Source: Pseudomonadota bacterium
GTDB taxonomy: Bacteria > Desulfobacterota > Desulfobulbia > Desulfobulbales > SURF-16
Assembly (NCBI GenBank): GCA_018897105.1
Contig: JAHILF010000090.1
Span: 1 to 58,797 of the forward strand
Length of the DNA stretch: 58,797 nt
Direction of reading: 5' to 3'
Shown here: positions 1 to 58,797 of the stretch, in pieces
Numbering within the stretch: position 1 is the stretch's first letter
How the letters are laid out: the number at the start of each line of letters is the position of its first letter
Translations under genes and position numbers: made by a program
Notes under the pieces: generated by a model
What the model was told of the DNA's origin: nothing
What the model saw: only the letters and a program-made list of their open reading frames with translations
Database searches by the model: none

Positions 1-192
1 CAGGCCATCTTTGGCCGTGCCTCAATCGCAAAATCCTCGCCGGAGCACTGCTACGCCTGCGGTTTTGCTCAATCGGCGCAACCAAATCTGACCCAAATCC
101 GGGCGCGATCCAGGTAAATTAACATTTTCCGAGTCCCTTAGCGAAGTTGCAACCGGGATTTCTGTTTCGGTAAGATGAAGGAAAATAAACAG

Positions 193-272
193 GAGCCGTA
201 TACGAGGCCCGTACGTACGGTTCTGTGAGAGGGATGAGGTGAGAGTGATCTGTGCACCTCACCCTACTCGAT
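193..272 (+). mobile_element. 3' end of a group II intron (domains V and VI)
   Basis: Positions 193-223 fold as a domain V hairpin: the 5' arm GAGCCGTA (193-200) pairs with TACGGTTC (216-223) with one G-U pair, and the AGC catalytic triad is in the expected place. Positions 224-272 follow as a domain VI-like stem (GAGGTG against CACCTC) and end in CTACTCGAT, like the usual 3' end of bacterial group II introns. The flanking DNA (273 onward) is the tail of secB, so the intron lies just downstream of that gene. No reverse-transcriptase reading frame is visible in bases 1-192, and I see no other gene there; the rest of the intron is either outside the window or deleted. Confidence 0.7.
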
Positions 273-283
273 TTAATTGACAA

Positions 284-784
284 TTACTGCTGTTGCTCGT
301 TTGTTTTTGCCTGTTCCTGTTCCTGTTTCTTTTTCATGGCATTTTGAAAAAGAGCCATGAAGTTCACGGGTTCCATGAGGAAGGGCATAAACCCTCCGTC
401 TACCGAAACCTGACTCATGATCTGCCGTGTGAAAGGAAATATCAGGGTAGGGCAGTCAACTGCGAGAACCATGGCCAGATGTTCATCCGGGATGTTTTTC
501 AGGATAAAGACGCCGGCGTGTTCGATTTCAACGATAAAAAGCGTTTTCCCATCTTTGTTATTAGTTACAGTCGCAGTTACCGACAGACTGACTTCCCAAT
601 GATCATTTTCCAGTTTCTTATTTTTCAGTCCAAGATTTACTTCAACTTTCGGCTCCTGCTGCACCAGAAAGGTTTCCGGGGCATTAGGATTTTCAAAAGA
701 GAGGTCCTTTAGATACAGTTTCTGTAACCTAAAAACAGGAGCTTCACCCTGTGGGGAAGCATTTTTTTCATTCTGTTCAGCCAT
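284..784 (-). CDS. secB: Protein-export chaperone SecB
   Basis: A 166-residue SecB homologue, close to the usual 150-170 residues. SecB is a cytosolic tetramer that keeps preproteins unfolded and hands them to SecA. Recognisable features are the beta-rich core with the segment VTATVTNNKDGKTLFIVEIE, the FILKNIPDEHL and CPTLIFPFTR segments near residues 93-120, and the GGFMPFLMEPVNF motif before the C-terminal helix. The tail is rich in Gln, Glu and Lys and ends in three Gln. It is unusual for SecB to sit beside uvrA; 103 bp separate the two and both are on the minus strand. The group II intron tail abuts its stop codon on the downstream side. Confidence 0.93.
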   Translation of the reverse strand: MAEQNEKNASPQGEAPVFRLQKLYLKDLSFENPNAPETFLVQQEPKVEVNLGLKNKKLENDHWEVSLSVTATVTNNKDGKTLFIVEIEHAGVFILKNIPDEHLAMVLAVDCPTLIFPFTRQIMSQVSVDGGFMPFLMEPVNFMALFQNAMKKKQEQEQAKTNEQQQ

Positions 785-887
785 GGGTCGTTCCTTTTTT
801 TGAGGATTAAAAATTGCATGGTATTGGTGCTTAACAGGCTAAACCTTTACCACTGAAGGGCTTATCCAGTCAACCAATTAACTTCTA

Positions 888-3719
888 TCATGTCAGGATC
901 TGCTTTAAAAACATTCCGGTATATGATTTTGGTGTTTTTGCTATTTCCTCGGGGGTGCCCGCTGCAACAATCTCTCCACCCTCATCTCCCCCTTCGGGGC
1001 CGAGATCAATGAGGTAGTCGGCTGTTTTAATCACATCGAGATTGTGTTCAATAATAACCACCGTATTGCCGGAGTCAACCAGCCGGGAAAGTACTGCCAG
1101 CAGGTACTTGATGTCTGCCGGATGCAGACCGGTGGTTGGTTCGTCAAGAATGTAGAGGGTTTTACCCATACTCCGTTTGCGCAGTTCGCGGGCCAACTTG
1201 ATCCGCTGGGCCTCACCACCAGAAAGGGTTACAGACGACTGGCCAAGTGAGATGTAGGACAAGCCCACGTCCACAAGGGCCTGCAAGCGATTTTTGATAG
1301 CCGGGATGTTAGTAAAAAAATGCAGAGCCGCGTCCACATTCATGGCCAGAATTTCCGCTATATTTTTCCCGCGGTAGCTGATTTCTAGAGTTTCCTGGTT
1401 GTAACGCTTTCCGTTACATGTCTCGCAGGTTACATAAATATCGGGTAGAAAATGCATGGCAATTTTGATAACACCGTCCCCTTCACATGCCTCGCAGCGA
1501 CCTCCTTTAACATTGAAACTGAAGCGGCCGGGTTGATAGCCCCGTGCCCGTGATTCCGGCAGGCGCGAAAGCAGTTCTCGGATAGGAGTCAGCACACCGG
1601 TGTAAGTGGCGGGATTTGAGCGGGGTGTGCGACCAATGGGACTCTGATCAATATCGATAACGCTGTCTATTTTATCTAGCCCGGTAATGGTGGTAAACTG
1701 TCCTGCCCCATCATATCTTGATTTGCCCAAGCCTTCCTTGGCACCTTTAAAAAGGCACTCCATAACCAGTGAACTTTTGCCTGAGCCGGATACCCCGGTG
1801 ACACATGTCATCACTCCGAGGGGAAAAGTAGCGTCAACTTTTTTCAAATTGTTTACTGAAGATCCTAAGAGATGAATCCAATCTTTTTTTGATCGAGGCA
1901 GCCGCCTTTTCGCGGGTATCGGAATTTCAAGACGGCCGGAAAGAAAGCCCCCGGTGAGAGAGGCTTCTTCTGCGAGCAAACCGGCAACCGGTCCGTTGTA
2001 AATAACTTGGCCGCCATGGACACCGGCACCAGGCCCGATGTCAAGCACATGATCGGCTGCGGCGATTGTTTCACTGTCATGTTCGACAACAATTACCGTG
2101 TTGCCGATATCGCGGAGATTGGTAAGTGTTTTGATCAGTCTTTCATTATCTCGTTGATGCAGACCGATACTGGGCTCATCCAGAATATAGAGGACGCCGG
2201 CGAGGCGGGAGCCGATCTGTGAGGCAAGCCGTATACGCTGTGCTTCACCGCCGGAAAGGGTTGCCGCAGTCCGGTTCAGGGACAGATAACCGAGTCCGAC
2301 GTCAAGCAAAAAGGTGAGTCGGTTATGGATTTCTTTGACAATCGGCTCGGAGATGAGCTGTTCCTGCTGGCTGAAATTGATTCGTGGTAATTCCGCGGCA
2401 AGCTGGATAATACTTAAACCGGTCAGTTGATGAATTGCCCACGGGCCGACGCGCACCGCCAGAGCAGACGGTTTGAGCCGAGCCCCATGGCAGGCCGGGC
2501 AGGTTTGTTCGTTCATGAATAGGGCAAGTTCATCACGGCTGGTGCTTGAGGTTGTTTCCAGGTAAAGGCGAGAAAGTTGCGGTAAAACACCCTCAAAAGG
2601 AGTTTGCGAGGTGAGAGTGCGGCTGCCGCGCACATAGTGGAAAAAGATGGACTCTCCGCCTGTGCCATAGAGGATCGCATTCCTGGCCTTCTCCGGAAGC
2701 CTGGCAAAAGGTGTTGTGATAGTAAATGAATAGTGTTTGGCCAAGGCCTCAAGCAGCTGACTTGAATAGGATGATGAGGCCCGATTCCGCCATGGGGCGA
2801 TGGCACCTTGGCGCAAGGAGAGGCCGGGGTCGGGGACAACAAGATGGTGGTCGAAAAAATGCTTCACGCCGAGGCCGCCGCATTCCTCACAGGCCCCCTT
2901 GGGATTATTAAAGGAAAAAAGTTGGGGGCTCAGATCAAGCAGGCTCGTACCGCACTGCACACATGCCGCACGTTCACTGAAAAGTTTTTCCTCATTGGCA
3001 TCAGGAAAGGAGGCCAGCAGAAAACCCTCGGCCAGCTGCACGGCAGTGGTGGTGGACTGGGCAAGTCGTTGTCTGGCTGAAGGTTTAATGATAATGCGGT
3101 CAACCACCGCCTCAATGGTATGCCTTTTGGTTTTGGCCAGCTCGATTTTTTCATCGAGATTGTGGAAGTCGCCGTCAATCCTGACGCGGACAAACCCTTC
3201 CTTGCGGAGTTTATTCAGGATATCGACATGTTCACCTTTTCTGCCGTCAACAAGGGGAGCAAGCAGAATACACTTGGTCCCCTCCGGCATTGACAGCAGG
3301 TTCTCAACCATATTTTCGATGGATTGGGGCCGGATTTCCCGGCCGCAGTCCGGGCAGTGCTGATGGCCGACCCTGGCGAAAAGCAGTCGCAGGTAGTCAT
3401 AGATTTCCGTGATCGTGCCCACGGTGGAGCGGGGATTGCGGCTGGTGGTGCGCTGCTCGATGGATACGGCCGGAGATAATCCCTCCAGGGAGTCGACATC
3501 AGGCTTATCCATCTGGCCGAGGAATTGGCGGGCATAGGTTGAAAGTGACTCAACATAACGCCTCTGCCCTTCGGCATAGAGCGTGTCAAAGGCGAGGCTG
3601 GATTTGCCGGAGCCGCTCAGGCCGGTAAAAACGATCAGACGGTTGCGGGGCAGATCAACATCAATATTTTTAAGATTGTGCATCCGGGCGCCCCGGATAC
3701 GGATAGTGTCAGGTTCCAT
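888..3719 (-). CDS. uvrA: UvrABC excinuclease subunit A
   Basis: A full-length, 943-residue UvrA, the dimeric ATPase that finds bulky DNA lesions and loads UvrB in nucleotide excision repair. It has two ABC ATPase modules: the first Walker A (GLSGSGKSS) is near residue 33 and the second (GVSGSGKSS) near residue 640. There are two LSGGEAQRI signature motifs. Zinc-binding CxxC pairs are present in the first insert (CPDCGRE), the second (CVQCG, CEECGG) and the C-terminal zinc finger (CEACEGDG, CETCNG). The start codon ATG at 3719 gives the standard N-terminus reading IRIRGARMHNLKN. Nothing looks broken. Frame and codon use match the neighbours. Confidence 0.97.
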   Translation of the reverse strand: MEPDTIRIRGARMHNLKNIDVDLPRNRLIVFTGLSGSGKSSLAFDTLYAEGQRRYVESLSTYARQFLGQMDKPDVDSLEGLSPAVSIEQRTTSRNPRSTVGTITEIYDYLRLLFARVGHQHCPDCGREIRPQSIENMVENLLSMPEGTKCILLAPLVDGRKGEHVDILNKLRKEGFVRVRIDGDFHNLDEKIELAKTKRHTIEAVVDRIIIKPSARQRLAQSTTTAVQLAEGFLLASFPDANEEKLFSERAACVQCGTSLLDLSPQLFSFNNPKGACEECGGLGVKHFFDHHLVVPDPGLSLRQGAIAPWRNRASSSYSSQLLEALAKHYSFTITTPFARLPEKARNAILYGTGGESIFFHYVRGSRTLTSQTPFEGVLPQLSRLYLETTSSTSRDELALFMNEQTCPACHGARLKPSALAVRVGPWAIHQLTGLSIIQLAAELPRINFSQQEQLISEPIVKEIHNRLTFLLDVGLGYLSLNRTAATLSGGEAQRIRLASQIGSRLAGVLYILDEPSIGLHQRDNERLIKTLTNLRDIGNTVIVVEHDSETIAAADHVLDIGPGAGVHGGQVIYNGPVAGLLAEEASLTGGFLSGRLEIPIPAKRRLPRSKKDWIHLLGSSVNNLKKVDATFPLGVMTCVTGVSGSGKSSLVMECLFKGAKEGLGKSRYDGAGQFTTITGLDKIDSVIDIDQSPIGRTPRSNPATYTGVLTPIRELLSRLPESRARGYQPGRFSFNVKGGRCEACEGDGVIKIAMHFLPDIYVTCETCNGKRYNQETLEISYRGKNIAEILAMNVDAALHFFTNIPAIKNRLQALVDVGLSYISLGQSSVTLSGGEAQRIKLARELRKRSMGKTLYILDEPTTGLHPADIKYLLAVLSRLVDSGNTVVIIEHNLDVIKTADYLIDLGPEGGDEGGEIVAAGTPEEIAKTPKSYTGMFLKQILT

Positions 3720-3992
3720 AAGGCAAAGAAACTTAGAGTAGGTGGAAAAAAGGTTTATTGTGTGGGTGGAAGCAATATAGAGTGTACAAAATTTAAAACA
3801 GTGTAACCTTCAGAATGTGTATTGGCGATCAAAATAATATCAGAAGGCTGGTAATGGCGAAAGAGAGAAATCTTTTTTAATAACATTATAAAAGAGGAAA
3901 AAGTAATTATCACTCTTTTTATCATTATACTGATAACTTAGTGAATAGAACATCAAAAAATCAAAAAGACAAAATTGTAATAAATTTTTTGC

Positions 3993-4022
3993 TTGACTTT
4001 ACGAACATGAGAGCTGTATTAA
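3993..4022 (+). promoter_or_regulatory. Candidate sigma-70 promoter for the Ehr operon
   Basis: TTGACT (3993-3998) and TATTAA (4017-4022) are separated by 18 bp, in an AT-rich stretch and pointing toward the Ehr operon. Transcription from here would leave a leader of roughly 290 nt before the first start codon at 4321. Sequence resemblance only. Confidence 0.4.
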
Positions 4023-4049
4023 AGGCCACAATTCCGCCACCAGCCAAGA

Positions 4050-4130
4050 AAACTCAGGGGATGTAATAAATTCATTGATCCCCATTGACCGCCGGCGATG
4101 GTAAGTGTAGCCGATAAGGGCTAAGCCATT
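4050..4130 (+). promoter_or_regulatory. Structured 5' leader of the Ehr operon, class unknown
   Basis: Two stem-loops lie in the leader between the candidate promoter and the first Ehr gene. GGGGAT (4057-4062) pairs with ATCCCC (4078-4083). A nested hairpin has outer arms ATGG (4098-4101) and CCAT (4126-4129) and inner arms AGCC (4109-4112) and GGCT (4119-4122). The remaining bases 3720-4320 hold no convincing gene. I could not match the leader to a riboswitch class from memory; cobalamin, TPP and c-di-GMP boxes are absent. Confidence 0.3.
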
Positions 4131-4320
4131 CTCGTGGACAAATTACCAGGCTGCAGAGAATATTGAAAAAGGTGATGCAAGCAAAGGCCTTAATGCTGGT
4201 GCTTGCTGGCCGTCTTCGATTCGATAATAGGGGAATCCGTATCGAGCGTGAGGTGGTCGTGCGCTTTCGGGTTGCCGCTCATATATATGCTTTAAGGTAC
4301 TTTTCGTAAAAGGGGGATTA

Positions 4321-6279
4321 ATGGATACCTTTTTTCTGTCTCTTGCTGTGATAATATGTGGCGGCGTTCTGCCTCTCATCATGCATCGGCATTTCACTAT
4401 TATGAAAGCAGGCTGCTGCGTCCTGATTGCCGCCGGTTGCATGCTGGGATTCATTGACGCCCTTTCCTTGCTCTTGCACCCAGGTGTTGCCGCGACATAT
4501 TCCCTGCCGTGGTTGCATATCTTTACTTTGTCCTTTCAGATGGACAGTATATCCGCTTTTTTTCTTGTGCCGATTTTTATTATTTCACCGCTGGCCGTGC
4601 TGTATAGCTTCCATTATATGGAAAAACCGGAGCATTCCTTCAGAACAGCGATCAATTATTTCTTTAACGCGATCCTGATTGTTTCCATGGCCCTGGTTGC
4701 CTGTGCAGACAATATTCCCACCTTTGCCCTGGCCTGGGAAATCATGTCGATTTCTTCATATTTTCTTGTCGTCTATGACTATCAAAATAAAGAAACCAGA
4801 CAGGCCGGCTACCTTTATTTTATCTTTGCCCAAGGCGGTGCCATGTTTCTTTTTGCCGCCTTTGCACTTATCTACTGCTATACCGGCAGTTTTGCTTTCA
4901 CAGGATTTGCGGCAATTCCCGACACGGTAAAACTCGTGGTTTTTGTCCTTGCTTTTATCGGCTTCGGCTCCAAAGCAGGCATCTTTCCGCTGCATATCTG
5001 GCTGCCTTACGCTCATCCAGCTGCCCCAAGTCATATTTCTGCGGTCATGTCCGGAGTGATGATCAAGATGGGCATTTATGGTATCATCCGCATTTATGCC
5101 CTGCTCGCTGTACCCTCCATGATTTTTGGCCAGATAGTCTTGATTGTCGGCATGGTAACTGGTGTTCTTGGGGTGGTGTATGCCCTTGGCAACCAGGATG
5201 TGAAAAAGCTGTTGGCCTATAGCAGTGTCGAGAATATCGGGATTATTCTGATCGGTCTCGGCGTGGGCATGATCGGGGTGGCTAGCGGAACCGATGCCAT
5301 GGCCTTTTTTGGTTTTGCCGGCGCCTTCATGCATGTTTTTAATCATTCGATATTCAAATCCCTGCTCTTTATGGGGGCCGGGGCTGTACTGCATAAGGCA
5401 AAAACACGATCTATCGATCAGCTGGGGGGATTGTTAAAAAGAATGCCTGTCACAGGCCGCACCTTTCTGGTCGGCTCTCTGGCAATTTCAGGCCTCCCGC
5501 CATTCAGTGGCTTTATCGGTGAATTTCTCATCTATTATGCCAGTTTTCAGGGGATTCATCTCCAGCGCACCGCGTTTATTCTCTCCGCCCTTGCCATCAT
5601 ATCTCTGGCCGTAATCGGAGGACTTGCCACTGCCTGCTTTACCAAGGTGGTGGGCCTTGCATTTTTGGGTGAGCCGCGGACCGATAAGGCCGCTCATGCA
5701 AGCGAAGTTGGTTTTTCCATGAAGTTGACCATGATTTTTCTTGCCGCGGCATGTCTGCTGATCGGTATTCTGCCGGAACCTTTTGTCCGGTTGGCTTTTA
5801 GGGGCATTGCCGATCTTCCGTTAGTGGGCACTTATAACCCTGATATTTTTATGGATATCCTGCGTAACATCGCCAAAACAGCTGCTCTTTTTATTGCCCT
5901 GTTTCTTGCCGTTTCGATCTTGCGTAAGCTGCTTTACTGGCGCAAGGAAGTCAGTGCCGGGCCAACCTGGGGATGTGGTTTTACCAGGCCCACTGTTAGA
6001 ATGCAGTATACCGGTACTTCCTATGCCGCTTCCATGATCGATTTTTACCGGCCGTTTGTGCCGGTAAAGACTTTGTATTCTGGGATCAGAAAGATTTTTC
6101 CGGGACAAACCACTTATCATACCGAGGTAATTGATGTCGCTGAAACCAATATGCACGGGAAAATAGTCAGACCGCTTTTTAAACTGCTGCAAATGCTGCA
6201 CTGGATTCAGCATGGCCATATTCAGCTCTATATCGGTTATATCGTTCTGACGATTGTCGTGATGTTGTTGTTTCTCTAA
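4321..6279 (+). CDS. Ehr complex antiporter-like membrane subunit, HyfB/HycC type
   Basis: A 652-residue polytopic membrane protein of the NuoL/M/N (Mrp antiporter) family, closest in size and order to hydrogenase-4 component B. Such subunits move protons or sodium ions when the peripheral redox arm turns over. About 14 membrane segments can be read. The family core spans roughly residues 100-420 and carries conserved membrane Glu, Lys and His residues (LAWEIMSISSYF, GSKAGIFPLHIWLPYAHP, DVKKLLAYSSVENIG). The C-terminal 200 residues form the extra helix and tail seen in HyfB-like subunits. The start ATG has a GGGGG ribosome site 8 bases upstream. It is the first gene of a tight six-gene operon. 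Confidence 0.88.
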   Translation: MDTFFLSLAVIICGGVLPLIMHRHFTIMKAGCCVLIAAGCMLGFIDALSLLLHPGVAATYSLPWLHIFTLSFQMDSISAFFLVPIFIISPLAVLYSFHYMEKPEHSFRTAINYFFNAILIVSMALVACADNIPTFALAWEIMSISSYFLVVYDYQNKETRQAGYLYFIFAQGGAMFLFAAFALIYCYTGSFAFTGFAAIPDTVKLVVFVLAFIGFGSKAGIFPLHIWLPYAHPAAPSHISAVMSGVMIKMGIYGIIRIYALLAVPSMIFGQIVLIVGMVTGVLGVVYALGNQDVKKLLAYSSVENIGIILIGLGVGMIGVASGTDAMAFFGFAGAFMHVFNHSIFKSLLFMGAGAVLHKAKTRSIDQLGGLLKRMPVTGRTFLVGSLAISGLPPFSGFIGEFLIYYASFQGIHLQRTAFILSALAIISLAVIGGLATACFTKVVGLAFLGEPRTDKAAHASEVGFSMKLTMIFLAAACLLIGILPEPFVRLAFRGIADLPLVGTYNPDIFMDILRNIAKTAALFIALFLAVSILRKLLYWRKEVSAGPTWGCGFTRPTVRMQYTGTSYAASMIDFYRPFVPVKTLYSGIRKIFPGQTTYHTEVIDVAETNMHGKIVRPLFKLLQMLHWIQHGHIQLYIGYIVLTIVVMLLFL

Positions 6280-6327
6280 AATTTGAGAATAACCAGGCAC
6301 ATCCTGCAAAATCAATAGAGGTAATTG

Positions 6328-7245
6328 ATGGAATCAATAGTATCATTCTGCTTTGCAATACTTGCTGCGCCTCTCCTGTCGGCAATTATTATGAAAGTAA
6401 AGGCCTATATTGCCGGGAGGAAGGGACCCCCCATTCTGATAAAATACTATACTCTTGCCAAGCTGTTTAAAAAGGGTTCCGTGTACAGTACCAGCTCAAG
6501 TTTTGTTTTTAAGCTGGGGCCTGTGGTTTCCTTCTGCAGTGTTCTTATGGTGCTGCTTTTTTTTCCCTTCGCCGGCATAAAACCGCTCTTGTCCTTTCAT
6601 GGTGACGTGATCATACTCCTTTATCTTATGGGGCTTGGCCGATTCTTCACCATTATAGCCGCCCTTGACACGGCTTCGCCCTTTGAGGGCATGGGTGCGG
6701 CCAGAGAGGCCTACTTTTCCACTCTTGCCGAGGCGACACTTTTCGTTATTCTGTTGCTTTTTTTCCGGTTGAACGGGGCTTTCAGCTTTGCAGCCTTCTT
6801 CACAGGGCCAACTGCCATCAACCTGTGGAGCCCGGCGGCGTCCCTGCTGCTGCTCGTCATTGTCGCCTTGTTTGTCGTTCTATTGACGGAAAACTCCAGG
6901 GTGCCGGTGGATGATCCGGCTACTCATCTTGAGTTGACCATGATTCACGAGGTCATGATTCTTGATCACAGCGGGCCGGATCTTGCCCTTATTGAACTGG
7001 GCGCCTACCTGAAATTGTTTTTTTATTCCGCCTTTATCACCTGCCTGCTTTATCCCTTTCAACTGGATAACGTCTATCTGAACGGCCTGATTTTCTACGG
7101 TATCATGGGCCTGATTTACGTACTGGTGGGGATAACGGAATCCATTATGGCCAGATACAAGATGAATCTGGTACCAAAGTTTATTCTGACCTCCTTTGCT
7201 CTGGTATTTTTTGCGACCATTCTTACCATGGAGTTCGTCCAATGA
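6328..7245 (+). CDS. Ehr complex membrane subunit, HyfC/HycD (NuoH-like)
   Basis: A 305-residue membrane protein of the NuoH/HycD family, which anchors the redox arm to the membrane and forms part of the coupling channel. It has about eight membrane helices. Typical family segments are AYIAGRKGPPILIKYYTLAK (residues 25-45), the cytoplasmic loop with DTASPFEGMGAAREAYFS (around residue 115) and the ENSRVPVDDPATHLELTMIHE stretch (around 190), which touches the large subunit in related complexes. ATG at 6328 is preferred over the TTG three bases earlier because AGAGG lies 7 bases before it. The stop overlaps the next start by 4 bp, implying translational coupling. Confidence 0.88.
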   Translation: MESIVSFCFAILAAPLLSAIIMKVKAYIAGRKGPPILIKYYTLAKLFKKGSVYSTSSSFVFKLGPVVSFCSVLMVLLFFPFAGIKPLLSFHGDVIILLYLMGLGRFFTIIAALDTASPFEGMGAAREAYFSTLAEATLFVILLLFFRLNGAFSFAAFFTGPTAINLWSPAASLLLLVIVALFVVLLTENSRVPVDDPATHLELTMIHEVMILDHSGPDLALIELGAYLKLFFYSAFITCLLYPFQLDNVYLNGLIFYGIMGLIYVLVGITESIMARYKMNLVPKFILTSFALVFFATILTMEFVQ

Positions 7246-7895
7246 TACAGCTTTCCGATGCAATACTGTCCCTTGTGCTGCTATCTGTTCTTTTGTCATT
7301 AAGCTCAAACAGGCTTATGGGGTTGGTCAGGATAATGGCCTTTCAAGGCATTCTGGTTTCCCTGGTGCCATTGTTTCTTGATCAACATCAGGGAATAGGC
7401 GCCGGCAGTATTCTTTTTCTGCAGATCATGATTCTGATTAAAGGGATCCTTATCCCCGGTTTTATGTATATTGCCGTCAATAAGGTAAAAATCAGAACGG
7501 AGGTCGAGCCGTTTGTCGGCTATCATGCCTCACTTTTTACCGGTTTGGCGTTTATCGTCATTTCAGCCTATATTACGGAACGGCTGAATATTTCCCTTCC
7601 CGGCGGTCATGCACTTCTGCTGATTACCGCCATCACCACTATGGCCTCAGGTCTTTTTTTGCTGATGGCCCGGCGCAAGGCAATTACCCAGGTTATTGGT
7701 TACCTGATGATGGAAAATGGTATTTATCTTGTGGGTGCGGCATTGGCAAAGGAATCTCATACTCAGTATGTGGTTGAATTCGGCGTGCTGCTCGATCTGT
7801 TGGTCGGTGTTATGATTATGGGTATTGTTCTGCATAACATCAACAGCGCTTTTGACGATGTGGACACCGCACTGCTTGGACGATTAAAGGATTGA
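7242..7895 (+). CDS. Ehr complex membrane subunit, HyfE-like
   Basis: A 217-residue protein with six to seven predicted membrane helices, matching hydrogenase-4 component E in length and operon position. HyfE resembles a NuoK domain with an extra N-terminal part and sits between the NuoH-like subunit and the antiporter-like subunits. Recognisable is the C-terminal half with YLMMENGIYLVGAAL and the Glu-containing helix typical of NuoK. Its ATG overlaps the previous stop, and only 4 bases separate its stop from the next start. Its exact role in coupling is not established in any hydrogenase-4-type complex. Confidence 0.8.
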   Translation: MIQLSDAILSLVLLSVLLSLSSNRLMGLVRIMAFQGILVSLVPLFLDQHQGIGAGSILFLQIMILIKGILIPGFMYIAVNKVKIRTEVEPFVGYHASLFTGLAFIVISAYITERLNISLPGGHALLLITAITTMASGLFLLMARRKAITQVIGYLMMENGIYLVGAALAKESHTQYVVEFGVLLDLLVGVMIMGIVLHNINSAFDDVDTALLGRLKD

Positions 7896-7899
7896 GAAT

Positions 7900-9327
7900 A
7901 TGTTAGAACTGGTTTTCCTCATACCCCTGTTTGCCGGAATAATGGCAACATTCCTCCCTGTGAAGCTCGGCAGGATCATTCTTGTCATCACCGCCCTTTT
8001 GCATGTGCAGCTCACCGGGATGTGCTGGCTGAAGATCTCGGCGCCGATGTTTGATGCTTATTTCCGCGCGACTCCGGAAGGCACTCTGGTGCTTCTGGTC
8101 ACCTCCTTTATCTTTCTGTTCATCTCCATTTATAGCGTTTCCTATATGAGAGAGACGGAAATGGAAAATGAGCATGTTTTTATTGGTTGTATGCTTTTTT
8201 TCCTGGCTGCCATGAGCATGGTGACTCTGGCTGATCATCTTATAGTCCTGTGGATAGCCATCGAGGCCACCACTCTGGTCAGCGCCCCATTGATCTTTGT
8301 GCATCGGTCCAAAGAAGCTCTGGAGGCAACCTGGAAATACGTACTGATCTGCTCAGTGGGCATTGCCTTGGCTCTCCTCGGGTCTTTCTTTATCACCCTG
8401 TCCATGGACATCGGCCAGGTGGATGTTCCGCTGGCCTTTTCCGCACTGCAGGCCGTGGCCGCAAATCTCGATCCGGTCTGGCTCAAGGCGGGATTTGTTT
8501 TTGTGGTCATCGGTTACGGCACCAAGATGGGACTGGCGCCCATGCATACCTGGCTGCCAGACGCCCACAGCGAGTCTCCCAGCCCTGCATCAGCCCTTTT
8601 GTCAGGTGCTCTGCTGAACTGCGCGTTTCTCGGAGTCTATAAGACGCACACCCTGCTCTATGCTGCCGGGCTCGGCACCTATTCGAGCAATGTCCTTATA
8701 GTTTTCGGTCTGGTGTCCATGTCCGTTGCCGCGGTTTTTATTATGAATCAGACCGACTACAAGCGGATGCTGGCTTACTCGAGTATCGAAAACATGGGTA
8801 TCATAGCCTTCGGTATCGCCATCGGGGGATTGGGTACGTACGGGGCCATGCTGCATCTGATCCATCACTCGCTGATTAAATCCTCCCTGTTTCTGTCGTC
8901 CGGCAATATTTTGCTCGGCTACGGTACGAAACTGATCAAAAACACAGGCAATATGGCGAAGCTGCTGCCCAAGACCTTTCTTGCCTTTTTTGCCGGTTTT
9001 GCCGGGATCTCCGGTTTCCCGCCTTTCGGCATCTTCATCAGTGAACTGCTGATCATCATCGGTGCTTTTCGCAGTGGGCGTTTTGTGAGCATCGGCATTT
9101 TTATTTTCTGTCTGATCCTTATTTTTGCCGGCGCTGCGCGTCTCGTCATGCGCATGTCATTTGCCCAGCATGATGAGGACATTCTGGTGCAGGAAAAAAT
9201 GCTGAGGATCCTGCCCTCCTATGCCCTTTTGTTGACCTCCGCGATCCTCTGTGTGTGGCTCCCGGAAAGTCTTTATCAAACTATTATCAACGCAATCACA
9301 GCTATCGGGGGTGGGTTGAATGGATAA
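7900..9327 (+). CDS. Ehr complex antiporter-like membrane subunit, HyfF type
   Basis: A 475-residue NuoL/M/N-family membrane protein, the second antiporter-like subunit of the complex. It contains the usual markers: the EATTLVSAPLIF glutamate helix (around residue 125), GTKMGLAPMHTWLPDAHSES (around 207), the lysine-bearing TDYKRMLAYSSIENMG (around 287) and ISGFPPFGIFISE (around 370). Having both HyfB- and HyfF-like subunits suggests two ion paths per complex. The last 8 bp overlap the next gene, which continues the pattern of coupled translation through the operon. Confidence 0.87.
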   Translation: MLELVFLIPLFAGIMATFLPVKLGRIILVITALLHVQLTGMCWLKISAPMFDAYFRATPEGTLVLLVTSFIFLFISIYSVSYMRETEMENEHVFIGCMLFFLAAMSMVTLADHLIVLWIAIEATTLVSAPLIFVHRSKEALEATWKYVLICSVGIALALLGSFFITLSMDIGQVDVPLAFSALQAVAANLDPVWLKAGFVFVVIGYGTKMGLAPMHTWLPDAHSESPSPASALLSGALLNCAFLGVYKTHTLLYAAGLGTYSSNVLIVFGLVSMSVAAVFIMNQTDYKRMLAYSSIENMGIIAFGIAIGGLGTYGAMLHLIHHSLIKSSLFLSSGNILLGYGTKLIKNTGNMAKLLPKTFLAFFAGFAGISGFPPFGIFISELLIIIGAFRSGRFVSIGIFIFCLILIFAGAARLVMRMSFAQHDEDILVQEKMLRILPSYALLLTSAILCVWLPESLYQTIINAITAIGGGLNG

Positions 9328-10828
9328 CCTCCTTAAAATTGGCAATGGTGAAATAGTAAAACGAAGCGATATCCCGCATCTGTCCTTTGATGTTTTTCGC
9401 CGGGAATTACTCGATTTTGCCGTTAATGGCGGGCAGGTTGTCCACTATTTTGCCTATGAGGATGACGGCGTACTCAAGGTCATGGCTGTCTTACGCAATG
9501 ATGACGGTCTGTACGTTACCGGCAGCGATGTTGCCGAAGCCTATCATGCCTTGACCGCGGACTGCGAGAAATTCCACATGTTCGAGCGGGAGATCGCCGA
9601 ACAGTACGGGGTCCGGCCGAATGATCATCCGTGGCTGAAACATGTCCGCTATCATGCCAATTACCGGAACAGGGAGGATGTCTTTGGCAATGATTACAGC
9701 CAGGACATCCCCGGCAATTACGAATATTTTCCGGTGGAAGGCGATGCAATTCACGAAGTAGCTGTGGGGCCGGTGCATGCTGGTATCATCGAACCAGGGC
9801 ATTTTCGATTTCAGTGCATCGGCGAAGAGGTTCTTCACCTGGAGATCCAGCTCGGCTATCAGCATCGTGGCGTGGAGAAAATGCTGCTTGAGGTGCCGAG
9901 GAAACGGATGCCCGTTATCGTGGAAGGCATTGCCGGTGATACGGCTATCGGCCACAGTCTCTGCTACGCCCAGGCCATGGAAGCCCTGGGCTCTGTTGCT
10001 GTTGATCAAGGGGCCAGAATCGTCCGCTCCATCGCCCATGAGCTGGAACGTCTTGCCAACCATATCGGCGATCTTGGCGCCCTGAGCGGTGACGTGGCCT
10101 TTAACCCTCCGGCTGCCTATTTTGGCCGGCTCAGAGGGGAGTTTCTCAATCTCCTTATGGTGCTCTCCGGTAACCGTTTCGGTAAAGGCCTTGTCCGTCC
10201 TGGTGGCGTTGCCTATACCATGGGCCAGGAGCAGCGTCAGCTCCTGATCGACAAAATAAAGGAAACGAAGCCTGAGGTCGAGCATGTCTGTGATCTGTTG
10301 TTTACGGCCCACACCGTCCAGGCCCGTTTTGATCTCACGGGAACAGTGGACAGGGAAACGGCAGAGAAGCTCGGCCTTGTCGGGTATTCTGGTCGAGCCT
10401 CAGGTCTTGCTTATGATGCACGGGTCAGTTTTCCCACCGAATGCTATGCTGAGTTGCCGGCTAATATGAATCATAAGACCGATGGTGATGTCGCCAGCAG
10501 GGCAACGGTCCGCAGAGAGGAAATCGAACACTCCTTTCTTTTGATTGAAACGCTGCTGGCAAAAAATGTCGAAACGGAAAGTGTTCTGGCTGGCGAGTGC
10601 AAACTTGCGCCCTCCTCCTTTGTCGTCACCATCAATGAAGGCTGGCGGGGAGAAATTTCCCATTGCCTGCTGACAGATGCGGAAGGCGGGATTCTGCGCT
10701 ACAAGGTCAAAGATCCTTCATTTCACAACTGGACAGGACTGGCCATGTCGCTTCGCAATCAGGGGATATCGGATTTTCCGCTCTGCAACAAAAGCTTTAA
10801 CCTCTCCTATTGTGGCTTTGATCTGTAA
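9320..10828 (+). CDS. Ehr complex large subunit: NuoC-NuoD fusion lacking the NiFe-binding cysteines
   Basis: A 502-residue protein with an N-terminal NuoC-like domain (about 1-140) and a C-terminal hydrogenase-large-subunit/NuoD domain, laid out as in HyfG and HycE. In true group 4 hydrogenases the NiFe site is held by an RxCGxC motif and a DPCxxC motif. Here the first region reads EGIAGDTAIGHS (around residue 202) with no CxxC. The second reads SFNLSYCGFDL at the very C-terminus, with no DPCxxC, although the ISDFPL segment that precedes it is intact. The subunit therefore cannot bind a normal NiFe centre and more likely forms a quinone-like or unknown substrate pocket, as in the Ehr group of complexes. 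Confidence 0.88.
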   Translation: MDNLLKIGNGEIVKRSDIPHLSFDVFRRELLDFAVNGGQVVHYFAYEDDGVLKVMAVLRNDDGLYVTGSDVAEAYHALTADCEKFHMFEREIAEQYGVRPNDHPWLKHVRYHANYRNREDVFGNDYSQDIPGNYEYFPVEGDAIHEVAVGPVHAGIIEPGHFRFQCIGEEVLHLEIQLGYQHRGVEKMLLEVPRKRMPVIVEGIAGDTAIGHSLCYAQAMEALGSVAVDQGARIVRSIAHELERLANHIGDLGALSGDVAFNPPAAYFGRLRGEFLNLLMVLSGNRFGKGLVRPGGVAYTMGQEQRQLLIDKIKETKPEVEHVCDLLFTAHTVQARFDLTGTVDRETAEKLGLVGYSGRASGLAYDARVSFPTECYAELPANMNHKTDGDVASRATVRREEIEHSFLLIETLLAKNVETESVLAGECKLAPSSFVVTINEGWRGEISHCLLTDAEGGILRYKVKDPSFHNWTGLAMSLRNQGISDFPLCNKSFNLSYCGFDL

Positions 10829-10903
10829 GGGCTTGGTTTCGATTCTTTAAGCAGATACCTGCATATCGTTGCTTTTTTGCACAAAGCCAATGAGGATTTT
10901 GGA

Positions 10904-11647
10904 ATGTTGAAAATAATACAGAATAGAATGGAACAGGGGTGCCGTACCTCAAAATATCCGAAGACCCCGATTACTCTTAATAAGAGATATCGGGGCCTGC
11001 CGAAAATTCACAAGAATTGCCCGGCATCACTTAAGAAAAAATGTGCAGACCAGTGCCCGCAGGATGCGATTGATGCCGATAATGGTTTGATTGATCTCGG
11101 CCGCTGTGTTTTTTGCGGACATTGCGAAACCCTGTCAAAGGGTGATTTTGTCCAGTTCACCCAGAATTTTGAACTCGGCGTTGCCAAAAAAGAACATCTG
11201 CTGACAGATGGCAACCTGCCCCGGCTTGCCGAGCATGCCAAGGCCCATTTTAAAAAGCTGTTTGGCCGCTCCCTCCAACTACGCCAGGTTTCCGCAGCCG
11301 GTTGCAACTCCTGCGAAGCCGATACCAACGTTTTAAATACTCCATTTTTTGATCTTGCCCGGTTTGGCATCCAGTTTGTCGCCTCTCCCCGGCATGCCGA
11401 TGGCATTCATGTTACCGGGCCGATCTCCAGGAACATGCAGGCCGCACTGCTGACCACTTATGAGGCTGTTCCGTCGCCGAAGGTTGTTATTGCCAGCGGC
11501 AGCTGTTCCATTTCCGGCGGGCCTTTCCGGGGAAGCCCTGAAGTTGTCGGCGACCTGAACAGCTTGCTTCCCGTGGATCTCTATATTCCAGGCTGCCCGC
11601 CCCACCCGCTCACCACCCTGCATGCCCTGCTGAATTATTTCAAATAA
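10904..11647 (+). CDS. Ehr complex small subunit: ferredoxin-like domain fused to HyfI/NuoB-like domain
   Basis: A 247-residue protein joining two roles that are separate genes (HyfH and HyfI) in E. coli hydrogenase 4. Residues about 35-80 form a ferredoxin-like region with cysteines 39, 47, 51, 68, 71 and 74; C51, C68, C71 and C74 can hold one [4Fe-4S] cluster, and a second site would be incomplete. Residues 128-247 are the HyfI/HycG-type small subunit, with proximal-cluster cysteines C134 and C137 (GCNSC), C201 (GSCSISGG) and C231 (PGCPPHP). ATG 10904 is chosen over the TTG at 10877 because TGAGGA lies 6 bases before it. It is the last gene of the operon. Confidence 0.83.
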   Translation: MLKIIQNRMEQGCRTSKYPKTPITLNKRYRGLPKIHKNCPASLKKKCADQCPQDAIDADNGLIDLGRCVFCGHCETLSKGDFVQFTQNFELGVAKKEHLLTDGNLPRLAEHAKAHFKKLFGRSLQLRQVSAAGCNSCEADTNVLNTPFFDLARFGIQFVASPRHADGIHVTGPISRNMQAALLTTYEAVPSPKVVIASGSCSISGGPFRGSPEVVGDLNSLLPVDLYIPGCPPHPLTTLHALLNYFK

Positions 11648-11649
11648 AA

Positions 11650-11698
11650 AAAAGCAATTCGCTCACCGGTGCTTTTTTTAGTGAGTGAATTGCTTTTT
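11650..11698 (+). terminator. Terminator of the Ehr operon
   Basis: Arms at 11650-11666 and 11681-11697 are 17 bp long and complementary apart from one G-U pair; both ends are A/T runs, so it could work in both directions. It lies directly after the last Ehr gene and separates it from the carbonic anhydrase gene. Confidence 0.85.
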
Positions 11699-11980
11699 CA
11701 GTATGAATCACATCCCCCGTTTTTCCTCGAATATCACTGAGTTGTTTATATCATAGTTGGGTCAGTATTTTTTTTCTACTGCTCATTTTAGTGGTAAGGC
11801 TCGTTGAGCCATCGTCGTTGTATGCCCATCCGTGAGAAATGACAAGTCGGGGCATTATTTTTAATTCTTGACCTGTATAAATTTTCCATCTATTTAATTG
11901 AGTAGTTTTACCCAAAAAATTTGCGGGAGATGTATTTTAAATGACAAAATAAAAATGTGAGGCAAAGGGGGATTCGACAA

Positions 11981-13162
11981 ATGTTCAGGCAATACCGGGA
12001 GTACTATGTGACGAGAAAGTTGGCGCCATTCAAGGTTGACGGTCTGGCAATGCCCTATCCGGAGTTTGTTCCCAGGCTCTATAACTTCTGCAAAGCCCTT
12101 GGCTTCAGAAAAGGGTTGATCATGCCGTCCAGGGCTTTTTGTTCGGATGAAAATCAAGGCCTGCCCATTATCCTTCTCACCAAGCATTTTGGCATTTTCC
12201 CCTTTAATCATGGCCGTGTTGGCGGCATTATGGCCATAGACAGACACGGTCCCCACTCCCATCATGGGGAGGATCTCGTCATTGTCCAGGCAAGCCATGT
12301 GGGCTACGATCCGGAAACAGGCATTTATGGAAAATACGCCCGTCCCCAGCGGATAGGTAAATGTGTCGGCGACTCCTGCGGCAAACTCACCCATGTCATT
12401 ACGCCCTATCTGGAACAATACCAGTTTGCCAAAGAGCGCATTTTCCTGCACCGTGACGAACAGGGCAGATATCTGATCACCGTCAAGAATACCTTTGTCG
12501 ACTTTGCCTTTCACCCGGTCAAGGATGGCCTGGTCCTGCGTTTGCAGAATATTGCCAAGATGGACAATGGCGGCGTAATCCGCCCTGTTACCGCCGCAAG
12601 CACCTCACAGGTCTACGAAGTATCGGATGGGTTCATACAGCGTACAGCTGCCGCCAACTATCAATGGAAGGGCGGGGCTGGGGAACCCATCGGCGACCTG
12701 TTGACCGAAGAATTGTTTTTCTTCCGGGAAGATTTTCATGAAACAGATGAATCGATCCTGCTGGAAAGAAATATCATCGAATTCATGCCAAGAATCGTTA
12801 CTTCCAGAAATCCTCCACTGCGGGCGGCCAAGATCAACCTCCAGCTGGAATTTACCCGGGTAGTGGAATCCATTCGGCGCGGCACGGAATACAAAGGGAG
12901 AAATCTTCTCTATATCGCCGGCCTGAATCTCGATATATCGGAATATGACGATTTTCCGGCAACGAACTATTTTGTTCCCTGGGCAGCCCATATTCAGCTG
13001 GAGGGTGAAGGCTCTAGCGAACATGCCCATCCCATGGAGCAGGATGAACTGTATGCCAATCTGATGACACACAGCATCGTGAATCCTGATCAGGTTAATC
13101 TGAAGGAGGAGATCGGCAGGATGTTGAAGATGCCGCATTTTGATATTCGTTCACCCAAGTAA
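11981..13162 (+). CDS. LCIB/C-like (theta-type) carbonic anhydrase
   Basis: A 393-residue soluble protein whose N-terminal 150 residues resemble the algal LCIB/LCIC carbonic anhydrase family. Shared elements, as I recall that family, are a CDE-N cysteine motif (here FCSDENQG, C54), an HH pair (HSHHGED), a GPHVG-D-like zinc histidine (SHVGYD, H106) and a following Cys before Gly (DSCGK, C133). The C-H-C spacing of 52 and 27 residues fits the zinc ligands described for theta-class enzymes. It would interconvert CO2 and bicarbonate in the cytoplasm. The C-terminal 240 residues are not recognised. ATG 11981 is preferred over GTG 11957 because AAGGGGG precedes it. It lies 334 bp after the Ehr operon, beyond a terminator. 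Confidence 0.65.
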   Translation: MFRQYREYYVTRKLAPFKVDGLAMPYPEFVPRLYNFCKALGFRKGLIMPSRAFCSDENQGLPIILLTKHFGIFPFNHGRVGGIMAIDRHGPHSHHGEDLVIVQASHVGYDPETGIYGKYARPQRIGKCVGDSCGKLTHVITPYLEQYQFAKERIFLHRDEQGRYLITVKNTFVDFAFHPVKDGLVLRLQNIAKMDNGGVIRPVTAASTSQVYEVSDGFIQRTAAANYQWKGGAGEPIGDLLTEELFFFREDFHETDESILLERNIIEFMPRIVTSRNPPLRAAKINLQLEFTRVVESIRRGTEYKGRNLLYIAGLNLDISEYDDFPATNYFVPWAAHIQLEGEGSSEHAHPMEQDELYANLMTHSIVNPDQVNLKEEIGRMLKMPHFDIRSPK

Positions 13163-13185
13163 AGGGAGAACGGAAAAGTGAGGAA

Positions 13186-13211
13186 TAGGGGCGGTTCGCG
13201 AACCGCCCCTA
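13186..13211. repeat. Perfect 26-bp palindrome
   Basis: TAGGGGCGGTTCG followed by its exact reverse complement, in the gap between the convergent carbonic anhydrase and rsmB genes. It can fold into a very stable hairpin but has no T-run. Similar palindromes occur as dispersed intergenic repeats in many genomes; only one copy is in this window. Confidence 0.7.
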
Positions 13212-13245
13212 CGTGCCCCAGGCATGATGTGTTGGAGGGGGCCCC

Positions 13246-14598
13246 TTACTCCTTACTTTTCACCAGCCTGGCGGCAAAAAAACCGTCAAGGGTTTCATCG
13301 GGCTGAGTCTGGAAAAAACCTTTGGTATTGACGAAGCGCTGTGCTGCAGGCGGGAAATCGGGAGGGCTGCTAAGCGTAAATTGAGGCTGGGCTGCCAGAA
13401 ATTGCGCCACCACCTCCTCATTCTCTTCCGGCTCAATGCTGCAGGTGGCATAGACCAGTATCCCGCCGGGAACAAGAAGTGCCGCCGCCTCTGCGAGCAG
13501 TTTGAGCTGTTCGGCTGGATACCGTTGCAGGTCATCCGGGTTGCGGTTCCAGCGGATATCCGGATGACGTCGGATCACGCCCAGACCGGAGCAGGGTGCG
13601 TCAACTAAAATGGCCGCAAAAAATCCGTCGGTCTCATCCTGAAAGTCGCCAAGCGTTGTTTGTCGACAGCTCACCCGGTCGGCCATCCCCGTGCGTTTGA
13701 TATTCTCCTGGAGCAGTTTGAAGCGCATCGGATTGGGTTCGATGGCAACCACCTGGCTGCCGTCGGGGATGAGTTGTGCCAGATGCACGGTTTTGCCCCC
13801 CAGACCGGCGCAGGCATCGAGGTACTTTCCAGAGCCAAAGGGCCCGAGCATCAGAGAAATCAGCTGGGCTCCCTCATCCTGCACCATGAATGTGCCGCTC
13901 GCATAACCGGGCAGGCCGCCAATATCCCCGCGGAAATCAGGGAGCACAACCGCCTCAGGGCAGTAAATGCCGGGCTGGGCGGCAATGCCGCTCTTTTCCA
14001 GTTCATTGATAAAGCCTTCCCGTGTCATGAGTGTTGAGTTGACCCTGAGAACAAGAGGCCCCTGGTGGTTATTTGTTGTGCAGATTCTTAGTGTTTGATC
14101 TTCGCCATAGCGGACAAGCCACCGTTGATAAAGCCAGTCCGGATGACTGAGACGCACAGCTGGCGGCATCAGACTATTGTCCCAGTGGCTGGGCAGGGTC
14201 TCCATCTGCCTGGAAATGTTGCGTAACAGACCGTTGACAAAGCCGGTGAGCCACTTGGGCTGCCTGGATTCCTTAAGTGCCTTGACCGTTTCATTGACTG
14301 CCGCGGAAGGCGGTATCCTGTCCATGAAGCAAAGTTGGAAAAGTCCCACCCGGAGGGCCTGGAGGGTGAGGTTTTTCATTTTTGCCAGGGGGTGGCTGGA
14401 AAAATCCTGCAGGATGGCATCAAGATAGCGCTGCCAGCGGAGCACACCGTAAACCAGGGCTGTGACCAGCGGGGAGTCTTTGGCATTGTCCGGCATGGCC
14501 TTGGTCAGGATGTTGTCCCGGATCAGATCCACCGGTTGACCTGTTTCCTGCCTTTGGCAGAGGATTGTTATGGCAAGTAGGCGGGGATTGGCTTTCAT
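13246..14598 (-). CDS. rsmB: 16S rRNA m5C967 methyltransferase RsmB
   Basis: A 450-residue protein matching RsmB (Sun/Fmu), which methylates C967 of 16S rRNA using S-adenosylmethionine. It has an N-terminal NusB-like RNA-binding domain (about 1-135) and a C-terminal Rossmann methyltransferase. The catalytic motifs are DAPCSGLG (around residue 335) and YATCSIEPEEN (around 395), carrying the two cysteines of the m5C family. The glycine-rich SAM site reads DACAGLGGKT (around 262). ATG 14598 is favoured over a TTG at 14616, although neither has a clear ribosome site. It sits 49 bp downstream of pgeF on the same strand and may be co-transcribed with it. Confidence 0.93.
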   Translation of the reverse strand: MKANPRLLAITILCQRQETGQPVDLIRDNILTKAMPDNAKDSPLVTALVYGVLRWQRYLDAILQDFSSHPLAKMKNLTLQALRVGLFQLCFMDRIPPSAAVNETVKALKESRQPKWLTGFVNGLLRNISRQMETLPSHWDNSLMPPAVRLSHPDWLYQRWLVRYGEDQTLRICTTNNHQGPLVLRVNSTLMTREGFINELEKSGIAAQPGIYCPEAVVLPDFRGDIGGLPGYASGTFMVQDEGAQLISLMLGPFGSGKYLDACAGLGGKTVHLAQLIPDGSQVVAIEPNPMRFKLLQENIKRTGMADRVSCRQTTLGDFQDETDGFFAAILVDAPCSGLGVIRRHPDIRWNRNPDDLQRYPAEQLKLLAEAAALLVPGGILVYATCSIEPEENEEVVAQFLAAQPQFTLSSPPDFPPAAQRFVNTKGFFQTQPDETLDGFFAARLVKSKE

Positions 14599-14647
14599 GG
14601 CGGATGATTGTAACACAACTAAGCATGACTAGGGAAGAAGACAGAAT

Positions 14648-15403
14648 TCAGAAGCAACTCTCCTCACTCCTTACTCCGATAACACTGCAGAAGCGGCCGG
14701 TCTTTTTCTCCCGGCGATAGGAAAACCAGTTCGGGTCACATACGGTGCAGATGGCGGCTGTAAAGATATTTGCCGGCTTTACCCCTGTCTGCTGGAGCTG
14801 GTGTCTGCTGATTGCCCAGAAGTCAAAATAGCAGGACCTTACCTGGAAAGGGTAAAAATGCCCAGGCAGTTCCTGTTCGTAATGGATGAATTCCGCACAG
14901 CAGGGGCCGAGCGAAGGGCTGATTGCCGCCAGCAGATACCCCGGATCGGTTGCGAACTCCTCAGTCATCACCCTGATGGTTGCAGCGATGATGTTGGTCA
15001 CGCTGCCGCGCCAGCCGCAGTGGATATTGGCCGCCACCAGCCGCTGGGGATCAAAGAGCATGACAGCCTGGCAGTCCGCCTGTTGGATCAGCAGGCTAAC
15101 CCCGGCAACATTGCTGACCAAGGCATCGCAGCCGGAAATTTCCGCATCCGCCTCAGGTTTTTTTGCGACAACATGAACCTTACTGCCATGTACCTGCCGA
15201 CCGGAAACGAGAATGTCAGCACCAAGGCTCTGCTTGATCAGTTCCCGGTTAACTTTGACCCGGCGAGGATTGTCATCAACTCCGTAGCTGACATTGAGCG
15301 AATCATATGGGGAAGCGCTCATGCCGCCGTGGCGGTTGAAAATGCCATGAGCCAGGGATGGGAAATTTGCAAGTGCAGGAAAGGTAAGAGGAGGAGCAAG
15401 CAT
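14648..15403 (-). CDS. pgeF: Peptidoglycan editing factor PgeF (YfiH/laccase-domain family)
   Basis: A 251-residue protein of the YfiH (DUF152) family. E. coli PgeF removes wrongly inserted amino acids from peptidoglycan precursors; other members act as purine nucleoside phosphorylase or adenosine deaminase, so the reaction here is not certain. Family marks are the N-terminal GIFNRHGGMS, the zinc-binding QADCQAVMLFD (Cys near residue 113), NIHCGWRGS (His near 131) and the SLGPCCAEF segment. The length is normal. The same-strand rsmB gene follows after 49 bp. Upstream, a terminator belonging to the porin gene separates the two transcripts. Confidence 0.88.
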   Translation of the reverse strand: MLAPPLTFPALANFPSLAHGIFNRHGGMSASPYDSLNVSYGVDDNPRRVKVNRELIKQSLGADILVSGRQVHGSKVHVVAKKPEADAEISGCDALVSNVAGVSLLIQQADCQAVMLFDPQRLVAANIHCGWRGSVTNIIAATIRVMTEEFATDPGYLLAAISPSLGPCCAEFIHYEQELPGHFYPFQVRSCYFDFWAISRHQLQQTGVKPANIFTAAICTVCDPNWFSYRREKKTGRFCSVIGVRSEESCF

Positions 15404-15422
15404 GGTGATGAGGTGTAATAAA

Positions 15423-15466
15423 AAGCAAAAAGGAGATGACCCATATGGGGCATCCCCTTTTTGCTT
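15423..15466 (-). terminator. Terminator of the porin gene
   Basis: Arms at 15423-15438 and 15451-15466 are 16 bp with one mismatch. The outer ends are A/T rich, so on the minus strand the hairpin is followed by a T-rich run. It lies 69 bp after the porin stop codon and before pgeF. Confidence 0.8.
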
Positions 15467-15534
15467 ACGATTAATGGACTGAAATCGTTGGGATATTTAT
15501 TTTCGCAGCGATACCGGCCAGCTACTTCTGAGAT

Positions 15535-17133
15535 TTAGAAGTATACCTCAAAGGTCATATAGACCTGATCAGCGCTTTCGACGGTGGGCATCATTGCACC
15601 CCACATAAGGGCCTCAGCGTCATCTAAATCGTAGGGTTTGAAGTTCCAGTCAGAACCACCGGAGTAATCATAGTCGTAGTGCTGGTAACCAAAGCGCATG
15701 AAGGTCTTGGCATACTTGGAAATGGCCTCACCGGTGGGCAAATCCCAGATCAGGTAGGCCTCATAGACATCGCCACGGGTGGCCAGTTTGGCACTGTACA
15801 GATCGTCATGGCCCGGGGTCATGCCGATCCAGTACTGGGAGCCGTGGTTGTACTCAAGACCGAATTTGAGCCCCAGGTCGTCTATGTCGTAACGGGCGCC
15901 CACCCAGATATTATAGCCATCCTCATCGTCGGTATTGCTTGTACCAGGGCGAGTCATTACGTCATTGAACATGCCGGTATCGTCATCAGGCATGGTGCGG
16001 CTCCAGCCCGCGGAAACAAAATAATTCAACTTCTCCCATTTATCCATGTAGACGCCGGAGGTATGGAGCAGGTTGCCGACGTTTTCACGGCCGTTAGCGT
16101 AGCCCATGCTCTGGAACAGGCCATCGTAGTAAGTGTTAGTTGCTGAATCGTTAAAGTAAGGATAATTAAAGGCATTGTACACCATGAAAGACTGCAGATA
16201 AGCAAGTTTATTGCCCTTATTGTAGATATCCCAGCTAACGCCGGCGAAATCCGTGTCGTTCAAATCCGCTGATGTGGCGTCGTATTGCAGGTCATTTTCA
16301 AAACCGCGACCGTAGCAGATGCGAACCCGGCCAGGTGCGTCCTGCATGCCGAACAGGTTAGCATAGGCATATCCCACGGAAATTCCGTCAAATGGCCAGT
16401 CCATATACGCGGTCGGGGTTGCCATTCTCTCATCAAGGCCCATACGGATCTGGGAGGCGGGGCCATCGGTGGTGGGCCGGCGGCCGATGGAGAACCAGAC
16501 CGGCTGTCCGCCGATATTGTTCCAGTTGACAAAGGCGCGATCCACACGGAGAATCGAGTCACTGGGCTCACGGGATGCTGTTCCATCAAAAGATGGGTAG
16601 CCGAAAGAGGTGAGGTTGGGAGGCAGGGTGCTGGTGCCCCACGTTTTATACATGGCCAGGCGGCCTTTGAAATCCACGTTCTCGGTGGCCTTGACCCGCA
16701 TATTCAGACGGAAGCGGTTGGTGAAAAGACTGGTATTTTCCATCTCGTCATCAGGAGCCCCCGTCGGGGTTGTAACCAGATCATTCTTGTACCAGTCACC
16801 CCGGGCGCGGAAATCACCAAAGAGCTGAACGCGGGAGGCCAAGTCCCAAGCCTCGCTTTTTTCATCCAGATTATCAAAGGCTTCTTTCTGGTTATCTTCC
16901 AGAGCTTTCATCTGGTTTTTCAGATCGGCAATTTCCTTCTGGGCCTTCATGTCAGTGGCCGGGCCCTGCCCTTCTCTCATGGCCGCCATCTGTGCTTTTA
17001 AATTAGCGAGTTCCTGGGTCAGTCGGTCAACTTGTGCAGCCAGGTCGCTGGTGGCATTGGTGCTGCCGGCGCTAGCCATGACTGGAAATGCGAGAAGTCC
17101 AGCCAAAGCGAATGTCGATATTTTTTTTAACAT
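15535..17133 (-). CDS. Outer-membrane porin with coiled-coil N-terminus (DUF3373-like)
   Basis: A 532-residue exported protein. Residues 1-23 are a signal peptide (MLKKIS start, hydrophobic core, cleavage after ASA). Residues about 30-90 are a predicted coiled coil with heptads (LAAQVDRLTQELANLKAQM), as in porins that tether to peptidoglycan or trimerise. The rest is beta-strand-like, with alternating aromatic residues and the terminal phenylalanine (FEVYF) typical of outer-membrane proteins. The layout fits the putative porins called DUF3373 in Desulfobacterota and Campylobacterota. The substrate is unknown. ATG 17133 is chosen because GGAGGG lies 6 bases upstream; the more distal ATG at 17169 has no ribosome site. 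It is a single-gene transcript. Confidence 0.8.
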   Translation of the reverse strand: MLKKISTFALAGLLAFPVMASAGSTNATSDLAAQVDRLTQELANLKAQMAAMREGQGPATDMKAQKEIADLKNQMKALEDNQKEAFDNLDEKSEAWDLASRVQLFGDFRARGDWYKNDLVTTPTGAPDDEMENTSLFTNRFRLNMRVKATENVDFKGRLAMYKTWGTSTLPPNLTSFGYPSFDGTASREPSDSILRVDRAFVNWNNIGGQPVWFSIGRRPTTDGPASQIRMGLDERMATPTAYMDWPFDGISVGYAYANLFGMQDAPGRVRICYGRGFENDLQYDATSADLNDTDFAGVSWDIYNKGNKLAYLQSFMVYNAFNYPYFNDSATNTYYDGLFQSMGYANGRENVGNLLHTSGVYMDKWEKLNYFVSAGWSRTMPDDDTGMFNDVMTRPGTSNTDDEDGYNIWVGARYDIDDLGLKFGLEYNHGSQYWIGMTPGHDDLYSAKLATRGDVYEAYLIWDLPTGEAISKYAKTFMRFGYQHYDYDYSGGSDWNFKPYDLDDAEALMWGAMMPTVESADQVYMTFEVYF

Positions 17134-17571
17134 ATCTCCCTCCATAAAAAAGATGTGATTTGCGGACATTTAAAATGAAATGCCTGCCCCCCAAGCTACT
17201 TACCGGCAGCCGAATTTTAAGAAAGATCAATCTGATCGCTATACGGAGCCGGTAAAAATATTTCTTATATCGTTTGTCTATCTCGAAGTAGGTGTATTGT
17301 CAATAGTAATTTAACGAACTGCTTGAGTAGGTCAAAAGATACCGGGGGGAAAATTTTACAGCAAATTAGGCAATTGCAAATATTTCATTATCAGCCTGCA
17401 ACGTAATGGCTCATTCATTTTTCTCGGTGACCGCAGGTCGAGGACAGGCGGGAGATCACACCACACGGCAATCAATTACTTATATTTAGCTTGCCTGCAT
17501 ACTTTCATTGTTTTATTTTGTGCATTTGCCTGTAAATTTTCAGTATCATCACCTTTTTAAGGAAAGAAAAA
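17134..17571. other. Intergenic region between divergent porin and glyQ genes
   Basis: No gene is supported here. The region must hold both promoters. It is AT-rich near 17190-17320 and 17470-17570, but I found no clear promoter pair or operator. Confidence 0.6.
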
Positions 17572-18408
17572 ATGTACTTTCAGGATATTATTTTTGAATT
17601 AAGTCGTTATTGGGCTGATCAGGGCTGCGTGATTCAGCAGCCATACGATATGGAAGTCGGAGCCGGGACCTTTCATCCTGCCACCCTTTTACGCGCCCTG
17701 GGTCCCGAATCCTGGAAGGCGGCGTATGTTCAGCCCTCCAGGCGACCGACAGATGGCCGATATGGGGAAAACCCGAACCGGCTTCAGCATTATTACCAGT
17801 TTCAGGTCGTGCTGAAGCCGTCCCCGGCGGATTCCCAGGGTTTGTATCTGGAGAGCCTGAAGCGCTTTAACCTTAACCTGCTGCAGCATGATATCCGTTT
17901 TGTTGAGGATGACTGGGAATCACCGACCCTTGGCGCCAGCGGTCTGGGCTGGGAGGTGTGGCTGGACGGTATGGAGATCACCCAGTTTACTTATTTCCAG
18001 CAGGCCGGCAGCCAGGAGCTTAGCCCTGTTACCGTGGAGATTACCTATGGCCTTGAGCGAATAGCCATGTATCTCCAGGGGGTCAACAGCGTCTATGATA
18101 TTGCCTGGAATAAAGAGGTCAAGTATGGCCAGATTTTTCATCAGGCAGAGGTGGAATTTTCCGCCTTTAATTTTGAGCACGCCAATGTGGAATTTCTGGT
18201 TTCCTTTTTTAATTCCTGCGAACAGGAGGCGCTCAAGCTGCTGGAAAAGGATCTGCTTCTGCCGGCCTATGATTATTGCCTGAAATGTTCCCATACTTTT
18301 AACCTGCTTGATGCGCGTAAGGCCATCAGTGTGTCGGAGCGCACCCGCTATATCGGCAGAATCCGCAATATCGCCAGGAAAGTTGCTGAGAAAAAGTGTA
18401 ATTTGTAA
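17572..18408 (+). CDS. glyQ: Glycyl-tRNA synthetase alpha subunit
   Basis: A 278-residue protein corresponding to the catalytic alpha subunit of the bacterial alpha2-beta2 glycyl-tRNA synthetase, which activates glycine and charges tRNA-Gly. The family N-terminus ([24 protein letters not shown]), the [14 protein letters not shown] segment (about residues 58-71) and the class II motif 3 region ([12 protein letters not shown], around 162) are all present. It is slightly shorter than the common 290-300 residues but looks complete. The ribosome site AAGGAAAG lies 5 bases before ATG. The beta-subunit gene glyS, normally next in line, is absent: a SulP transporter gene follows after 484 bp. Confidence 0.95.
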
Positions 18409-18623
18409 AAGCCTTGGTATTGGCTGAATCCTGGTTCATTTTGTTTCATGCGGAAGGGCCTCCGGCGCAGTTTTCCCTTGACTTTCTTGGCAAGAGAGCT
18501 ATTTATAACCTGGAAAAATTGTGTGGAATAACTTTTCAAAAATCACACGTAATCCGGGTGTTATGCATTGTCCTCACCCGGTTGTTTTGGTGTTTTGGAT
18601 TTTTTCCAGAGAGGAGAAAGAGA

Positions 18624-18716
18624 ATGAGAGACGCATCAGAAATGCCGGCCGGCGTGGAGGCGCTGCAGAGATTATGGGCAACTAAGGCCAATAAGGAAGT
18701 GCCAGTCTTTACCTGA
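18624..18716 (+). CDS. Possible 30-residue leader peptide upstream of sulP
   Basis: A short frame with a good ribosome site (GAGGAGAAAGAG just before ATG) codes for 30 residues starting MRDASEMPAG, with no recognised domain. It lies in the 484-bp gap between glyQ and the SulP gene, which otherwise contains nothing I can identify. It may be spurious; the ribosome site is the only support. Confidence 0.2.
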   Translation: MRDASEMPAGVEALQRLWATKANKEVPVFT

Positions 18717-18892
18717 CTGGAATCTCGTAAAACTACCTGCTGTGAAAGCTCGCTGTTGTCCGACTGTTAAATTGGTTTTTCGGAGCCGCGCTGCCTCAGT
18801 GCCGAACGGATCCGGAGAGAAGAAGAACAAGAGTCGCCTTCTGCTGCCTTCGGCCCCGTAGAAAGGCGAACGAGATATGATAAGGTAGCTAA

Positions 18893-21052
18893 ATGATATA
18901 CAAAATTTTCCCCTTTCTTGCCTGGTTCACCGATTATGATGCCGGCAAATTCAAAGCAGACCTGATGGCCGGCATTACCGTTGCCCTGGTCCTGATTCCT
19001 CAGTCCATGGCCTATGCCCAGCTCGCTGGACTGCCTCCTTATTACGGATTGTATGCCGCCTTTCTGCCACCCATGGTGGCCTCGCTTTTCGGCTCCAGCC
19101 GCCAGCTCGGCACCGGACCTGTGGCGGTAGTGTCGCTCATGTCCGCGGCATCCCTTGCACCTCTTGCCACCGCAGGATCCGCGGAATTCATCGCCTATTC
19201 GATCGTTCTTGCCGCAGTCGTCGGTATCTTCCAGTTTTCTCTCGGCGTTCTGCGCCTGGGCCTGGTGGTGAATTTTCTTTCCCACCCGGTGGTAAACGGC
19301 TTCACCAATGCGGCGGCCATTATCATTGCCACATCCCAGTTCTCCAAATTTTTCGGGGTCTATGTCGACACGGCACCGCACCATTATCAAACCATGGTCA
19401 ATGTCTTTCAGGCGGCCATGGATTATACCCATATCACGACCTTGATTTATGGTGTCGCCGCCGTGGTCATCATGGTGGTGCTCAAGAAAATCAACCGCCG
19501 CATCCCCAATGTTCTGGTGGCGGTTGCCGTTACCACCCTCATTTCCTACTACACCGGTTACAATAAAGACGCCTATGTTGATCTTTCCGCCCTTCGTCTT
19601 GACGGCCTTCAGCAACAGGTTGCTGATTACAACGCCATGCAAAATGAAATAAAAACATTGGGTGAGGAACGGGCGGCCATAAGCCTTCAGGTGGAAGAAG
19701 AGCGGAAAAACATCAAGGCAAAAGGACATGGCACCACCTCGTTTGAGCTGATCAAACTGAAGGGCGAAGTCGATACCCTGGAAGTAAAGATGGAAGAAGC
19801 AAAGAAACATGCTGCAGATATCCGTGGTGCGGTCCGCAAGATGAAATTTGAAGGGGTGAAAGAGGGGGAAAATTATACCTTCTATCCCCAAGATGCTATC
19901 CCTGCCGGGGTCCAGACCGATGGCAACATCTGGCGCATCAGGATAAGAAATGCAGCCCTTGACACCGCAAAGGTCAGGGTCATGGGCGGCGGTGACGTGG
20001 TCGGCGAGATTCCCAAGGGGCTGCCGAAATTCACCATTCCGCAGCTGACTCCGGCAAACTTCTTCAAGGTGCTGCCCATGGCGGTAATTATTTCCCTGCT
20101 TGGTTTCATGGAGGCAATCGCCATTGCCAAGGCCATGGCCGCCAAGACCGGCCAGAAAATCGATCCCAACCAGGAGCTCATCGGCCAGGGCATGGGCAAC
20201 ATGCTCGGTGCGCTGACTTCCAGCTTTGCGACATCCGGCTCCTTTTCCCGTTCCGCGGTTAACCTGCAGGCCGGCGCGGTTTCCGGTATTTCCGCGGTTG
20301 TCACCTCGCTTATGGTTGTCGCCACCCTGTTGTTTTTTACGCCGCTGCTTTACCATCTGCCCCAGGCCGTGCTGGCCGCGGTCATCATGATGGCCGTTGT
20401 CGGGCTGATCAACATTAAGGGCTTTGCCCATGCCTGGAAGGCGCAATGGTATGATGGCGCCATTTCCGTTCTCAGTTTTCTTGTGACCCTTTACTTTGCT
20501 CCCCATCTTGATAAGGGCATCATGGTCGGTGTGGGCCTTTCCATGGGCGTGTTCCTCTATAAATCCATGCGGCCGGTGGTGGCCAGCCTGTCGATGCATG
20601 AGGAAAACGTGCTGAAAAGCGCTGAATACTATCGCCTGAAGGGCTGCCGGCATATCTCCGTAGTCCGCTTTGACGGCGCATTATTTTTTGCCAATGCCAG
20701 CTATCTCGATGAGCAGGTAATGAAATTCCGCAACGAACAGCCGGACCTGCGCTATATCCTGCTGGATGCCAGGGGCATCAATGATATGGATGCCTCCGGT
20801 GAGGAGGCCTTGGAGTTGCTTGTTGAGCGGGTGCGCAGTGCGGGGCTTGGTTTTGCCATGTCCGGCGTCAAGGGGCAGGTGATGGTTGTCATGCAGCGCA
20901 CCGGTTTGCTGGATAAAATCGGCAAGGATAGTCTATTCCCCGATACGGAACATGCGGTGAAGACCATTATTAAGAAAATTCATACCACCAGCAGCGGCCT
21001 TCCAACCGAAGGTTGCAAGGATTGCCCCTTAACCAAATATATTCCTGTTTAA
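18893..21052 (+). CDS. SulP-family anion transporter with a coiled-coil insertion and STAS domain
   Basis: A 719-residue SulP (SLC26-like) transporter. Members carry sulfate, bicarbonate or other anions in exchange with or together with H+ or Na+. The N-terminal signature is DLMAGITVALVLIPQSMAYA (around residue 23), with about 12 membrane helices. The C-terminal STAS domain occupies about 570-690 and contains the DARGINDMDASGEEAL motif. Between the helix ending near residue 220 and the usual GEIPKGLPKF segment (around 370) lies an extra stretch of about 140 residues rich in Glu, Lys and Leu heptads, probably a coiled coil outside the membrane. Substrate cannot be told from sequence; sulfate or bicarbonate are both plausible here. 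A terminator follows. Confidence 0.87.
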   Translation: MIYKIFPFLAWFTDYDAGKFKADLMAGITVALVLIPQSMAYAQLAGLPPYYGLYAAFLPPMVASLFGSSRQLGTGPVAVVSLMSAASLAPLATAGSAEFIAYSIVLAAVVGIFQFSLGVLRLGLVVNFLSHPVVNGFTNAAAIIIATSQFSKFFGVYVDTAPHHYQTMVNVFQAAMDYTHITTLIYGVAAVVIMVVLKKINRRIPNVLVAVAVTTLISYYTGYNKDAYVDLSALRLDGLQQQVADYNAMQNEIKTLGEERAAISLQVEEERKNIKAKGHGTTSFELIKLKGEVDTLEVKMEEAKKHAADIRGAVRKMKFEGVKEGENYTFYPQDAIPAGVQTDGNIWRIRIRNAALDTAKVRVMGGGDVVGEIPKGLPKFTIPQLTPANFFKVLPMAVIISLLGFMEAIAIAKAMAAKTGQKIDPNQELIGQGMGNMLGALTSSFATSGSFSRSAVNLQAGAVSGISAVVTSLMVVATLLFFTPLLYHLPQAVLAAVIMMAVVGLINIKGFAHAWKAQWYDGAISVLSFLVTLYFAPHLDKGIMVGVGLSMGVFLYKSMRPVVASLSMHEENVLKSAEYYRLKGCRHISVVRFDGALFFANASYLDEQVMKFRNEQPDLRYILLDARGINDMDASGEEALELLVERVRSAGLGFAMSGVKGQVMVVMQRTGLLDKIGKDSLFPDTEHAVKTIIKKIHTTSSGLPTEGCKDCPLTKYIPV

Positions 21053-21076
21053 AGCAGGAGCGTTTCAGATACAGGC

Positions 21077-21119
21077 AATAAAAAAGGCCTGGGCAATTTG
21101 TGCCCGGGCCTTTTTTATT
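21077..21119 (+). terminator. Terminator of the SulP gene
   Basis: Arms at 21077-21095 and 21101-21119 are 19 bp with one mismatch, a 5-base loop and a six-T run on the plus strand. It begins 25 bp after the SulP stop codon. Confidence 0.9.
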
Positions 21120-21320
21120 GCTATTTCAAGTAATGCCCCTATGCAGCTGTACGTTCTCAACGCCGGTGAGGGCAGGCTTTATCTGGCGGACCAGTGGCTG
21201 TCGGGGTTGTGACCAGCCAGAGGCCACAGGCCGGCATCATGTCCACTCTGACGTGGGCGGTTAATGTTCGCCCTGGCTGCGTTCAAGTTACTGCGGGTCG
21301 GGCGGCGAGCTTTAATCGCG

Positions 21321-22190
<870 letters not shown>

Positions 22191-22194
22191 CTTT

Positions 22195-22610
22195 CTGACA
22201 TGTCTTCCCTGCCGGAAGAATTAGGCGAAGTTGAGGCCATATTGGCCGATGCCGGTTATTATAGTGATAGCAACGCGTCAGCTTGGGAAAAAGCTGGTAT
22301 AGAGCCATTCATTCCACCACGTCGGGAAAAACATAACCAACCTCTTGCCAGCCGATTTGCCAAACCCGGACCTCTGCCGGCGTAGGCAGACCCAATCAGC
22401 AAAATGAAGCATAAACTTAAAACAGCTGATGGCCGGGCACTATACGCAAAACGGAAATGTACCATAGAACCATTATTCGTATTCGGCATCATCAAACATG
22501 TGATGGGATTCCGGCAATTTCTATTGCGGGGCTTTAAGGCGGTTACTGGCGAGTGGACACGTGTGTCCATAGCCTGGAACATTAAGCGGATGTTTGCCTT
22601 AAATATCTAA
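22195..22610 (+). mobile_element. Transposase C-terminal fragment, IS1182-like, with a stop codon
   Basis: Translating this stretch gives the last 135 or so residues of a DDE transposase. ADAGYYSDSN, a GIEPFIPPRRE segment, KTADGRALYAKRKCTIEPLF, IIKHVMGFRQFLLRG and AWNIKRMF match the C-terminal pattern of IS1182-type transposases. An in-frame TAG at 22383-22385 splits the reading frame, and the N-terminal two thirds are missing. The left end joins the truncated receiver domain of cheB directly at about 22190. No terminal inverted repeat could be placed. It is a decayed remnant. Confidence 0.75.
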
Positions 22611-22757
22611 AGATGTCAAAGATGGAAAACAAAATCCCCGGCCAAAGGGGATGTATTCGTTATGACGCCGGCTGTTTTTTAATATAACTTTTCGATTTTG
22701 CCGGAAGTTTCTAAAAGCAAATTTACCGGGCTGATTTAGCCTCGAAAACAAAAGGCA

Positions 22758-22943
22758 TTGTCCGACAAACTCCTAGCGGGCAATGATTATTTTAAAATCA
22801 TGGCAATGTCTGGACATAAGACGATGCCAGTGTTTAAGATGGATATGAGCTTACCCAAGTCAAGCGGACTGAAGGATGAACGATTGACACCTATATGGAC
22901 AGCAAAGAAAAGAGGCCATAAGGAAAAGCTCATAACCCCTTGA
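22758..22943 (+). pseudogene. Phage-type integrase C-terminal remnant
   Basis: The segment FKIMAMSGHKTMPVFK is close to the GHKTM-VFKRYN box that ends tyrosine recombinases, with the catalytic His. After this box the frame shifts. In another frame the downstream bases read DTYMDSKEKRP, like the usual integrase tail. Everything upstream of the box is missing. It ends 7 bp before a copy of the tRNA-Sec 3' end, the expected position of an integrase gene beside its attachment site. Confidence 0.6.
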
Positions 22944-22949
22944 TTTTAT

Positions 22950-22975
22950 ATGGCGGAAGTACATGTGAATCGAAA
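22950..22975 (-). repeat. Attachment-site scar: partial copy of the tRNA-Sec 3' end
   Basis: Bases 22950-22975 match the 3' part of the tRNA-Sec gene (23750-23775) in 24 of 26 positions and in the same orientation; similarity stops abruptly inside the T-arm. This looks like an old att duplication left by an element that integrated at tRNA-Sec. It adjoins the integrase remnant. Confidence 0.6.
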
Positions 22976-23109
22976 GCATGCACGGACGAATAACTATGCG
23001 TATGTGCAGCGGAGCTCAAAAAACCGCGTCCTCTGAAGAGCAACGTTCATAACTGTTGCAACGTTGTTTCAAGCAACCGTCAAACCCTTTATTTCCAAAG
23101 TAAGACTTC

Positions 23110-23132
23110 GGTTCGACTCCCGCCGTCTTCAC
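23110..23132 (+). repeat. tmRNA- or tRNA-like 3'-end fragment
   Basis: The 23-base stretch starting GGTTCGACTCCCGCC is the T-loop and acceptor 3' strand typical of tmRNA genes, without the matching 5' half. The bases before it do not complete the T-stem, so this is a fragment and probably an attachment-site core carried in by an integrated element. Confidence 0.5.
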
Positions 23133-23229
23133 TTTGAAACATCGACCTGATTACCAAGTGATTGAGACCTTCAAGTGACATGTATATATTTTTTAGCTTT
23201 GCCAAAATGAAGTAAAAAGGAAAAATAAA

Positions 23230-23535
23230 ATGAAAATTAGCAACTTGATTCATCTGTCTTTTCTTCTTAACGAAACTATAGATTCGGGCAAGAGTCTTCC
23301 ACTTAATGAAACTGCAGATGCTATTGCTGCAGGAACAATTTTTGATTTCCTTGGCAATCAACTACCTGATTTTAAGGCATTTGTTAACGAGAAAGACAAA
23401 ACTTATCTTCTTAATGAGTGGCAGAAAATTTTAAATACATATAGTCCCCACAAATTCGGAGTTTTCAATTCGGGATATTGTCTGATTTTAGTTTATTGTC
23501 TTCAGACGATAATGGACATTGCGGGCAAAGAATAA
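23230..23535 (+). CDS. Hypothetical protein, 101 residues
   Basis: Not recognised. The gene is clearly more AT-rich than the surrounding chromosome and has AAAAGGAAAA before its ATG. The product is soluble, mixed helical, with an acidic middle (DFKAFVNEKDKTYLLNEWQKIL) and a hydrophobic C-terminal third that holds two of its Cys-free and Cys-containing strands (GYCLILVYCLQTIMDIAG). It lies between three tRNA-like scars and a MITE, so it is most likely cargo left by an integrative element. Confidence 0.5.
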   Translation: MKISNLIHLSFLLNETIDSGKSLPLNETADAIAAGTIFDFLGNQLPDFKAFVNEKDKTYLLNEWQKILNTYSPHKFGVFNSGYCLILVYCLQTIMDIAGKE

Positions 23536-23539
23536 CTTG

Positions 23540-23566
23540 GGTGCAAGGGTTCAAATCCTGAGGCAA
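23540..23566 (+). repeat. tRNA T-arm-like fragment
   Basis: GGGTTCAAATCC at 23547-23558 with the flanking AGG/CCT pairs resembles the T-arm of a tRNA, but no cloverleaf can be drawn around it. It immediately follows the 101-residue gene. Third tRNA-like scrap within 600 bp. Confidence 0.3.
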
Positions 23567-23583
23567 AAAAAATAGGCCATATT

Positions 23584-23684
23584 TGATGGTCTCGTAAAAA
23601 GTCAAAATTTCAAAAAATGATGACACTAACTCAATGAGTTACGACGCAAAAAAAACGTTTTTGGGACTTTTTACGAGTTCATCA
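23584..23684. mobile_element. MITE with 20-bp terminal inverted repeats
   Basis: The left end (23584-23603, TGATGGTCTCGTAAAAAGTC) and right end (23665-23684) are inverted copies of each other with a few mismatches. The 60-bp centre is non-coding. This size and the CTCGTAAAAAGTC terminus match a small, dispersed non-autonomous element that I recall as common in Desulfobacterota genomes. Confidence 0.65.
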
Positions 23685-23750
23685 TATTTTATTTGGGGAT
23701 AATCTGGGGATACATTTTCAAATAAAAAACGGCCTATTTTCAGGTATGAA

Positions 23751-23848
23751 TGGCGGAAGTGCATGGGAATCGAACCCACCCACCAAGCTGTTAACCCGGT
23801 GCACCGGATTTGAAGTCCGGGAGAGCCACCAGCGCCCTTTCCACTTCC
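23751..23848 (-). tRNA. selC: tRNA-Sec (anticodon TCA)
   Basis: A 98-nt tRNA read on the minus strand from 23848. The acceptor stem GGAAGTG pairs with CACTTCC, followed by G and an encoded CCA. The anticodon stem CCGGA/TCCGG presents the loop CTTCAAA, giving anticodon TCA, which decodes UGA. A long variable arm and a T-arm with TTCGATT are present. Length and structure are those of selenocysteine tRNA, so the genome encodes selenoproteins. selA, selB and selD are not in this window. Confidence 0.93.
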
Positions 23849-24068
23849 TTAGAATTGAAATGCAGAATAAAATGTGCTGTAACGCTTGAATGTGACAAAA
23901 AAATTATACATAATCATAGTAATTCTTCTTGCCCAATACGGCAACTTTTTTTATAAAAGATGGGTAATGTCCGGTTTTAAAAGCTTGCAATAGTTGTTTG
24001 GATTTGTTTTATGTGCTTTTTTGCAGGACTCAGAACGTTTTAATATTTCTAATCGGAGAATAAAAAAA

Positions 24069-24443
24069 ATGGAATGCGAGCGCTTAAACAGGCTTGTACG
24101 GTCATGGTATGTGCAAGTGCAAGAAGAGTCATTAGCTCCAGCCCGAATGGTTGAGTTTATGGAAAAACATCTTAAAGGATGTGGAGCCTGTCTTGCTGAT
24201 CCTGACGTTCGTGCTGAAGTGAAAAAGATTACAGAGATTGTTCTTCCGCCTTCCAAGATCGTTAAAGCCGTCAGGGAGGACGACGATGAGGAAGCAGTCG
24301 ATGATTCTCCTTCACCTTACTATGCCGCGGAAGATGAGGATGAATTGCTGTCCGTCGTCGATGGGGAGGATGGGGAGGATGAAGAGGAAGAGGAAGAATT
24401 TATTCCTTCCCTGATTGACGATGACGACGATTTGTCAGAATAG
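24069..24443 (+). CDS. Small acidic protein with an anti-sigma-type zinc motif
   Basis: A 124-residue protein of unknown function. Residues 27-45 contain His34, Cys38 and Cys41 in the order HxxxCxxC, the pattern of zinc-binding anti-sigma (zf-HC2) domains. The C-terminal half (from residue 70) is extremely acidic, with runs of Asp and Glu. ATG 24069 follows a GGAG 12 bases upstream and is preferred over an upstream frame start at 23994, which has no ribosome site. There is no membrane segment and no sigma factor gene beside it. It begins 221 bp beyond tRNA-Sec on the opposite strand and ends before a strong terminator. Confidence 0.65.
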   Translation: MECERLNRLVRSWYVQVQEESLAPARMVEFMEKHLKGCGACLADPDVRAEVKKITEIVLPPSKIVKAVREDDDEEAVDDSPSPYYAAEDEDELLSVVDGEDGEDEEEEEEFIPSLIDDDDDLSE

Positions 24444-24570
24444 GCGCCACAGTTTGCCGTGTTGTTGATCAAGGTTGTTTTGCAGGAGTAATAGGCGGTA
24501 TGCGGTTTCTTCGCTAAAGATACGTCGTATTATTTATTCGGCATGAGAAAACGTAATACCGCCAGCAAGT

Positions 24571-24613
24571 TAGGCTGCAACCTCATTTCATGCATCCAGG
24601 TTGCAGCCTTTTA
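24571..24613 (+). terminator. Rho-independent terminator
   Basis: AGGCTGCAACCT (24572-24583) pairs perfectly with AGGTTGCAGCCT (24598-24609) and is followed by TTTT. It closes the acidic-protein transcript. Confidence 0.8.
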
Positions 24614-24702
24614 GCGTGTTGTATTTACTGCAGTGCGCATCACAGGCCGGTAACGGCTGTTTCCTCTGAGTCAATGAGCCCGATTGGACCATTGCCTTCA
24701 GT

Positions 24703-25557
24703 CTATTTTGTCTTAAATATCTTGTAGATGGAAGAGAAATCTTCCTGGTCAAGTCCATCGGCAAATGCCTTTGCATAGAGCTCTTTAACCAAAGCTCCGG
24801 TAAAAAGTGGTTTTTTCGCGCTGTAGGCCAAATCCATCAGGCAGTGCAGATCCTTGTAGATGAGGGCATTTGAGAAATGGGTTGAAAAATCTCCCTCAAG
24901 AAGTTTTGCTTTTTTGGCGTTGAGGACGAGGGAGTTGCCGCCGCCGACTGATAAGATTTCAATGGCATCCTTTTTGTTCATGCCAACATCTTCTGCAAAG
25001 GAGATTGCCTCGGCAATGGTTGCCATGAAACTTCCCAGTATCAGATTGTTAATGAGTTTCATCTTAGTTGCGAGCGCCGGTTTTTCCAGAAAGAATATAT
25101 TTTCCCCAATATCTTCCAGAGCAGGTTTGATCTTTTTATAAGCAGACGGGTCACCGCTGACAAGTACCGTTAAATTCCCCTGTGAGGCGGGCACAACGCT
25201 GCCCAATACAGGCGATTCGAGATAGAAGGCGCCGGCCTCCTTGCAAATGGTGTGAAATGAGACAACGTCGGTAAAATGGTTGGTGGTCAGATCAATGATG
25301 ATTTTACCGTTTATATTGCCGGAAAGCAGGCCCTTCTCGCCAGTGAGGACTTTGCGCACGGCATGGCTGTCAAAAAGGCATAAGAACAGAATGTCAGCTT
25401 GTTCGGCAACGGCCTTGGGCGAATCAACTTCGTTGCATTTTAGTCCTTCTGTCTTGCCGGCACTTCTATTCCAGGCGATAAGAGAGTGTTCACGTTCAAC
25501 AAGTCTTCCTGCTATTGCTCTGCCAAGGTGACCGAGTCCTATAAATCCTGTTTTCAT
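24703..25557 (-). CDS. NAD(P)-dependent beta-hydroxyacid dehydrogenase
   Basis: A 284-residue enzyme of the 3-hydroxyisobutyrate dehydrogenase/6-phosphogluconate dehydrogenase family; members include glyoxylate/succinic semialdehyde reductases. The Rossmann motif GFIGLGHLGRAIAGRL is at residues 5-20. The substrate-binding DLTTN segment, the ESPVLGSVVPASQGNLTVLVSG loop and the catalytic-lysine region ATKMKLINNLILG (around residue 165) are all in place. The cofactor loop after beta-2 reads WNRSAGKTE, with Arg, hinting at NADPH. The physiological substrate is not clear. It is a single gene with its own surroundings; nothing nearby suggests a pathway. Confidence 0.85.
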   Translation of the reverse strand: MKTGFIGLGHLGRAIAGRLVEREHSLIAWNRSAGKTEGLKCNEVDSPKAVAEQADILFLCLFDSHAVRKVLTGEKGLLSGNINGKIIIDLTTNHFTDVVSFHTICKEAGAFYLESPVLGSVVPASQGNLTVLVSGDPSAYKKIKPALEDIGENIFFLEKPALATKMKLINNLILGSFMATIAEAISFAEDVGMNKKDAIEILSVGGGNSLVLNAKKAKLLEGDFSTHFSNALIYKDLHCLMDLAYSAKKPLFTGALVKELYAKAFADGLDQEDFSSIYKIFKTK

Positions 25558-26072
25558 TGTGGATATCCTCCTTTCTGTCGTGGATTAAATTGATTGTCGA
25601 TTTGCCGTGATTGCAAAAGCGGCCAATCGCGTAAACCATTCACAATAAAAAATTTCCAACTGCCAATGTGCCATTAAGCGATATCTTTTCTTCTCTTCGT
25701 TCTATAGTAGCATTTTTTTTGTTAGGGATGGCGATGAAATGTTGAAAAGAGAAGGGGGATAAGGCGAAAATTCCGTTTTCCCGCGCCCGATCTGCGGACG
25801 GTTGGTGGTAAGTGAAAAAAAAAGCCGCAACCCTAAAGGGTTGCGGCTTTTTATGTTTATGGGATGCAGTCCATTAAACTTATATTTTAACTACATGTTA
25901 TTTATATATTTTTTTGTATCAACAAAACTGAAACACCCCCAAAAGTACCCCCAAAACAAAAAGTATCCCATCTTTCGAATTTACTCTTGGGTATGCCGAA
26001 TTGGCGGATGAGGGGTTGGAGTGTGCAAATACTCAGCTCGGCGTGGCTTAAGTCGGTCCTCTGATCGTTGTG
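25558..26072. other. Intergenic region with integrase-leader-like repeat
   Basis: No gene is supported. Apart from the hairpin at 25814-25852, the only notable feature is a pair of ACCCCCAAAA units at 25935-25958, a G/A-rich pattern that I recall near the start of phage-type integrase genes and their arm sites. A related GGGGATAATCTGGGGATAC pattern lies beside tRNA-Sec at 23695-23715. It may mark an old element edge. Confidence 0.35.
25814..25852. terminator. Bidirectional terminator hairpin
   Basis: AAAGCCGCAACCCT (25821-25834) and its exact reverse complement (25837-25850) form a 14-bp stem with a two-base gap, flanked by an A-run and a T-run. No transcript to which it clearly belongs ends here, which fits loss of a neighbouring gene. 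Confidence 0.75.
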
Positions 26073-26204
26073 TCAGTGAGGTGATTCTGAATTCTGAATC
26101 TCATCGGGCGAGGCGGGATTGAAAAATAGCTCCGGAACTTCCCGAATATTCTCAAGGGCTTCCTCGATTGTATCGCCCTGACTGGCGATATCGAGTTGGC
26201 TACA
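26073..26204 (-). pseudogene. HicB-like antitoxin fragment
   Basis: On the minus strand the frame reads QLDIASQGDTIEEALENIRE and then VPELFFNPASPDEI to a stop, which is the conserved C-terminal part of the HicB_lk_antitox domain (S-QGDT-EEAL-N--EA-EL). The N-terminal strand and start codon are missing: the fragment joins the end of the YwgA-like gene. No hicA toxin gene is present. Confidence 0.55.
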
Positions 26205-26745
26205 CAGCAGCAACAAGCTCTCTCACTGAATCCATTTGCATATCGAGTTCGTTCAGAGCCGCTCTTGCTTCTTCCAGGGAAACATGCGGTTTCAGTTCAT
26301 GAATTTTCTCTGCACGTTGCCCCCCTTCAATATTAAGTTCCTTAGTGACATAGAGGGCGGTGGCAAGTTTTTCCAATTCCGCTACGCCTTTATTGCCAAG
26401 CCAATGCCCAAGAAAAGAAACTTTCTTTGCATAGCGGTTAATAGTTTTCGGGAAAGTCTCTTTAAGGTCAGCCCAAGCACGGCCCGGAAGCATGCGTGGC
26501 CCATAAGGGTTCTGCGGCACGACCTTTACCAGATTGTCGGCTCGAAGACGGCCTAACTCCTCACTTAGGTCAAAAGAATACGGTCCGTGCTTATAAAGGA
26601 TAAAATCGAGACCAAGATCGTCTTCCAGCATCCGTTGCAGGAAATAGGTCGTTTTCTGGATATGGGTTTCTCCACACCAGCTGCCATTTTTTTTCAGCTC
26701 TTCCACTAATGAGAGCAAAACTGCGATGCGAGCCATTCTTTTCAT
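26200..26745 (-). CDS. YwgA/Panacea-like protein, partner of the HD phosphohydrolase
   Basis: A 181-residue soluble, helix-rich protein. The segment ETHIQKTTYFLQRML (about residues 26-40) followed by FILYKHGPYSFDLSEEL (about 48-64) resembles YwgA and, more distantly, the Panacea/SocA domain found in antitoxins and phage proteins. No catalytic residues are evident. It starts inside the end of the HD-domain gene (4-bp overlap ATGA), so the two are translationally coupled. In Bacillus subtilis the HD protein YwfO and YwgA are also neighbours, which supports a conserved two-gene unit. Function in either organism is not established. Confidence 0.6.
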   Translation of the reverse strand: MKRMARIAVLLSLVEELKKNGSWCGETHIQKTTYFLQRMLEDDLGLDFILYKHGPYSFDLSEELGRLRADNLVKVVPQNPYGPRMLPGRAWADLKETFPKTINRYAKKVSFLGHWLGNKGVAELEKLATALYVTKELNIEGGQRAEKIHELKPHVSLEEARAALNELDMQMDSVRELVAAV

Positions 26746-28052
26746 TGTTCCTCCTCCTTTTCCACCCTCTGGATAATATCCGTCTTATTTTTCGCGAGCC
26801 ACAGGGCGGCCTTTGCTTTAATCAAAGGGCTGACAAAAACGGAATCTACGACAATAGAGGGGATGGTAGGGATTATTTCTGATAATACCCAAGATGAAAC
26901 TATCCCATTCATGGGGGTAAGTACAGGAAAATCTATGATTCCGGCGTTTTTACTGTAGTGGTCCCTTCGTACATTTTCCTCACCAAATTCGACACACGCA
27001 GCTTCAAAAACCATTTGAACTGATTGCAGATTGGCCTTTATATCCTCAGGGTTTCTTTCATATAGCAGACGGTAATGTTGTCGGTTACTGATTCTGACGG
27101 CTGGCAGATGGCCGGGATGATTTTCATCTGCTGCCGCTTTGCGGATTTCCGTAGTGATTTCGGCATCCGTGATCTGCAGATGACTTCTTATGTCGGCTGA
27201 ATATTTCCCTCCTGGCAAGGTCGCGAGAAGGAATTCTTTTAAATGGATGTCGTAAATTCTGCGGACGGGATGACAGTAAAGCTGGGTGAACATGAAATGT
27301 CTTGCCAGGATCAGGGCTTCGGCGGAGTGTAGGCCTCCCGCTTCGACCCCCAGGGTAGGTTCGGATAAATTATTTTCGCCCGATGGTAAAATTCGGAGCG
27401 TATCGATCAGGCGATAATGATCGAATTTTCCGTACGCTACGCCGGCATGCAGAGAATCGCGCAGTAAATAATCAATCCGATCGACGCCAAAGGCATTGCC
27501 GGTGATGATTTCCGAAAGGATAGCTTCCCAGTTGGAAAATGTTTCCATGGGCAATTCTTTCTGTCCTAAAGCCAGTTTGGCAATATGATTAGTGTTAAGC
27601 GGCGGGGTGAGGGTATTCCACAGCCGTTCCATTTCCGGACTTTTGATCAATGCATAAGTAAGGTCTTCGTGCGTCTTTTTATCGGGCAGCAGTTCTTCAG
27701 CGGCGTGTGAAAATGGGAGGTGGCCGATATCATGACACAGTGCCGCCATTCGGAGAACTCGCCGCCAATATCTCAGCTCGTCGACTGCCGGGAAGATGTC
27801 TCGGCAGCCATCGTGCCGGTTTTCCTCGTCGGTGATGACATCGAAAACCCGGCTGGCAAGATGCATCACCCCCAGTGAATGCTCGAAACGGCGATGCGTT
27901 GCGCCTGGATAAACGAGATAAGTCAAGGCAAGCTGGTGAATATGCCGGAGGCGTTGCACAGGAGCTGAATTGAGAACTTCTCGTTCGGCGGTGTCGAGTT
28001 TAACAAATACCGCAACCGGATCGCGGATTTCATGAAATCTTTTAGTCGTCAT
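26742..28052 (-). CDS. HD-superfamily phosphohydrolase, dGTPase-like (YwfO-type)
   Basis: A 436-residue HD-domain protein related to dNTP triphosphohydrolases. It has the first metal histidine in ATHRRFEHSLGVMHLA (around residue 52), the HD pair in ALCHDIGHLPFSHAAEE (around 98), and the distal Asp in FGVDRIDYLLRDSLHAG (around 180). Such enzymes remove triphosphate from deoxynucleotides; some act in phage defence by draining dNTPs. ATG 28052 gives the normal family N-terminus (KRFHEIRDPV) and is preferred over an upstream ATG at 28178. Its stop overlaps the YwgA-like gene. It lies in an accessory region next to type I restriction genes. Confidence 0.8.
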   Translation of the reverse strand: MTTKRFHEIRDPVAVFVKLDTAEREVLNSAPVQRLRHIHQLALTYLVYPGATHRRFEHSLGVMHLASRVFDVITDEENRHDGCRDIFPAVDELRYWRRVLRMAALCHDIGHLPFSHAAEELLPDKKTHEDLTYALIKSPEMERLWNTLTPPLNTNHIAKLALGQKELPMETFSNWEAILSEIITGNAFGVDRIDYLLRDSLHAGVAYGKFDHYRLIDTLRILPSGENNLSEPTLGVEAGGLHSAEALILARHFMFTQLYCHPVRRIYDIHLKEFLLATLPGGKYSADIRSHLQITDAEITTEIRKAAADENHPGHLPAVRISNRQHYRLLYERNPEDIKANLQSVQMVFEAACVEFGEENVRRDHYSKNAGIIDFPVLTPMNGIVSSWVLSEIIPTIPSIVVDSVFVSPLIKAKAALWLAKNKTDIIQRVEKEEEQ

Positions 28053-28460
28053 TTGCTTTATTATTCTCAGAATAGTGCCACCATGGCTTCTGCTCATCTC
28101 ACCCAAGGACCGCTGTCCACCAAACAGTTTCAAGGAGCATCCCATACTCCCAGGCAAGCTGCTGTAATGCTGGATCATCCTAGTGCTTTGTTGTGACGCC
28201 CAGCGAAATAAGAGTTTTACTGCGGTTCAGCGCGCAGCCGCTGTAAAAACTCCTGGTGGACTGAATCGCCGAAGTGGGCCTCGATCATCATTAATATAGA
28301 TATAGGAATTTTTACGCGGATTTTATCTGGTCAAAGAAGATGAGTAGCACTTTTATCGAGAAGTGACAATAAAGAATAACAGCCGGAATAAGCGGTAAGT
28401 GAATTTCCTGCAGGGTATTTTTTGAAATTTTAAATTGCCTTGAAATCACGAAACTTGGAA
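28053..28460. other. Intergenic region, no gene recognised
   Basis: It must contain the promoter of the HD/YwgA pair. A minus-strand frame through 28190-28290 reads FGDSVHQEFLQRLRAEPQ and may be the scrap of a lost gene, but I cannot identify it. Confidence 0.4.
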
Positions 28461-28544
28461 TTAACCTCGAATCGATTCAAGGCCTTCGCCGCGAGCAAGT
28501 GTCAGGTTCTCAAACTCCTGATTGGCAATGGGTGGACGAGCCAT
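28461..28544 (-). CDS. Truncated or very small gene, 27 residues, strong ribosome site
   Basis: ATG at 28544 is preceded by GGGAGGAAAAAG, one of the best ribosome sites in the region. The product is only 27 residues (starting MARPPIANQEFENL) and has no recognised domain. It is probably the start of a gene cut off when the island was rearranged, or a leader peptide. Confidence 0.3.
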   Translation of the reverse strand: MARPPIANQEFENLTLARGEGLESIRG

Positions 28545-28801
28545 CTTTTTCCTCCCTCGAACATGGTATTTTCAATTAGTTTGGATTAATTCGAACATTA
28601 CTGTACATTGCTGTATTTCCCAGTAAAAAATGCCTGAGGTGATTCCCCTCTTGTATTCTTATTTTGCCTAAAGGTCGAGAAGAGACACTGGATGAGTGCC
28701 GGCAGGCTCTGCTAGGCGCTGACCACAAGAGAAAAACACACCTGGGACACCAAGGACGAACACGCGATAGACAACACACTAACGGCATTCAGGAATTTTT
28801 C

Positions 28802-31054
28802 ATGCAAAACTCACAACACCAAAACCTCGTCGGCTTCATCTGGAATATCGCCAACAAGCTGCGTGGTCCCTACCGCCCGCCGCAGTACCGACGCGTGATG
28901 TTGCCGCTGATTGTCCTGCGCCGCTTTGATCTGGTGCTGGCTGAGAACAAACAGAAGGTGCTCGACGAAAAGAAGCGGCTGGAAGACAAAGGCATCACCG
29001 GCCCGGCGCTGGATAAGGCCCTGTCGCGTATCGCCGCCACCGACCGCAAGCAAGAGCTGTTCAACACCAGCGGCTTCACCTTTGAAAAGTTGCTGGGCGA
29101 CGCCCCCAACATCGCGGGCAACCTGATCGCCTACATCCAGGGCTTCTCGCCGCGCGCCCGCGACATCTTCGACAAGTTCGAGTTTGAAACCGAGATCGCC
29201 AAGCTCGACGAAGCCAACCGCCTGTTCTTGATCATCAGGGAGTTCTGTTCGGCAGACATCACCCTGTCGCCCAAGGCCATCAGCAATTTGCAGATGGGCT
29301 ACCTGTTCGAAGAGCTGGTGCGCAAGTTCAACGAGCAAGCCAACGAAGAGGCCGGGGATCACTTCACGCCGCGTGAAGTCATTCGCCTGATGGTGCAGTT
29401 GCTGTTCACCGGCGAGAAAGGTATCTACGAGAAAGGCATCTACCGCAGCGTGTACGACCCGACTGCCGGTACCGGCGGCATGTTGTCGGAGTCGGAGAAA
29501 TTCATCTGCGGCGACGGCCAGACCAGCGGGCTCAATCCGGATGCCCACATCGAGCTGTTCGGCCAGGAGTACAACCCCGAGGCCTACGCCATCTGCTGTT
29601 CTGATTTGCTGATTAAAGATGAGCCGATTGGCAACCTGATCTATGGCGATACCCTGGGGCTCAAGGACGCCAAGAACAAGACCAATGGCTTCGTGCCGCA
29701 CGACGGCCACCAGGATAAGAAATTCCACTACATGCTGGCCAACCCGCCGTTCGGTGTGGAGTGGAAGCCGGAAGAAGACTTCGTGCGCGAAGAGTACCAA
29801 GACCAGGGCTTTTCTGGCCGCTTTGGCGCCGGCCTGCCGCGCATCAACGACGGCTCGCTGCTCTTTTTGCAGCACATGATCTCCAAGATGCACAACCCGC
29901 CCAAGTTGGTCGAAGGCAAGAGCGTGGGCGGCGACGGCTCCAAGATTGCCATCGTCTTCAACGGTTCGCCCATGTTTACCGGTGATGCCGGATCGGGTGA
30001 GTCCAATATCCGCCGCTGGATTATCGAACGCGACATGCTCGATGCCGTGGTCGCCCTGCCAGACCAGATGTTCTACAACACCGGCATTTACACCTACGTC
30101 TGGATCGTCACCAACAAGAAGACCGCCCATCGCTGCGGCCGCGTGCAGTTGATCGACGGCACCCGGCATTTCAAGAAGATGGACAAGAGCCTGGGCAACA
30201 AGCGCAATGAGTTGTCGGACGACCATATCAAGGACTTGGTGCGCCTGTACGCCGAGCATGACCACGAAGGAACCAGCGAAGTGCTGCCCCAAGACAATAA
30301 AACAGTGGGCAAGCCCGAGCGCCGGGTGTGCAGTAAGCTATTTGCTAACCGGGAGTTCGGCTTTCTCAAAATCACCGTCGAGCGGCCGCTGCGCCTGAAC
30401 TTCCAAGTGAGCGGTGAGCGCATCGAGAGGCTGGATGATCAGAGCGCCTTCGCCAATCTGGCCAGCAGCAAGAAGCGCAAGGACGAGGCCGCCTATCGCG
30501 CCGAAGTCGCTGCCGGGCAAGTAGCCCAGGCCGCGATCAAAGCCGCCCTGCAAGGCATGGATGGTGAAATGCTCTACCGCAACCGCCCTGCCTTCGAGTC
30601 AGTGCTCGAAGCCGCCTTGAAAAAGGCCGGCATCAAGGTCGGCGCCCCGGTCAAGAAGGCTATGCTGGCGGCGCTGTCCGAGCGTGACCCCAAGGCAGAC
30701 ATTTGCCTGGACGCCAAAGGCAAGCCCGAACCCGATGCCGAGCTGCGGGACACCGAAATCGTGGCCTTGCCGGCTGACATTACCTTGCCGTTGCCGCTGG
30801 GCTACGACAACGAAACCGGTCACGACAGGCTGCTGGCCTTGGTGCGAAACCACTGCGAGCACTACCTCAAGGCCGAAGTCCTGCCACACGTTGCCGATGC
30901 CTGGATTGACCACGGCAAAACCAAGGTTGGCTACGAGATCCCGCTGACCCGCCATTTCTATGTCTATCAGCCGCCGCGCCCGCTGGAGGAGATTGCGGGC
31001 GAAATCAGCCAGCTGGAAAAAGAGATCATGGCCATGTTGCGCGAGGTGGTGTGA
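28802..31054 (+). CDS. hsdM: Type I restriction-modification system, methylase subunit HsdM
   Basis: A 750-residue N6-adenine methyltransferase subunit that, with HsdS, methylates the recognition site. The N-terminal helical HsdM_N domain occupies about residues 1-150. The SAM motif DPTAGTGGML is at about 218 and the catalytic NPPFGVEW at about 313. The C-terminal 250 residues carry an additional alpha-helical part that pairs with HsdS. ATG 28802 (sequence MQNSQHQNLVGFIWNIANKL) is the family start. An upstream extension in the same frame to 28664 lacks a ribosome site. hsdS overlaps its stop codon. Codon use is more GC-rich than the neighbouring chromosome, suggesting transfer. Confidence 0.95.
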   Translation: MQNSQHQNLVGFIWNIANKLRGPYRPPQYRRVMLPLIVLRRFDLVLAENKQKVLDEKKRLEDKGITGPALDKALSRIAATDRKQELFNTSGFTFEKLLGDAPNIAGNLIAYIQGFSPRARDIFDKFEFETEIAKLDEANRLFLIIREFCSADITLSPKAISNLQMGYLFEELVRKFNEQANEEAGDHFTPREVIRLMVQLLFTGEKGIYEKGIYRSVYDPTAGTGGMLSESEKFICGDGQTSGLNPDAHIELFGQEYNPEAYAICCSDLLIKDEPIGNLIYGDTLGLKDAKNKTNGFVPHDGHQDKKFHYMLANPPFGVEWKPEEDFVREEYQDQGFSGRFGAGLPRINDGSLLFLQHMISKMHNPPKLVEGKSVGGDGSKIAIVFNGSPMFTGDAGSGESNIRRWIIERDMLDAVVALPDQMFYNTGIYTYVWIVTNKKTAHRCGRVQLIDGTRHFKKMDKSLGNKRNELSDDHIKDLVRLYAEHDHEGTSEVLPQDNKTVGKPERRVCSKLFANREFGFLKITVERPLRLNFQVSGERIERLDDQSAFANLASSKKRKDEAAYRAEVAAGQVAQAAIKAALQGMDGEMLYRNRPAFESVLEAALKKAGIKVGAPVKKAMLAALSERDPKADICLDAKGKPEPDAELRDTEIVALPADITLPLPLGYDNETGHDRLLALVRNHCEHYLKAEVLPHVADAWIDHGKTKVGYEIPLTRHFYVYQPPRPLEEIAGEISQLEKEIMAMLREVV

Positions 31055-32403
31055 TGGGATATGCCCAATACAGTGAGTTGGATAGCTCCGGGGTCGCATG
31101 GCTGCAAGATAAGCCCCTTCATTGGCGAGTCAAAAGACTAAAGTTTTCGGTCGATCTCATCAATATCAAAGTAAGCGTTGAAGAGTCATCTTTGCCTTAT
31201 CTCGGTCTCGAACACATCGAGTCGTGGACAGGGAGAAAGATCGACGGTGAAATTAGCAATAGCGAAGGGGTGGCATCGTCGTATTTGGCAGGAGACGTAC
31301 TGTTCGGGAAGTTGCGACCGTATCTGGCCAAAGTTCACTTGGCTCAACAGAATGGATTGATTTCGAGCGAAGCGTTGGTCGTAAGAAGTAAGGCTGAATT
31401 GCATGCCGAGTTTCTGAAGTACTACATGCTTTCCCGTGATTTCATCAATATCGTTGATTCATCAACCTATGGCAGCAAAATGCCGCGAGCCAGTTGGAAT
31501 TTCATTGGAAACCTCCCGGTACTGTTGCCCGAGATTGAAGAACAGCAAACCATCGCCCACTTCCTAGATTTCAAGACCGCCCAAATCGATGCCCTGATTG
31601 CCAAGCAGAAAGCCTTGCTCGACAAGCTGGCCGAAAAACGCACCGCGCTGATCAGCCATGCCGTCACCAAGGGGCTTGATCCCTCGGCGCCGATGAAGGA
31701 TTCGAAAGTAGAGTGGTTGGGAAGTGTTCCATCTCATTGGAAGCGTGGAGTTAAGTTGAATTATATGGCTGCTCAGCAAAGGCACTCATTTGTAAATGGC
31801 CCATTTGGAAGTGATCTACTGTCATCCGAACTAACTGATGATGGTGTGCCGGTCATTTACTCAGGTGATGTCAAGCCAAACAGATTCTTCAGAAAATCAT
31901 CAAGCTACGTCACGGAAGAAAAAGCTGAACAGTTAAATTTTTGTCGCGTTGATCCGGGTGATTTGCTCTTGGCAAAAGTTGGAGATCCTCCTGGGGATGC
32001 CGCAATATATCCTGAAGATGCTCCGAGTGGGATAGTTACCCAAGATGTTGTTAGGATAAAACTAAACGATGAAATTGCGGACAGTCAGTATTTGACGCTG
32101 CTTTTTAATTCAAAATACGGTCGTTTTGTAATCAGAACAGTTTCGGTGGAGGCAACAAGGGGAAGATTTTCCCTTGGAGATTTCAAGTCGCTTAGATTTG
32201 TGATGCCGCCATTGAATGAGCAGCGTCAAATCGCGGGAGCATTAATTAGCCAAATCCGCCCAATTCTTGATCAGGAAGATAAAGTACTTGAAGTTATCGC
32301 AAAACTACAGGAATACAGGTCAGCTCTGATAACCAATGCCGTCACCGGCAAAATCGACGTGCGTGGTTTTCAAATCCCACAGCCGGCCCAAGGTATGGCC
32401 TGA
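31054..32403 (+). CDS. hsdS: Type I restriction-modification system, specificity subunit HsdS
   Basis: A 449-residue specificity subunit with two target-recognition domains (about 20-165 and 225-390), each followed by a conserved helical spacer. The repeats EEQQTIAHFLD (around 162) and NEQRQIAGAL (around 387) mark the end of each recognition domain. Each recognition domain reads one half of a bipartite site; the actual bases cannot be predicted by eye. The recognition domains are noticeably AT-rich against the GC-rich spacers, as expected of shuffled domains. ATG 31054 overlaps the hsdM stop in TGATG. A frameshifted gene lies between it and hsdR. Confidence 0.93.
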   Translation: MGYAQYSELDSSGVAWLQDKPLHWRVKRLKFSVDLINIKVSVEESSLPYLGLEHIESWTGRKIDGEISNSEGVASSYLAGDVLFGKLRPYLAKVHLAQQNGLISSEALVVRSKAELHAEFLKYYMLSRDFINIVDSSTYGSKMPRASWNFIGNLPVLLPEIEEQQTIAHFLDFKTAQIDALIAKQKALLDKLAEKRTALISHAVTKGLDPSAPMKDSKVEWLGSVPSHWKRGVKLNYMAAQQRHSFVNGPFGSDLLSSELTDDGVPVIYSGDVKPNRFFRKSSSYVTEEKAEQLNFCRVDPGDLLLAKVGDPPGDAAIYPEDAPSGIVTQDVVRIKLNDEIADSQYLTLLFNSKYGRFVIRTVSVEATRGRFSLGDFKSLRFVMPPLNEQRQIAGALISQIRPILDQEDKVLEVIAKLQEYRSALITNAVTGKIDVRGFQIPQPAQGMA

Positions 32404-32422
32404 TGAGGGGAGGCGAGTCCAA

Positions 32423-33021
32423 ATGGCGTTGAATGCACAGGGGTACTTCAACTGCTTGAAGTCCTATTTGAATACCAACCACTATGGCGCGCCGCAGGCC
32501 AGTGCCACCGAGGTGGTATTGAAGGAGAAGGTGTTCGGTCGAAGCGGCACTACGCCCATTGAATACAAGTTGAGCTTGCAGGCCACGGGCGAGACCTTGG
32601 TGATCAAGCTGGATACCAGAACGGCACCTCGCTGCCTTTGTTTCATTTCCTAGATGACACTGCCAAGCCCTGGTCGAAGCGCTGCGACTTCGTGGTGTTC
32701 AACCTGCGCAGAAACAAACTGCACGTGTACTGCCTGGAGTTCAAGTCGGAGAGCATTCCGTACGATGTGCCGGATCAGTTGAAAGCGAGTGTGGATTGGC
32801 TCAAGGCGCTGCACGCCACCATCAACGCCTACACCACCAAACGCAGCGCCATCCAGGCCACCAAGTACGTGCTGAGCAACCATCCGGACCCCAGCCCCTA
32901 TCTGGACGCGGACGGCAAGTACCTGCAGCGTGATCACACGATACGCCACTATCGTTATGCTGACGTGAATGGCATGGCGCTGGCGGATTTGGAAAACAGC
33001 AATATTGAGGTGATTCGCTAA
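32423..33021 (+). pseudogene. Frameshifted PD-(D/E)XK-like gene inside the R-M operon
   Basis: Two overlapping frames encode the halves of one protein of about 199 residues. The N-terminal half (from ATG 32423, MALNAQGYFNCLKSYLN) runs to about 32615. The continuation is found one frame over, NGTSLPLFHFLDDTAK, and reads to 33021. A one-base indel near 32605-32620 separates them. The second half contains CDFVVFNLRRNKLHVYCLEF followed by KSESI, an Asp-(about 17 residues)-ExK arrangement like the catalytic core of PD-(D/E)XK nucleases. The family is not recognised. Its place between hsdS and hsdR suggests an accessory nuclease or specificity factor; it may be inactive here, unless the indel is a sequencing error. 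Confidence 0.6.
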
Positions 33022-33056
33022 CAGGCCGAATTCAAGGCATGGAAAGGGGGAGAAAG

Positions 33057-36000
33057 TTGCACAAGGAAATCGACTTTGAAAAGGACATCGAGCACGCGCT
33101 GATCAACAGTGGCGGTTACGAGAAAGGTGACCCCCACACCTACGACCCGGAAATGGCGCTGTTTCCAGACGATGTCGTCGCCTTTGTGCAGAAGACCCAG
33201 CCCAAGATCTGGACGCGCCTGACCCAACTGGATGCGGCCAAAGCCCCGAAAATGCTGCTGGACAGCTTGGTGAAGGAGCTTGCCGCCAAAGGCGCCCTGG
33301 CGATCTTGCGGGAGGGCTTCAAGTGCGTGGGCAAGACGGTGCGGTTGGCCTACTTTGCACCCAACACCGGGCTCGACCCCTCCGCTACCTGCCGTTACGA
33401 TGAAAACCGCCTGACCATCGTGCGACAGGTTAACACCAAGAGTGGTGCCATCCCGGACGTGGTGCTGGCGGTGAATGGTTTGCCCGTGGCCACCCTGGAA
33501 CTGAAAAACCCGATGTCGGCCACGCGCTGGAACGTGGAGAACGCCAAGTATCAGTATCGGTTTGAGCGCGACCCCAAGGAGCGGCTGTTTTCCTTCAAAC
33601 AGCGTTGTCTGGTGCATTTCGCCGTAGATACCGAGCAGGTAGCCATGACCACCAAGCTGGAAGGCAAGGACACCTTCTTCCTGCCCTTCAACCTGGGGCA
33701 TGAGCACGGCGCAGGCAACCCGCCAGCGGCTGGCGATGTACGCACCACTTACCTTTGGCACAAGGTATTGTCCCGTGACAGCCTGATGGACATCCTGGCC
33801 CGCTTCATTCACCTGGATGTAGTGGAAAAGACGGTCGTCACCGCGAAGGGCATCAAGCGCCATCGCAAGGAGTCGATGATCTTCCCGCGATACCACCAGT
33901 TGGACGCGGTGCGCGAACTGACTGACCACGCGCAAGCGCATGGCTCGGGGCACAATTACTTGATCCAGCATTCCGCCGGCTCCGGTAAATCGAACTCGAT
34001 TGCCTGGTTGGCGCATCGGCTCTCCAGTCTGCACGACGCCGGCAACGAGAAGATTTTTCATTCAGTGGTGGTGATCACAGACCGCCGTGTGCTCGACCAG
34101 CAGTTGCAGGATACTATCTTTCAGTTCGAGCACAAGCTGGGCGTGGTGCAGAAGATCGATGAAAACACACAGCAACTAGCCAAGGCGCTGGCCGATGGCG
34201 TGCCGATCATCATTTCCACCATTCAGAAATTCCCCTTTATCACCCAGGCCATCCGCACCATGGAGGCCAACGGCAAGAATGTTGCCATTGCGACAGCGGG
34301 CAAGCGCTTCGCGGTCATCGTGGATGAGGCCCACAGTTCGCAGAGCGGCGAAACCGCGATGGAACTGCGCAAGATATTGAACAGGGACGGCATTGAATCA
34401 GCCATCGCCGAGCAGCTGCTCGACATGGATGATGACGCCCTGAGTGAGGAAGCGAAGAAAGAGTTACTGCGCGAACAGCTCAAGCGCGCCAAGCAGCCCA
34501 ATTTGAGTTTCTTCGCCTTCACGGCAACGCCGAAGTTCAAAACACTGGCCGTTTTCAACGAGCCCGGTCCCGCTGGCAAAGCACCGTTCCACCACTACAG
34601 CATGCGGCAGGCCATCGAGGAAGGCTTCATTCACGACGTGCTGGCGCACTACACCTGCTACAAGCGCTACTACAAGCTGATCCAGAAGGTTGAGGCTGAT
34701 CCCGAAGTGCCGCGCCGCAAGGCCGCACGCGCACTGGCGCGGTTTGTTGAGTTTCACGACTACGAGATCGCTCAGAAGGTGGAAGTCATTGTCGAGCATT
34801 TCCGCACCCATACCCGCCACAAGATCGGTGGCCGGGCCAAAGCGATGGTGGTGACAGGATCGCGCGAACACGCCGTGCGCTACAAGCTGGGGTTTGACAA
34901 GTACATCAAGGACAAGGGCTACACCGACGTCAAATCACTGGTGGCCTTCTCCGGCGAGATCACGCTCAAGGAGTTTGGCGGCAGGAAGTTCACCGAAGTG
35001 AGCATGAACAACGGCATCAAAGAATCCGAGCTGCCGGAAAAGTTCAACACCGAGGAATACCAAGTCTTGCTGGTGGCCGAAAAGTACCAGACGGGCTTTG
35101 ACCAGCCACTGTTGCACAGCATGTACGTCGACAAGCGATTATCGGGAATTCAGGCGGTGCAGACCCTCTCAAGGCTCAATCGAACGACGCGAGGAAAGAC
35201 CGACACCTTCGTGCTCGACTTTGTCAACGAACCTGCAGACATCTACACTGCCTTCAAACCATATTACGAGACGACGGACAAGGGCGACGACACCGACCCG
35301 CAGCAGCTCAACACCCTGGCCTATAGTCTTGAAAAATGGAAGGTGTTCACCCGTGCGGAAGTAAATGACTGGTGCGAAATCTGGTTCAGGAACCGGCTTA
35401 ATCCGACAGGTGGCGAACACAAGCGGCTCAATGCGATTCTCGACGTTGCTGTCGATCGGTTCAAGGAATTGGCAGATGAAGACCAAGACCTAATGAAGGG
35501 GCAACTCCAGAGTTTTCGGAACCTCTATAGTTTTGTGTCGCAAATCATCCCCTACCAGGATTCAGAGCATGAGAAGTTATACACCTATGCTCGATTTTTG
35601 CTCACCAAGCTCCCCTATACCGGTGACACGCGGAAAATACAGGTAGACGATGATGTAGAGTTGAAATACTACCGACTTCAAAAAATCAGTGAAGGAGCAA
35701 TTGACCTTTCGACTGGTGAACCTGAGCAACTTTATGGTCCCACTGAGGTTGGTACTGGTCAGCCTGATGAAGAAGTTCAACTCTCAACGTTGGTTGAAAA
35801 ATTGAACGAAAGATTCGGCACTGAGTTTACCCCAGCCGACCAACTCTTCTTTGACCAAGTCCGCGAGACCGCCGTGGCCAACGAGCTGTTACGACAGGCG
35901 GCCATGGTCAACAGCATCGAAAACTTCGAGCCGGTATTCAACAAGCAGCTCGAGAACCTGTTTATTGAGCGCATGGATGGCAACGAAGAGATCTTTGTCC

Positions 36001-36098
36001 GCCTGATGAATGACGAATCCTTCAGAAATGTAGCTGCCAGCCACTTAATGCGCGCTGTTTACCAGCAGGTTAAATCAGCCGGGGATATAGGCAAATGA
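33057..36098 (+). CDS. hsdR: Type I restriction-modification system, endonuclease/translocase subunit HsdR
   Basis: A 1013-residue HsdR, the motor and nuclease of the system. The N-terminal PD-(D/E)XK nuclease core is seen in PDVVLAVNGLPVATLELKN (around residue 135). The superfamily 2 helicase has Walker A HSAGSGKSNS (around 305), DEAH (around 423) and TATP (around 490), then motifs V and VI (QTGFDQP, QTLSRLNR). The C-terminal part binds the methylase. TTG 33057 is favoured because AGGGGGAGAAAG precedes it and the product then starts MHKEIDFEKDIE, a family N-terminus; an in-frame ATG lies 18 bp upstream. It is the last gene of the R-M locus. Confidence 0.94.
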   Translation: MHKEIDFEKDIEHALINSGGYEKGDPHTYDPEMALFPDDVVAFVQKTQPKIWTRLTQLDAAKAPKMLLDSLVKELAAKGALAILREGFKCVGKTVRLAYFAPNTGLDPSATCRYDENRLTIVRQVNTKSGAIPDVVLAVNGLPVATLELKNPMSATRWNVENAKYQYRFERDPKERLFSFKQRCLVHFAVDTEQVAMTTKLEGKDTFFLPFNLGHEHGAGNPPAAGDVRTTYLWHKVLSRDSLMDILARFIHLDVVEKTVVTAKGIKRHRKESMIFPRYHQLDAVRELTDHAQAHGSGHNYLIQHSAGSGKSNSIAWLAHRLSSLHDAGNEKIFHSVVVITDRRVLDQQLQDTIFQFEHKLGVVQKIDENTQQLAKALADGVPIIISTIQKFPFITQAIRTMEANGKNVAIATAGKRFAVIVDEAHSSQSGETAMELRKILNRDGIESAIAEQLLDMDDDALSEEAKKELLREQLKRAKQPNLSFFAFTATPKFKTLAVFNEPGPAGKAPFHHYSMRQAIEEGFIHDVLAHYTCYKRYYKLIQKVEADPEVPRRKAARALARFVEFHDYEIAQKVEVIVEHFRTHTRHKIGGRAKAMVVTGSREHAVRYKLGFDKYIKDKGYTDVKSLVAFSGEITLKEFGGRKFTEVSMNNGIKESELPEKFNTEEYQVLLVAEKYQTGFDQPLLHSMYVDKRLSGIQAVQTLSRLNRTTRGKTDTFVLDFVNEPADIYTAFKPYYETTDKGDDTDPQQLNTLAYSLEKWKVFTRAEVNDWCEIWFRNRLNPTGGEHKRLNAILDVAVDRFKELADEDQDLMKGQLQSFRNLYSFVSQIIPYQDSEHEKLYTYARFLLTKLPYTGDTRKIQVDDDVELKYYRLQKISEGAIDLSTGEPEQLYGPTEVGTGQPDEEVQLSTLVEKLNERFGTEFTPADQLFFDQVRETAVANELLRQAAMVNSIENFEPVFNKQLENLFIERMDGNEEIFVRLMNDESFRNVAASHLMRAVYQQVKSAGDIGK

Positions 36099-36101
36099 AG
36101 G

Positions 36102-36608
36102 CTATCGATGAGCGAGCTGTGCAGGCGTAAAGTCACTCACCCCACCACAATTCTGCGTAAAACCGTCAGCAGTTCCGGCGCGGTGATGGACTTGATCGGT
36201 CTGGAGCCCAGAGTTCGAGCCGTCGGATGATCTTGCCCCCATGACTCGCTGCCCAGGAAGGGGAAAACTTAGTGTGCCATTCTCGGGCGATGACCTCGAA
36301 AGTTTCCGTTTCTTGGGTTTCTGCCGCTTTCTGTGCCTTCTTGTTGTCGCTTGGGTCAACGCCATTGGCAATCAATGCGCTTGCCTGGTCACGCTTCTGC
36401 CTGGCCTCGGCCAAAGATGTTTGGGGGTATGCGCCAATGGATAACAGCTTCTCGATACCCCAAAACGATACTTGAGCCGCCAAAGTTTGCCGCCGGTCGG
36501 AGTGACCAGGAGAAAAAGACCACCACCGTCAAAAAGTTTCTGGGGTTTTTCTGCCGGCTTGATCGTTCTAACCTTGGTGTCGGTCAGCGGCGTAATCCTT
36601 CTAGGCAT
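36102..36608 (-). pseudogene. P4-type integrase, N-terminal remnant with frameshifts
   Basis: From ATG 36608, with AGGAGGG upstream, the translation MPRRITPLTDTKVRTIKPAE and PQKLFDGGGLFLLVTPTGGK is the arm-type DNA-binding domain (DUF4102) of P4-like integrases. After LWRLKYRFG the frame shifts into GIEKLLSIGAYPQTSLAEAR, part of the same domain. A second shift near RRLE gives fragments of the central domain (ITAPELLTVLRR). The catalytic domain is lost where hsdR begins. It lies 132 bp from tRNA-Met, reading away from it, the normal place for an integrase at an island edge. Confidence 0.8.
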
Positions 36609-36680
36609 AAGGTTTCCCTCCTTTTTGGGGGTATCTCTGCTGGGGGAAAGGGTAAATACTCTGTCGGACAACAGAAAAAG

Positions 36681-36708
36681 AAAAAGCCCTTATTTCTAAG
36701 GGCTTTTA
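36681..36708 (-). terminator. Terminator of tRNA-Met
   Basis: AAAAGCCCTTA (36682-36692) pairs with TAAGGGCTTTT (36697-36707); on the minus strand it is followed by a T-rich run. It lies 32 bp past the tRNA 3' end. Confidence 0.75.
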
Positions 36709-36739
36709 GGGTCGTCCTGGATTTCTCCGGACTATGTAT

Positions 36740-36816
36740 TGGTGGCGATGCAGGGAATTGAACCCCGGACACTACGGATATGAGCCGTATGCTCTAACCA
36801 TCTGAGCTACATCGCC
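36740..36816 (-). tRNA. tRNA-Met (anticodon CAT)
   Basis: A 77-nt cloverleaf on the minus strand from 36816: acceptor GGCGATG pairs with CATCGCC, D-arm GTAGCTCAGATGGTTAGAGC, anticodon loop CTCATAT with anticodon CAT, T-loop GTTCAATTC and an encoded ACCA. The acceptor does not have the C-A mismatch of initiator tRNA, so it is elongator Met or the CAT-type Ile tRNA. It marks the right boundary of the island; a hairpin at 36855-36884 lies just upstream. Confidence 0.93.
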
Positions 36817-36893
36817 GTATTCTCTACCCGCTTTATGCCGGCGTATTATAGAAAAATGTTACCGCTGAAAACAGAGGTAACATTAAAAAACAA

Positions 36894-36939
36894 GACAATG
36901 TGAAGAACCATGTATATGGTAAATTTTCTTCACATTGTC
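36894..36939 (-). terminator. Terminator of the groES-groEL operon
   Basis: Arms at 36894-36907 and 36926-36939 form a perfect 14-bp stem. On the minus strand it is followed by TTGTTTTTTAA. It lies 21 bp after the groEL stop. Confidence 0.88.
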
Positions 36940-36959
36940 AATAAAAAATGAACAGCGGA

Positions 36960-38672
<1,713 letters not shown>

Positions 38673-38729
38673 TTATTGTTTGTATTTTTTAATTATCAAC
38701 AGGTAAGTCGTGGTAAATGCAAAACGGTT

Positions 38730-39020
38730 TTATTTCTCAATCACGCCAAGGATATCATCCTCACGCATGATCAGATGGTCAACGCCTTCAACTTTTATGT
38801 CAGTTCCGCCATATTTGCTGAACAGGACGAAGTCGCCTTTTTTCACTTCCAGGGCTACTCGCTCACCTTTGTCGTTCAGTTTGCCTGAACCGACAGCAAT
38901 TACTTCGCCTTCCACCGGTTTTTCTTTGGCGCTGTCAGGAATGATAATACCTCCGGCAGTTTTTGTTTCACTCTCAAGTCTTTTGACCAGAATACGATCA
39001 TTCAATGGACGAATTTTCAT
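38730..39020 (-). CDS. groES: Co-chaperonin GroES
   Basis: A 96-residue GroES (Hsp10) that caps the GroEL ring. It starts [16 protein letters not shown], includes the mobile-loop segment [17 protein letters not shown] (about residues 17-33) and ends with the domain-closing [20 protein letters not shown]. It is the first gene of the operon. I looked for a CIRCE operator (TTAGCACTC-N9-GAGTGCTAA) upstream and did not find one; a GTGCTAAA beside the ribosome site is only half a site. Control may instead use sigma-32 or another heat-shock signal. Confidence 0.97.
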
Positions 39021-39181
39021 CTAAAACCTCCGTGCTAAATAGATTGATTTAAAATTTTTGATAACCCAGGAAAAACAGCTCCGGTCATACATCTGGCAAC
39101 TGCAGGTATGCCGGATATCGTCAAGCCGCAACCTGATAAAGTCCTGCTGTAAAATGAAAGGACCGGTAAGGACTTCTACGA

Positions 39182-39222
39182 AACTAGGAAATCGGACCTG
39201 GTATAGGGCCAATTTCCTAGTT
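39182..39222. repeat. Inverted repeat between groES and ilvE
   Basis: AACTAGGAAAT (39182-39192) and ATTTCCTAGTT (39212-39222) are perfect 11-bp inverted copies separated by 19 bp. The position fits either the end of the ilvE transcript or an operator for groES. No T-run follows on the minus strand, which weighs against a terminator. Confidence 0.55.
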
Positions 39223-39276
39223 GGGCAAACAATAGTGACGGGTATTTCAAAAATCAAGAGAGGGGGAGAAAAAAAA

Positions 39277-40344
39277 TTACAGCTTTACAACCCAGCCATG
39301 GGATTCTGGTTGCCGCCCGTGCTGGATGTCCTGCAGTTCTGTGAAAAGGCGCTGGGCAATGTCGCCGGTCTTGCCGTTATTTACCGAACAGGTGTTGCCC
39401 TTGTAAAAAAGGGAGCCGACCGGTGAAATGACAGCCGCGGTTCCCGTACCAAAGACTTCGTGCAGTATGCCGTTTGTGCTGGCGGTAAAAACTTCGTCAA
39501 TGGTGATGGGGCGTTCCACAACTTTACGGCCCCAGTCGTTGAGAAGCTGGATAACCGAGTCCCTGGTGATGCCGGCGAGAATGCTGCCGCCGAGAGGCGG
39601 GGTGATGATCTCGTCACCAATGACAAAAAAGATATTCATGGTGCCGACCTCTTCGATATATTTTCGATGGACCGCATCCAACCAGAGGACTTGGGTGAAG
39701 CCCTGCTGCTGGGCCTCGACCGCAGCTGTGATGCTGGCCGCGTAATTGCCGGCGGTTTTTGCGGTGCCCACTCCTCCGGGTACCGCCCGGACATATTTAT
39801 CGGTTACAAAAATCTTTACCGGATTAAAACCTTCAGGGTAATAGGCTCCCACCGGCGTCAGGATAATAAAGAAGAGGTATTTTTTGGCGGGACGCACACC
39901 AAGCCCCGCCTCGGTGGCAATCATGGTGGGACGGATATAGAGCGAGGCGCCCTTGGCGTCCGGCACCCAGTCCTGCTCGGTCCGCAATAAAGTCTGCAGG
40001 CAGGCGAAAACCTCCTCAACATCAAAGGTCGGCATGCACATGCGGGTGGCTGACATATTCATGCGCCCCAGGTTGTCCTTGGGGCGGAAAAGAAAAATAT
40101 CATTGTTGGCACCCCGGTAGGCCTTGAGCCCCTCAAAGATCGCCTGGCCGTAATGGAAGACCATGGCGGCGGGATCAAAGGAAAAGTTCTGGTAGCGGGT
40201 AATCCTGGCATCATGCCAGCCCTGCCCCTTGTCATATTCCATGGCAAACATGTGATCGGTAAACAGGGCGCCAAAGGCCAGAGCTTTCCCTTGGGGCTTT
40301 GGCTTGAGCTGGGCTTCGGGCACTGTTTCAATTGAAATATTCAT
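39277..40344 (-). CDS. ilvE: Branched-chain amino acid aminotransferase
   Basis: A 355-residue fold-type IV PLP aminotransferase (BCAT class II) that makes valine, leucine and isoleucine from their keto acids using glutamate. Family marks are AMVFHYGQAIFEGLKAYRG (around residue 60), the PLP-lysine region VHRKYIEEVGTMN (Lys near 228) and GITRDSVIQL (around 272). ATG 40344 is chosen because AGGAG lies 7 bases before it; an in-frame ATG at 40389 has none. The upstream region (40390-40589), which is very AT-rich near 40430-40480, likely holds promoters for ilvE and the divergent permease gene. Confidence 0.94.
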   Translation of the reverse strand: MNISIETVPEAQLKPKPQGKALAFGALFTDHMFAMEYDKGQGWHDARITRYQNFSFDPAAMVFHYGQAIFEGLKAYRGANNDIFLFRPKDNLGRMNMSATRMCMPTFDVEEVFACLQTLLRTEQDWVPDAKGASLYIRPTMIATEAGLGVRPAKKYLFFIILTPVGAYYPEGFNPVKIFVTDKYVRAVPGGVGTAKTAGNYAASITAAVEAQQQGFTQVLWLDAVHRKYIEEVGTMNIFFVIGDEIITPPLGGSILAGITRDSVIQLLNDWGRKVVERPITIDEVFTASTNGILHEVFGTGTAAVISPVGSLFYKGNTCSVNNGKTGDIAQRLFTELQDIQHGRQPESHGWVVKL

Positions 40345-40589
40345 CGAAAACTCCTGAGGAAAGGCGGAAATCTTGGTGGCGGGGAGCAATGAAAAATTTG
40401 CCGGCCCTGAATATTCCTCTGCATAAAAAATGTTCTAATAGAAATGTCTATTATATTTAATATAATATATAGTACAGCGTTATTTGATCATCATTTGCTT
40501 GCGAAAATCAAAGCAAAAGATCTTCTAATATAGCTGATTCTCTCAGCCTTTGAAACAACTTATTTCATATTTACGGACAAGAACGACAC

Positions 40590-41711
40590 ATGAGAAAGCT
40601 GCAACCCAGTCCCCTAGTTCTGCTGTATTTCCTCTGCCTGATGCTTCTGGCTACGTATCTTCTGAGTGTCCTTTTGTGGCCCTTTGTTTCAATTATCATT
40701 CTTTCTTACCTGCTGGCCACAATTTTTGATCCGATTTATCTTTTTCTCAACAGAAAACTTTCGGCCGAGTTTTCCTCGCTCATTACCTGTGTACTGATTG
40801 TGCTGCTCATATTCGTGCCGATTATCTTTTTTGTCGGTTCCCTGTCCACAGAGGCCTATGCACTCTTTCAACTGACAAAAGGGACAAACTGGGCGGTAAA
40901 ATTCAGCGAATTTATTGAAGGGAACGCTTTGCTTGGCAGATTCAAGCTGCTGCTGGAGGGATACGGCATACATCTTGAGCTGGCGCAGTTCGGCACTGAA
41001 CTGTCCAAGTTCGGCGGCATGATCGCGCTTTTTGTTTATAATCAGGCTAGCTCCTGGGCGGCCAACATTCTCCAGTTTATTTTTCATTTTTTCATGATGG
41101 TTCTCATCATTTTTTTTCTGCTCATCGACCGGGGGCGGTTGGTGAATTATATCATGCGGCTCTCTCCCCTGCCGGATGAGCATGAGAAACGACTGATCAG
41201 CAGGTTTGAAGAAATCAGCCGGGCCATTCTGATCGGCAACGGGATATGCGGCCTGATTCAAGGTGTTGTGGGCGGGGTGGTCTTAGGGTTTTGGGGATTC
41301 TCATCACCGATTATCTGGGGTGTGGCGATGGCAATTCTCGCTTTTCTACCCATTGTCGGCATCGGCCTGGTTCTGTTGCCGGCAGCCTTCATCCTTCTGC
41401 TGCAGGGCAATGTGACGCAGGGGCTGGCCATGGTGATATTCTATATGGTTCTCTCCTTGAGCGTGGAGTACCTGCTGAAGCCGAAAATGGTGGGGGTAAA
41501 GGTGAAGATGCATACCCTGCTCGTCTTTTTATCCATCATCGGCGGTCTGCAGGTGTTCGGGGTTATGGGCATTATCTATGGACCGCTCATCGCCACCGGG
41601 TTTCTGACCCTGGCCGACATCTATATAATGAATTATGACCAATATGTGAAAAGCACCTCATATTTGACGGGGCGAAGCTCCCAGTCCGATCGGTCGGAGG
41701 ATAATCGGTAA
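40590..41711 (+). CDS. AI-2E family transporter (PerM/UPF0118 type)
   Basis: A 373-residue inner-membrane protein with seven or eight helices, in the family named after the E. coli AI-2 exporter TqsA; many members instead are Na+/H+ antiporters or of unknown function. Typical features are the paired N-terminal helices, a long periplasmic central part (about 75-150), and the conserved GLIQGVVGGVVLGFWGFSSPIIWG (written here in overlapping parts, around 220-240) and GIIYGPLIATGFLTLADIY (around 325) regions. It is divergent from ilvE. The hybrid kinase gene follows on the same strand after 93 bp and may be co-transcribed. Confidence 0.8.
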   Translation: MRKLQPSPLVLLYFLCLMLLATYLLSVLLWPFVSIIILSYLLATIFDPIYLFLNRKLSAEFSSLITCVLIVLLIFVPIIFFVGSLSTEAYALFQLTKGTNWAVKFSEFIEGNALLGRFKLLLEGYGIHLELAQFGTELSKFGGMIALFVYNQASSWAANILQFIFHFFMMVLIIFFLLIDRGRLVNYIMRLSPLPDEHEKRLISRFEEISRAILIGNGICGLIQGVVGGVVLGFWGFSSPIIWGVAMAILAFLPIVGIGLVLLPAAFILLLQGNVTQGLAMVIFYMVLSLSVEYLLKPKMVGVKVKMHTLLVFLSIIGGLQVFGVMGIIYGPLIATGFLTLADIYIMNYDQYVKSTSYLTGRSSQSDRSEDNR

Positions 41712-41804
41712 ATCCCGGCTCCGTTAACTAATGATCGGTATCATCCGGCCAGCTTCAAAAGCTTTTTTAATTATCAAGCGGTATGCCTGAGAAAAAATCC
41801 TCCT

Positions 41805-44800
41805 ATGGACTGCAAGCCGATTGACCGGAAATTATATGCGGACCAGGTAGATCAGCTTTATGCGGGTTTGCATGCGAGTATGCTGGCCAACCTGCTCAAT
41901 TCGCTTATCCTTGCCGTCGTTCTTCTCGATGTCAGTTCCCCGTTAGCTCTGCTGCTCTGGGTTGCCGCGGTTGTTGTCATCTCTCTTGCTCGCTATGTTC
42001 TGTACAAAATCTATCAGCGTTCCGCCCGGGAGCGAGTCTTGCAGGCAAGCAAGTGGGGGCTTCTGTTCAATGCCGGGTTGATGATCTCCGGCATTGTCTG
42101 GGGATTTGCCGGTATTTATTTTTTCCCGCCGCACTCAACTCCCCATCAGATTTTTATCGCCTTTGTCCTGGGCGGCATGGTGGCCGGGGCCTCGGCTTCG
42201 ACTTCCGCCGTAAAAAACGTTTATTTCCTCTACCTCTTTCCCGTAATTCTCCCTCTCACCTGCAAATTTTTCCTGGTGGGCGATGAGATCCACACGGCCA
42301 TGGGCATTATGCTGCTGGTGTACATGCTCGGCTGCGCGCTCCTCTACAGGGAGGTCTTCCGTATCATCCGCAACTCCTTGCTGGTTAGTTATGAGAATGA
42401 GAAGGAAATCAGGGAGCGGCGCAAGGCGGAGAATGAACTCAGAAAACATCAGGAGAAGCTTGAAAGCATTGTCGAGCTACGGACCCTTGAGCTGCAGAAC
42501 AAGAATACCGAACTTAATGAGGAAATTGCCGAACGCCGCAAAGCTGAAAAACAACTGCGTCTTGAAATGAACAAGCTGGCGATTGTTACCGAGAATATCG
42601 GTGTTGGGCTCTGTGTTATCAGCAGAGAGTACCGCATCCTCTGGGCCAATAAGATCCTCACGGATATGTTTGGTAATGTGCCGGGAAAGTGCTGTTACAA
42701 AACATTTAACGGGCAGGAGGATATCTGCTCTTTTTGCGGAGTGAAGGAGATTTTCGCCACAGGCGGGGAGGTGGTGCGCACAGAAGCGGCGGGCAGAGAC
42801 AAGGACGGCAACCCGGTCTACTCGGAGATCATCGCCACCCCCCTCTACGATGATCAGGGCAACATTACCTCTGCTCTTGAGGTTGTGCTGCCGGTCACTG
42901 AAGGCAGACGCCGGGAAAAAAATCTCAGCGAGCTTCTCGGTTTGTCGAAAATTCTCAGCAGCACCAAGGATCTTCAGACCATATACCGCCAGGTAATCAG
43001 TCTGGCGCAGGAGCTGCTGCGCTTTGATTTCTCCACCGTAATGATTCTGACCCAGGAAAAGAATGCCTTGATTCCCACGGATACCATTGGCTTTTCTCAG
43101 TCGGCAATCGGTACTGTCTTGGAACTCAGGGACCTGGGGCTGTCAACCTATGTGGTGCAGGAAAAGAAACCGGCGGCAGTGGTCGATTTCAAAACGGAAA
43201 AGCGCTTTGCCGTGCCGTCTTTCATAGAGAAGTACACGATATCTTCTGCTCTGGGCGTGCCCATCATGATCGGCGATGAGGTGTTCGGTGTATTGATCGG
43301 TCATACCCTGCAGCAGAGAAAATTTACCGATGCTGAGGTGTCACTCTATCAGACCATGGGCAATCAGGCCGCGTTGGCCATTAAAAACGCCATGCATCTG
43401 CACTCGCTTGCCGCCTCGGAAAAAAAATTCCGTAGCCTTTTTGACAGCACCCATGACGCCATTATGATTTATGACCTGGAGGGCGCCCTGATCGGGGTGA
43501 ACAAGGTTACCTGTGATCGCCTGGGGTATTCCCGGGCGGAACTGCTGCAGATGAAACCCGGCCAGTTTGTCGAGCCGCAGTACGCCGCTCTGGTCCCGGA
43601 GCGGATGCAGAAATTAAAAGAGGTAGAGAAGGCAATTTTCGAGACCGCCCATGTCAGCAAAGACGGCTCTGTGGTGCCCATCGAGCTGAGCCTGCAACGC
43701 ATTGAATATGAGAACCGGCCGGCGCTGCTGGGAGTTGCCCGGGATATTTCCCAGCGGAAAAAACGTGAAGAGGAACGATTGCGTACCCAGAAGCTTGAGT
43801 CCGTGGGCGTTCTTGCCGGAGGAATCGCCCATGACTTCAATAATCTGCTCACTGGTATTCTCGGCAATATCAGCCTGGCCAAACTATCCGCCGAGGCGGG
43901 CGGAGAGATCCGGAAGTCACTTGTTGATACTGAAAAAGCAGCCTTGCGGGCCCGGGATCTCACCCGGCAACTGCTTACCTTTTCAAAGGGCGGCGCGCCA
44001 CTAAAAAGCCCCTCATCCATCGTGGACATTATCAAAGATTCAGCAAGTTTTGCCATACGCGGCTCCCGCTCCGTCTGCGCCTATGATTTTGCCGAGAACC
44101 TGTGGTTCATTAATGCTGACAGGGGGCAGATGGCTCAGGTTTTTCAGAATCTGGTCATTAATGCCTCGCAGTCGATGCCGGAAGGCGGCGTGATAGAGAT
44201 CCGGGGGTGCAATGTGGAGCTGCAGAAGGGTGACGTACCCCTGCTGGCGGCAGGGAAATATGTTGAAATAGCGGTGCAGGACCATGGCACCGGAATTGAG
44301 AAAATGCATTGGGAAAAGATATTTGATCCCTATTTTTCCACCAAGCGGGACGGCAGCGGTCTGGGGCTTGCCGTGGTCTATTCAATCCTAAAAAACCATG
44401 ACGGGCACATCAGTTTGCAGTCGGAAGCCGGGCAGGGGACAACGTTCACCCTGTTCCTCCCCGCCATTACCCCTGAAAAGCAGGAGGAAGGACCGGTTGA
44501 TGACAAGGTATTTGCCGGACGGGGCAAAGTGCTGTTCATGGATGATGAAGAACTCATCCGGGATGTGGCGGTGCAGATTCTGCAAAAATTAGGCTTTGAA
44601 CCTCATCTTGCCCGTGATGGCGGCGAAGCAATCAAATTGTATAAAGAAGCCATTGAAGAGGGAGAACCCTTTGCCGCCGTGATTATGGATCTGACCATTC
44701 CAGGGGGAATGGGGGGCAGGGAGACCATGGAAAAACTGCTGGTAATTGACCCTGATGTTACGGCCATCGTCTCCAGCGGCTATGCCAATGACCCGATCAT

Positions 44801-44903
44801 GGCAAATTATACGCAATTCGGCTTTAAAGGGGTTGTACCTAAACCATTTACCATACCGCAGCTCAGCACGGTTCTTTATCAGGTGCTGGGCCCTTCTGTC
44901 TGA
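41805..44903 (+). CDS. Hybrid sensor histidine kinase with membrane, PAS, GAF and receiver domains
   Basis: A 1032-residue membrane kinase. Residues about 25-195 hold six membrane helices, like MASE-type sensors. A coiled coil follows (205-265), then a PAS domain (270-370) with the CYKTFNGQEDICSFCG cysteine-containing insert, a GAF domain (385-535), a second PAS (540-660), the dimerisation/H-box domain with GGIAHDFNNLLTGILGN (His near 676), the ATPase (NLVINASQSMPEGG, GSGLGLAVVYS) and a C-terminal receiver with DDEE and IMDLTIPGG (Asp near 964). The layout is that of a complex-input NtrB-like hybrid kinase. No response regulator or output gene is adjacent. The signal is unknown. Confidence 0.88.
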   Translation: MDCKPIDRKLYADQVDQLYAGLHASMLANLLNSLILAVVLLDVSSPLALLLWVAAVVVISLARYVLYKIYQRSARERVLQASKWGLLFNAGLMISGIVWGFAGIYFFPPHSTPHQIFIAFVLGGMVAGASASTSAVKNVYFLYLFPVILPLTCKFFLVGDEIHTAMGIMLLVYMLGCALLYREVFRIIRNSLLVSYENEKEIRERRKAENELRKHQEKLESIVELRTLELQNKNTELNEEIAERRKAEKQLRLEMNKLAIVTENIGVGLCVISREYRILWANKILTDMFGNVPGKCCYKTFNGQEDICSFCGVKEIFATGGEVVRTEAAGRDKDGNPVYSEIIATPLYDDQGNITSALEVVLPVTEGRRREKNLSELLGLSKILSSTKDLQTIYRQVISLAQELLRFDFSTVMILTQEKNALIPTDTIGFSQSAIGTVLELRDLGLSTYVVQEKKPAAVVDFKTEKRFAVPSFIEKYTISSALGVPIMIGDEVFGVLIGHTLQQRKFTDAEVSLYQTMGNQAALAIKNAMHLHSLAASEKKFRSLFDSTHDAIMIYDLEGALIGVNKVTCDRLGYSRAELLQMKPGQFVEPQYAALVPERMQKLKEVEKAIFETAHVSKDGSVVPIELSLQRIEYENRPALLGVARDISQRKKREEERLRTQKLESVGVLAGGIAHDFNNLLTGILGNISLAKLSAEAGGEIRKSLVDTEKAALRARDLTRQLLTFSKGGAPLKSPSSIVDIIKDSASFAIRGSRSVCAYDFAENLWFINADRGQMAQVFQNLVINASQSMPEGGVIEIRGCNVELQKGDVPLLAAGKYVEIAVQDHGTGIEKMHWEKIFDPYFSTKRDGSGLGLAVVYSILKNHDGHISLQSEAGQGTTFTLFLPAITPEKQEEGPVDDKVFAGRGKVLFMDDEELIRDVAVQILQKLGFEPHLARDGGEAIKLYKEAIEEGEPFAAVIMDLTIPGGMGGRETMEKLLVIDPDVTAIVSSGYANDPIMANYTQFGFKGVVPKPFTIPQLSTVLYQVLGPSV

Positions 44904-44939
44904 AGAAATCCGGGGTGCTGGGCAAGTCTCGGCGCATGG

Positions 44940-45362
44940 TTATTCTTCGCTCCGGTGACCTCCTCTGGTCTGCTTGGTCAGGCTGCGCCGTTTCTTGGTT
45001 TCGAGACGGCGCTTTTTTGCTGCCATCGTCGGCCTGGTCGGACGTCTGGTCTTTTTTCTCATGGTCGCCAGGTGGATCAGCCGGGCCAGCCTCTGCAGCG
45101 CCTCATCCCTGTTTCTCATCTGGCTGCGGAACTCCTGGGCCTCGATGGTCAGGACGCCGTCCTTGCTTAAGCGTGAACCGGCCAGCCGACTCAAGCGATT
45201 TTTGATCTCCATTGATAATGAAGGGGAGTTCTGCACGTCGAAGCGCAGCTGCACGGCGGTGGCCGAGCGGTTGACGTGCTGGCCGCCGGGACCGGATGCT
45301 CGGATAAAGGAAAAATGGATTTCCCGCATGGGGATGCTCAGGGTGTCGGTGATGAAGAGCAT
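44940..45362 (-). CDS. arfB: Ribosome-rescue peptidyl-tRNA hydrolase ArfB
   Basis: A 140-residue class-I-release-factor-like protein that frees ribosomes stalled on mRNA without a stop codon. The GGQ loop is at residues 26-28 in ASGPGGQHVNRSATAVQLRF. The C-terminal 30 residues are strongly basic (KKTRRPTRPTMAAKKRR and beyond) and enter the mRNA channel in the family. Full-length release-factor domains 1 and 2 are absent, as expected. ATG 45362 follows GAGAGA and gives the family N-terminus; an in-frame ATG at 45401 is less likely. It converges with the hybrid kinase gene. Confidence 0.9.
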   Translation of the reverse strand: MLFITDTLSIPMREIHFSFIRASGPGGQHVNRSATAVQLRFDVQNSPSLSMEIKNRLSRLAGSRLSKDGVLTIEAQEFRSQMRNRDEALQRLARLIHLATMRKKTRRPTRPTMAAKKRRLETKKRRSLTKQTRGGHRSEE

Positions 45363-45418
45363 TGGTCTCTCTGTTGCAGCCGGGGTATCCTGCAGTATCA
45401 CAAAAAAATATCAATGCG

Positions 45419-45685
45419 TTAACAGTAATAGCGGCCCTTCAGCGGGCAGGCGGCGAGTTCAGTGCATGCATCACAGACAGCATACCGCACCTGATCTTCG
45501 GCTCCCCAGAGTCCTTCAGAGGTTAACGCGCATTTGCGGCTGCATTCATTACAGGATACCGGCTCTCCGTCACGGATTTTCTGCCAGCCGGCCTTGAGCA
45601 GGGCCGCGGCTGACTTCATATTGCAGTTGCCGCAGAGATGATAAAACAGCGTCTCGCTCTCTGTTTTGAGCTTCCAGGTCGGCAA
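45419..45685 (-). CDS. Small cysteine-rich protein, unknown function
   Basis: An 88-residue protein with nine or ten Cys in CxxC and CxxxC groups: HLCGNCN (around 17), VSCNECSRKC (around 44), AVCDACTELAAC (around 69) and a C-terminal Cys. It probably binds two zinc ions or an Fe-S cluster. No family name comes to mind. The best start is a TTG at 45685 with AAGGA seven bases upstream; a later ATG at 45619 would drop the first CxxC pair. It is followed after 57 bp by arfB on the same strand and may be co-transcribed with it. Confidence 0.55.
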   Translation of the reverse strand: MPTWKLKTESETLFYHLCGNCNMKSAAALLKAGWQKIRDGEPVSCNECSRKCALTSEGLWGAEDQVRYAVCDACTELAACPLKGRYYC

Positions 45686-45725
45686 TGGGAGATCCTTGAC
45701 AGTTGGTCAGAAAGTTCATGCACCC

Positions 45726-45760
45726 CAGAGATCACAGAGAAAAAATCTCTGTGATCTCTG
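45726..45760. repeat. Perfect 15-bp inverted repeat hairpin
   Basis: CAGAGATCACAGAGA (45726-45740), five A residues, and the exact reverse complement (45746-45760). It lies 46 bp past the stop of the IscA-like gene and may end its transcript, but it lacks a T-run. Hairpins with this CTCTGTGATCTCT core are dispersed repeats in many genomes. Confidence 0.65.
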
Positions 45761-45805
45761 AGAAAATGACAGCTTTCTTATTTTTACAGGGGATCACTCT
45801 GAAAA

Positions 45806-46153
45806 TCAACCGCAAGATGAGCAGGAACCGCCGCAGCTCCCCTGGGCTTTAGGCAGGGGGTTGGCAGAGTTCACGGAAAAGCCTCCTCCTTCCCCGCAAC
45901 CGCAGCCGGAACTCTTTTGCTCAACAAAATCCACCGTAACCGAGCCAAGCTGCGAAAGCAGCCCTTGATCGATGATCAGTTCCACCTCGCCTTTGACGAT
46001 TGCCGTGTCTCCGTCTTTTTTCTCATCAAGCGACAGGACCAGGGACTGGCCGCTGCAGCTGTTCATGGCCGCCACCCGCACCGCGGAAGTGAGATTATTC
46101 TGGTTAAGATATTGTTTCAGTTTTTCGTTTGCCAATTGGGTCATTTCAAGCAT
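45806..46153 (-). CDS. A-type iron-sulfur carrier-like protein (IscA/HesB family) with cysteine-rich tail
   Basis: A 115-residue HesB/IscA-like protein. A-type carriers hold Fe-S clusters or iron through three cysteines, one central and two in a C-terminal CxC; here these are in NSCSGQS (around residue 32) and SSGCGCGEGG (around 86). Beyond the usual end is an extra Gly-Ser-Cys tail (GSCGGSCSSCG) with four more cysteines. Some bacterial HesB-like proteins contain selenocysteine at one of these positions; this one has only Cys. ATG 46153 follows GGAG 9 bases upstream, better than an ATG at 46168. It is next to hdrA-mvhD but has its own flanking hairpins. Confidence 0.65.
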   Translation of the reverse strand: MLEMTQLANEKLKQYLNQNNLTSAVRVAAMNSCSGQSLVLSLDEKKDGDTAIVKGEVELIIDQGLLSQLGSVTVDFVEQKSSGCGCGEGGGFSVNSANPLPKAQGSCGGSCSSCG

Positions 46154-46215
46154 TGTTTTGGTCTCCATGAATTAAAAGTTATTTAGTCAATGAGGTCATT
46201 AGGTGTTTAGGTGAT

Positions 46216-46252
46216 TAGTCTGTAGTCTAAATAGCTGTCCACCTACAGACTA
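46216..46252 (-). terminator. Possible terminator of hdrA-mvhD
   Basis: TAGTCTGTAG (46216-46225) and CTACAGACTA (46243-46252) are perfect 10-bp inverted copies; the right arm covers the mvhD stop codon. The T-run on the minus strand is weak. Confidence 0.4.
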
Positions 46253-46848
46253 TCCACCTCGTGCAGGGCCTTTTCGCATTTGGCCTGAACCAGTTGGGCA
46301 ATGGTTGTTCTGGAAAAATCCCCGCCTTTGAACATTTCCCGGGAGGCGTTGATCAGCCCGGTGCGCAGTTTCCTGTCCCTTGCCGCCTTTGCCGCCTGGG
46401 TGAGACTTACCCGCAGACTTTCAGCCGGGATTTTCTCGGCAAGGCCCAGGGGACCGAGCTGCTCTACCTGCTTGGTAAAGGCGGTGATGATTTTGACGAA
46501 GTTCGGGCCTTCGGCGGCAGAGGCCCATTCAATGAGAAAACGCTCTCTGCTGACGCCAAGTCGCGCCAGAATTTCATGGACCAGGGCAGCGCTGACCAGG
46601 GCGTGGTAATTGCCGTCCTGGTAATGGCATTCACCGGGATGGCAGCCACCGACAAAGACCCCATCGGCACCGCTGGCCAGGGCCTCAAGCGGGAAAGAAG
46701 GATCAAGCCGGCCTGTACACATGATACGGATGACACGCAGGTTGGGGGGATACTGATAACGGCCCACCCCTGCCGAATCAGCCGCCGTATAACAGCACCA
46801 GTTGCAGAGAAAGCCCAGGATTTTGGGACGATATTGTTCGTTTGTCAT
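46243..46848 (-). CDS. MvhD-like iron-sulfur protein (HdrA electron partner)
   Basis: A 201-residue protein of the FlpD/MvhD family, small Fe-S proteins that pass electrons between a hydrogenase or other donor and HdrA. The N-terminal KILGFLCNWCCYTAADSAG (around residue 9-27) and IRIMCTGRLDP (around 43) carry the conserved cysteines; VGGCHPGECHYQDGN (around 70) completes the domain. The C-terminal 100 residues are helical. ATG 46848 follows GGAGA. It begins one base after the hdrA stop, so the two are certainly co-transcribed. The partner that supplies electrons, such as a NiFe hydrogenase or formate dehydrogenase, is not in the window. Confidence 0.85.
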   Translation of the reverse strand: MTNEQYRPKILGFLCNWCCYTAADSAGVGRYQYPPNLRVIRIMCTGRLDPSFPLEALASGADGVFVGGCHPGECHYQDGNYHALVSAALVHEILARLGVSRERFLIEWASAAEGPNFVKIITAFTKQVEQLGPLGLAEKIPAESLRVSLTQAAKAARDRKLRTGLINASREMFKGGDFSRTTIAQLVQAKCEKALHEVDSL

Positions 46849-46849
46849 G

Positions 46850-49800
46850 TTATTCTCCTTCCGCAAAAGCATGAATCTGGGATCGGATGCCTTCCAGGGT
46901 AAAGCGGCCCATATCGATGGCCATGGTGGGACAACGGGCCGCACAGACGCCGCAGCCCTTGCAGGATGCCTTCAGGGTTCTGGCCTTGCGCAGCTTGCCT
47001 TCCTTATATATCTCAATGGCCTTGTAGGGGCAGAATGACTGGCAGGCGCCGCAGCCGATGCAGAGTTCCGAGTCAACCTGGGACACAATGGGCTCCGGGA
47101 CGATGCTTCCCCTGGCCAGGGGCTGGCAGGCACGGCCTGCTGCCGCCTGGGCCTGGGCAATGGTCTCATCCATGGTTTTCGGTGAGTGGGCCAGGCCGCA
47201 GACATAGACGCCGTCCACCGGCAGGTCCACCGGACGCAGTTTGACATGGGCTTCAAGATAGAAATTTTCCGCGGTGACCGGCACCTTGAGCATCCTGGCC
47301 AGGGTGGATGGGTCTTCCGGCACAATGCCCACGGCCAGCACCACCATGTCGGCGGCCAGTTCCACCTCTTCTCCCAGCAGGGAATCATAGGCCTTGATAG
47401 AAATTCTGCTTTTTGGGGTGGCATCTTTAGTTGCCTTCGGCGGATTTTCCGGGGTGTAGCGGATAAAGATCACCCCCTGCTCCCTGGCCTTGCGGTAGAG
47501 ATCTTCCTGAAAGCCATAGGCGCGCATGTCGCGGTAGAAAATGGTGATGGCAAGACTCGGCTGCAGGGCCTTGAGGCGCAGGGCGTTTTTCAGGGCCTGG
47601 CCACAGCAGACCCGGCTGCAGTAGGCCAGATCGTCCCCACGGGAGCCGACGCATTGGATCATGACCACCTGCTTGATTTGGTTTGATAGGGGCCGGGATG
47701 AACCAAGGCGTTTCTCCAGCTCAAGCTGGGTCATGACCCGGTCGGACTGGTTGTACAGGTACTGGCTCGGCCGGTACGGCCTGCCGCCGGTGGCCAGGAT
47801 GATGATGCCGTGGTTCACCACTTCGCTGCCGCGGCCTGTGTCAATGGCGGAGGTAAAGCTGCCCACATAGCCCGAGGTGCTGGCCACCGTTGCCTTGGTG
47901 TAAGTGGTGATGAGCCGATGCTGGCGCACCTTCTCCACCAGCCCGCCGATCATCTCACTGGGGCTGTTGCCGGACCTGTCTGCCGTGAGAAGCAGGCTGC
48001 GGCCGCCGAGCTCTTTGTTCTTTTCCACCAGGGTGCAGGCAAATCCCTGCTCCGCCACCGCCAGCGCAGCGGTGAGACCGGCCAGACCGCCGCCCACCAC
48101 CAGGGCCGAGGGGGTCACCGGCAGCAGTTGCTCGGCCAGCGACACCAGATGGGCGGCCTTGGCCACGGCCATGCGCACCAGGTCCCGGGCCTTGCTGGTT
48201 GCTTCCTCGGGTTCATGCATGTGGACCCAGGAGCACTGGTCGCGGATGTTGGCCATCTCAAACAGGGAGCGGTTCAGGCCCGCCTCCCGCATGGTGGCCT
48301 GGAAAAGGGGCTCATGGGTGCGGGGGGTGCAGGCGGAGACCACCACCCGGTTCAGTCGATGTTCTTTTATGATATCCGTCAGATGTTTCTGGGTATCCTG
48401 GGAGCAGGAATAGAGATTGTCGGTGGCATAGACCACATTGGGCAAGCCGCGGGCATAGTCGCGGACATTGCGCACATCGACAACTCCTGCGATATTGATA
48501 CCGCAGTGACAGACAAAAACGCCGATGCGCGGCTCCTCTGTTGTCACGTCCCGTTCTGCCGGATACTGGGCATGGACGATTTCCGTCCCTCGCGCGGCTG
48601 TCAGCAGACTCGAGCAGAGGGCGGCCGCCCCGCTGGCCTGGGTAACGCTGTCCGGGATGTCTTTCGGCCCCTGGAAGGCGCCGATGACATAGATGCCGGG
48701 CCGGGAGGTTGCTAAGGGGGCATTGAGCCCGGTTGCGGCAAATTGATACTCGTTCAGATCAATACCCGTTACGCGGGCGATCAGCTCGGCGTCATCCGGT
48801 GATTCCAGGCCCTGGGAAAGGACCACCATATCGAAATATTCATAATGGTGCTCGCCGTCCTCGGTGGCGTAGGTGAGCAGGAGACGTCCGTCAAAAACGT
48901 CTTCCACCCGGGGCGGTCTGGCGTAGATGATGCGGAGGTTGTTTTCCGAAATCGCCCGCTCTCGGGCAGCATCAAAACCCTTGCCGTGGGTGCGGACATC
49001 CATATAGAACAGGGTGATTTCCGCCTCCGGGTCATGCTCCCGGGCAAGGGAAGCCTGCTTGATGGCATACATGCAGCAGACCGATGAACAGTAGTCGTTG
49101 CCGCAGGTGCGATCCCGGGAACCGATGCATTGCAGGAAAGCGATCTTTTTCGGGTGTTTTTCATCGGAAGGACGGACGATTTCGCCATTGGTCGGGCCGC
49201 TGGCGCACATCAGCCGTTCATGTTCAAAGGCGGTAAGCACATCGGCAAATTTCCCCCAGCCATAGCGTTGCAGCACCTCGTTTTTGATCCGGCCGAAGCC
49301 AGGGGCCAGCACCACGGCGCCCACCGGCAGCTCCACTACCTCTTCCCGCTGGTCAAAGCGGATGGCTTTGGCCTGGCAGGCCACGGCGCACAGACCGCAT
49401 GTCTCAAAATTGAGGCGCAGGCAGGACTTGGGGTCAATATGGTAACTGGTGGGCACCGCCTGGGAGTAATCGATGTGGGCGGCATGGGTGCTGGAGAGCT
49501 TTTCGTTGTAGTCGTCGCTGATCTGCTTCAGGCAGTACAGGGTACACTGGCCGCAGCCGGTACAGACCTCCTCGTCAATATACCGGGGCCGTTTTTTTAT
49601 TGTTACCGTGAAATTGCCGGGCGTGCCTGCAACCTTGAGCAGCTCGGCATTGGTGATGATGTCGATATTGGGATTGCGGCCGACTTCCACCAGCTTGGGG
49701 GCCAGGATGCACAAGGAGCAGTCATTGGTGGGGAAAGTTTTGTCAAGCCGGGCCATGACACCGCCGATGGAGGCGGATTTTTCCACCAGATAAACCTTGA

Positions 49801-49912
49801 GGCCAAGCTCGGTCATGTCAAGGGCGGACTGCACACCAGCCACTCCGCCGCCCAGGACCAGGACAGATCCTTTTGTTATGCCGGAGGTGGAAGACGCAGA
49901 AGATGCAACCAT
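46850..49912 (-). CDS. HdrA-like flavin-based electron-transfer subunit
   Basis: A 1020-residue homologue of heterodisulfide reductase subunit A, the FAD protein at the heart of Hdr complexes in methanogens and sulfate reducers, where it can bifurcate electrons. The first FAD motif GSVLVLGGGVAGVQSALD is at about residue 15. The inserted Fe-S site includes CTGCGQCTLYC (around 135). A second nucleotide-binding fold starts at LVVGGGLAGLTAALAVAE (around 600). The C-terminus carries two [4Fe-4S] motifs, CIGCGACQSFCP and CKGCGVCAARCP (around 950-1000). ATG 49912 follows AGGAGA. mvhD follows directly; hdrB and hdrC are absent nearby, so the electron acceptor is unknown. Confidence 0.9.
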   Translation of the reverse strand: MVASSASSTSGITKGSVLVLGGGVAGVQSALDMTELGLKVYLVEKSASIGGVMARLDKTFPTNDCSLCILAPKLVEVGRNPNIDIITNAELLKVAGTPGNFTVTIKKRPRYIDEEVCTGCGQCTLYCLKQISDDYNEKLSSTHAAHIDYSQAVPTSYHIDPKSCLRLNFETCGLCAVACQAKAIRFDQREEVVELPVGAVVLAPGFGRIKNEVLQRYGWGKFADVLTAFEHERLMCASGPTNGEIVRPSDEKHPKKIAFLQCIGSRDRTCGNDYCSSVCCMYAIKQASLAREHDPEAEITLFYMDVRTHGKGFDAARERAISENNLRIIYARPPRVEDVFDGRLLLTYATEDGEHHYEYFDMVVLSQGLESPDDAELIARVTGIDLNEYQFAATGLNAPLATSRPGIYVIGAFQGPKDIPDSVTQASGAAALCSSLLTAARGTEIVHAQYPAERDVTTEEPRIGVFVCHCGINIAGVVDVRNVRDYARGLPNVVYATDNLYSCSQDTQKHLTDIIKEHRLNRVVVSACTPRTHEPLFQATMREAGLNRSLFEMANIRDQCSWVHMHEPEEATSKARDLVRMAVAKAAHLVSLAEQLLPVTPSALVVGGGLAGLTAALAVAEQGFACTLVEKNKELGGRSLLLTADRSGNSPSEMIGGLVEKVRQHRLITTYTKATVASTSGYVGSFTSAIDTGRGSEVVNHGIIILATGGRPYRPSQYLYNQSDRVMTQLELEKRLGSSRPLSNQIKQVVMIQCVGSRGDDLAYCSRVCCGQALKNALRLKALQPSLAITIFYRDMRAYGFQEDLYRKAREQGVIFIRYTPENPPKATKDATPKSRISIKAYDSLLGEEVELAADMVVLAVGIVPEDPSTLARMLKVPVTAENFYLEAHVKLRPVDLPVDGVYVCGLAHSPKTMDETIAQAQAAAGRACQPLARGSIVPEPIVSQVDSELCIGCGACQSFCPYKAIEIYKEGKLRKARTLKASCKGCGVCAARCPTMAIDMGRFTLEGIRSQIHAFAEGE

Positions 49913-50289
49913 ATATATTCTCCTTTCATGCAAAAAAAATATGCATTTTTACCGGGGCTGACGACAGGATCAGTTGCGTCGGGCCTCAGCTGAAAGGATT
50001 TATTTGCAGAGGAAACAGAGAGGGGAAGGGACGCAATGAATTGTCGTCTCATGTTTCAGTCCTGACCGGACTGAACGGACGATGCCGAAATGTGCTCAGC
50101 TATGTATTGTTATGGGACAAATCACGCTATCAACTCCTTTTATAGATGGATGAGGCCGCTATGAGACATGATCAATAACCAAAAAAACGCGATACGTCTA
50201 ATTGTTATTTCCTATTAAAAGGGGGGATTGATAGGTGGTGCCCGTTTTCGCCGTCACGCACAGGAAGGCACTGATCATCAGGAGGGAGA

Positions 50290-50450
50290 AGCTCTGCCGG
50301 TCGGCACGCATTGCGAGGGAATTTTTACGGTTTATTCCAGGTCGCATTCAAGCCGATGCCAATGTCCTCCTAAGGGGGATTGAACTGAATCGGCAGAGCT
50401 GTTCGTTTGCCTGGGCGGTCTCCGTCTGAATGCAACCTGGAATGCCCAGG
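50290..50450 (+). ncRNA. Candidate structured RNA with interleaved inverted repeats
   Basis: Three pairs of complementary arms occur in 160 bp: AGCTCTGCCG (50290-50299) with CGGCAGAGCT (50391-50400), perfect; a 15-base arm 50335-50349 with 50428-50442, one mismatch; and CCTGGGC (50410-50416) with GCCCAGG (50444-50450). The first two are interleaved (left, left, right, right), a pseudoknot-like order. A 64-residue frame (50235-50429) overlaps the region, but the dense pairing favours RNA. The rest of 49913-50514 shows nothing else. No known RNA family was recognised. Confidence 0.35.
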
Positions 50451-50514
50451 AAACAGGCATAACAAAATCAGGGAGGTGATGCCTTGTTTAACCTGGGTCG
50501 GGTTTTCTGCGTCA

Positions 50515-51063
50515 CTATCTGCCGTAATAGGAAATAAGCGATGCCTTGGCGATCGAGTGCTGGTTCAGGAAGAATCCCACCGTGGCCGGTGAGGCTTTTT
50601 CGTCTAAATCCAATTTCGCCACCTTAAGGGCATATACCGTGAAGATGTACCTGTGCGGTCTGTCACCCTCAGGAGGACAGGCACCACCGAATCCGGTCAT
50701 TCCATAGTCCGTTACACTCTGGATACTGCCGTGAGGCGCAAGGCCTCGTTGGGGATTCCCCGCGTCTGCCTTCAGTTCCTTGGTGTCAGGGGGGATGTTG
50801 AACATAACCCAATGCCACCATCCGCTCCCCGTGGGGGCATCAGGATCATACACGTTTACCGCAAAGCTTTTGGTGTCTGCTGGCGCATCAATCCATTTGA
50901 GTGCGGGTGAGATATTTTTCCCACTACAACCAAACCCTGAAAATACCTGGGTTTCAGTCAACTGCCCGCCGAGATCGTCACTTTTTAAGGTGAAGCCCTG
51001 GGCATAAACACTTTCACCGGCAAGAATTCCACACATCGCCGCTATCAACGCAATTTTTTTCAT
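50515..51063 (-). CDS. Exported PEBP-family protein (YbhB/YbcL type)
   Basis: A 182-residue phosphatidylethanolamine-binding-like protein with a signal peptide (KKIALIAAMCGILAGESVYA, about residues 2-21), so periplasmic. The family's ligand pocket motifs are present: FGCSGKNISPALKWIDAP (around 44), VYDPDAPTGSGWWHWVMFN (around 71) and GGACPPEGDRPHRYIFTVYA (around 127). The DPDAP and GxxPHRY boxes are typical of the bacterial YbhB/YbcL group, whose function is not settled. It has a terminal SYYGR segment. It is a single gene with no functional neighbours. Confidence 0.9.
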   Translation of the reverse strand: MKKIALIAAMCGILAGESVYAQGFTLKSDDLGGQLTETQVFSGFGCSGKNISPALKWIDAPADTKSFAVNVYDPDAPTGSGWWHWVMFNIPPDTKELKADAGNPQRGLAPHGSIQSVTDYGMTGFGGACPPEGDRPHRYIFTVYALKVAKLDLDEKASPATVGFFLNQHSIAKASLISYYGR

Positions 51064-51734
51064 CTTGTTTCTCCCCTGTCATTTTGGCTTATTGAAAGCC
51101 GTGCCCTGCTAATCTTGCCGCAGTCTCAGGGCCGGGCAGATTGCCTGAATGCGCCTCCCCCGAGCCCGGACTGTAATTGAGCATTGCCTGAACCACTATT
51201 TGCCCGTCGGTAACAAAAGCCCCAATGCGTATGACTATAAAATGCCGCAAGTTTTATGGCAAACTTTTTGAAAAAATAGTTAAAGCAGTTGAGCGGAGCC
51301 GGCGAAACGGCATCCGGTCCGTGTTTGGAGAATGCCATCACGGACATACCGGAATCCGTGTGCTCCGTAACTGGCATAGTTTTTTAACCTCTGCTGTTTC
51401 AGGATATTTTGCTTGACAGGCTTCCCGAATTTCCTTACGGTTTTTTACCTGTGCTGCGGTCCAGGGTCTTGAAAACGGTTCCCTCCAATTGCCGGTGGAC
51501 ACCGATGCTGCCGGGCAAGCTTTTGCCGCTGGAAGACCACGGTGGCCATATCGCCTAGTGAAGGTATTATCTACGGCATATTATTCTCCTCTATATGAGA
51601 GATAATTGCAATTACTGCAGCGACTGCCGCTTCCAGGTATCCCATCGTTGCCTGCAATCCTTTGGGGACTCCTCCTTCTTCCCCCTGCCCTGTGGCTTTT
51701 TTCGTGCAGAGTAACTCCTCAGGCGTATAGTTTC
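51064..51734. other. Intergenic region, no gene supported
   Basis: Several short frames exist on both strands, but none has a ribosome site, a domain or a plausible composition. A TTGACA at 51412-51417 is followed after about 17 bp by a poor -10 box. The divergent promoters for the PEBP gene and the polyamine operon must lie in or near here. Confidence 0.5.
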
Positions 51735-51908
51735 ATGGCTATGGTCTTCTTCTTTCTGCTGATAAAAAAACTTGCGCTTATTTTTTTTGCAGGTATAATT
51801 TTTGCCTTCGTTTTTTTATGTTGCATGTCATTTCTGTATTTGACTGAATCTACGATGATTCTGCCTTTTATAGCTGCTTTCGGCAGGTTGGTCGGTTGGA
51901 TTAAATAA
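51735..51908 (+). CDS. Possible small membrane protein upstream of agmatinase
   Basis: A 57-residue frame starting MAMVFFFLLI with two hydrophobic stretches (about 3-30 and 33-50). The stop lies 14 bp before the agmatinase start, as in an operon. The ribosome site is weak (CAGGCG). Could be a real small membrane protein or an AT-rich leader that happens to be open. Confidence 0.35.
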   Translation: MAMVFFFLLIKKLALIFFAGIIFAFVFLCCMSFLYLTESTMILPFIAAFGRLVGWIK

Positions 51909-51922
51909 GAGGGGCGGGTAAT

Positions 51923-52837
51923 ATGGAAACCTTGCTGCACGGAACAAAAAATCCGTATTACCCGGGACTTCCTGCGGCAAGCCCGCAGTCCGGCAGGGTA
52001 AATATCATCGGAGCCTGCTTTGACGGCACCGCCTGTTTTCGCAAAGGTGCGCGTCTCGGTCCGGACGCCATCCGCCGCGTGGCGGAAGATATTGAAACCT
52101 ATTCTCCCTATCTTGACCTGGACCTGACCGAGGTTGGCCCGGTTTATGATTTGGGCAATCTGCCCTTCGGCGCCAGCGGTACCGCCGAAGCTGACTGGCT
52201 GGTGGCCGGGGAGGCTTTCGCGGGTTTGACCGATTCCCTTGATCTGGCGGGGCAATCGGTAAAATTTCTGGCCTTGGGCGGGGAGCATTCGGTATCGTAT
52301 TTCTTTATCAGAAAATATCTGCTGGCCTATCCCGATCTGCTCCTTCTGCATCTGGACGCCCATGCCGACCTGCGCGACGGATACGAAGGATACCAATACT
52401 CCCACGCTTCGGTCATCAGAAGGTGTCTCGACCATTTTGGTCCCGGCCACCAGCTGGCCCAGTTCGGCATTCGTTCCGGCACCAGGGACGAATTCGCCTG
52501 GATGAAGGAGCACAAAACCCTCTATAGCGGTCTGGACGAATTCTGCCGCTTCGTCGAGGCCCTGCCCATAGACCGGCCGCTCTATCTGACCCTGGATCTT
52601 GATTTTTTCGATCCCGCTTTTCTGCCCGGCACAGGCACGCCGGAGGCGGGAGGCGAGGATTTTCTTTCTTTTATAAAAATCGTTAAGCTGTTAAAAACAA
52701 AGAAACTGGTCGGCGCTGATGTGGTTGAATTGGCACCCGCCATTGATCCCACCGGTAACAGCGAAGTTTTCGCTGCCAAGGTGGTCAGGGAACTCATTCT
52801 TGCTTTGCACGGGGAGGGTACTGGTCATGTTGGATAA
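51923..52837 (+). CDS. speB: Agmatinase
   Basis: A 304-residue ureohydrolase that cleaves agmatine to putrescine and urea with two manganese ions. Metal-binding motifs are ALGGEHSVSYFF (His near residue 119), LLLHLDAHADLRDG (around 140) and LDLDFFDPAFLPGTGTPEAGG (around 222). The N-terminal half has FDGTACFRKGARLGPDAIR, usual for agmatinases. Together with the next gene it turns arginine into putrescine. The stop overlaps the start of speA by 11 bp. A GAGGGGCGGGT ribosome site precedes the ATG. Confidence 0.9.
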   Translation: METLLHGTKNPYYPGLPAASPQSGRVNIIGACFDGTACFRKGARLGPDAIRRVAEDIETYSPYLDLDLTEVGPVYDLGNLPFGASGTAEADWLVAGEAFAGLTDSLDLAGQSVKFLALGGEHSVSYFFIRKYLLAYPDLLLLHLDAHADLRDGYEGYQYSHASVIRRCLDHFGPGHQLAQFGIRSGTRDEFAWMKEHKTLYSGLDEFCRFVEALPIDRPLYLTLDLDFFDPAFLPGTGTPEAGGEDFLSFIKIVKLLKTKKLVGADVVELAPAIDPTGNSEVFAAKVVRELILALHGEGTGHVG

Positions 52838-54743
52838 GCGGAAAAGGGCGATTAACGCCAACAGCGAGCTGTATAATGTTGAGCGATGGAGTAACGGCTA
52901 TTTTGCCGTCAACGAAAAAGGCCATCTCTGCGTGCTGCCGGAAAAGAGGCCGGACGGGCCAACCATTGACATCATGGAGGTCATCGAAGAGATCAAGAGC
53001 CAGGATATCCCCTTTCCCACGGTTATCCGTTTTCACGATATACTGCGCTCCCAGGTGCGCCTGCTTAATCTGACCTTCAGACAGGCCATGGAGGAGAGCG
53101 GCTACAAGGGACGCTTTATCGGGGTCTATCCCATCAAGGTCAATCAGACCCGGGAGGTGGTCGAGGAGATCATCGAGGCGGGCGAGCCCTTTGATTACGG
53201 TCTGGAGGCCGGATCAAAATCCGAGCTCATGGCCGCTCTGACCTTAAATGAAAACCGCAACGCCCTCACCGTGCTGAACGGCTTCAAGGACGAGGAGTAC
53301 ATCCGTCTGGCCCTGCTCGGCAGAAAGCTTGACCGTAAAATCATCATTGTGGTGGAGAATTTCTCCGAGATTGAAATGATCATCAGGCTTTCGCTGGAAA
53401 TGAACGTCATGCCGCTGATCGGCATGCGGGCCAAGCTGTCCGTGCAGGGGGGAGGCCGCTGGGCCGGGTCCAGCGGCGACCGGGCAAAATTCGGGCTGAC
53501 CTGCAGTGAGATCTTAAACGGCATCTCCCTGCTCAAACGGCACAACATGACCGATTGTCTTACTCTGCTGCACTTCCATGTGGGCAGCCAGATTCCTGAC
53601 ATCAGGGTGCTGAAGGATGCGGTCAACGAAGCGGGCCGTATTTTCGCCGATCTTGTTCTGTCCGGTCTCAATATCGAATATTTTGATGTGGGCGGCGGTC
53701 TGGGCGTTGATTATGACGGGTCACGCTCTTCCTCCCAATCATCAAGGAACTACTCGCTGGAAGAGTATGCCGCGGATATCATTGCCGTCTTGCAGCAGAT
53801 CTGTGATCAGGTCAACATCCATCATCCCAACATCGTCAGCGAGAGCGGGCGTTACGTCACCGCCCATCATTCCTGCGTCATCACCAATGTGGTCAAGATC
53901 ATTCATCAGACCACCAACAGCTTCAACACCGATAAGTCAGCCGGTGAGCATATTCTGGTCGGCAACATGCGGGAGTCGGTCAGCGATCTGACCATGGAGA
54001 ATTACCAGGAGATTTACAACGATGTGCAGCAGATCAAGCTGGATTCGATCCAGGCCTTCAAGCTGGGCGTTATTTCCATGGAGGAGCGGGCCAAGATAGA
54101 AACCATGTTCTGGAAGATCATCGGCCAGATCCGGGACGTCCTGAAGCGCGCCGATTTCGTGCCCAAGGAGCTGCAGCAGATTGACGAATTGCGGGCCAGC
54201 CAGTATCTGTGTAATTTTTCCGTCTTTCAGTCCGCGGCCGACACCTGGGCCATCAGTCAGCTGTTGCCGATCATGCCGGTGATCCGGCTCGACGAAATAC
54301 CCGGCGAGCGGTGCTCCATTGCCGATATCACCTGTGATTCCGATGGCAAGATCGACAAGTTCATCGCCAAAAACGGCTATGCCCAGACTCTGCTGCTCCA
54401 TGCCCTGAAAAAGGATGAAGATTACTATGTGGGTCTGTTCCTCACCGGAGCCTACCAGGACGTGATGGGTGACATGCACAACCTCTTCGGCCGACTGAAC
54501 GAGGTGCATGTCTATTGTGATGATGATGACCCGTCCGATTTTTATATCGAAGAGGTGATCAAAGGCGCTTCGGCCCAGCATGTCCTGTCCACCATGCAGT
54601 ACAGCCCGGAGATCATGGCCCGTACCATTAAAAGGAAAATAGATCGGCAGGTGCACCGAGGCAAAATTCAGCCTCGGGAAGGGGTCAGGTTGATCGATTT
54701 TTTCGAGAGCTGTCTGGAAGGCTATACGTATCTGAAGTTTTAG
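52827..54743 (+). CDS. speA: Biosynthetic arginine decarboxylase
   Basis: A 638-residue SpeA, a PLP enzyme of fold type III that decarboxylates arginine to agmatine. The lysine that binds PLP lies in GVYPIKVNQTREVVEE (around residue 100); the HFHVGSQIPDI and DVGGGLGVDYDGS segments (around 250-290) bind the phosphate. The C-terminal GERCSIADITCDSDGK region (around 490) includes the active-site Cys. The start ATG (52827) gives the family N-terminus ANSELYNVERWSNGYF, overlapping speB; more distal frames upstream are inside speB. The sequence is unbroken. Confidence 0.95.
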   Translation: MLDKRKRAINANSELYNVERWSNGYFAVNEKGHLCVLPEKRPDGPTIDIMEVIEEIKSQDIPFPTVIRFHDILRSQVRLLNLTFRQAMEESGYKGRFIGVYPIKVNQTREVVEEIIEAGEPFDYGLEAGSKSELMAALTLNENRNALTVLNGFKDEEYIRLALLGRKLDRKIIIVVENFSEIEMIIRLSLEMNVMPLIGMRAKLSVQGGGRWAGSSGDRAKFGLTCSEILNGISLLKRHNMTDCLTLLHFHVGSQIPDIRVLKDAVNEAGRIFADLVLSGLNIEYFDVGGGLGVDYDGSRSSSQSSRNYSLEEYAADIIAVLQQICDQVNIHHPNIVSESGRYVTAHHSCVITNVVKIIHQTTNSFNTDKSAGEHILVGNMRESVSDLTMENYQEIYNDVQQIKLDSIQAFKLGVISMEERAKIETMFWKIIGQIRDVLKRADFVPKELQQIDELRASQYLCNFSVFQSAADTWAISQLLPIMPVIRLDEIPGERCSIADITCDSDGKIDKFIAKNGYAQTLLLHALKKDEDYYVGLFLTGAYQDVMGDMHNLFGRLNEVHVYCDDDDPSDFYIEEVIKGASAQHVLSTMQYSPEIMARTIKRKIDRQVHRGKIQPREGVRLIDFFESCLEGYTYLKF

Positions 54744-54849
54744 GGGCATGCATAAGCCCTAAGCCCTAAGGCAAAAGGGAGAAGTGGAGGAATGTGTTTG
54801 AGCGTTTAAACGTTAGAATGCTTGAACGGAAATCTTAAAGGAGTTTGCT

Positions 54850-56028
54850 ATGTCACGAGTGCTCATAATTGGTGCCGGCGGAGTGGGTTCGGTGGTTGTT
54901 CATAAGTGCTGCCAGGTGCCGGAGGTCTTCTCCGACATCATGCTGGCCTCCAGAACCAAGGCGAAATGCGATGCCATCGCGGCCCGGCTGCCCCGGCCGA
55001 TTCAGACGGCTCGGGTGGACGCCGACCAAGTGGACGAGCTTGTCGCCCTCATGGGGGAGTTCAAGCCTGAGCTGTGCATCAATGTGGCCCTGCCTTACCA
55101 GGATCTGACCATTATGGATGCCTGCCTGGCCTGCGGGGTGCATTATGTGGACACGGCCAACTATGAACCGCGGGATGAGGCCAAGTTTGAATATAAATGG
55201 CAGTGGGACTATCAGGACAGGTTCAAACAGGCCGGGCTGATGGCCCTGCTCGGTTCGGGTTTTGACCCGGGCGTAACCAACGTCTTTACCGCCTGGGCCC
55301 GGAAGCACCATTTTGACGAGATCCATGAGCTTGATATTATCGACTGCAATGCCGGCGATCACGGCCAGCCCTTTGCCACCAATTTCAATCCGGAGATCAA
55401 TATCCGCGAGGTGACCGCCCCGGCCAGACACTGGGAAGGGGGGAAATGGATCGAAACTCCGGCCCTGTCAACCGCGGAGGAGTTCGACTTTCCGGAGGGC
55501 ATAGGTCCCAGAAAGATCTACCTGATGTACCATGAGGAGCTGGAGTCCCTGACCAGGCATTTCCCAGGCTTGAGAAAGGCCAGGTTCTGGATGACTTTTT
55601 CCGATAATTATCTGCGTCATCTGGAGGTCCTGCAGAATGTGGGCATGACCAGCATCAAGCCCATTGACTACAACGGCCAGCAGATCGTGCCCCTGCAGTT
55701 TCTCAAAGCCGTGCTGCCGGACCCGGCATCCCTCGGCCCCCTGACCCACGGGCGGACCTGCATCGGTTGCCTGATAAAAGGCATCAAGGACGGCAAGGAA
55801 AAGAAATATTACATCTATAATATCTGCGACCATGGCAAGTGCTATGAGGAGGTGGGCGCCCAGGCGGTTTCCTATACCACGGGCGTGCCGGCCATGATCG
55901 GGGCCATGTTGATGCTGACCGGCGCCTGGCGCGGCGCGGGGGTTTTCAACATGGAGCAGCTCGATCCCGCTCCGTTCATGGAAAAACTGAATCTGCACGG
56001 GCTGCCATGGACCGAAGTTATCTTGTAG
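54850..56028 (+). CDS. Carboxynorspermidine/carboxyspermidine dehydrogenase (saccharopine dehydrogenase-like)
   Basis: A 392-residue NAD(P)H-dependent enzyme of the saccharopine dehydrogenase superfamily that condenses aspartate semialdehyde with putrescine (or diaminopropane) to carboxyspermidine (or carboxynorspermidine). The dinucleotide site RVLIIGAGGVGSVVVHKC starts at residue 3; NFNPEINIREVTAPARHW (around 178) and GRTCIGCLIKG (around 297) are typical of this group. With putrescine made by the upstream genes, carboxyspermidine is the likelier product. It overlaps the start of the decarboxylase by 22 bp. AAAGGAG precedes the ATG. The upstream gap of 106 bp could hold a separate promoter. 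Confidence 0.85.
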   Translation: MSRVLIIGAGGVGSVVVHKCCQVPEVFSDIMLASRTKAKCDAIAARLPRPIQTARVDADQVDELVALMGEFKPELCINVALPYQDLTIMDACLACGVHYVDTANYEPRDEAKFEYKWQWDYQDRFKQAGLMALLGSGFDPGVTNVFTAWARKHHFDEIHELDIIDCNAGDHGQPFATNFNPEINIREVTAPARHWEGGKWIETPALSTAEEFDFPEGIGPRKIYLMYHEELESLTRHFPGLRKARFWMTFSDNYLRHLEVLQNVGMTSIKPIDYNGQQIVPLQFLKAVLPDPASLGPLTHGRTCIGCLIKGIKDGKEKKYYIYNICDHGKCYEEVGAQAVSYTTGVPAMIGAMLMLTGAWRGAGVFNMEQLDPAPFMEKLNLHGLPWTEVIL

Positions 56029-57164
56029 ACTTTGATCCCCATCGGGTTCCCAGCCCGGCCTATGTGGTGGACCAGGGGGCGCTTACGCGCAATCTGCACA
56101 TTCTTGACAGCGTGCAGCTGCGCACCGGCTGCAAGATCCTGCTGGCGCTGAAGGGCTTTGCCATGTTCCGGGTCTTCCCGCTTATCCGCGGCTATCTCAA
56201 AGGCGTCTGCGCCAGTTCGCCGCACGAGGCGCGCCTGGGCCGCGAGGAGTTCCGAGGCGAGGTGCATGGGCACGCCCCGGCCTACAGCGAGGCTGATCTG
56301 CGCGAACTGCTCACCCTGTGCGATCACATAGTCTTCAACAGTTTCAGCCAGTGGCAGCGCTTCCAGCCGCTGATTACCGCATGCCCCGCCCCGCCGCAAT
56401 TCGGACTGCGGGTCAATCCCCGCCACTCGGAAACCGAGGTGGCCATCTATGACCCCTGCGCGCCGGGCTCAAGACTTGGCATCAGCAGGGAGCAGTTTGC
56501 CGGCAAGTCGCTTAACGGCATCAGCGGCCTGCATTTCCACACCCTGTGCGAAAAGGGATCGGACGCCCTGGCCCGGACGGCCGAGGCCTTCGAGTCCCAG
56601 TTCAAGGACATCCTGCCCTCCATGCAGTGGCTTAACCTGGGCGGCGGCCATCACATCACCAAACCCGACTATGATCTTGATTTGCTCTGTGAGGTGATTG
56701 ATCATTTCAGGCAGAAATATGATCTCACCATCTATCTGGAGCCGGGGGAGGCCATTGCCATCCATACCGGCGCACTCATCGCCACGGTGCTTGATATCGT
56801 GGAAAACGACGGACCAATCGCCATTCTCGACACCTCGGTCACCTGCCATATGCCTGATGTGCTGGAAATGCCCTATCGACCGGACATCCGGGGCGCCGGG
56901 GGGCCGGGCGAGCTGGCCCATACCTACCGGCTGGGCGGAGTGTCCTGCCTGGCCGGCGATGTGCTGGGGCTCTATTCCTTTGCCCGGCCCCTGCAGCCGG
57001 GCGACCGCCTGATCATTGAAGACATGAGCCATTACACCATGGTCAAGACCACCACCTTCAATGGCGTCAGGCTGCCCTCCATTGTGCTCTATGAGCCTGA
57101 GGCGGACAGGGTGGAAGTGGTGCGCGAATTCGGCTATGAGGAATACCGCAGGCGCCTGTCATAA
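56007..57164 (+). CDS. nspC: Carboxynorspermidine/carboxyspermidine decarboxylase
   Basis: A 385-residue PLP-dependent decarboxylase related to diaminopimelate decarboxylase. It removes CO2 from carboxynorspermidine or carboxyspermidine to give norspermidine or spermidine. PLP lysine is in ILLALKGFAMFRVFP (around residue 48); FGLRVNPRHSETEVAIYDP (around 132), the GISGLHFHTLCE segment (around 171) and GGGHH (around 212) are family motifs. The product depends on the amine made upstream; here spermidine is favoured. It is the last gene of the polyamine operon and overlaps the previous gene by 22 bp. Confidence 0.88.
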   Translation: MDRSYLVDFDPHRVPSPAYVVDQGALTRNLHILDSVQLRTGCKILLALKGFAMFRVFPLIRGYLKGVCASSPHEARLGREEFRGEVHGHAPAYSEADLRELLTLCDHIVFNSFSQWQRFQPLITACPAPPQFGLRVNPRHSETEVAIYDPCAPGSRLGISREQFAGKSLNGISGLHFHTLCEKGSDALARTAEAFESQFKDILPSMQWLNLGGGHHITKPDYDLDLLCEVIDHFRQKYDLTIYLEPGEAIAIHTGALIATVLDIVENDGPIAILDTSVTCHMPDVLEMPYRPDIRGAGGPGELAHTYRLGGVSCLAGDVLGLYSFARPLQPGDRLIIEDMSHYTMVKTTTFNGVRLPSIVLYEPEADRVEVVREFGYEEYRRRLS

Positions 57165-57291
57165 CCGGCATTTGCCGCCAGGGCTGCAGCCGAATGTTCA
57201 GTCAGGCACCTAATATACCGCTTTTAGTGCCAATTTGCTGAAAATTGTGGCTAAAGCTTCTTTTCATGCGCACAGAATGCAAAATATATTA

Positions 57292-57320
57292 TTGACATTT
57301 AATAAAACTCCAACTATTCA
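57292..57320 (+). promoter_or_regulatory. Candidate sigma-70 promoter upstream of the HD gene
   Basis: TTGACA (57292-57297), 17-bp spacer, TATTCA (57315-57320). The start codon of the HD gene is 218 bp downstream. The rest of 57165-57537 contains no supported gene. Confidence 0.45.
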
Positions 57321-57537
57321 TCGAAATGATCGATGGGATTACCATGGTTCATTATTCCCACCCACTTTCAGCCAAAATACTGAAAGCTATTTTTTGTCAT
57401 CTCATCTCAAAAAGGTCCAACTCAACGGAGGAGGCCTGCTTCTCCAGAGCCATGAAACCCCTCGCGCAGGCAGTCACATCCATTTCGTCGATATGTCAGT
57501 TATATAAAAATAGTTTTGTTGATGAAAGATTCCTCAC

Positions 57538-58431
57538 ATGAGCACCCGAACTGAAAATAATAGAAATCCAGTTGAAGAAGTACTCTCGAACTTACACAAG
57601 AAACATCCTCAGCTATTTGTACTTCTCTCTCGACTTCATGGTATCACAGGCTTTGTGAGTGTATTGGGGGATGACCCAAGGATAGAAACTTTCCGACGTT
57701 CTCACCACGTTGACCGGGTTACGCGCCTCACAGGCTGGCTTTGTTCCCAATATCCGTCAATTGATCGAGAAGCGGCAATATTGGTGGCCGTTTGTCATGA
57801 GGTGAATCGTCTGCCATTCGCTCACAACCTGGAGAAGCGGATCGACTTCGATCAGGCAGCTAACCTCCCTAATTATTTGACCAAACACGAAATTTTTCTC
57901 CAAGAATCTGTTGTTTCAGCTATTACTGAGATGCTGTCAAAAAATGTACAAGGATCGCCGGAGGCTAGATTGGCTTACGCCGCCGACGCTGCTGGTGGGT
58001 TTATTGAGGATCCACTTCTTGCTATAATCACATTAAATGTACCCCCCTCCTTTATTCCTAGGTCGGTCATGGAAAGGCTCGGATTAGACTTTAATAGCCC
58101 TGAATTGCGCGAGCGCATTGCTGAACTTACAAATTTATTTCATACTAATCCGAGTTATTTCGTCCCACCCTTTAACCAACTGGTATTTGAAGTGGCTGTA
58201 ACGTTTCTTCGCCGCTACAACTGCCGGGATCGACTCTTCGTCGAGATGCCGGATTTTGCCAACATGCGGCATGCACTCAAAGAAGACTTCCTGAAAATTC
58301 ATGTTTTTCCAATCAATAATGAGGCCGTTTCTCAGGGTTCCAGGTTGGCGACTGAAGTGGGTTTGCCACTCATGGAGGCCTATCGAGCCGAAGGGCGCGA
58401 TCCTTGTATTAACATTGCAAACCATGACTGA
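57538..58431 (+). CDS. HD-domain protein with a His-Glu variant motif
   Basis: A 297-residue soluble protein with a divergent HD phosphohydrolase fold. The first metal His lies in RRSHHVDRVTRLT (around residue 44) and the paired motif reads VAVCHEVNRLPFAHNLEKRI (around 82), with Glu where Asp is usual. A third region, YAADAAGGFIEDPLLAII (around 147), may supply the last ligand. Such proteins cleave phosphates from nucleotides, but the Glu substitution makes catalysis uncertain. Two tiny genes follow with tight spacing, and the block is then cut by a transposase gene. GC content is lower than that of the polyamine operon, consistent with transfer. Confidence 0.6.
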   Translation: MSTRTENNRNPVEEVLSNLHKKHPQLFVLLSRLHGITGFVSVLGDDPRIETFRRSHHVDRVTRLTGWLCSQYPSIDREAAILVAVCHEVNRLPFAHNLEKRIDFDQAANLPNYLTKHEIFLQESVVSAITEMLSKNVQGSPEARLAYAADAAGGFIEDPLLAIITLNVPPSFIPRSVMERLGLDFNSPELRERIAELTNLFHTNPSYFVPPFNQLVFEVAVTFLRRYNCRDRLFVEMPDFANMRHALKEDFLKIHVFPINNEAVSQGSRLATEVGLPLMEAYRAEGRDPCINIANHD

Positions 58432-58522
58432 CCAGGCAGCTCTAAACGACGCATGGAAGCGTGGCTTGATAGACAATCCACGTTCATATTATCCGCTCAT
58501 ATCACCTCGTGAGAGAGTTTAA
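58424..58522 (+). CDS. Very small gene after the HD gene, 32 residues
   Basis: ATG 58424 overlaps the HD gene stop by 8 bp. The product begins MTDQAALNDAWKRGLIDN and ends SPRERV; not recognised. The tight overlap argues for translational coupling, but it may be a fragment of a once larger gene. Confidence 0.35.
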   Translation: MTDQAALNDAWKRGLIDNPRSYYPLISPRERV

Positions 58523-58523
58523 A

Positions 58524-58661
58524 ATGATCAACTTTCGTCATATCGATCCTCCATTCGGAAACATTTATGCCCCTTGCACTGATTTAATAGAATGCATGCT
58601 TCGCAGCGTTTCGGAGGGAGTCGTAACTACGGTGGATGTGCGGACACTTAGTGAGGCCTAA
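58524..58661 (+). CDS. Small gene or truncated remnant, 45 residues
   Basis: Begins one base after the previous stop; codes for 45 residues starting MINFRHIDPPFGNIYA, with two Cys. Not recognised. It probably continued into a longer protein before the transposase gene arrived, as the reading stops shortly before the insertion sequence. Confidence 0.35.
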   Translation: MINFRHIDPPFGNIYAPCTDLIECMLRSVSEGVVTTVDVRTLSEA

Positions 58662-58717
58662 GGAGCTGTAAAATAATAACATGGCCATTTTTTTGATAAA
58701 TGTGTTAATATGGCAGC

Positions 58718-58797
58718 ATGGATATTGAATCGGCAATCAGGGAACGTTATCAAAATCTCGAATGGGCCTTGGATGAAAGGCTTAGGCGCTTATATGC
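58718..58797 (+). mobile_element. Start of an ISAzo13-like transposase gene, cut by the window edge
   Basis: The last 80 bases encode MDIESAIRERYQNLEWALDE then RLRRLYA. The pattern of a tyrosine-containing helix followed by LDER-RRL-A matches the N-terminus of ISAzo13-type transposases. The element continues past the window; its left terminal repeat was not identified. Confidence 0.55.

Follow-up and report, generated by a model that had tools for sequence, protein, structure and literature searches.

Carbonic anhydrases of the LCIB kind, familiar chiefly from algae, recur in CO2-using sulfur bacteria next to the complex-I-like membrane machines known as Ehr (energy-converting hydrogenase-related) complexes, a gene neighbourhood which suggests that Ehr may help in inorganic-carbon handling. 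Both are encoded in the 58,797-nucleotide stretch of DNA analysed here (the window; contig JAHILF010000090.1 of the Desulfobulbales assembly GCA_018897105.1, lineage SURF-16), along with a SulP anion carrier. Each of the three is known already, as is DAB, and the recurrent LCIB-Ehr pair is probably an energy-linked inorganic-carbon system. More specifically, we consider it slightly more probable than improbable that a cytoplasmic LCIB-type zinc carbonic anhydrase, Ehr, SulP and, often, a beta-carbonic anhydrase serve one inorganic-carbon module of Wood-Ljungdahl anaerobes.

The Ehr operon of the window comprises six forward-strand genes (4321-11647) for HyfB, HyfC, HyfE, HyfF, a NiFe-less large subunit and a HyfH-HyfI fusion. 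The hyfB-like gene (4321..6279) encodes an antiporter-type subunit with a Proton_antipo_M match of 193.8 bits and hydrogenase 4 subunit B as its best model, below the cut-off. It is followed by a hyfC-like gene of NuoH type (6325..7245; NADHdh, 106.8 bits), a hyfE-like gene (7242..7895; hydrogenase 4 membrane subunit model at 80.9 bits, under the cut-off of 136) and a second antiporter-type gene that is hyfF-like (7900..9327; Proton_antipo_M, 166.6 bits; best models hydrogenase 4 subunit F). The hyfG-like large subunit (9320..10828) was recognised by a Complex1_49kDa match of 111 bits and by alignments, and the iron-sulfur subunit is a hyfH-hyfI fusion (10904..11647; Oxidored_q6, 92.9 bits) that matches MbhJ and FHL subunit 7, with an N-terminus matching FHL subunit 6. 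A start at 10904 is more likely than the alternative TTG at 10877, judging by the length of 247 aa in most relatives.

Aligned to solved hydrogenases, the large subunit carries Ala205 and Thr208 in place of the N-terminal [NiFe] cysteines and a C-terminal Asn-Leu-Ser where the hydrogenases have Asp-Pro-Cys. These replaced ligands rule out a [NiFe] hydrogenase, and Ala205-Gly-Asp-Thr208, Ile157 and a C-terminal LSYCG are invariant in all 40 Ehr large subunits compared, the window's included. The protein also aligns with solved complex I subunits, with Ile157 and Gly206 at the positions of the quinone-site residues that we take to be named His38 and Tyr87. Because both the [NiFe] cysteines and these equivalents are replaced, the complex lacks a canonical site for hydrogen as well as one for quinone, and we know of no established function for Ehr complexes. 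The available text of PMC6349859 defines Ehr by group-4-hydrogenase-like subunits without Ni-Fe ligands, together with antiporter-type subunits; the window operon encodes a large subunit of that kind, without the Ni-Fe cysteines, and two Proton_antipo_M antiporter-type subunits.

The first-pass annotation had placed a terminator after this operon, and the gap indeed holds a strong terminator-like hairpin (11649..11698, forward strand; -24.2 kcal/mol, z -5.4), which was not called by a simple consensus terminator scan. It had also read the next gene (11981..13162, forward strand; 393 aa) as an LCIB-type protein with a Cys-His-Cys zinc arrangement directly after a NiFe-less complex, a reading borne out by the predicted fold, by ligand invariance and by the large-subunit comparison above. 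Translation likely begins at the ATG at 11981, behind AAAGGGGG, not at the GTG at 11957. The match of the gene (as 11957-13162) to Pfam LCIB_C_CA (PF18599) is weak and sub-threshold, at 20.8 bits against a curated cut-off of 25, and by Pfam score alone the protein would be at most a divergent member of that family; a PDB search with its sequence and profile matched no LCIB chain. In all 39 aligned LCIB sequences, Cys54 and Asp56 (Cys54-x-Asp56), His106 and Cys133 are conserved without exception, the codons of Cys54, His106 and Cys133 lying at 12140, 12296 and 12377. A template-free AlphaFold2 model made from this 39-protein alignment (pLDDT 83.6, pTM 0.83) gave eight Foldseek matches at E <= 0.001, seven of them LCIB/LCIC chains and the eighth 6kfs, titled CCM related protein. 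Structural alignment to PtLCIB4 (5b5y) reached Z 18.5 over 222 residues at 3.2 Å, and the best ordinary beta-carbonic anhydrase only Z 8.2. The predicted fold is clearly that of LCIB, and the protein is a putative zinc carbonic anhydrase: the invariance of Cys54, His106 and Cys133 fits the rule, given in the available text of PMC8132391, that theta-class zinc ligands are two cysteines and one histidine.

The nearest named kin of the window LCIB, among the best 80 of 275 loci, is from a Desulfurivibrio sp. MAG (L081; 92% identity). The distant LCIB of one genome (G203) first gave the impression of being degenerate, which was overturned when its zinc ligands were found in the alignment. A relic does occur in genome G080, whose sole LCIB match is a 337-aa LCIB-like protein (L057:8861-9874) that lacks the Cys54 block, His106 and Cys133 and is encoded about 36 bp before hyfB; it is the only such case, and the protein perhaps has a structural role without zinc.

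A recurrent Ehr-LCIB neighbourhood had been set beforehand as a check, and it was found. In a panel of 116 relatives, own genome included, 29 genomes have an LCIB match (the G080 relic among these), and LCIB adjoins the Ehr operon in 22 of them, four times after hyfHI (the own genus, own genome included) and 18 times before hyfB. It lies apart from Ehr in four (G039, G063, G069, G113), and contig ends obscure the linkage in the remaining three (G003, G015, G025). Given adjacency in 22 of 29, chance neighbourhood was rejected. Named loci were drawn from the best 80 of 275 LCIB loci, a set that overlaps the panel and is thus not independent of it: among the 69 of Desulfobacterota type, the distance from LCIB to an Ehr gene is no more than 6 kb in 40 and no more than 1 kb in 39, 17 of the 69 are short of flank, 12 of the 44 that are well flanked (2.5 kb or more to either side) have no Ehr nearby, and an Ehr gene lies near LCIB in 0 of 11 gammaproteobacterial loci. 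LCIB stands immediately before hyfB in the cultured Desulfoprunum benzoelyticum DSM 28570 (L130) and Desulfofustis glycolicus DSM 9705 (L140), and of 35 LCIB-hyfB gaps examined with a home-made scan, 3 showed terminator-like signals. In two genomes, G160 and G302 (whose record is also L093), the Ehr operon that comes after LCIB belongs to a second clade, with a large subunit 48-49% identical to that of the first.

That LCIB and Ehr are neighbours through shared descent or regulation only is, in our judgement, very unlikely. Such an origin would suit the close kinship of many loci and the clustering of linkage labels on a tree of LCIB proteins (80 rows, without three short loci of the named set; a quick method with no mixture model), on which the gene order of the own genus forms one group and the linked/unlinked label requires 8 changes. 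It fits poorly with the persistence of the pair across changes in gene order, in the genes farther out and in the clade of Ehr, and with Ehr-linked LCIB proteins that reach down to 58% identity to the window's (L142; best 80 of 275 loci).

Several variations on these loci were observed. Two (L042 and L097, the latter from G010) have a tandem pair of LCIB genes before hyfB, and in the MAG SZUA-615 (L085:1-3244) LCIB lies without Ehr between uvrA and an rsmB-like gene, at a place whose equivalent in the window holds Ehr plus LCIB; Ehr was there either lost or not yet gained, the MAG being 7% contaminated. The LCIB-Ehr unit is often flanked by response-regulator/sensor-kinase-like genes (for example L086, L118 and L142; families named by eye), whose neighbour clusters c6 and c7 are present in 21 and 17 clustered loci. 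Beside hyfB of the second Ehr clade lies a gene for a helix-turn-helix and PTS EIIA-type regulator (L204:2940-3650; Pfam-tested), with look-alikes, judged by protein start, at the same place in L199, L200 and L205-L209; phosphotransfer-linked control of Ehr is possible.

LCIB and the window's Ehr clade (large subunit at least 57% identical) also co-occur. The clade is present in 37 of the 116 panel genomes and LCIB in 29; 26 genomes have both, 11 have Ehr without LCIB, 3 have LCIB without Ehr and 76 have neither (Fisher p 3.8e-14, kinship uncorrected), and the corresponding numbers of genera are 13, 5, 2 and 29 (Fisher p 2.6e-6, kinship uncorrected). Across a sample of the phylum LCIB is rare (6/297 genomes), being found in 2/9 genomes with the window's Ehr clade (own genome being one), 2/52 with other Ehr-type large subunits (E <= 1e-60) and 2/236 without such a match, so Ehr is commonly present without LCIB. 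Acetyl-CoA synthase (PF03598), encoded by 92 of the 116 panel genomes, occurs in 29/29 with LCIB vs 63/87 without (p 3.9e-4) and, within the Ehr clade, in 26/26 with LCIB vs 4/11 without (p 3.2e-5); counted by genus, the latter contrast is weak (p 0.065), and a single genus accounts for six of the seven negatives. Ehr alone was not associated with acetyl-CoA synthase in the panel (30/37 vs 62/79 genomes).

The SulP anion carrier of the window (18893..21052, forward strand; Sulfate_transp, 339 bits), which has a STAS domain, is possibly the bicarbonate carrier of an LCIB-Ehr module, as its gene neighbours hint. Orthologues stand directly after hyfHI in L046, L050, L052 and L071, and the one in L061 stands before hyfB; at L035 and L036, where Ehr is absent, the carrier gene borders on LCIB. 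Its nearest solved structure is the plant sulfate transporter 4.1 (5.1e-96), with a further match at 1.1e-24 to 6ki1, presumably BicA. A same-strand beta-carbonic anhydrase gene lies at most 350 bp upstream of SulP in at least 7 of the 50 genomes with that SulP (G008, G009, G017, G020, G065, G075 and G097 among the matches listed), and in G012, G058 and G112 such a gene also stands no more than about 450 bp behind hyfHI (among the matches listed; G058 was Pfam-checked). The beta type is present in 97 of 116 relatives, with four matches in the own genome, on which ground LCIB as the only carbonic anhydrase of the cell was rejected. With the beta type as the only alternative searched, LCIB was not significantly commoner in panel genomes without it (7/19 vs 22/97, p 0.16); six genomes with intact LCIB have no beta-carbonic anhydrase match (G025, G063, G069, G085, G098 and G115).

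Other LCIB loci have further partners. L155, from a Thiotrichales genome, has a DAB locus that encodes DabA (769.6 bits) and four antiporter-type proteins, and LCIB follows it at a distance of about 126 bp. The gammaproteobacterial named loci come from 11 genomes, 7 of which encode DabA, and it adjoins LCIB in L155 alone. None of the 116 panel genomes, the own one among them, has DabA (PF10070), on which ground the window system was rejected as a DAB. In Gammaproteobacteria LCIB stands near SulP genes, SLC13 carriers and one Mrp operon, that of L254 (Pfam-checked); L263 has an Mrp look-alike. Antiporter-type genes also lie upstream of LCIB in L095. In a class sample with LCIB in 24 of 369 genomes, 23 LCIB regions were taken from 22 of the 24 (G407, which is L155, and G590 left out); they include 6 with a SulP-like match no farther than about 3.3 kb from LCIB and 2 with an SLC13 match no farther than about 4 kb, and DabA is present in none of these 23 regions, many of them shortened by contig ends. 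LCIB loci have in common a neighbourhood of anion carriers and antiporter-type complexes, of which Ehr is only one.

Antiporter-type complexes as the shared element, including the Mrp operon in L254 as well as Ehr, would also suit a role in pH and proton handling, with LCIB supplying or removing protons at the cytoplasmic face of Ehr, Mrp and DAB and no special link to carbon assimilation. This we regard as distinctly unlikely, since it leaves unexplained both the SulP and beta-carbonic anhydrase neighbours and the acetyl-CoA synthase in every LCIB genome.

The first-pass annotation proposed an energised CO2 system, which is partly supported. An inorganic-carbon role gains support from the associations with SulP, beta-carbonic anhydrase, DAB and acetyl-CoA synthase; physical coupling and energised hydration are countered by the hairpin, by the 12 of 44 well-flanked Desulfobacterota-type loci without Ehr and the 0 of 11 gammaproteobacterial loci with it (best 80 of 275), and by the four beta-type matches in the own genome. 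In an energised carbonic anhydrase of this kind, LCIB would dock on Ehr at its HyfB side, and proton movement driven by redox chemistry would shift CO2 hydration, or the reverse, off equilibrium, much as in NDH-1MS/CupA or DAB though with a separate evolutionary origin. The position of LCIB directly before hyfB in 18 of the 22 linked relatives, its switch of partner to the second Ehr clade, the zinc-less protein kept before hyfB in G080 and the DAB genes ahead of LCIB in L155 all favour such docking, which we nevertheless hold to be rather unlikely: LCIB also occurs without Ehr next to SulP, SLC13 or Mrp genes, the hairpin separates the window genes, the relic is one case, and the widespread beta-carbonic anhydrases would undo an above-equilibrium bicarbonate pool. 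Equally doubtful is the wider claim that Ehr and LCIB add a third case, evolved on its own, to the energy-driven carbonic anhydrases NDH-1MS/Cup and DAB, in which LCIB would bind the antiporter end of the NiFe-less complex and conversion would drive, or be driven by, ion pumping in strict anaerobes including cable bacteria.

We return to the shared inorganic-carbon module, which builds on the computed LCIB fold and conserved ligands, the recurrent neighbourhood and the co-occurrence with Ehr and acetyl-CoA synthase, and for which we infer the enzyme activity, the ion pumping, the SulP substrate and the direction of flow. Ehr, probably the ion pump of the module, would use a cytoplasmic redox reaction to build an ion gradient that would power bicarbonate movement through SulP; LCIB and beta-carbonic anhydrase would interconvert bicarbonate and CO2 and supply the latter to Wood-Ljungdahl enzymes, of which formate dehydrogenase and CO dehydrogenase take CO2. 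The proteins would share a common task, physical contact not being required. Against this module speak the hairpin between the window genes, the 4 of 29 relatives with LCIB apart from Ehr, the 12 of 44 well-flanked named loci lacking Ehr nearby, the 11 of 37 panel genomes with the window's Ehr clade and no LCIB, the presence of LCIB in just 2 of 9 genomes of the phylum sample that have this clade, the weak by-genus contrast in acetyl-CoA synthase, and the closest solved relative of SulP, a sulfate transporter, which sulfate reducers need in any case.

In the literature covered (titles and abstract openings, with few subscription papers) we found no description of the LCIB-Ehr pair, of the acetyl-CoA synthase tie or of LCIB beside DAB. 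Experimental tests of Ehr are called for in the available text of PMC6349859, and the LCIB neighbour, SulP and acetyl-CoA synthase would give Ehr a concrete, testable role in the inorganic-carbon handling of Wood-Ljungdahl anaerobes. If true, energy-linked carbon uptake, as Rubisco organisms have it, would extend to the acetyl-CoA pathway as well, and LCIB is placed in a genetic setting with cultured hosts, the Desulfoprunum and Desulfofustis strains named above. Elsewhere the window holds what we take to be a type I restriction-modification set of M, S and R subunits (28664-36098), a 1027-aa protein that presumably is a fused HdrA/QmoB-type iron-sulfur flavoprotein (46850-49933), and a CheB-like fragment next to a transposase-like fragment (21510-22385), both probably decayed genes.

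Compared with known systems, the window complex shares the features by which PMC6349859, in its available text, defines Ehr; formate dehydrogenase is proposed there as the partner, whereas the gene that recurs beside Ehr in the present genomes is one for a carbonic anhydrase. The window SulP resembles BicA-type carriers in its match to 6ki1 and in the beta-carbonic anhydrase upstream of its orthologues, and differs from them in being closer to the plant sulfate transporter. With the LCIB/LCIC carbonic anhydrases (PtLCIB4 5b5y, LCIB 5k5w, LCIC 5b5x) the window protein shares its predicted fold, two cysteines with one histidine and the CxD motif, but it is longer (393 aa vs at most 241 residues), at most 16% identical, bacterial and encoded beside Ehr. 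DAB pairs a carbonic anhydrase fold (DabA) with a NuoL-like subunit (DabB), according to the available text of PMC13144422, a pairing echoed here in gene neighbourhood, and in L155 LCIB adjoins a DAB locus; unlike DAB, Ehr has a whole electron-transfer arm, and DabA is absent from the 116 relatives. NDH-1MS with CupA, as described in the available text of PMC6981117, joins a redox-driven complex-I-like machine to a CO2-hydrating protein that is all-helical with a His/Arg zinc site, whereas the protein encoded next to Ehr has a predicted LCIB fold and a Cys-His-Cys arrangement.
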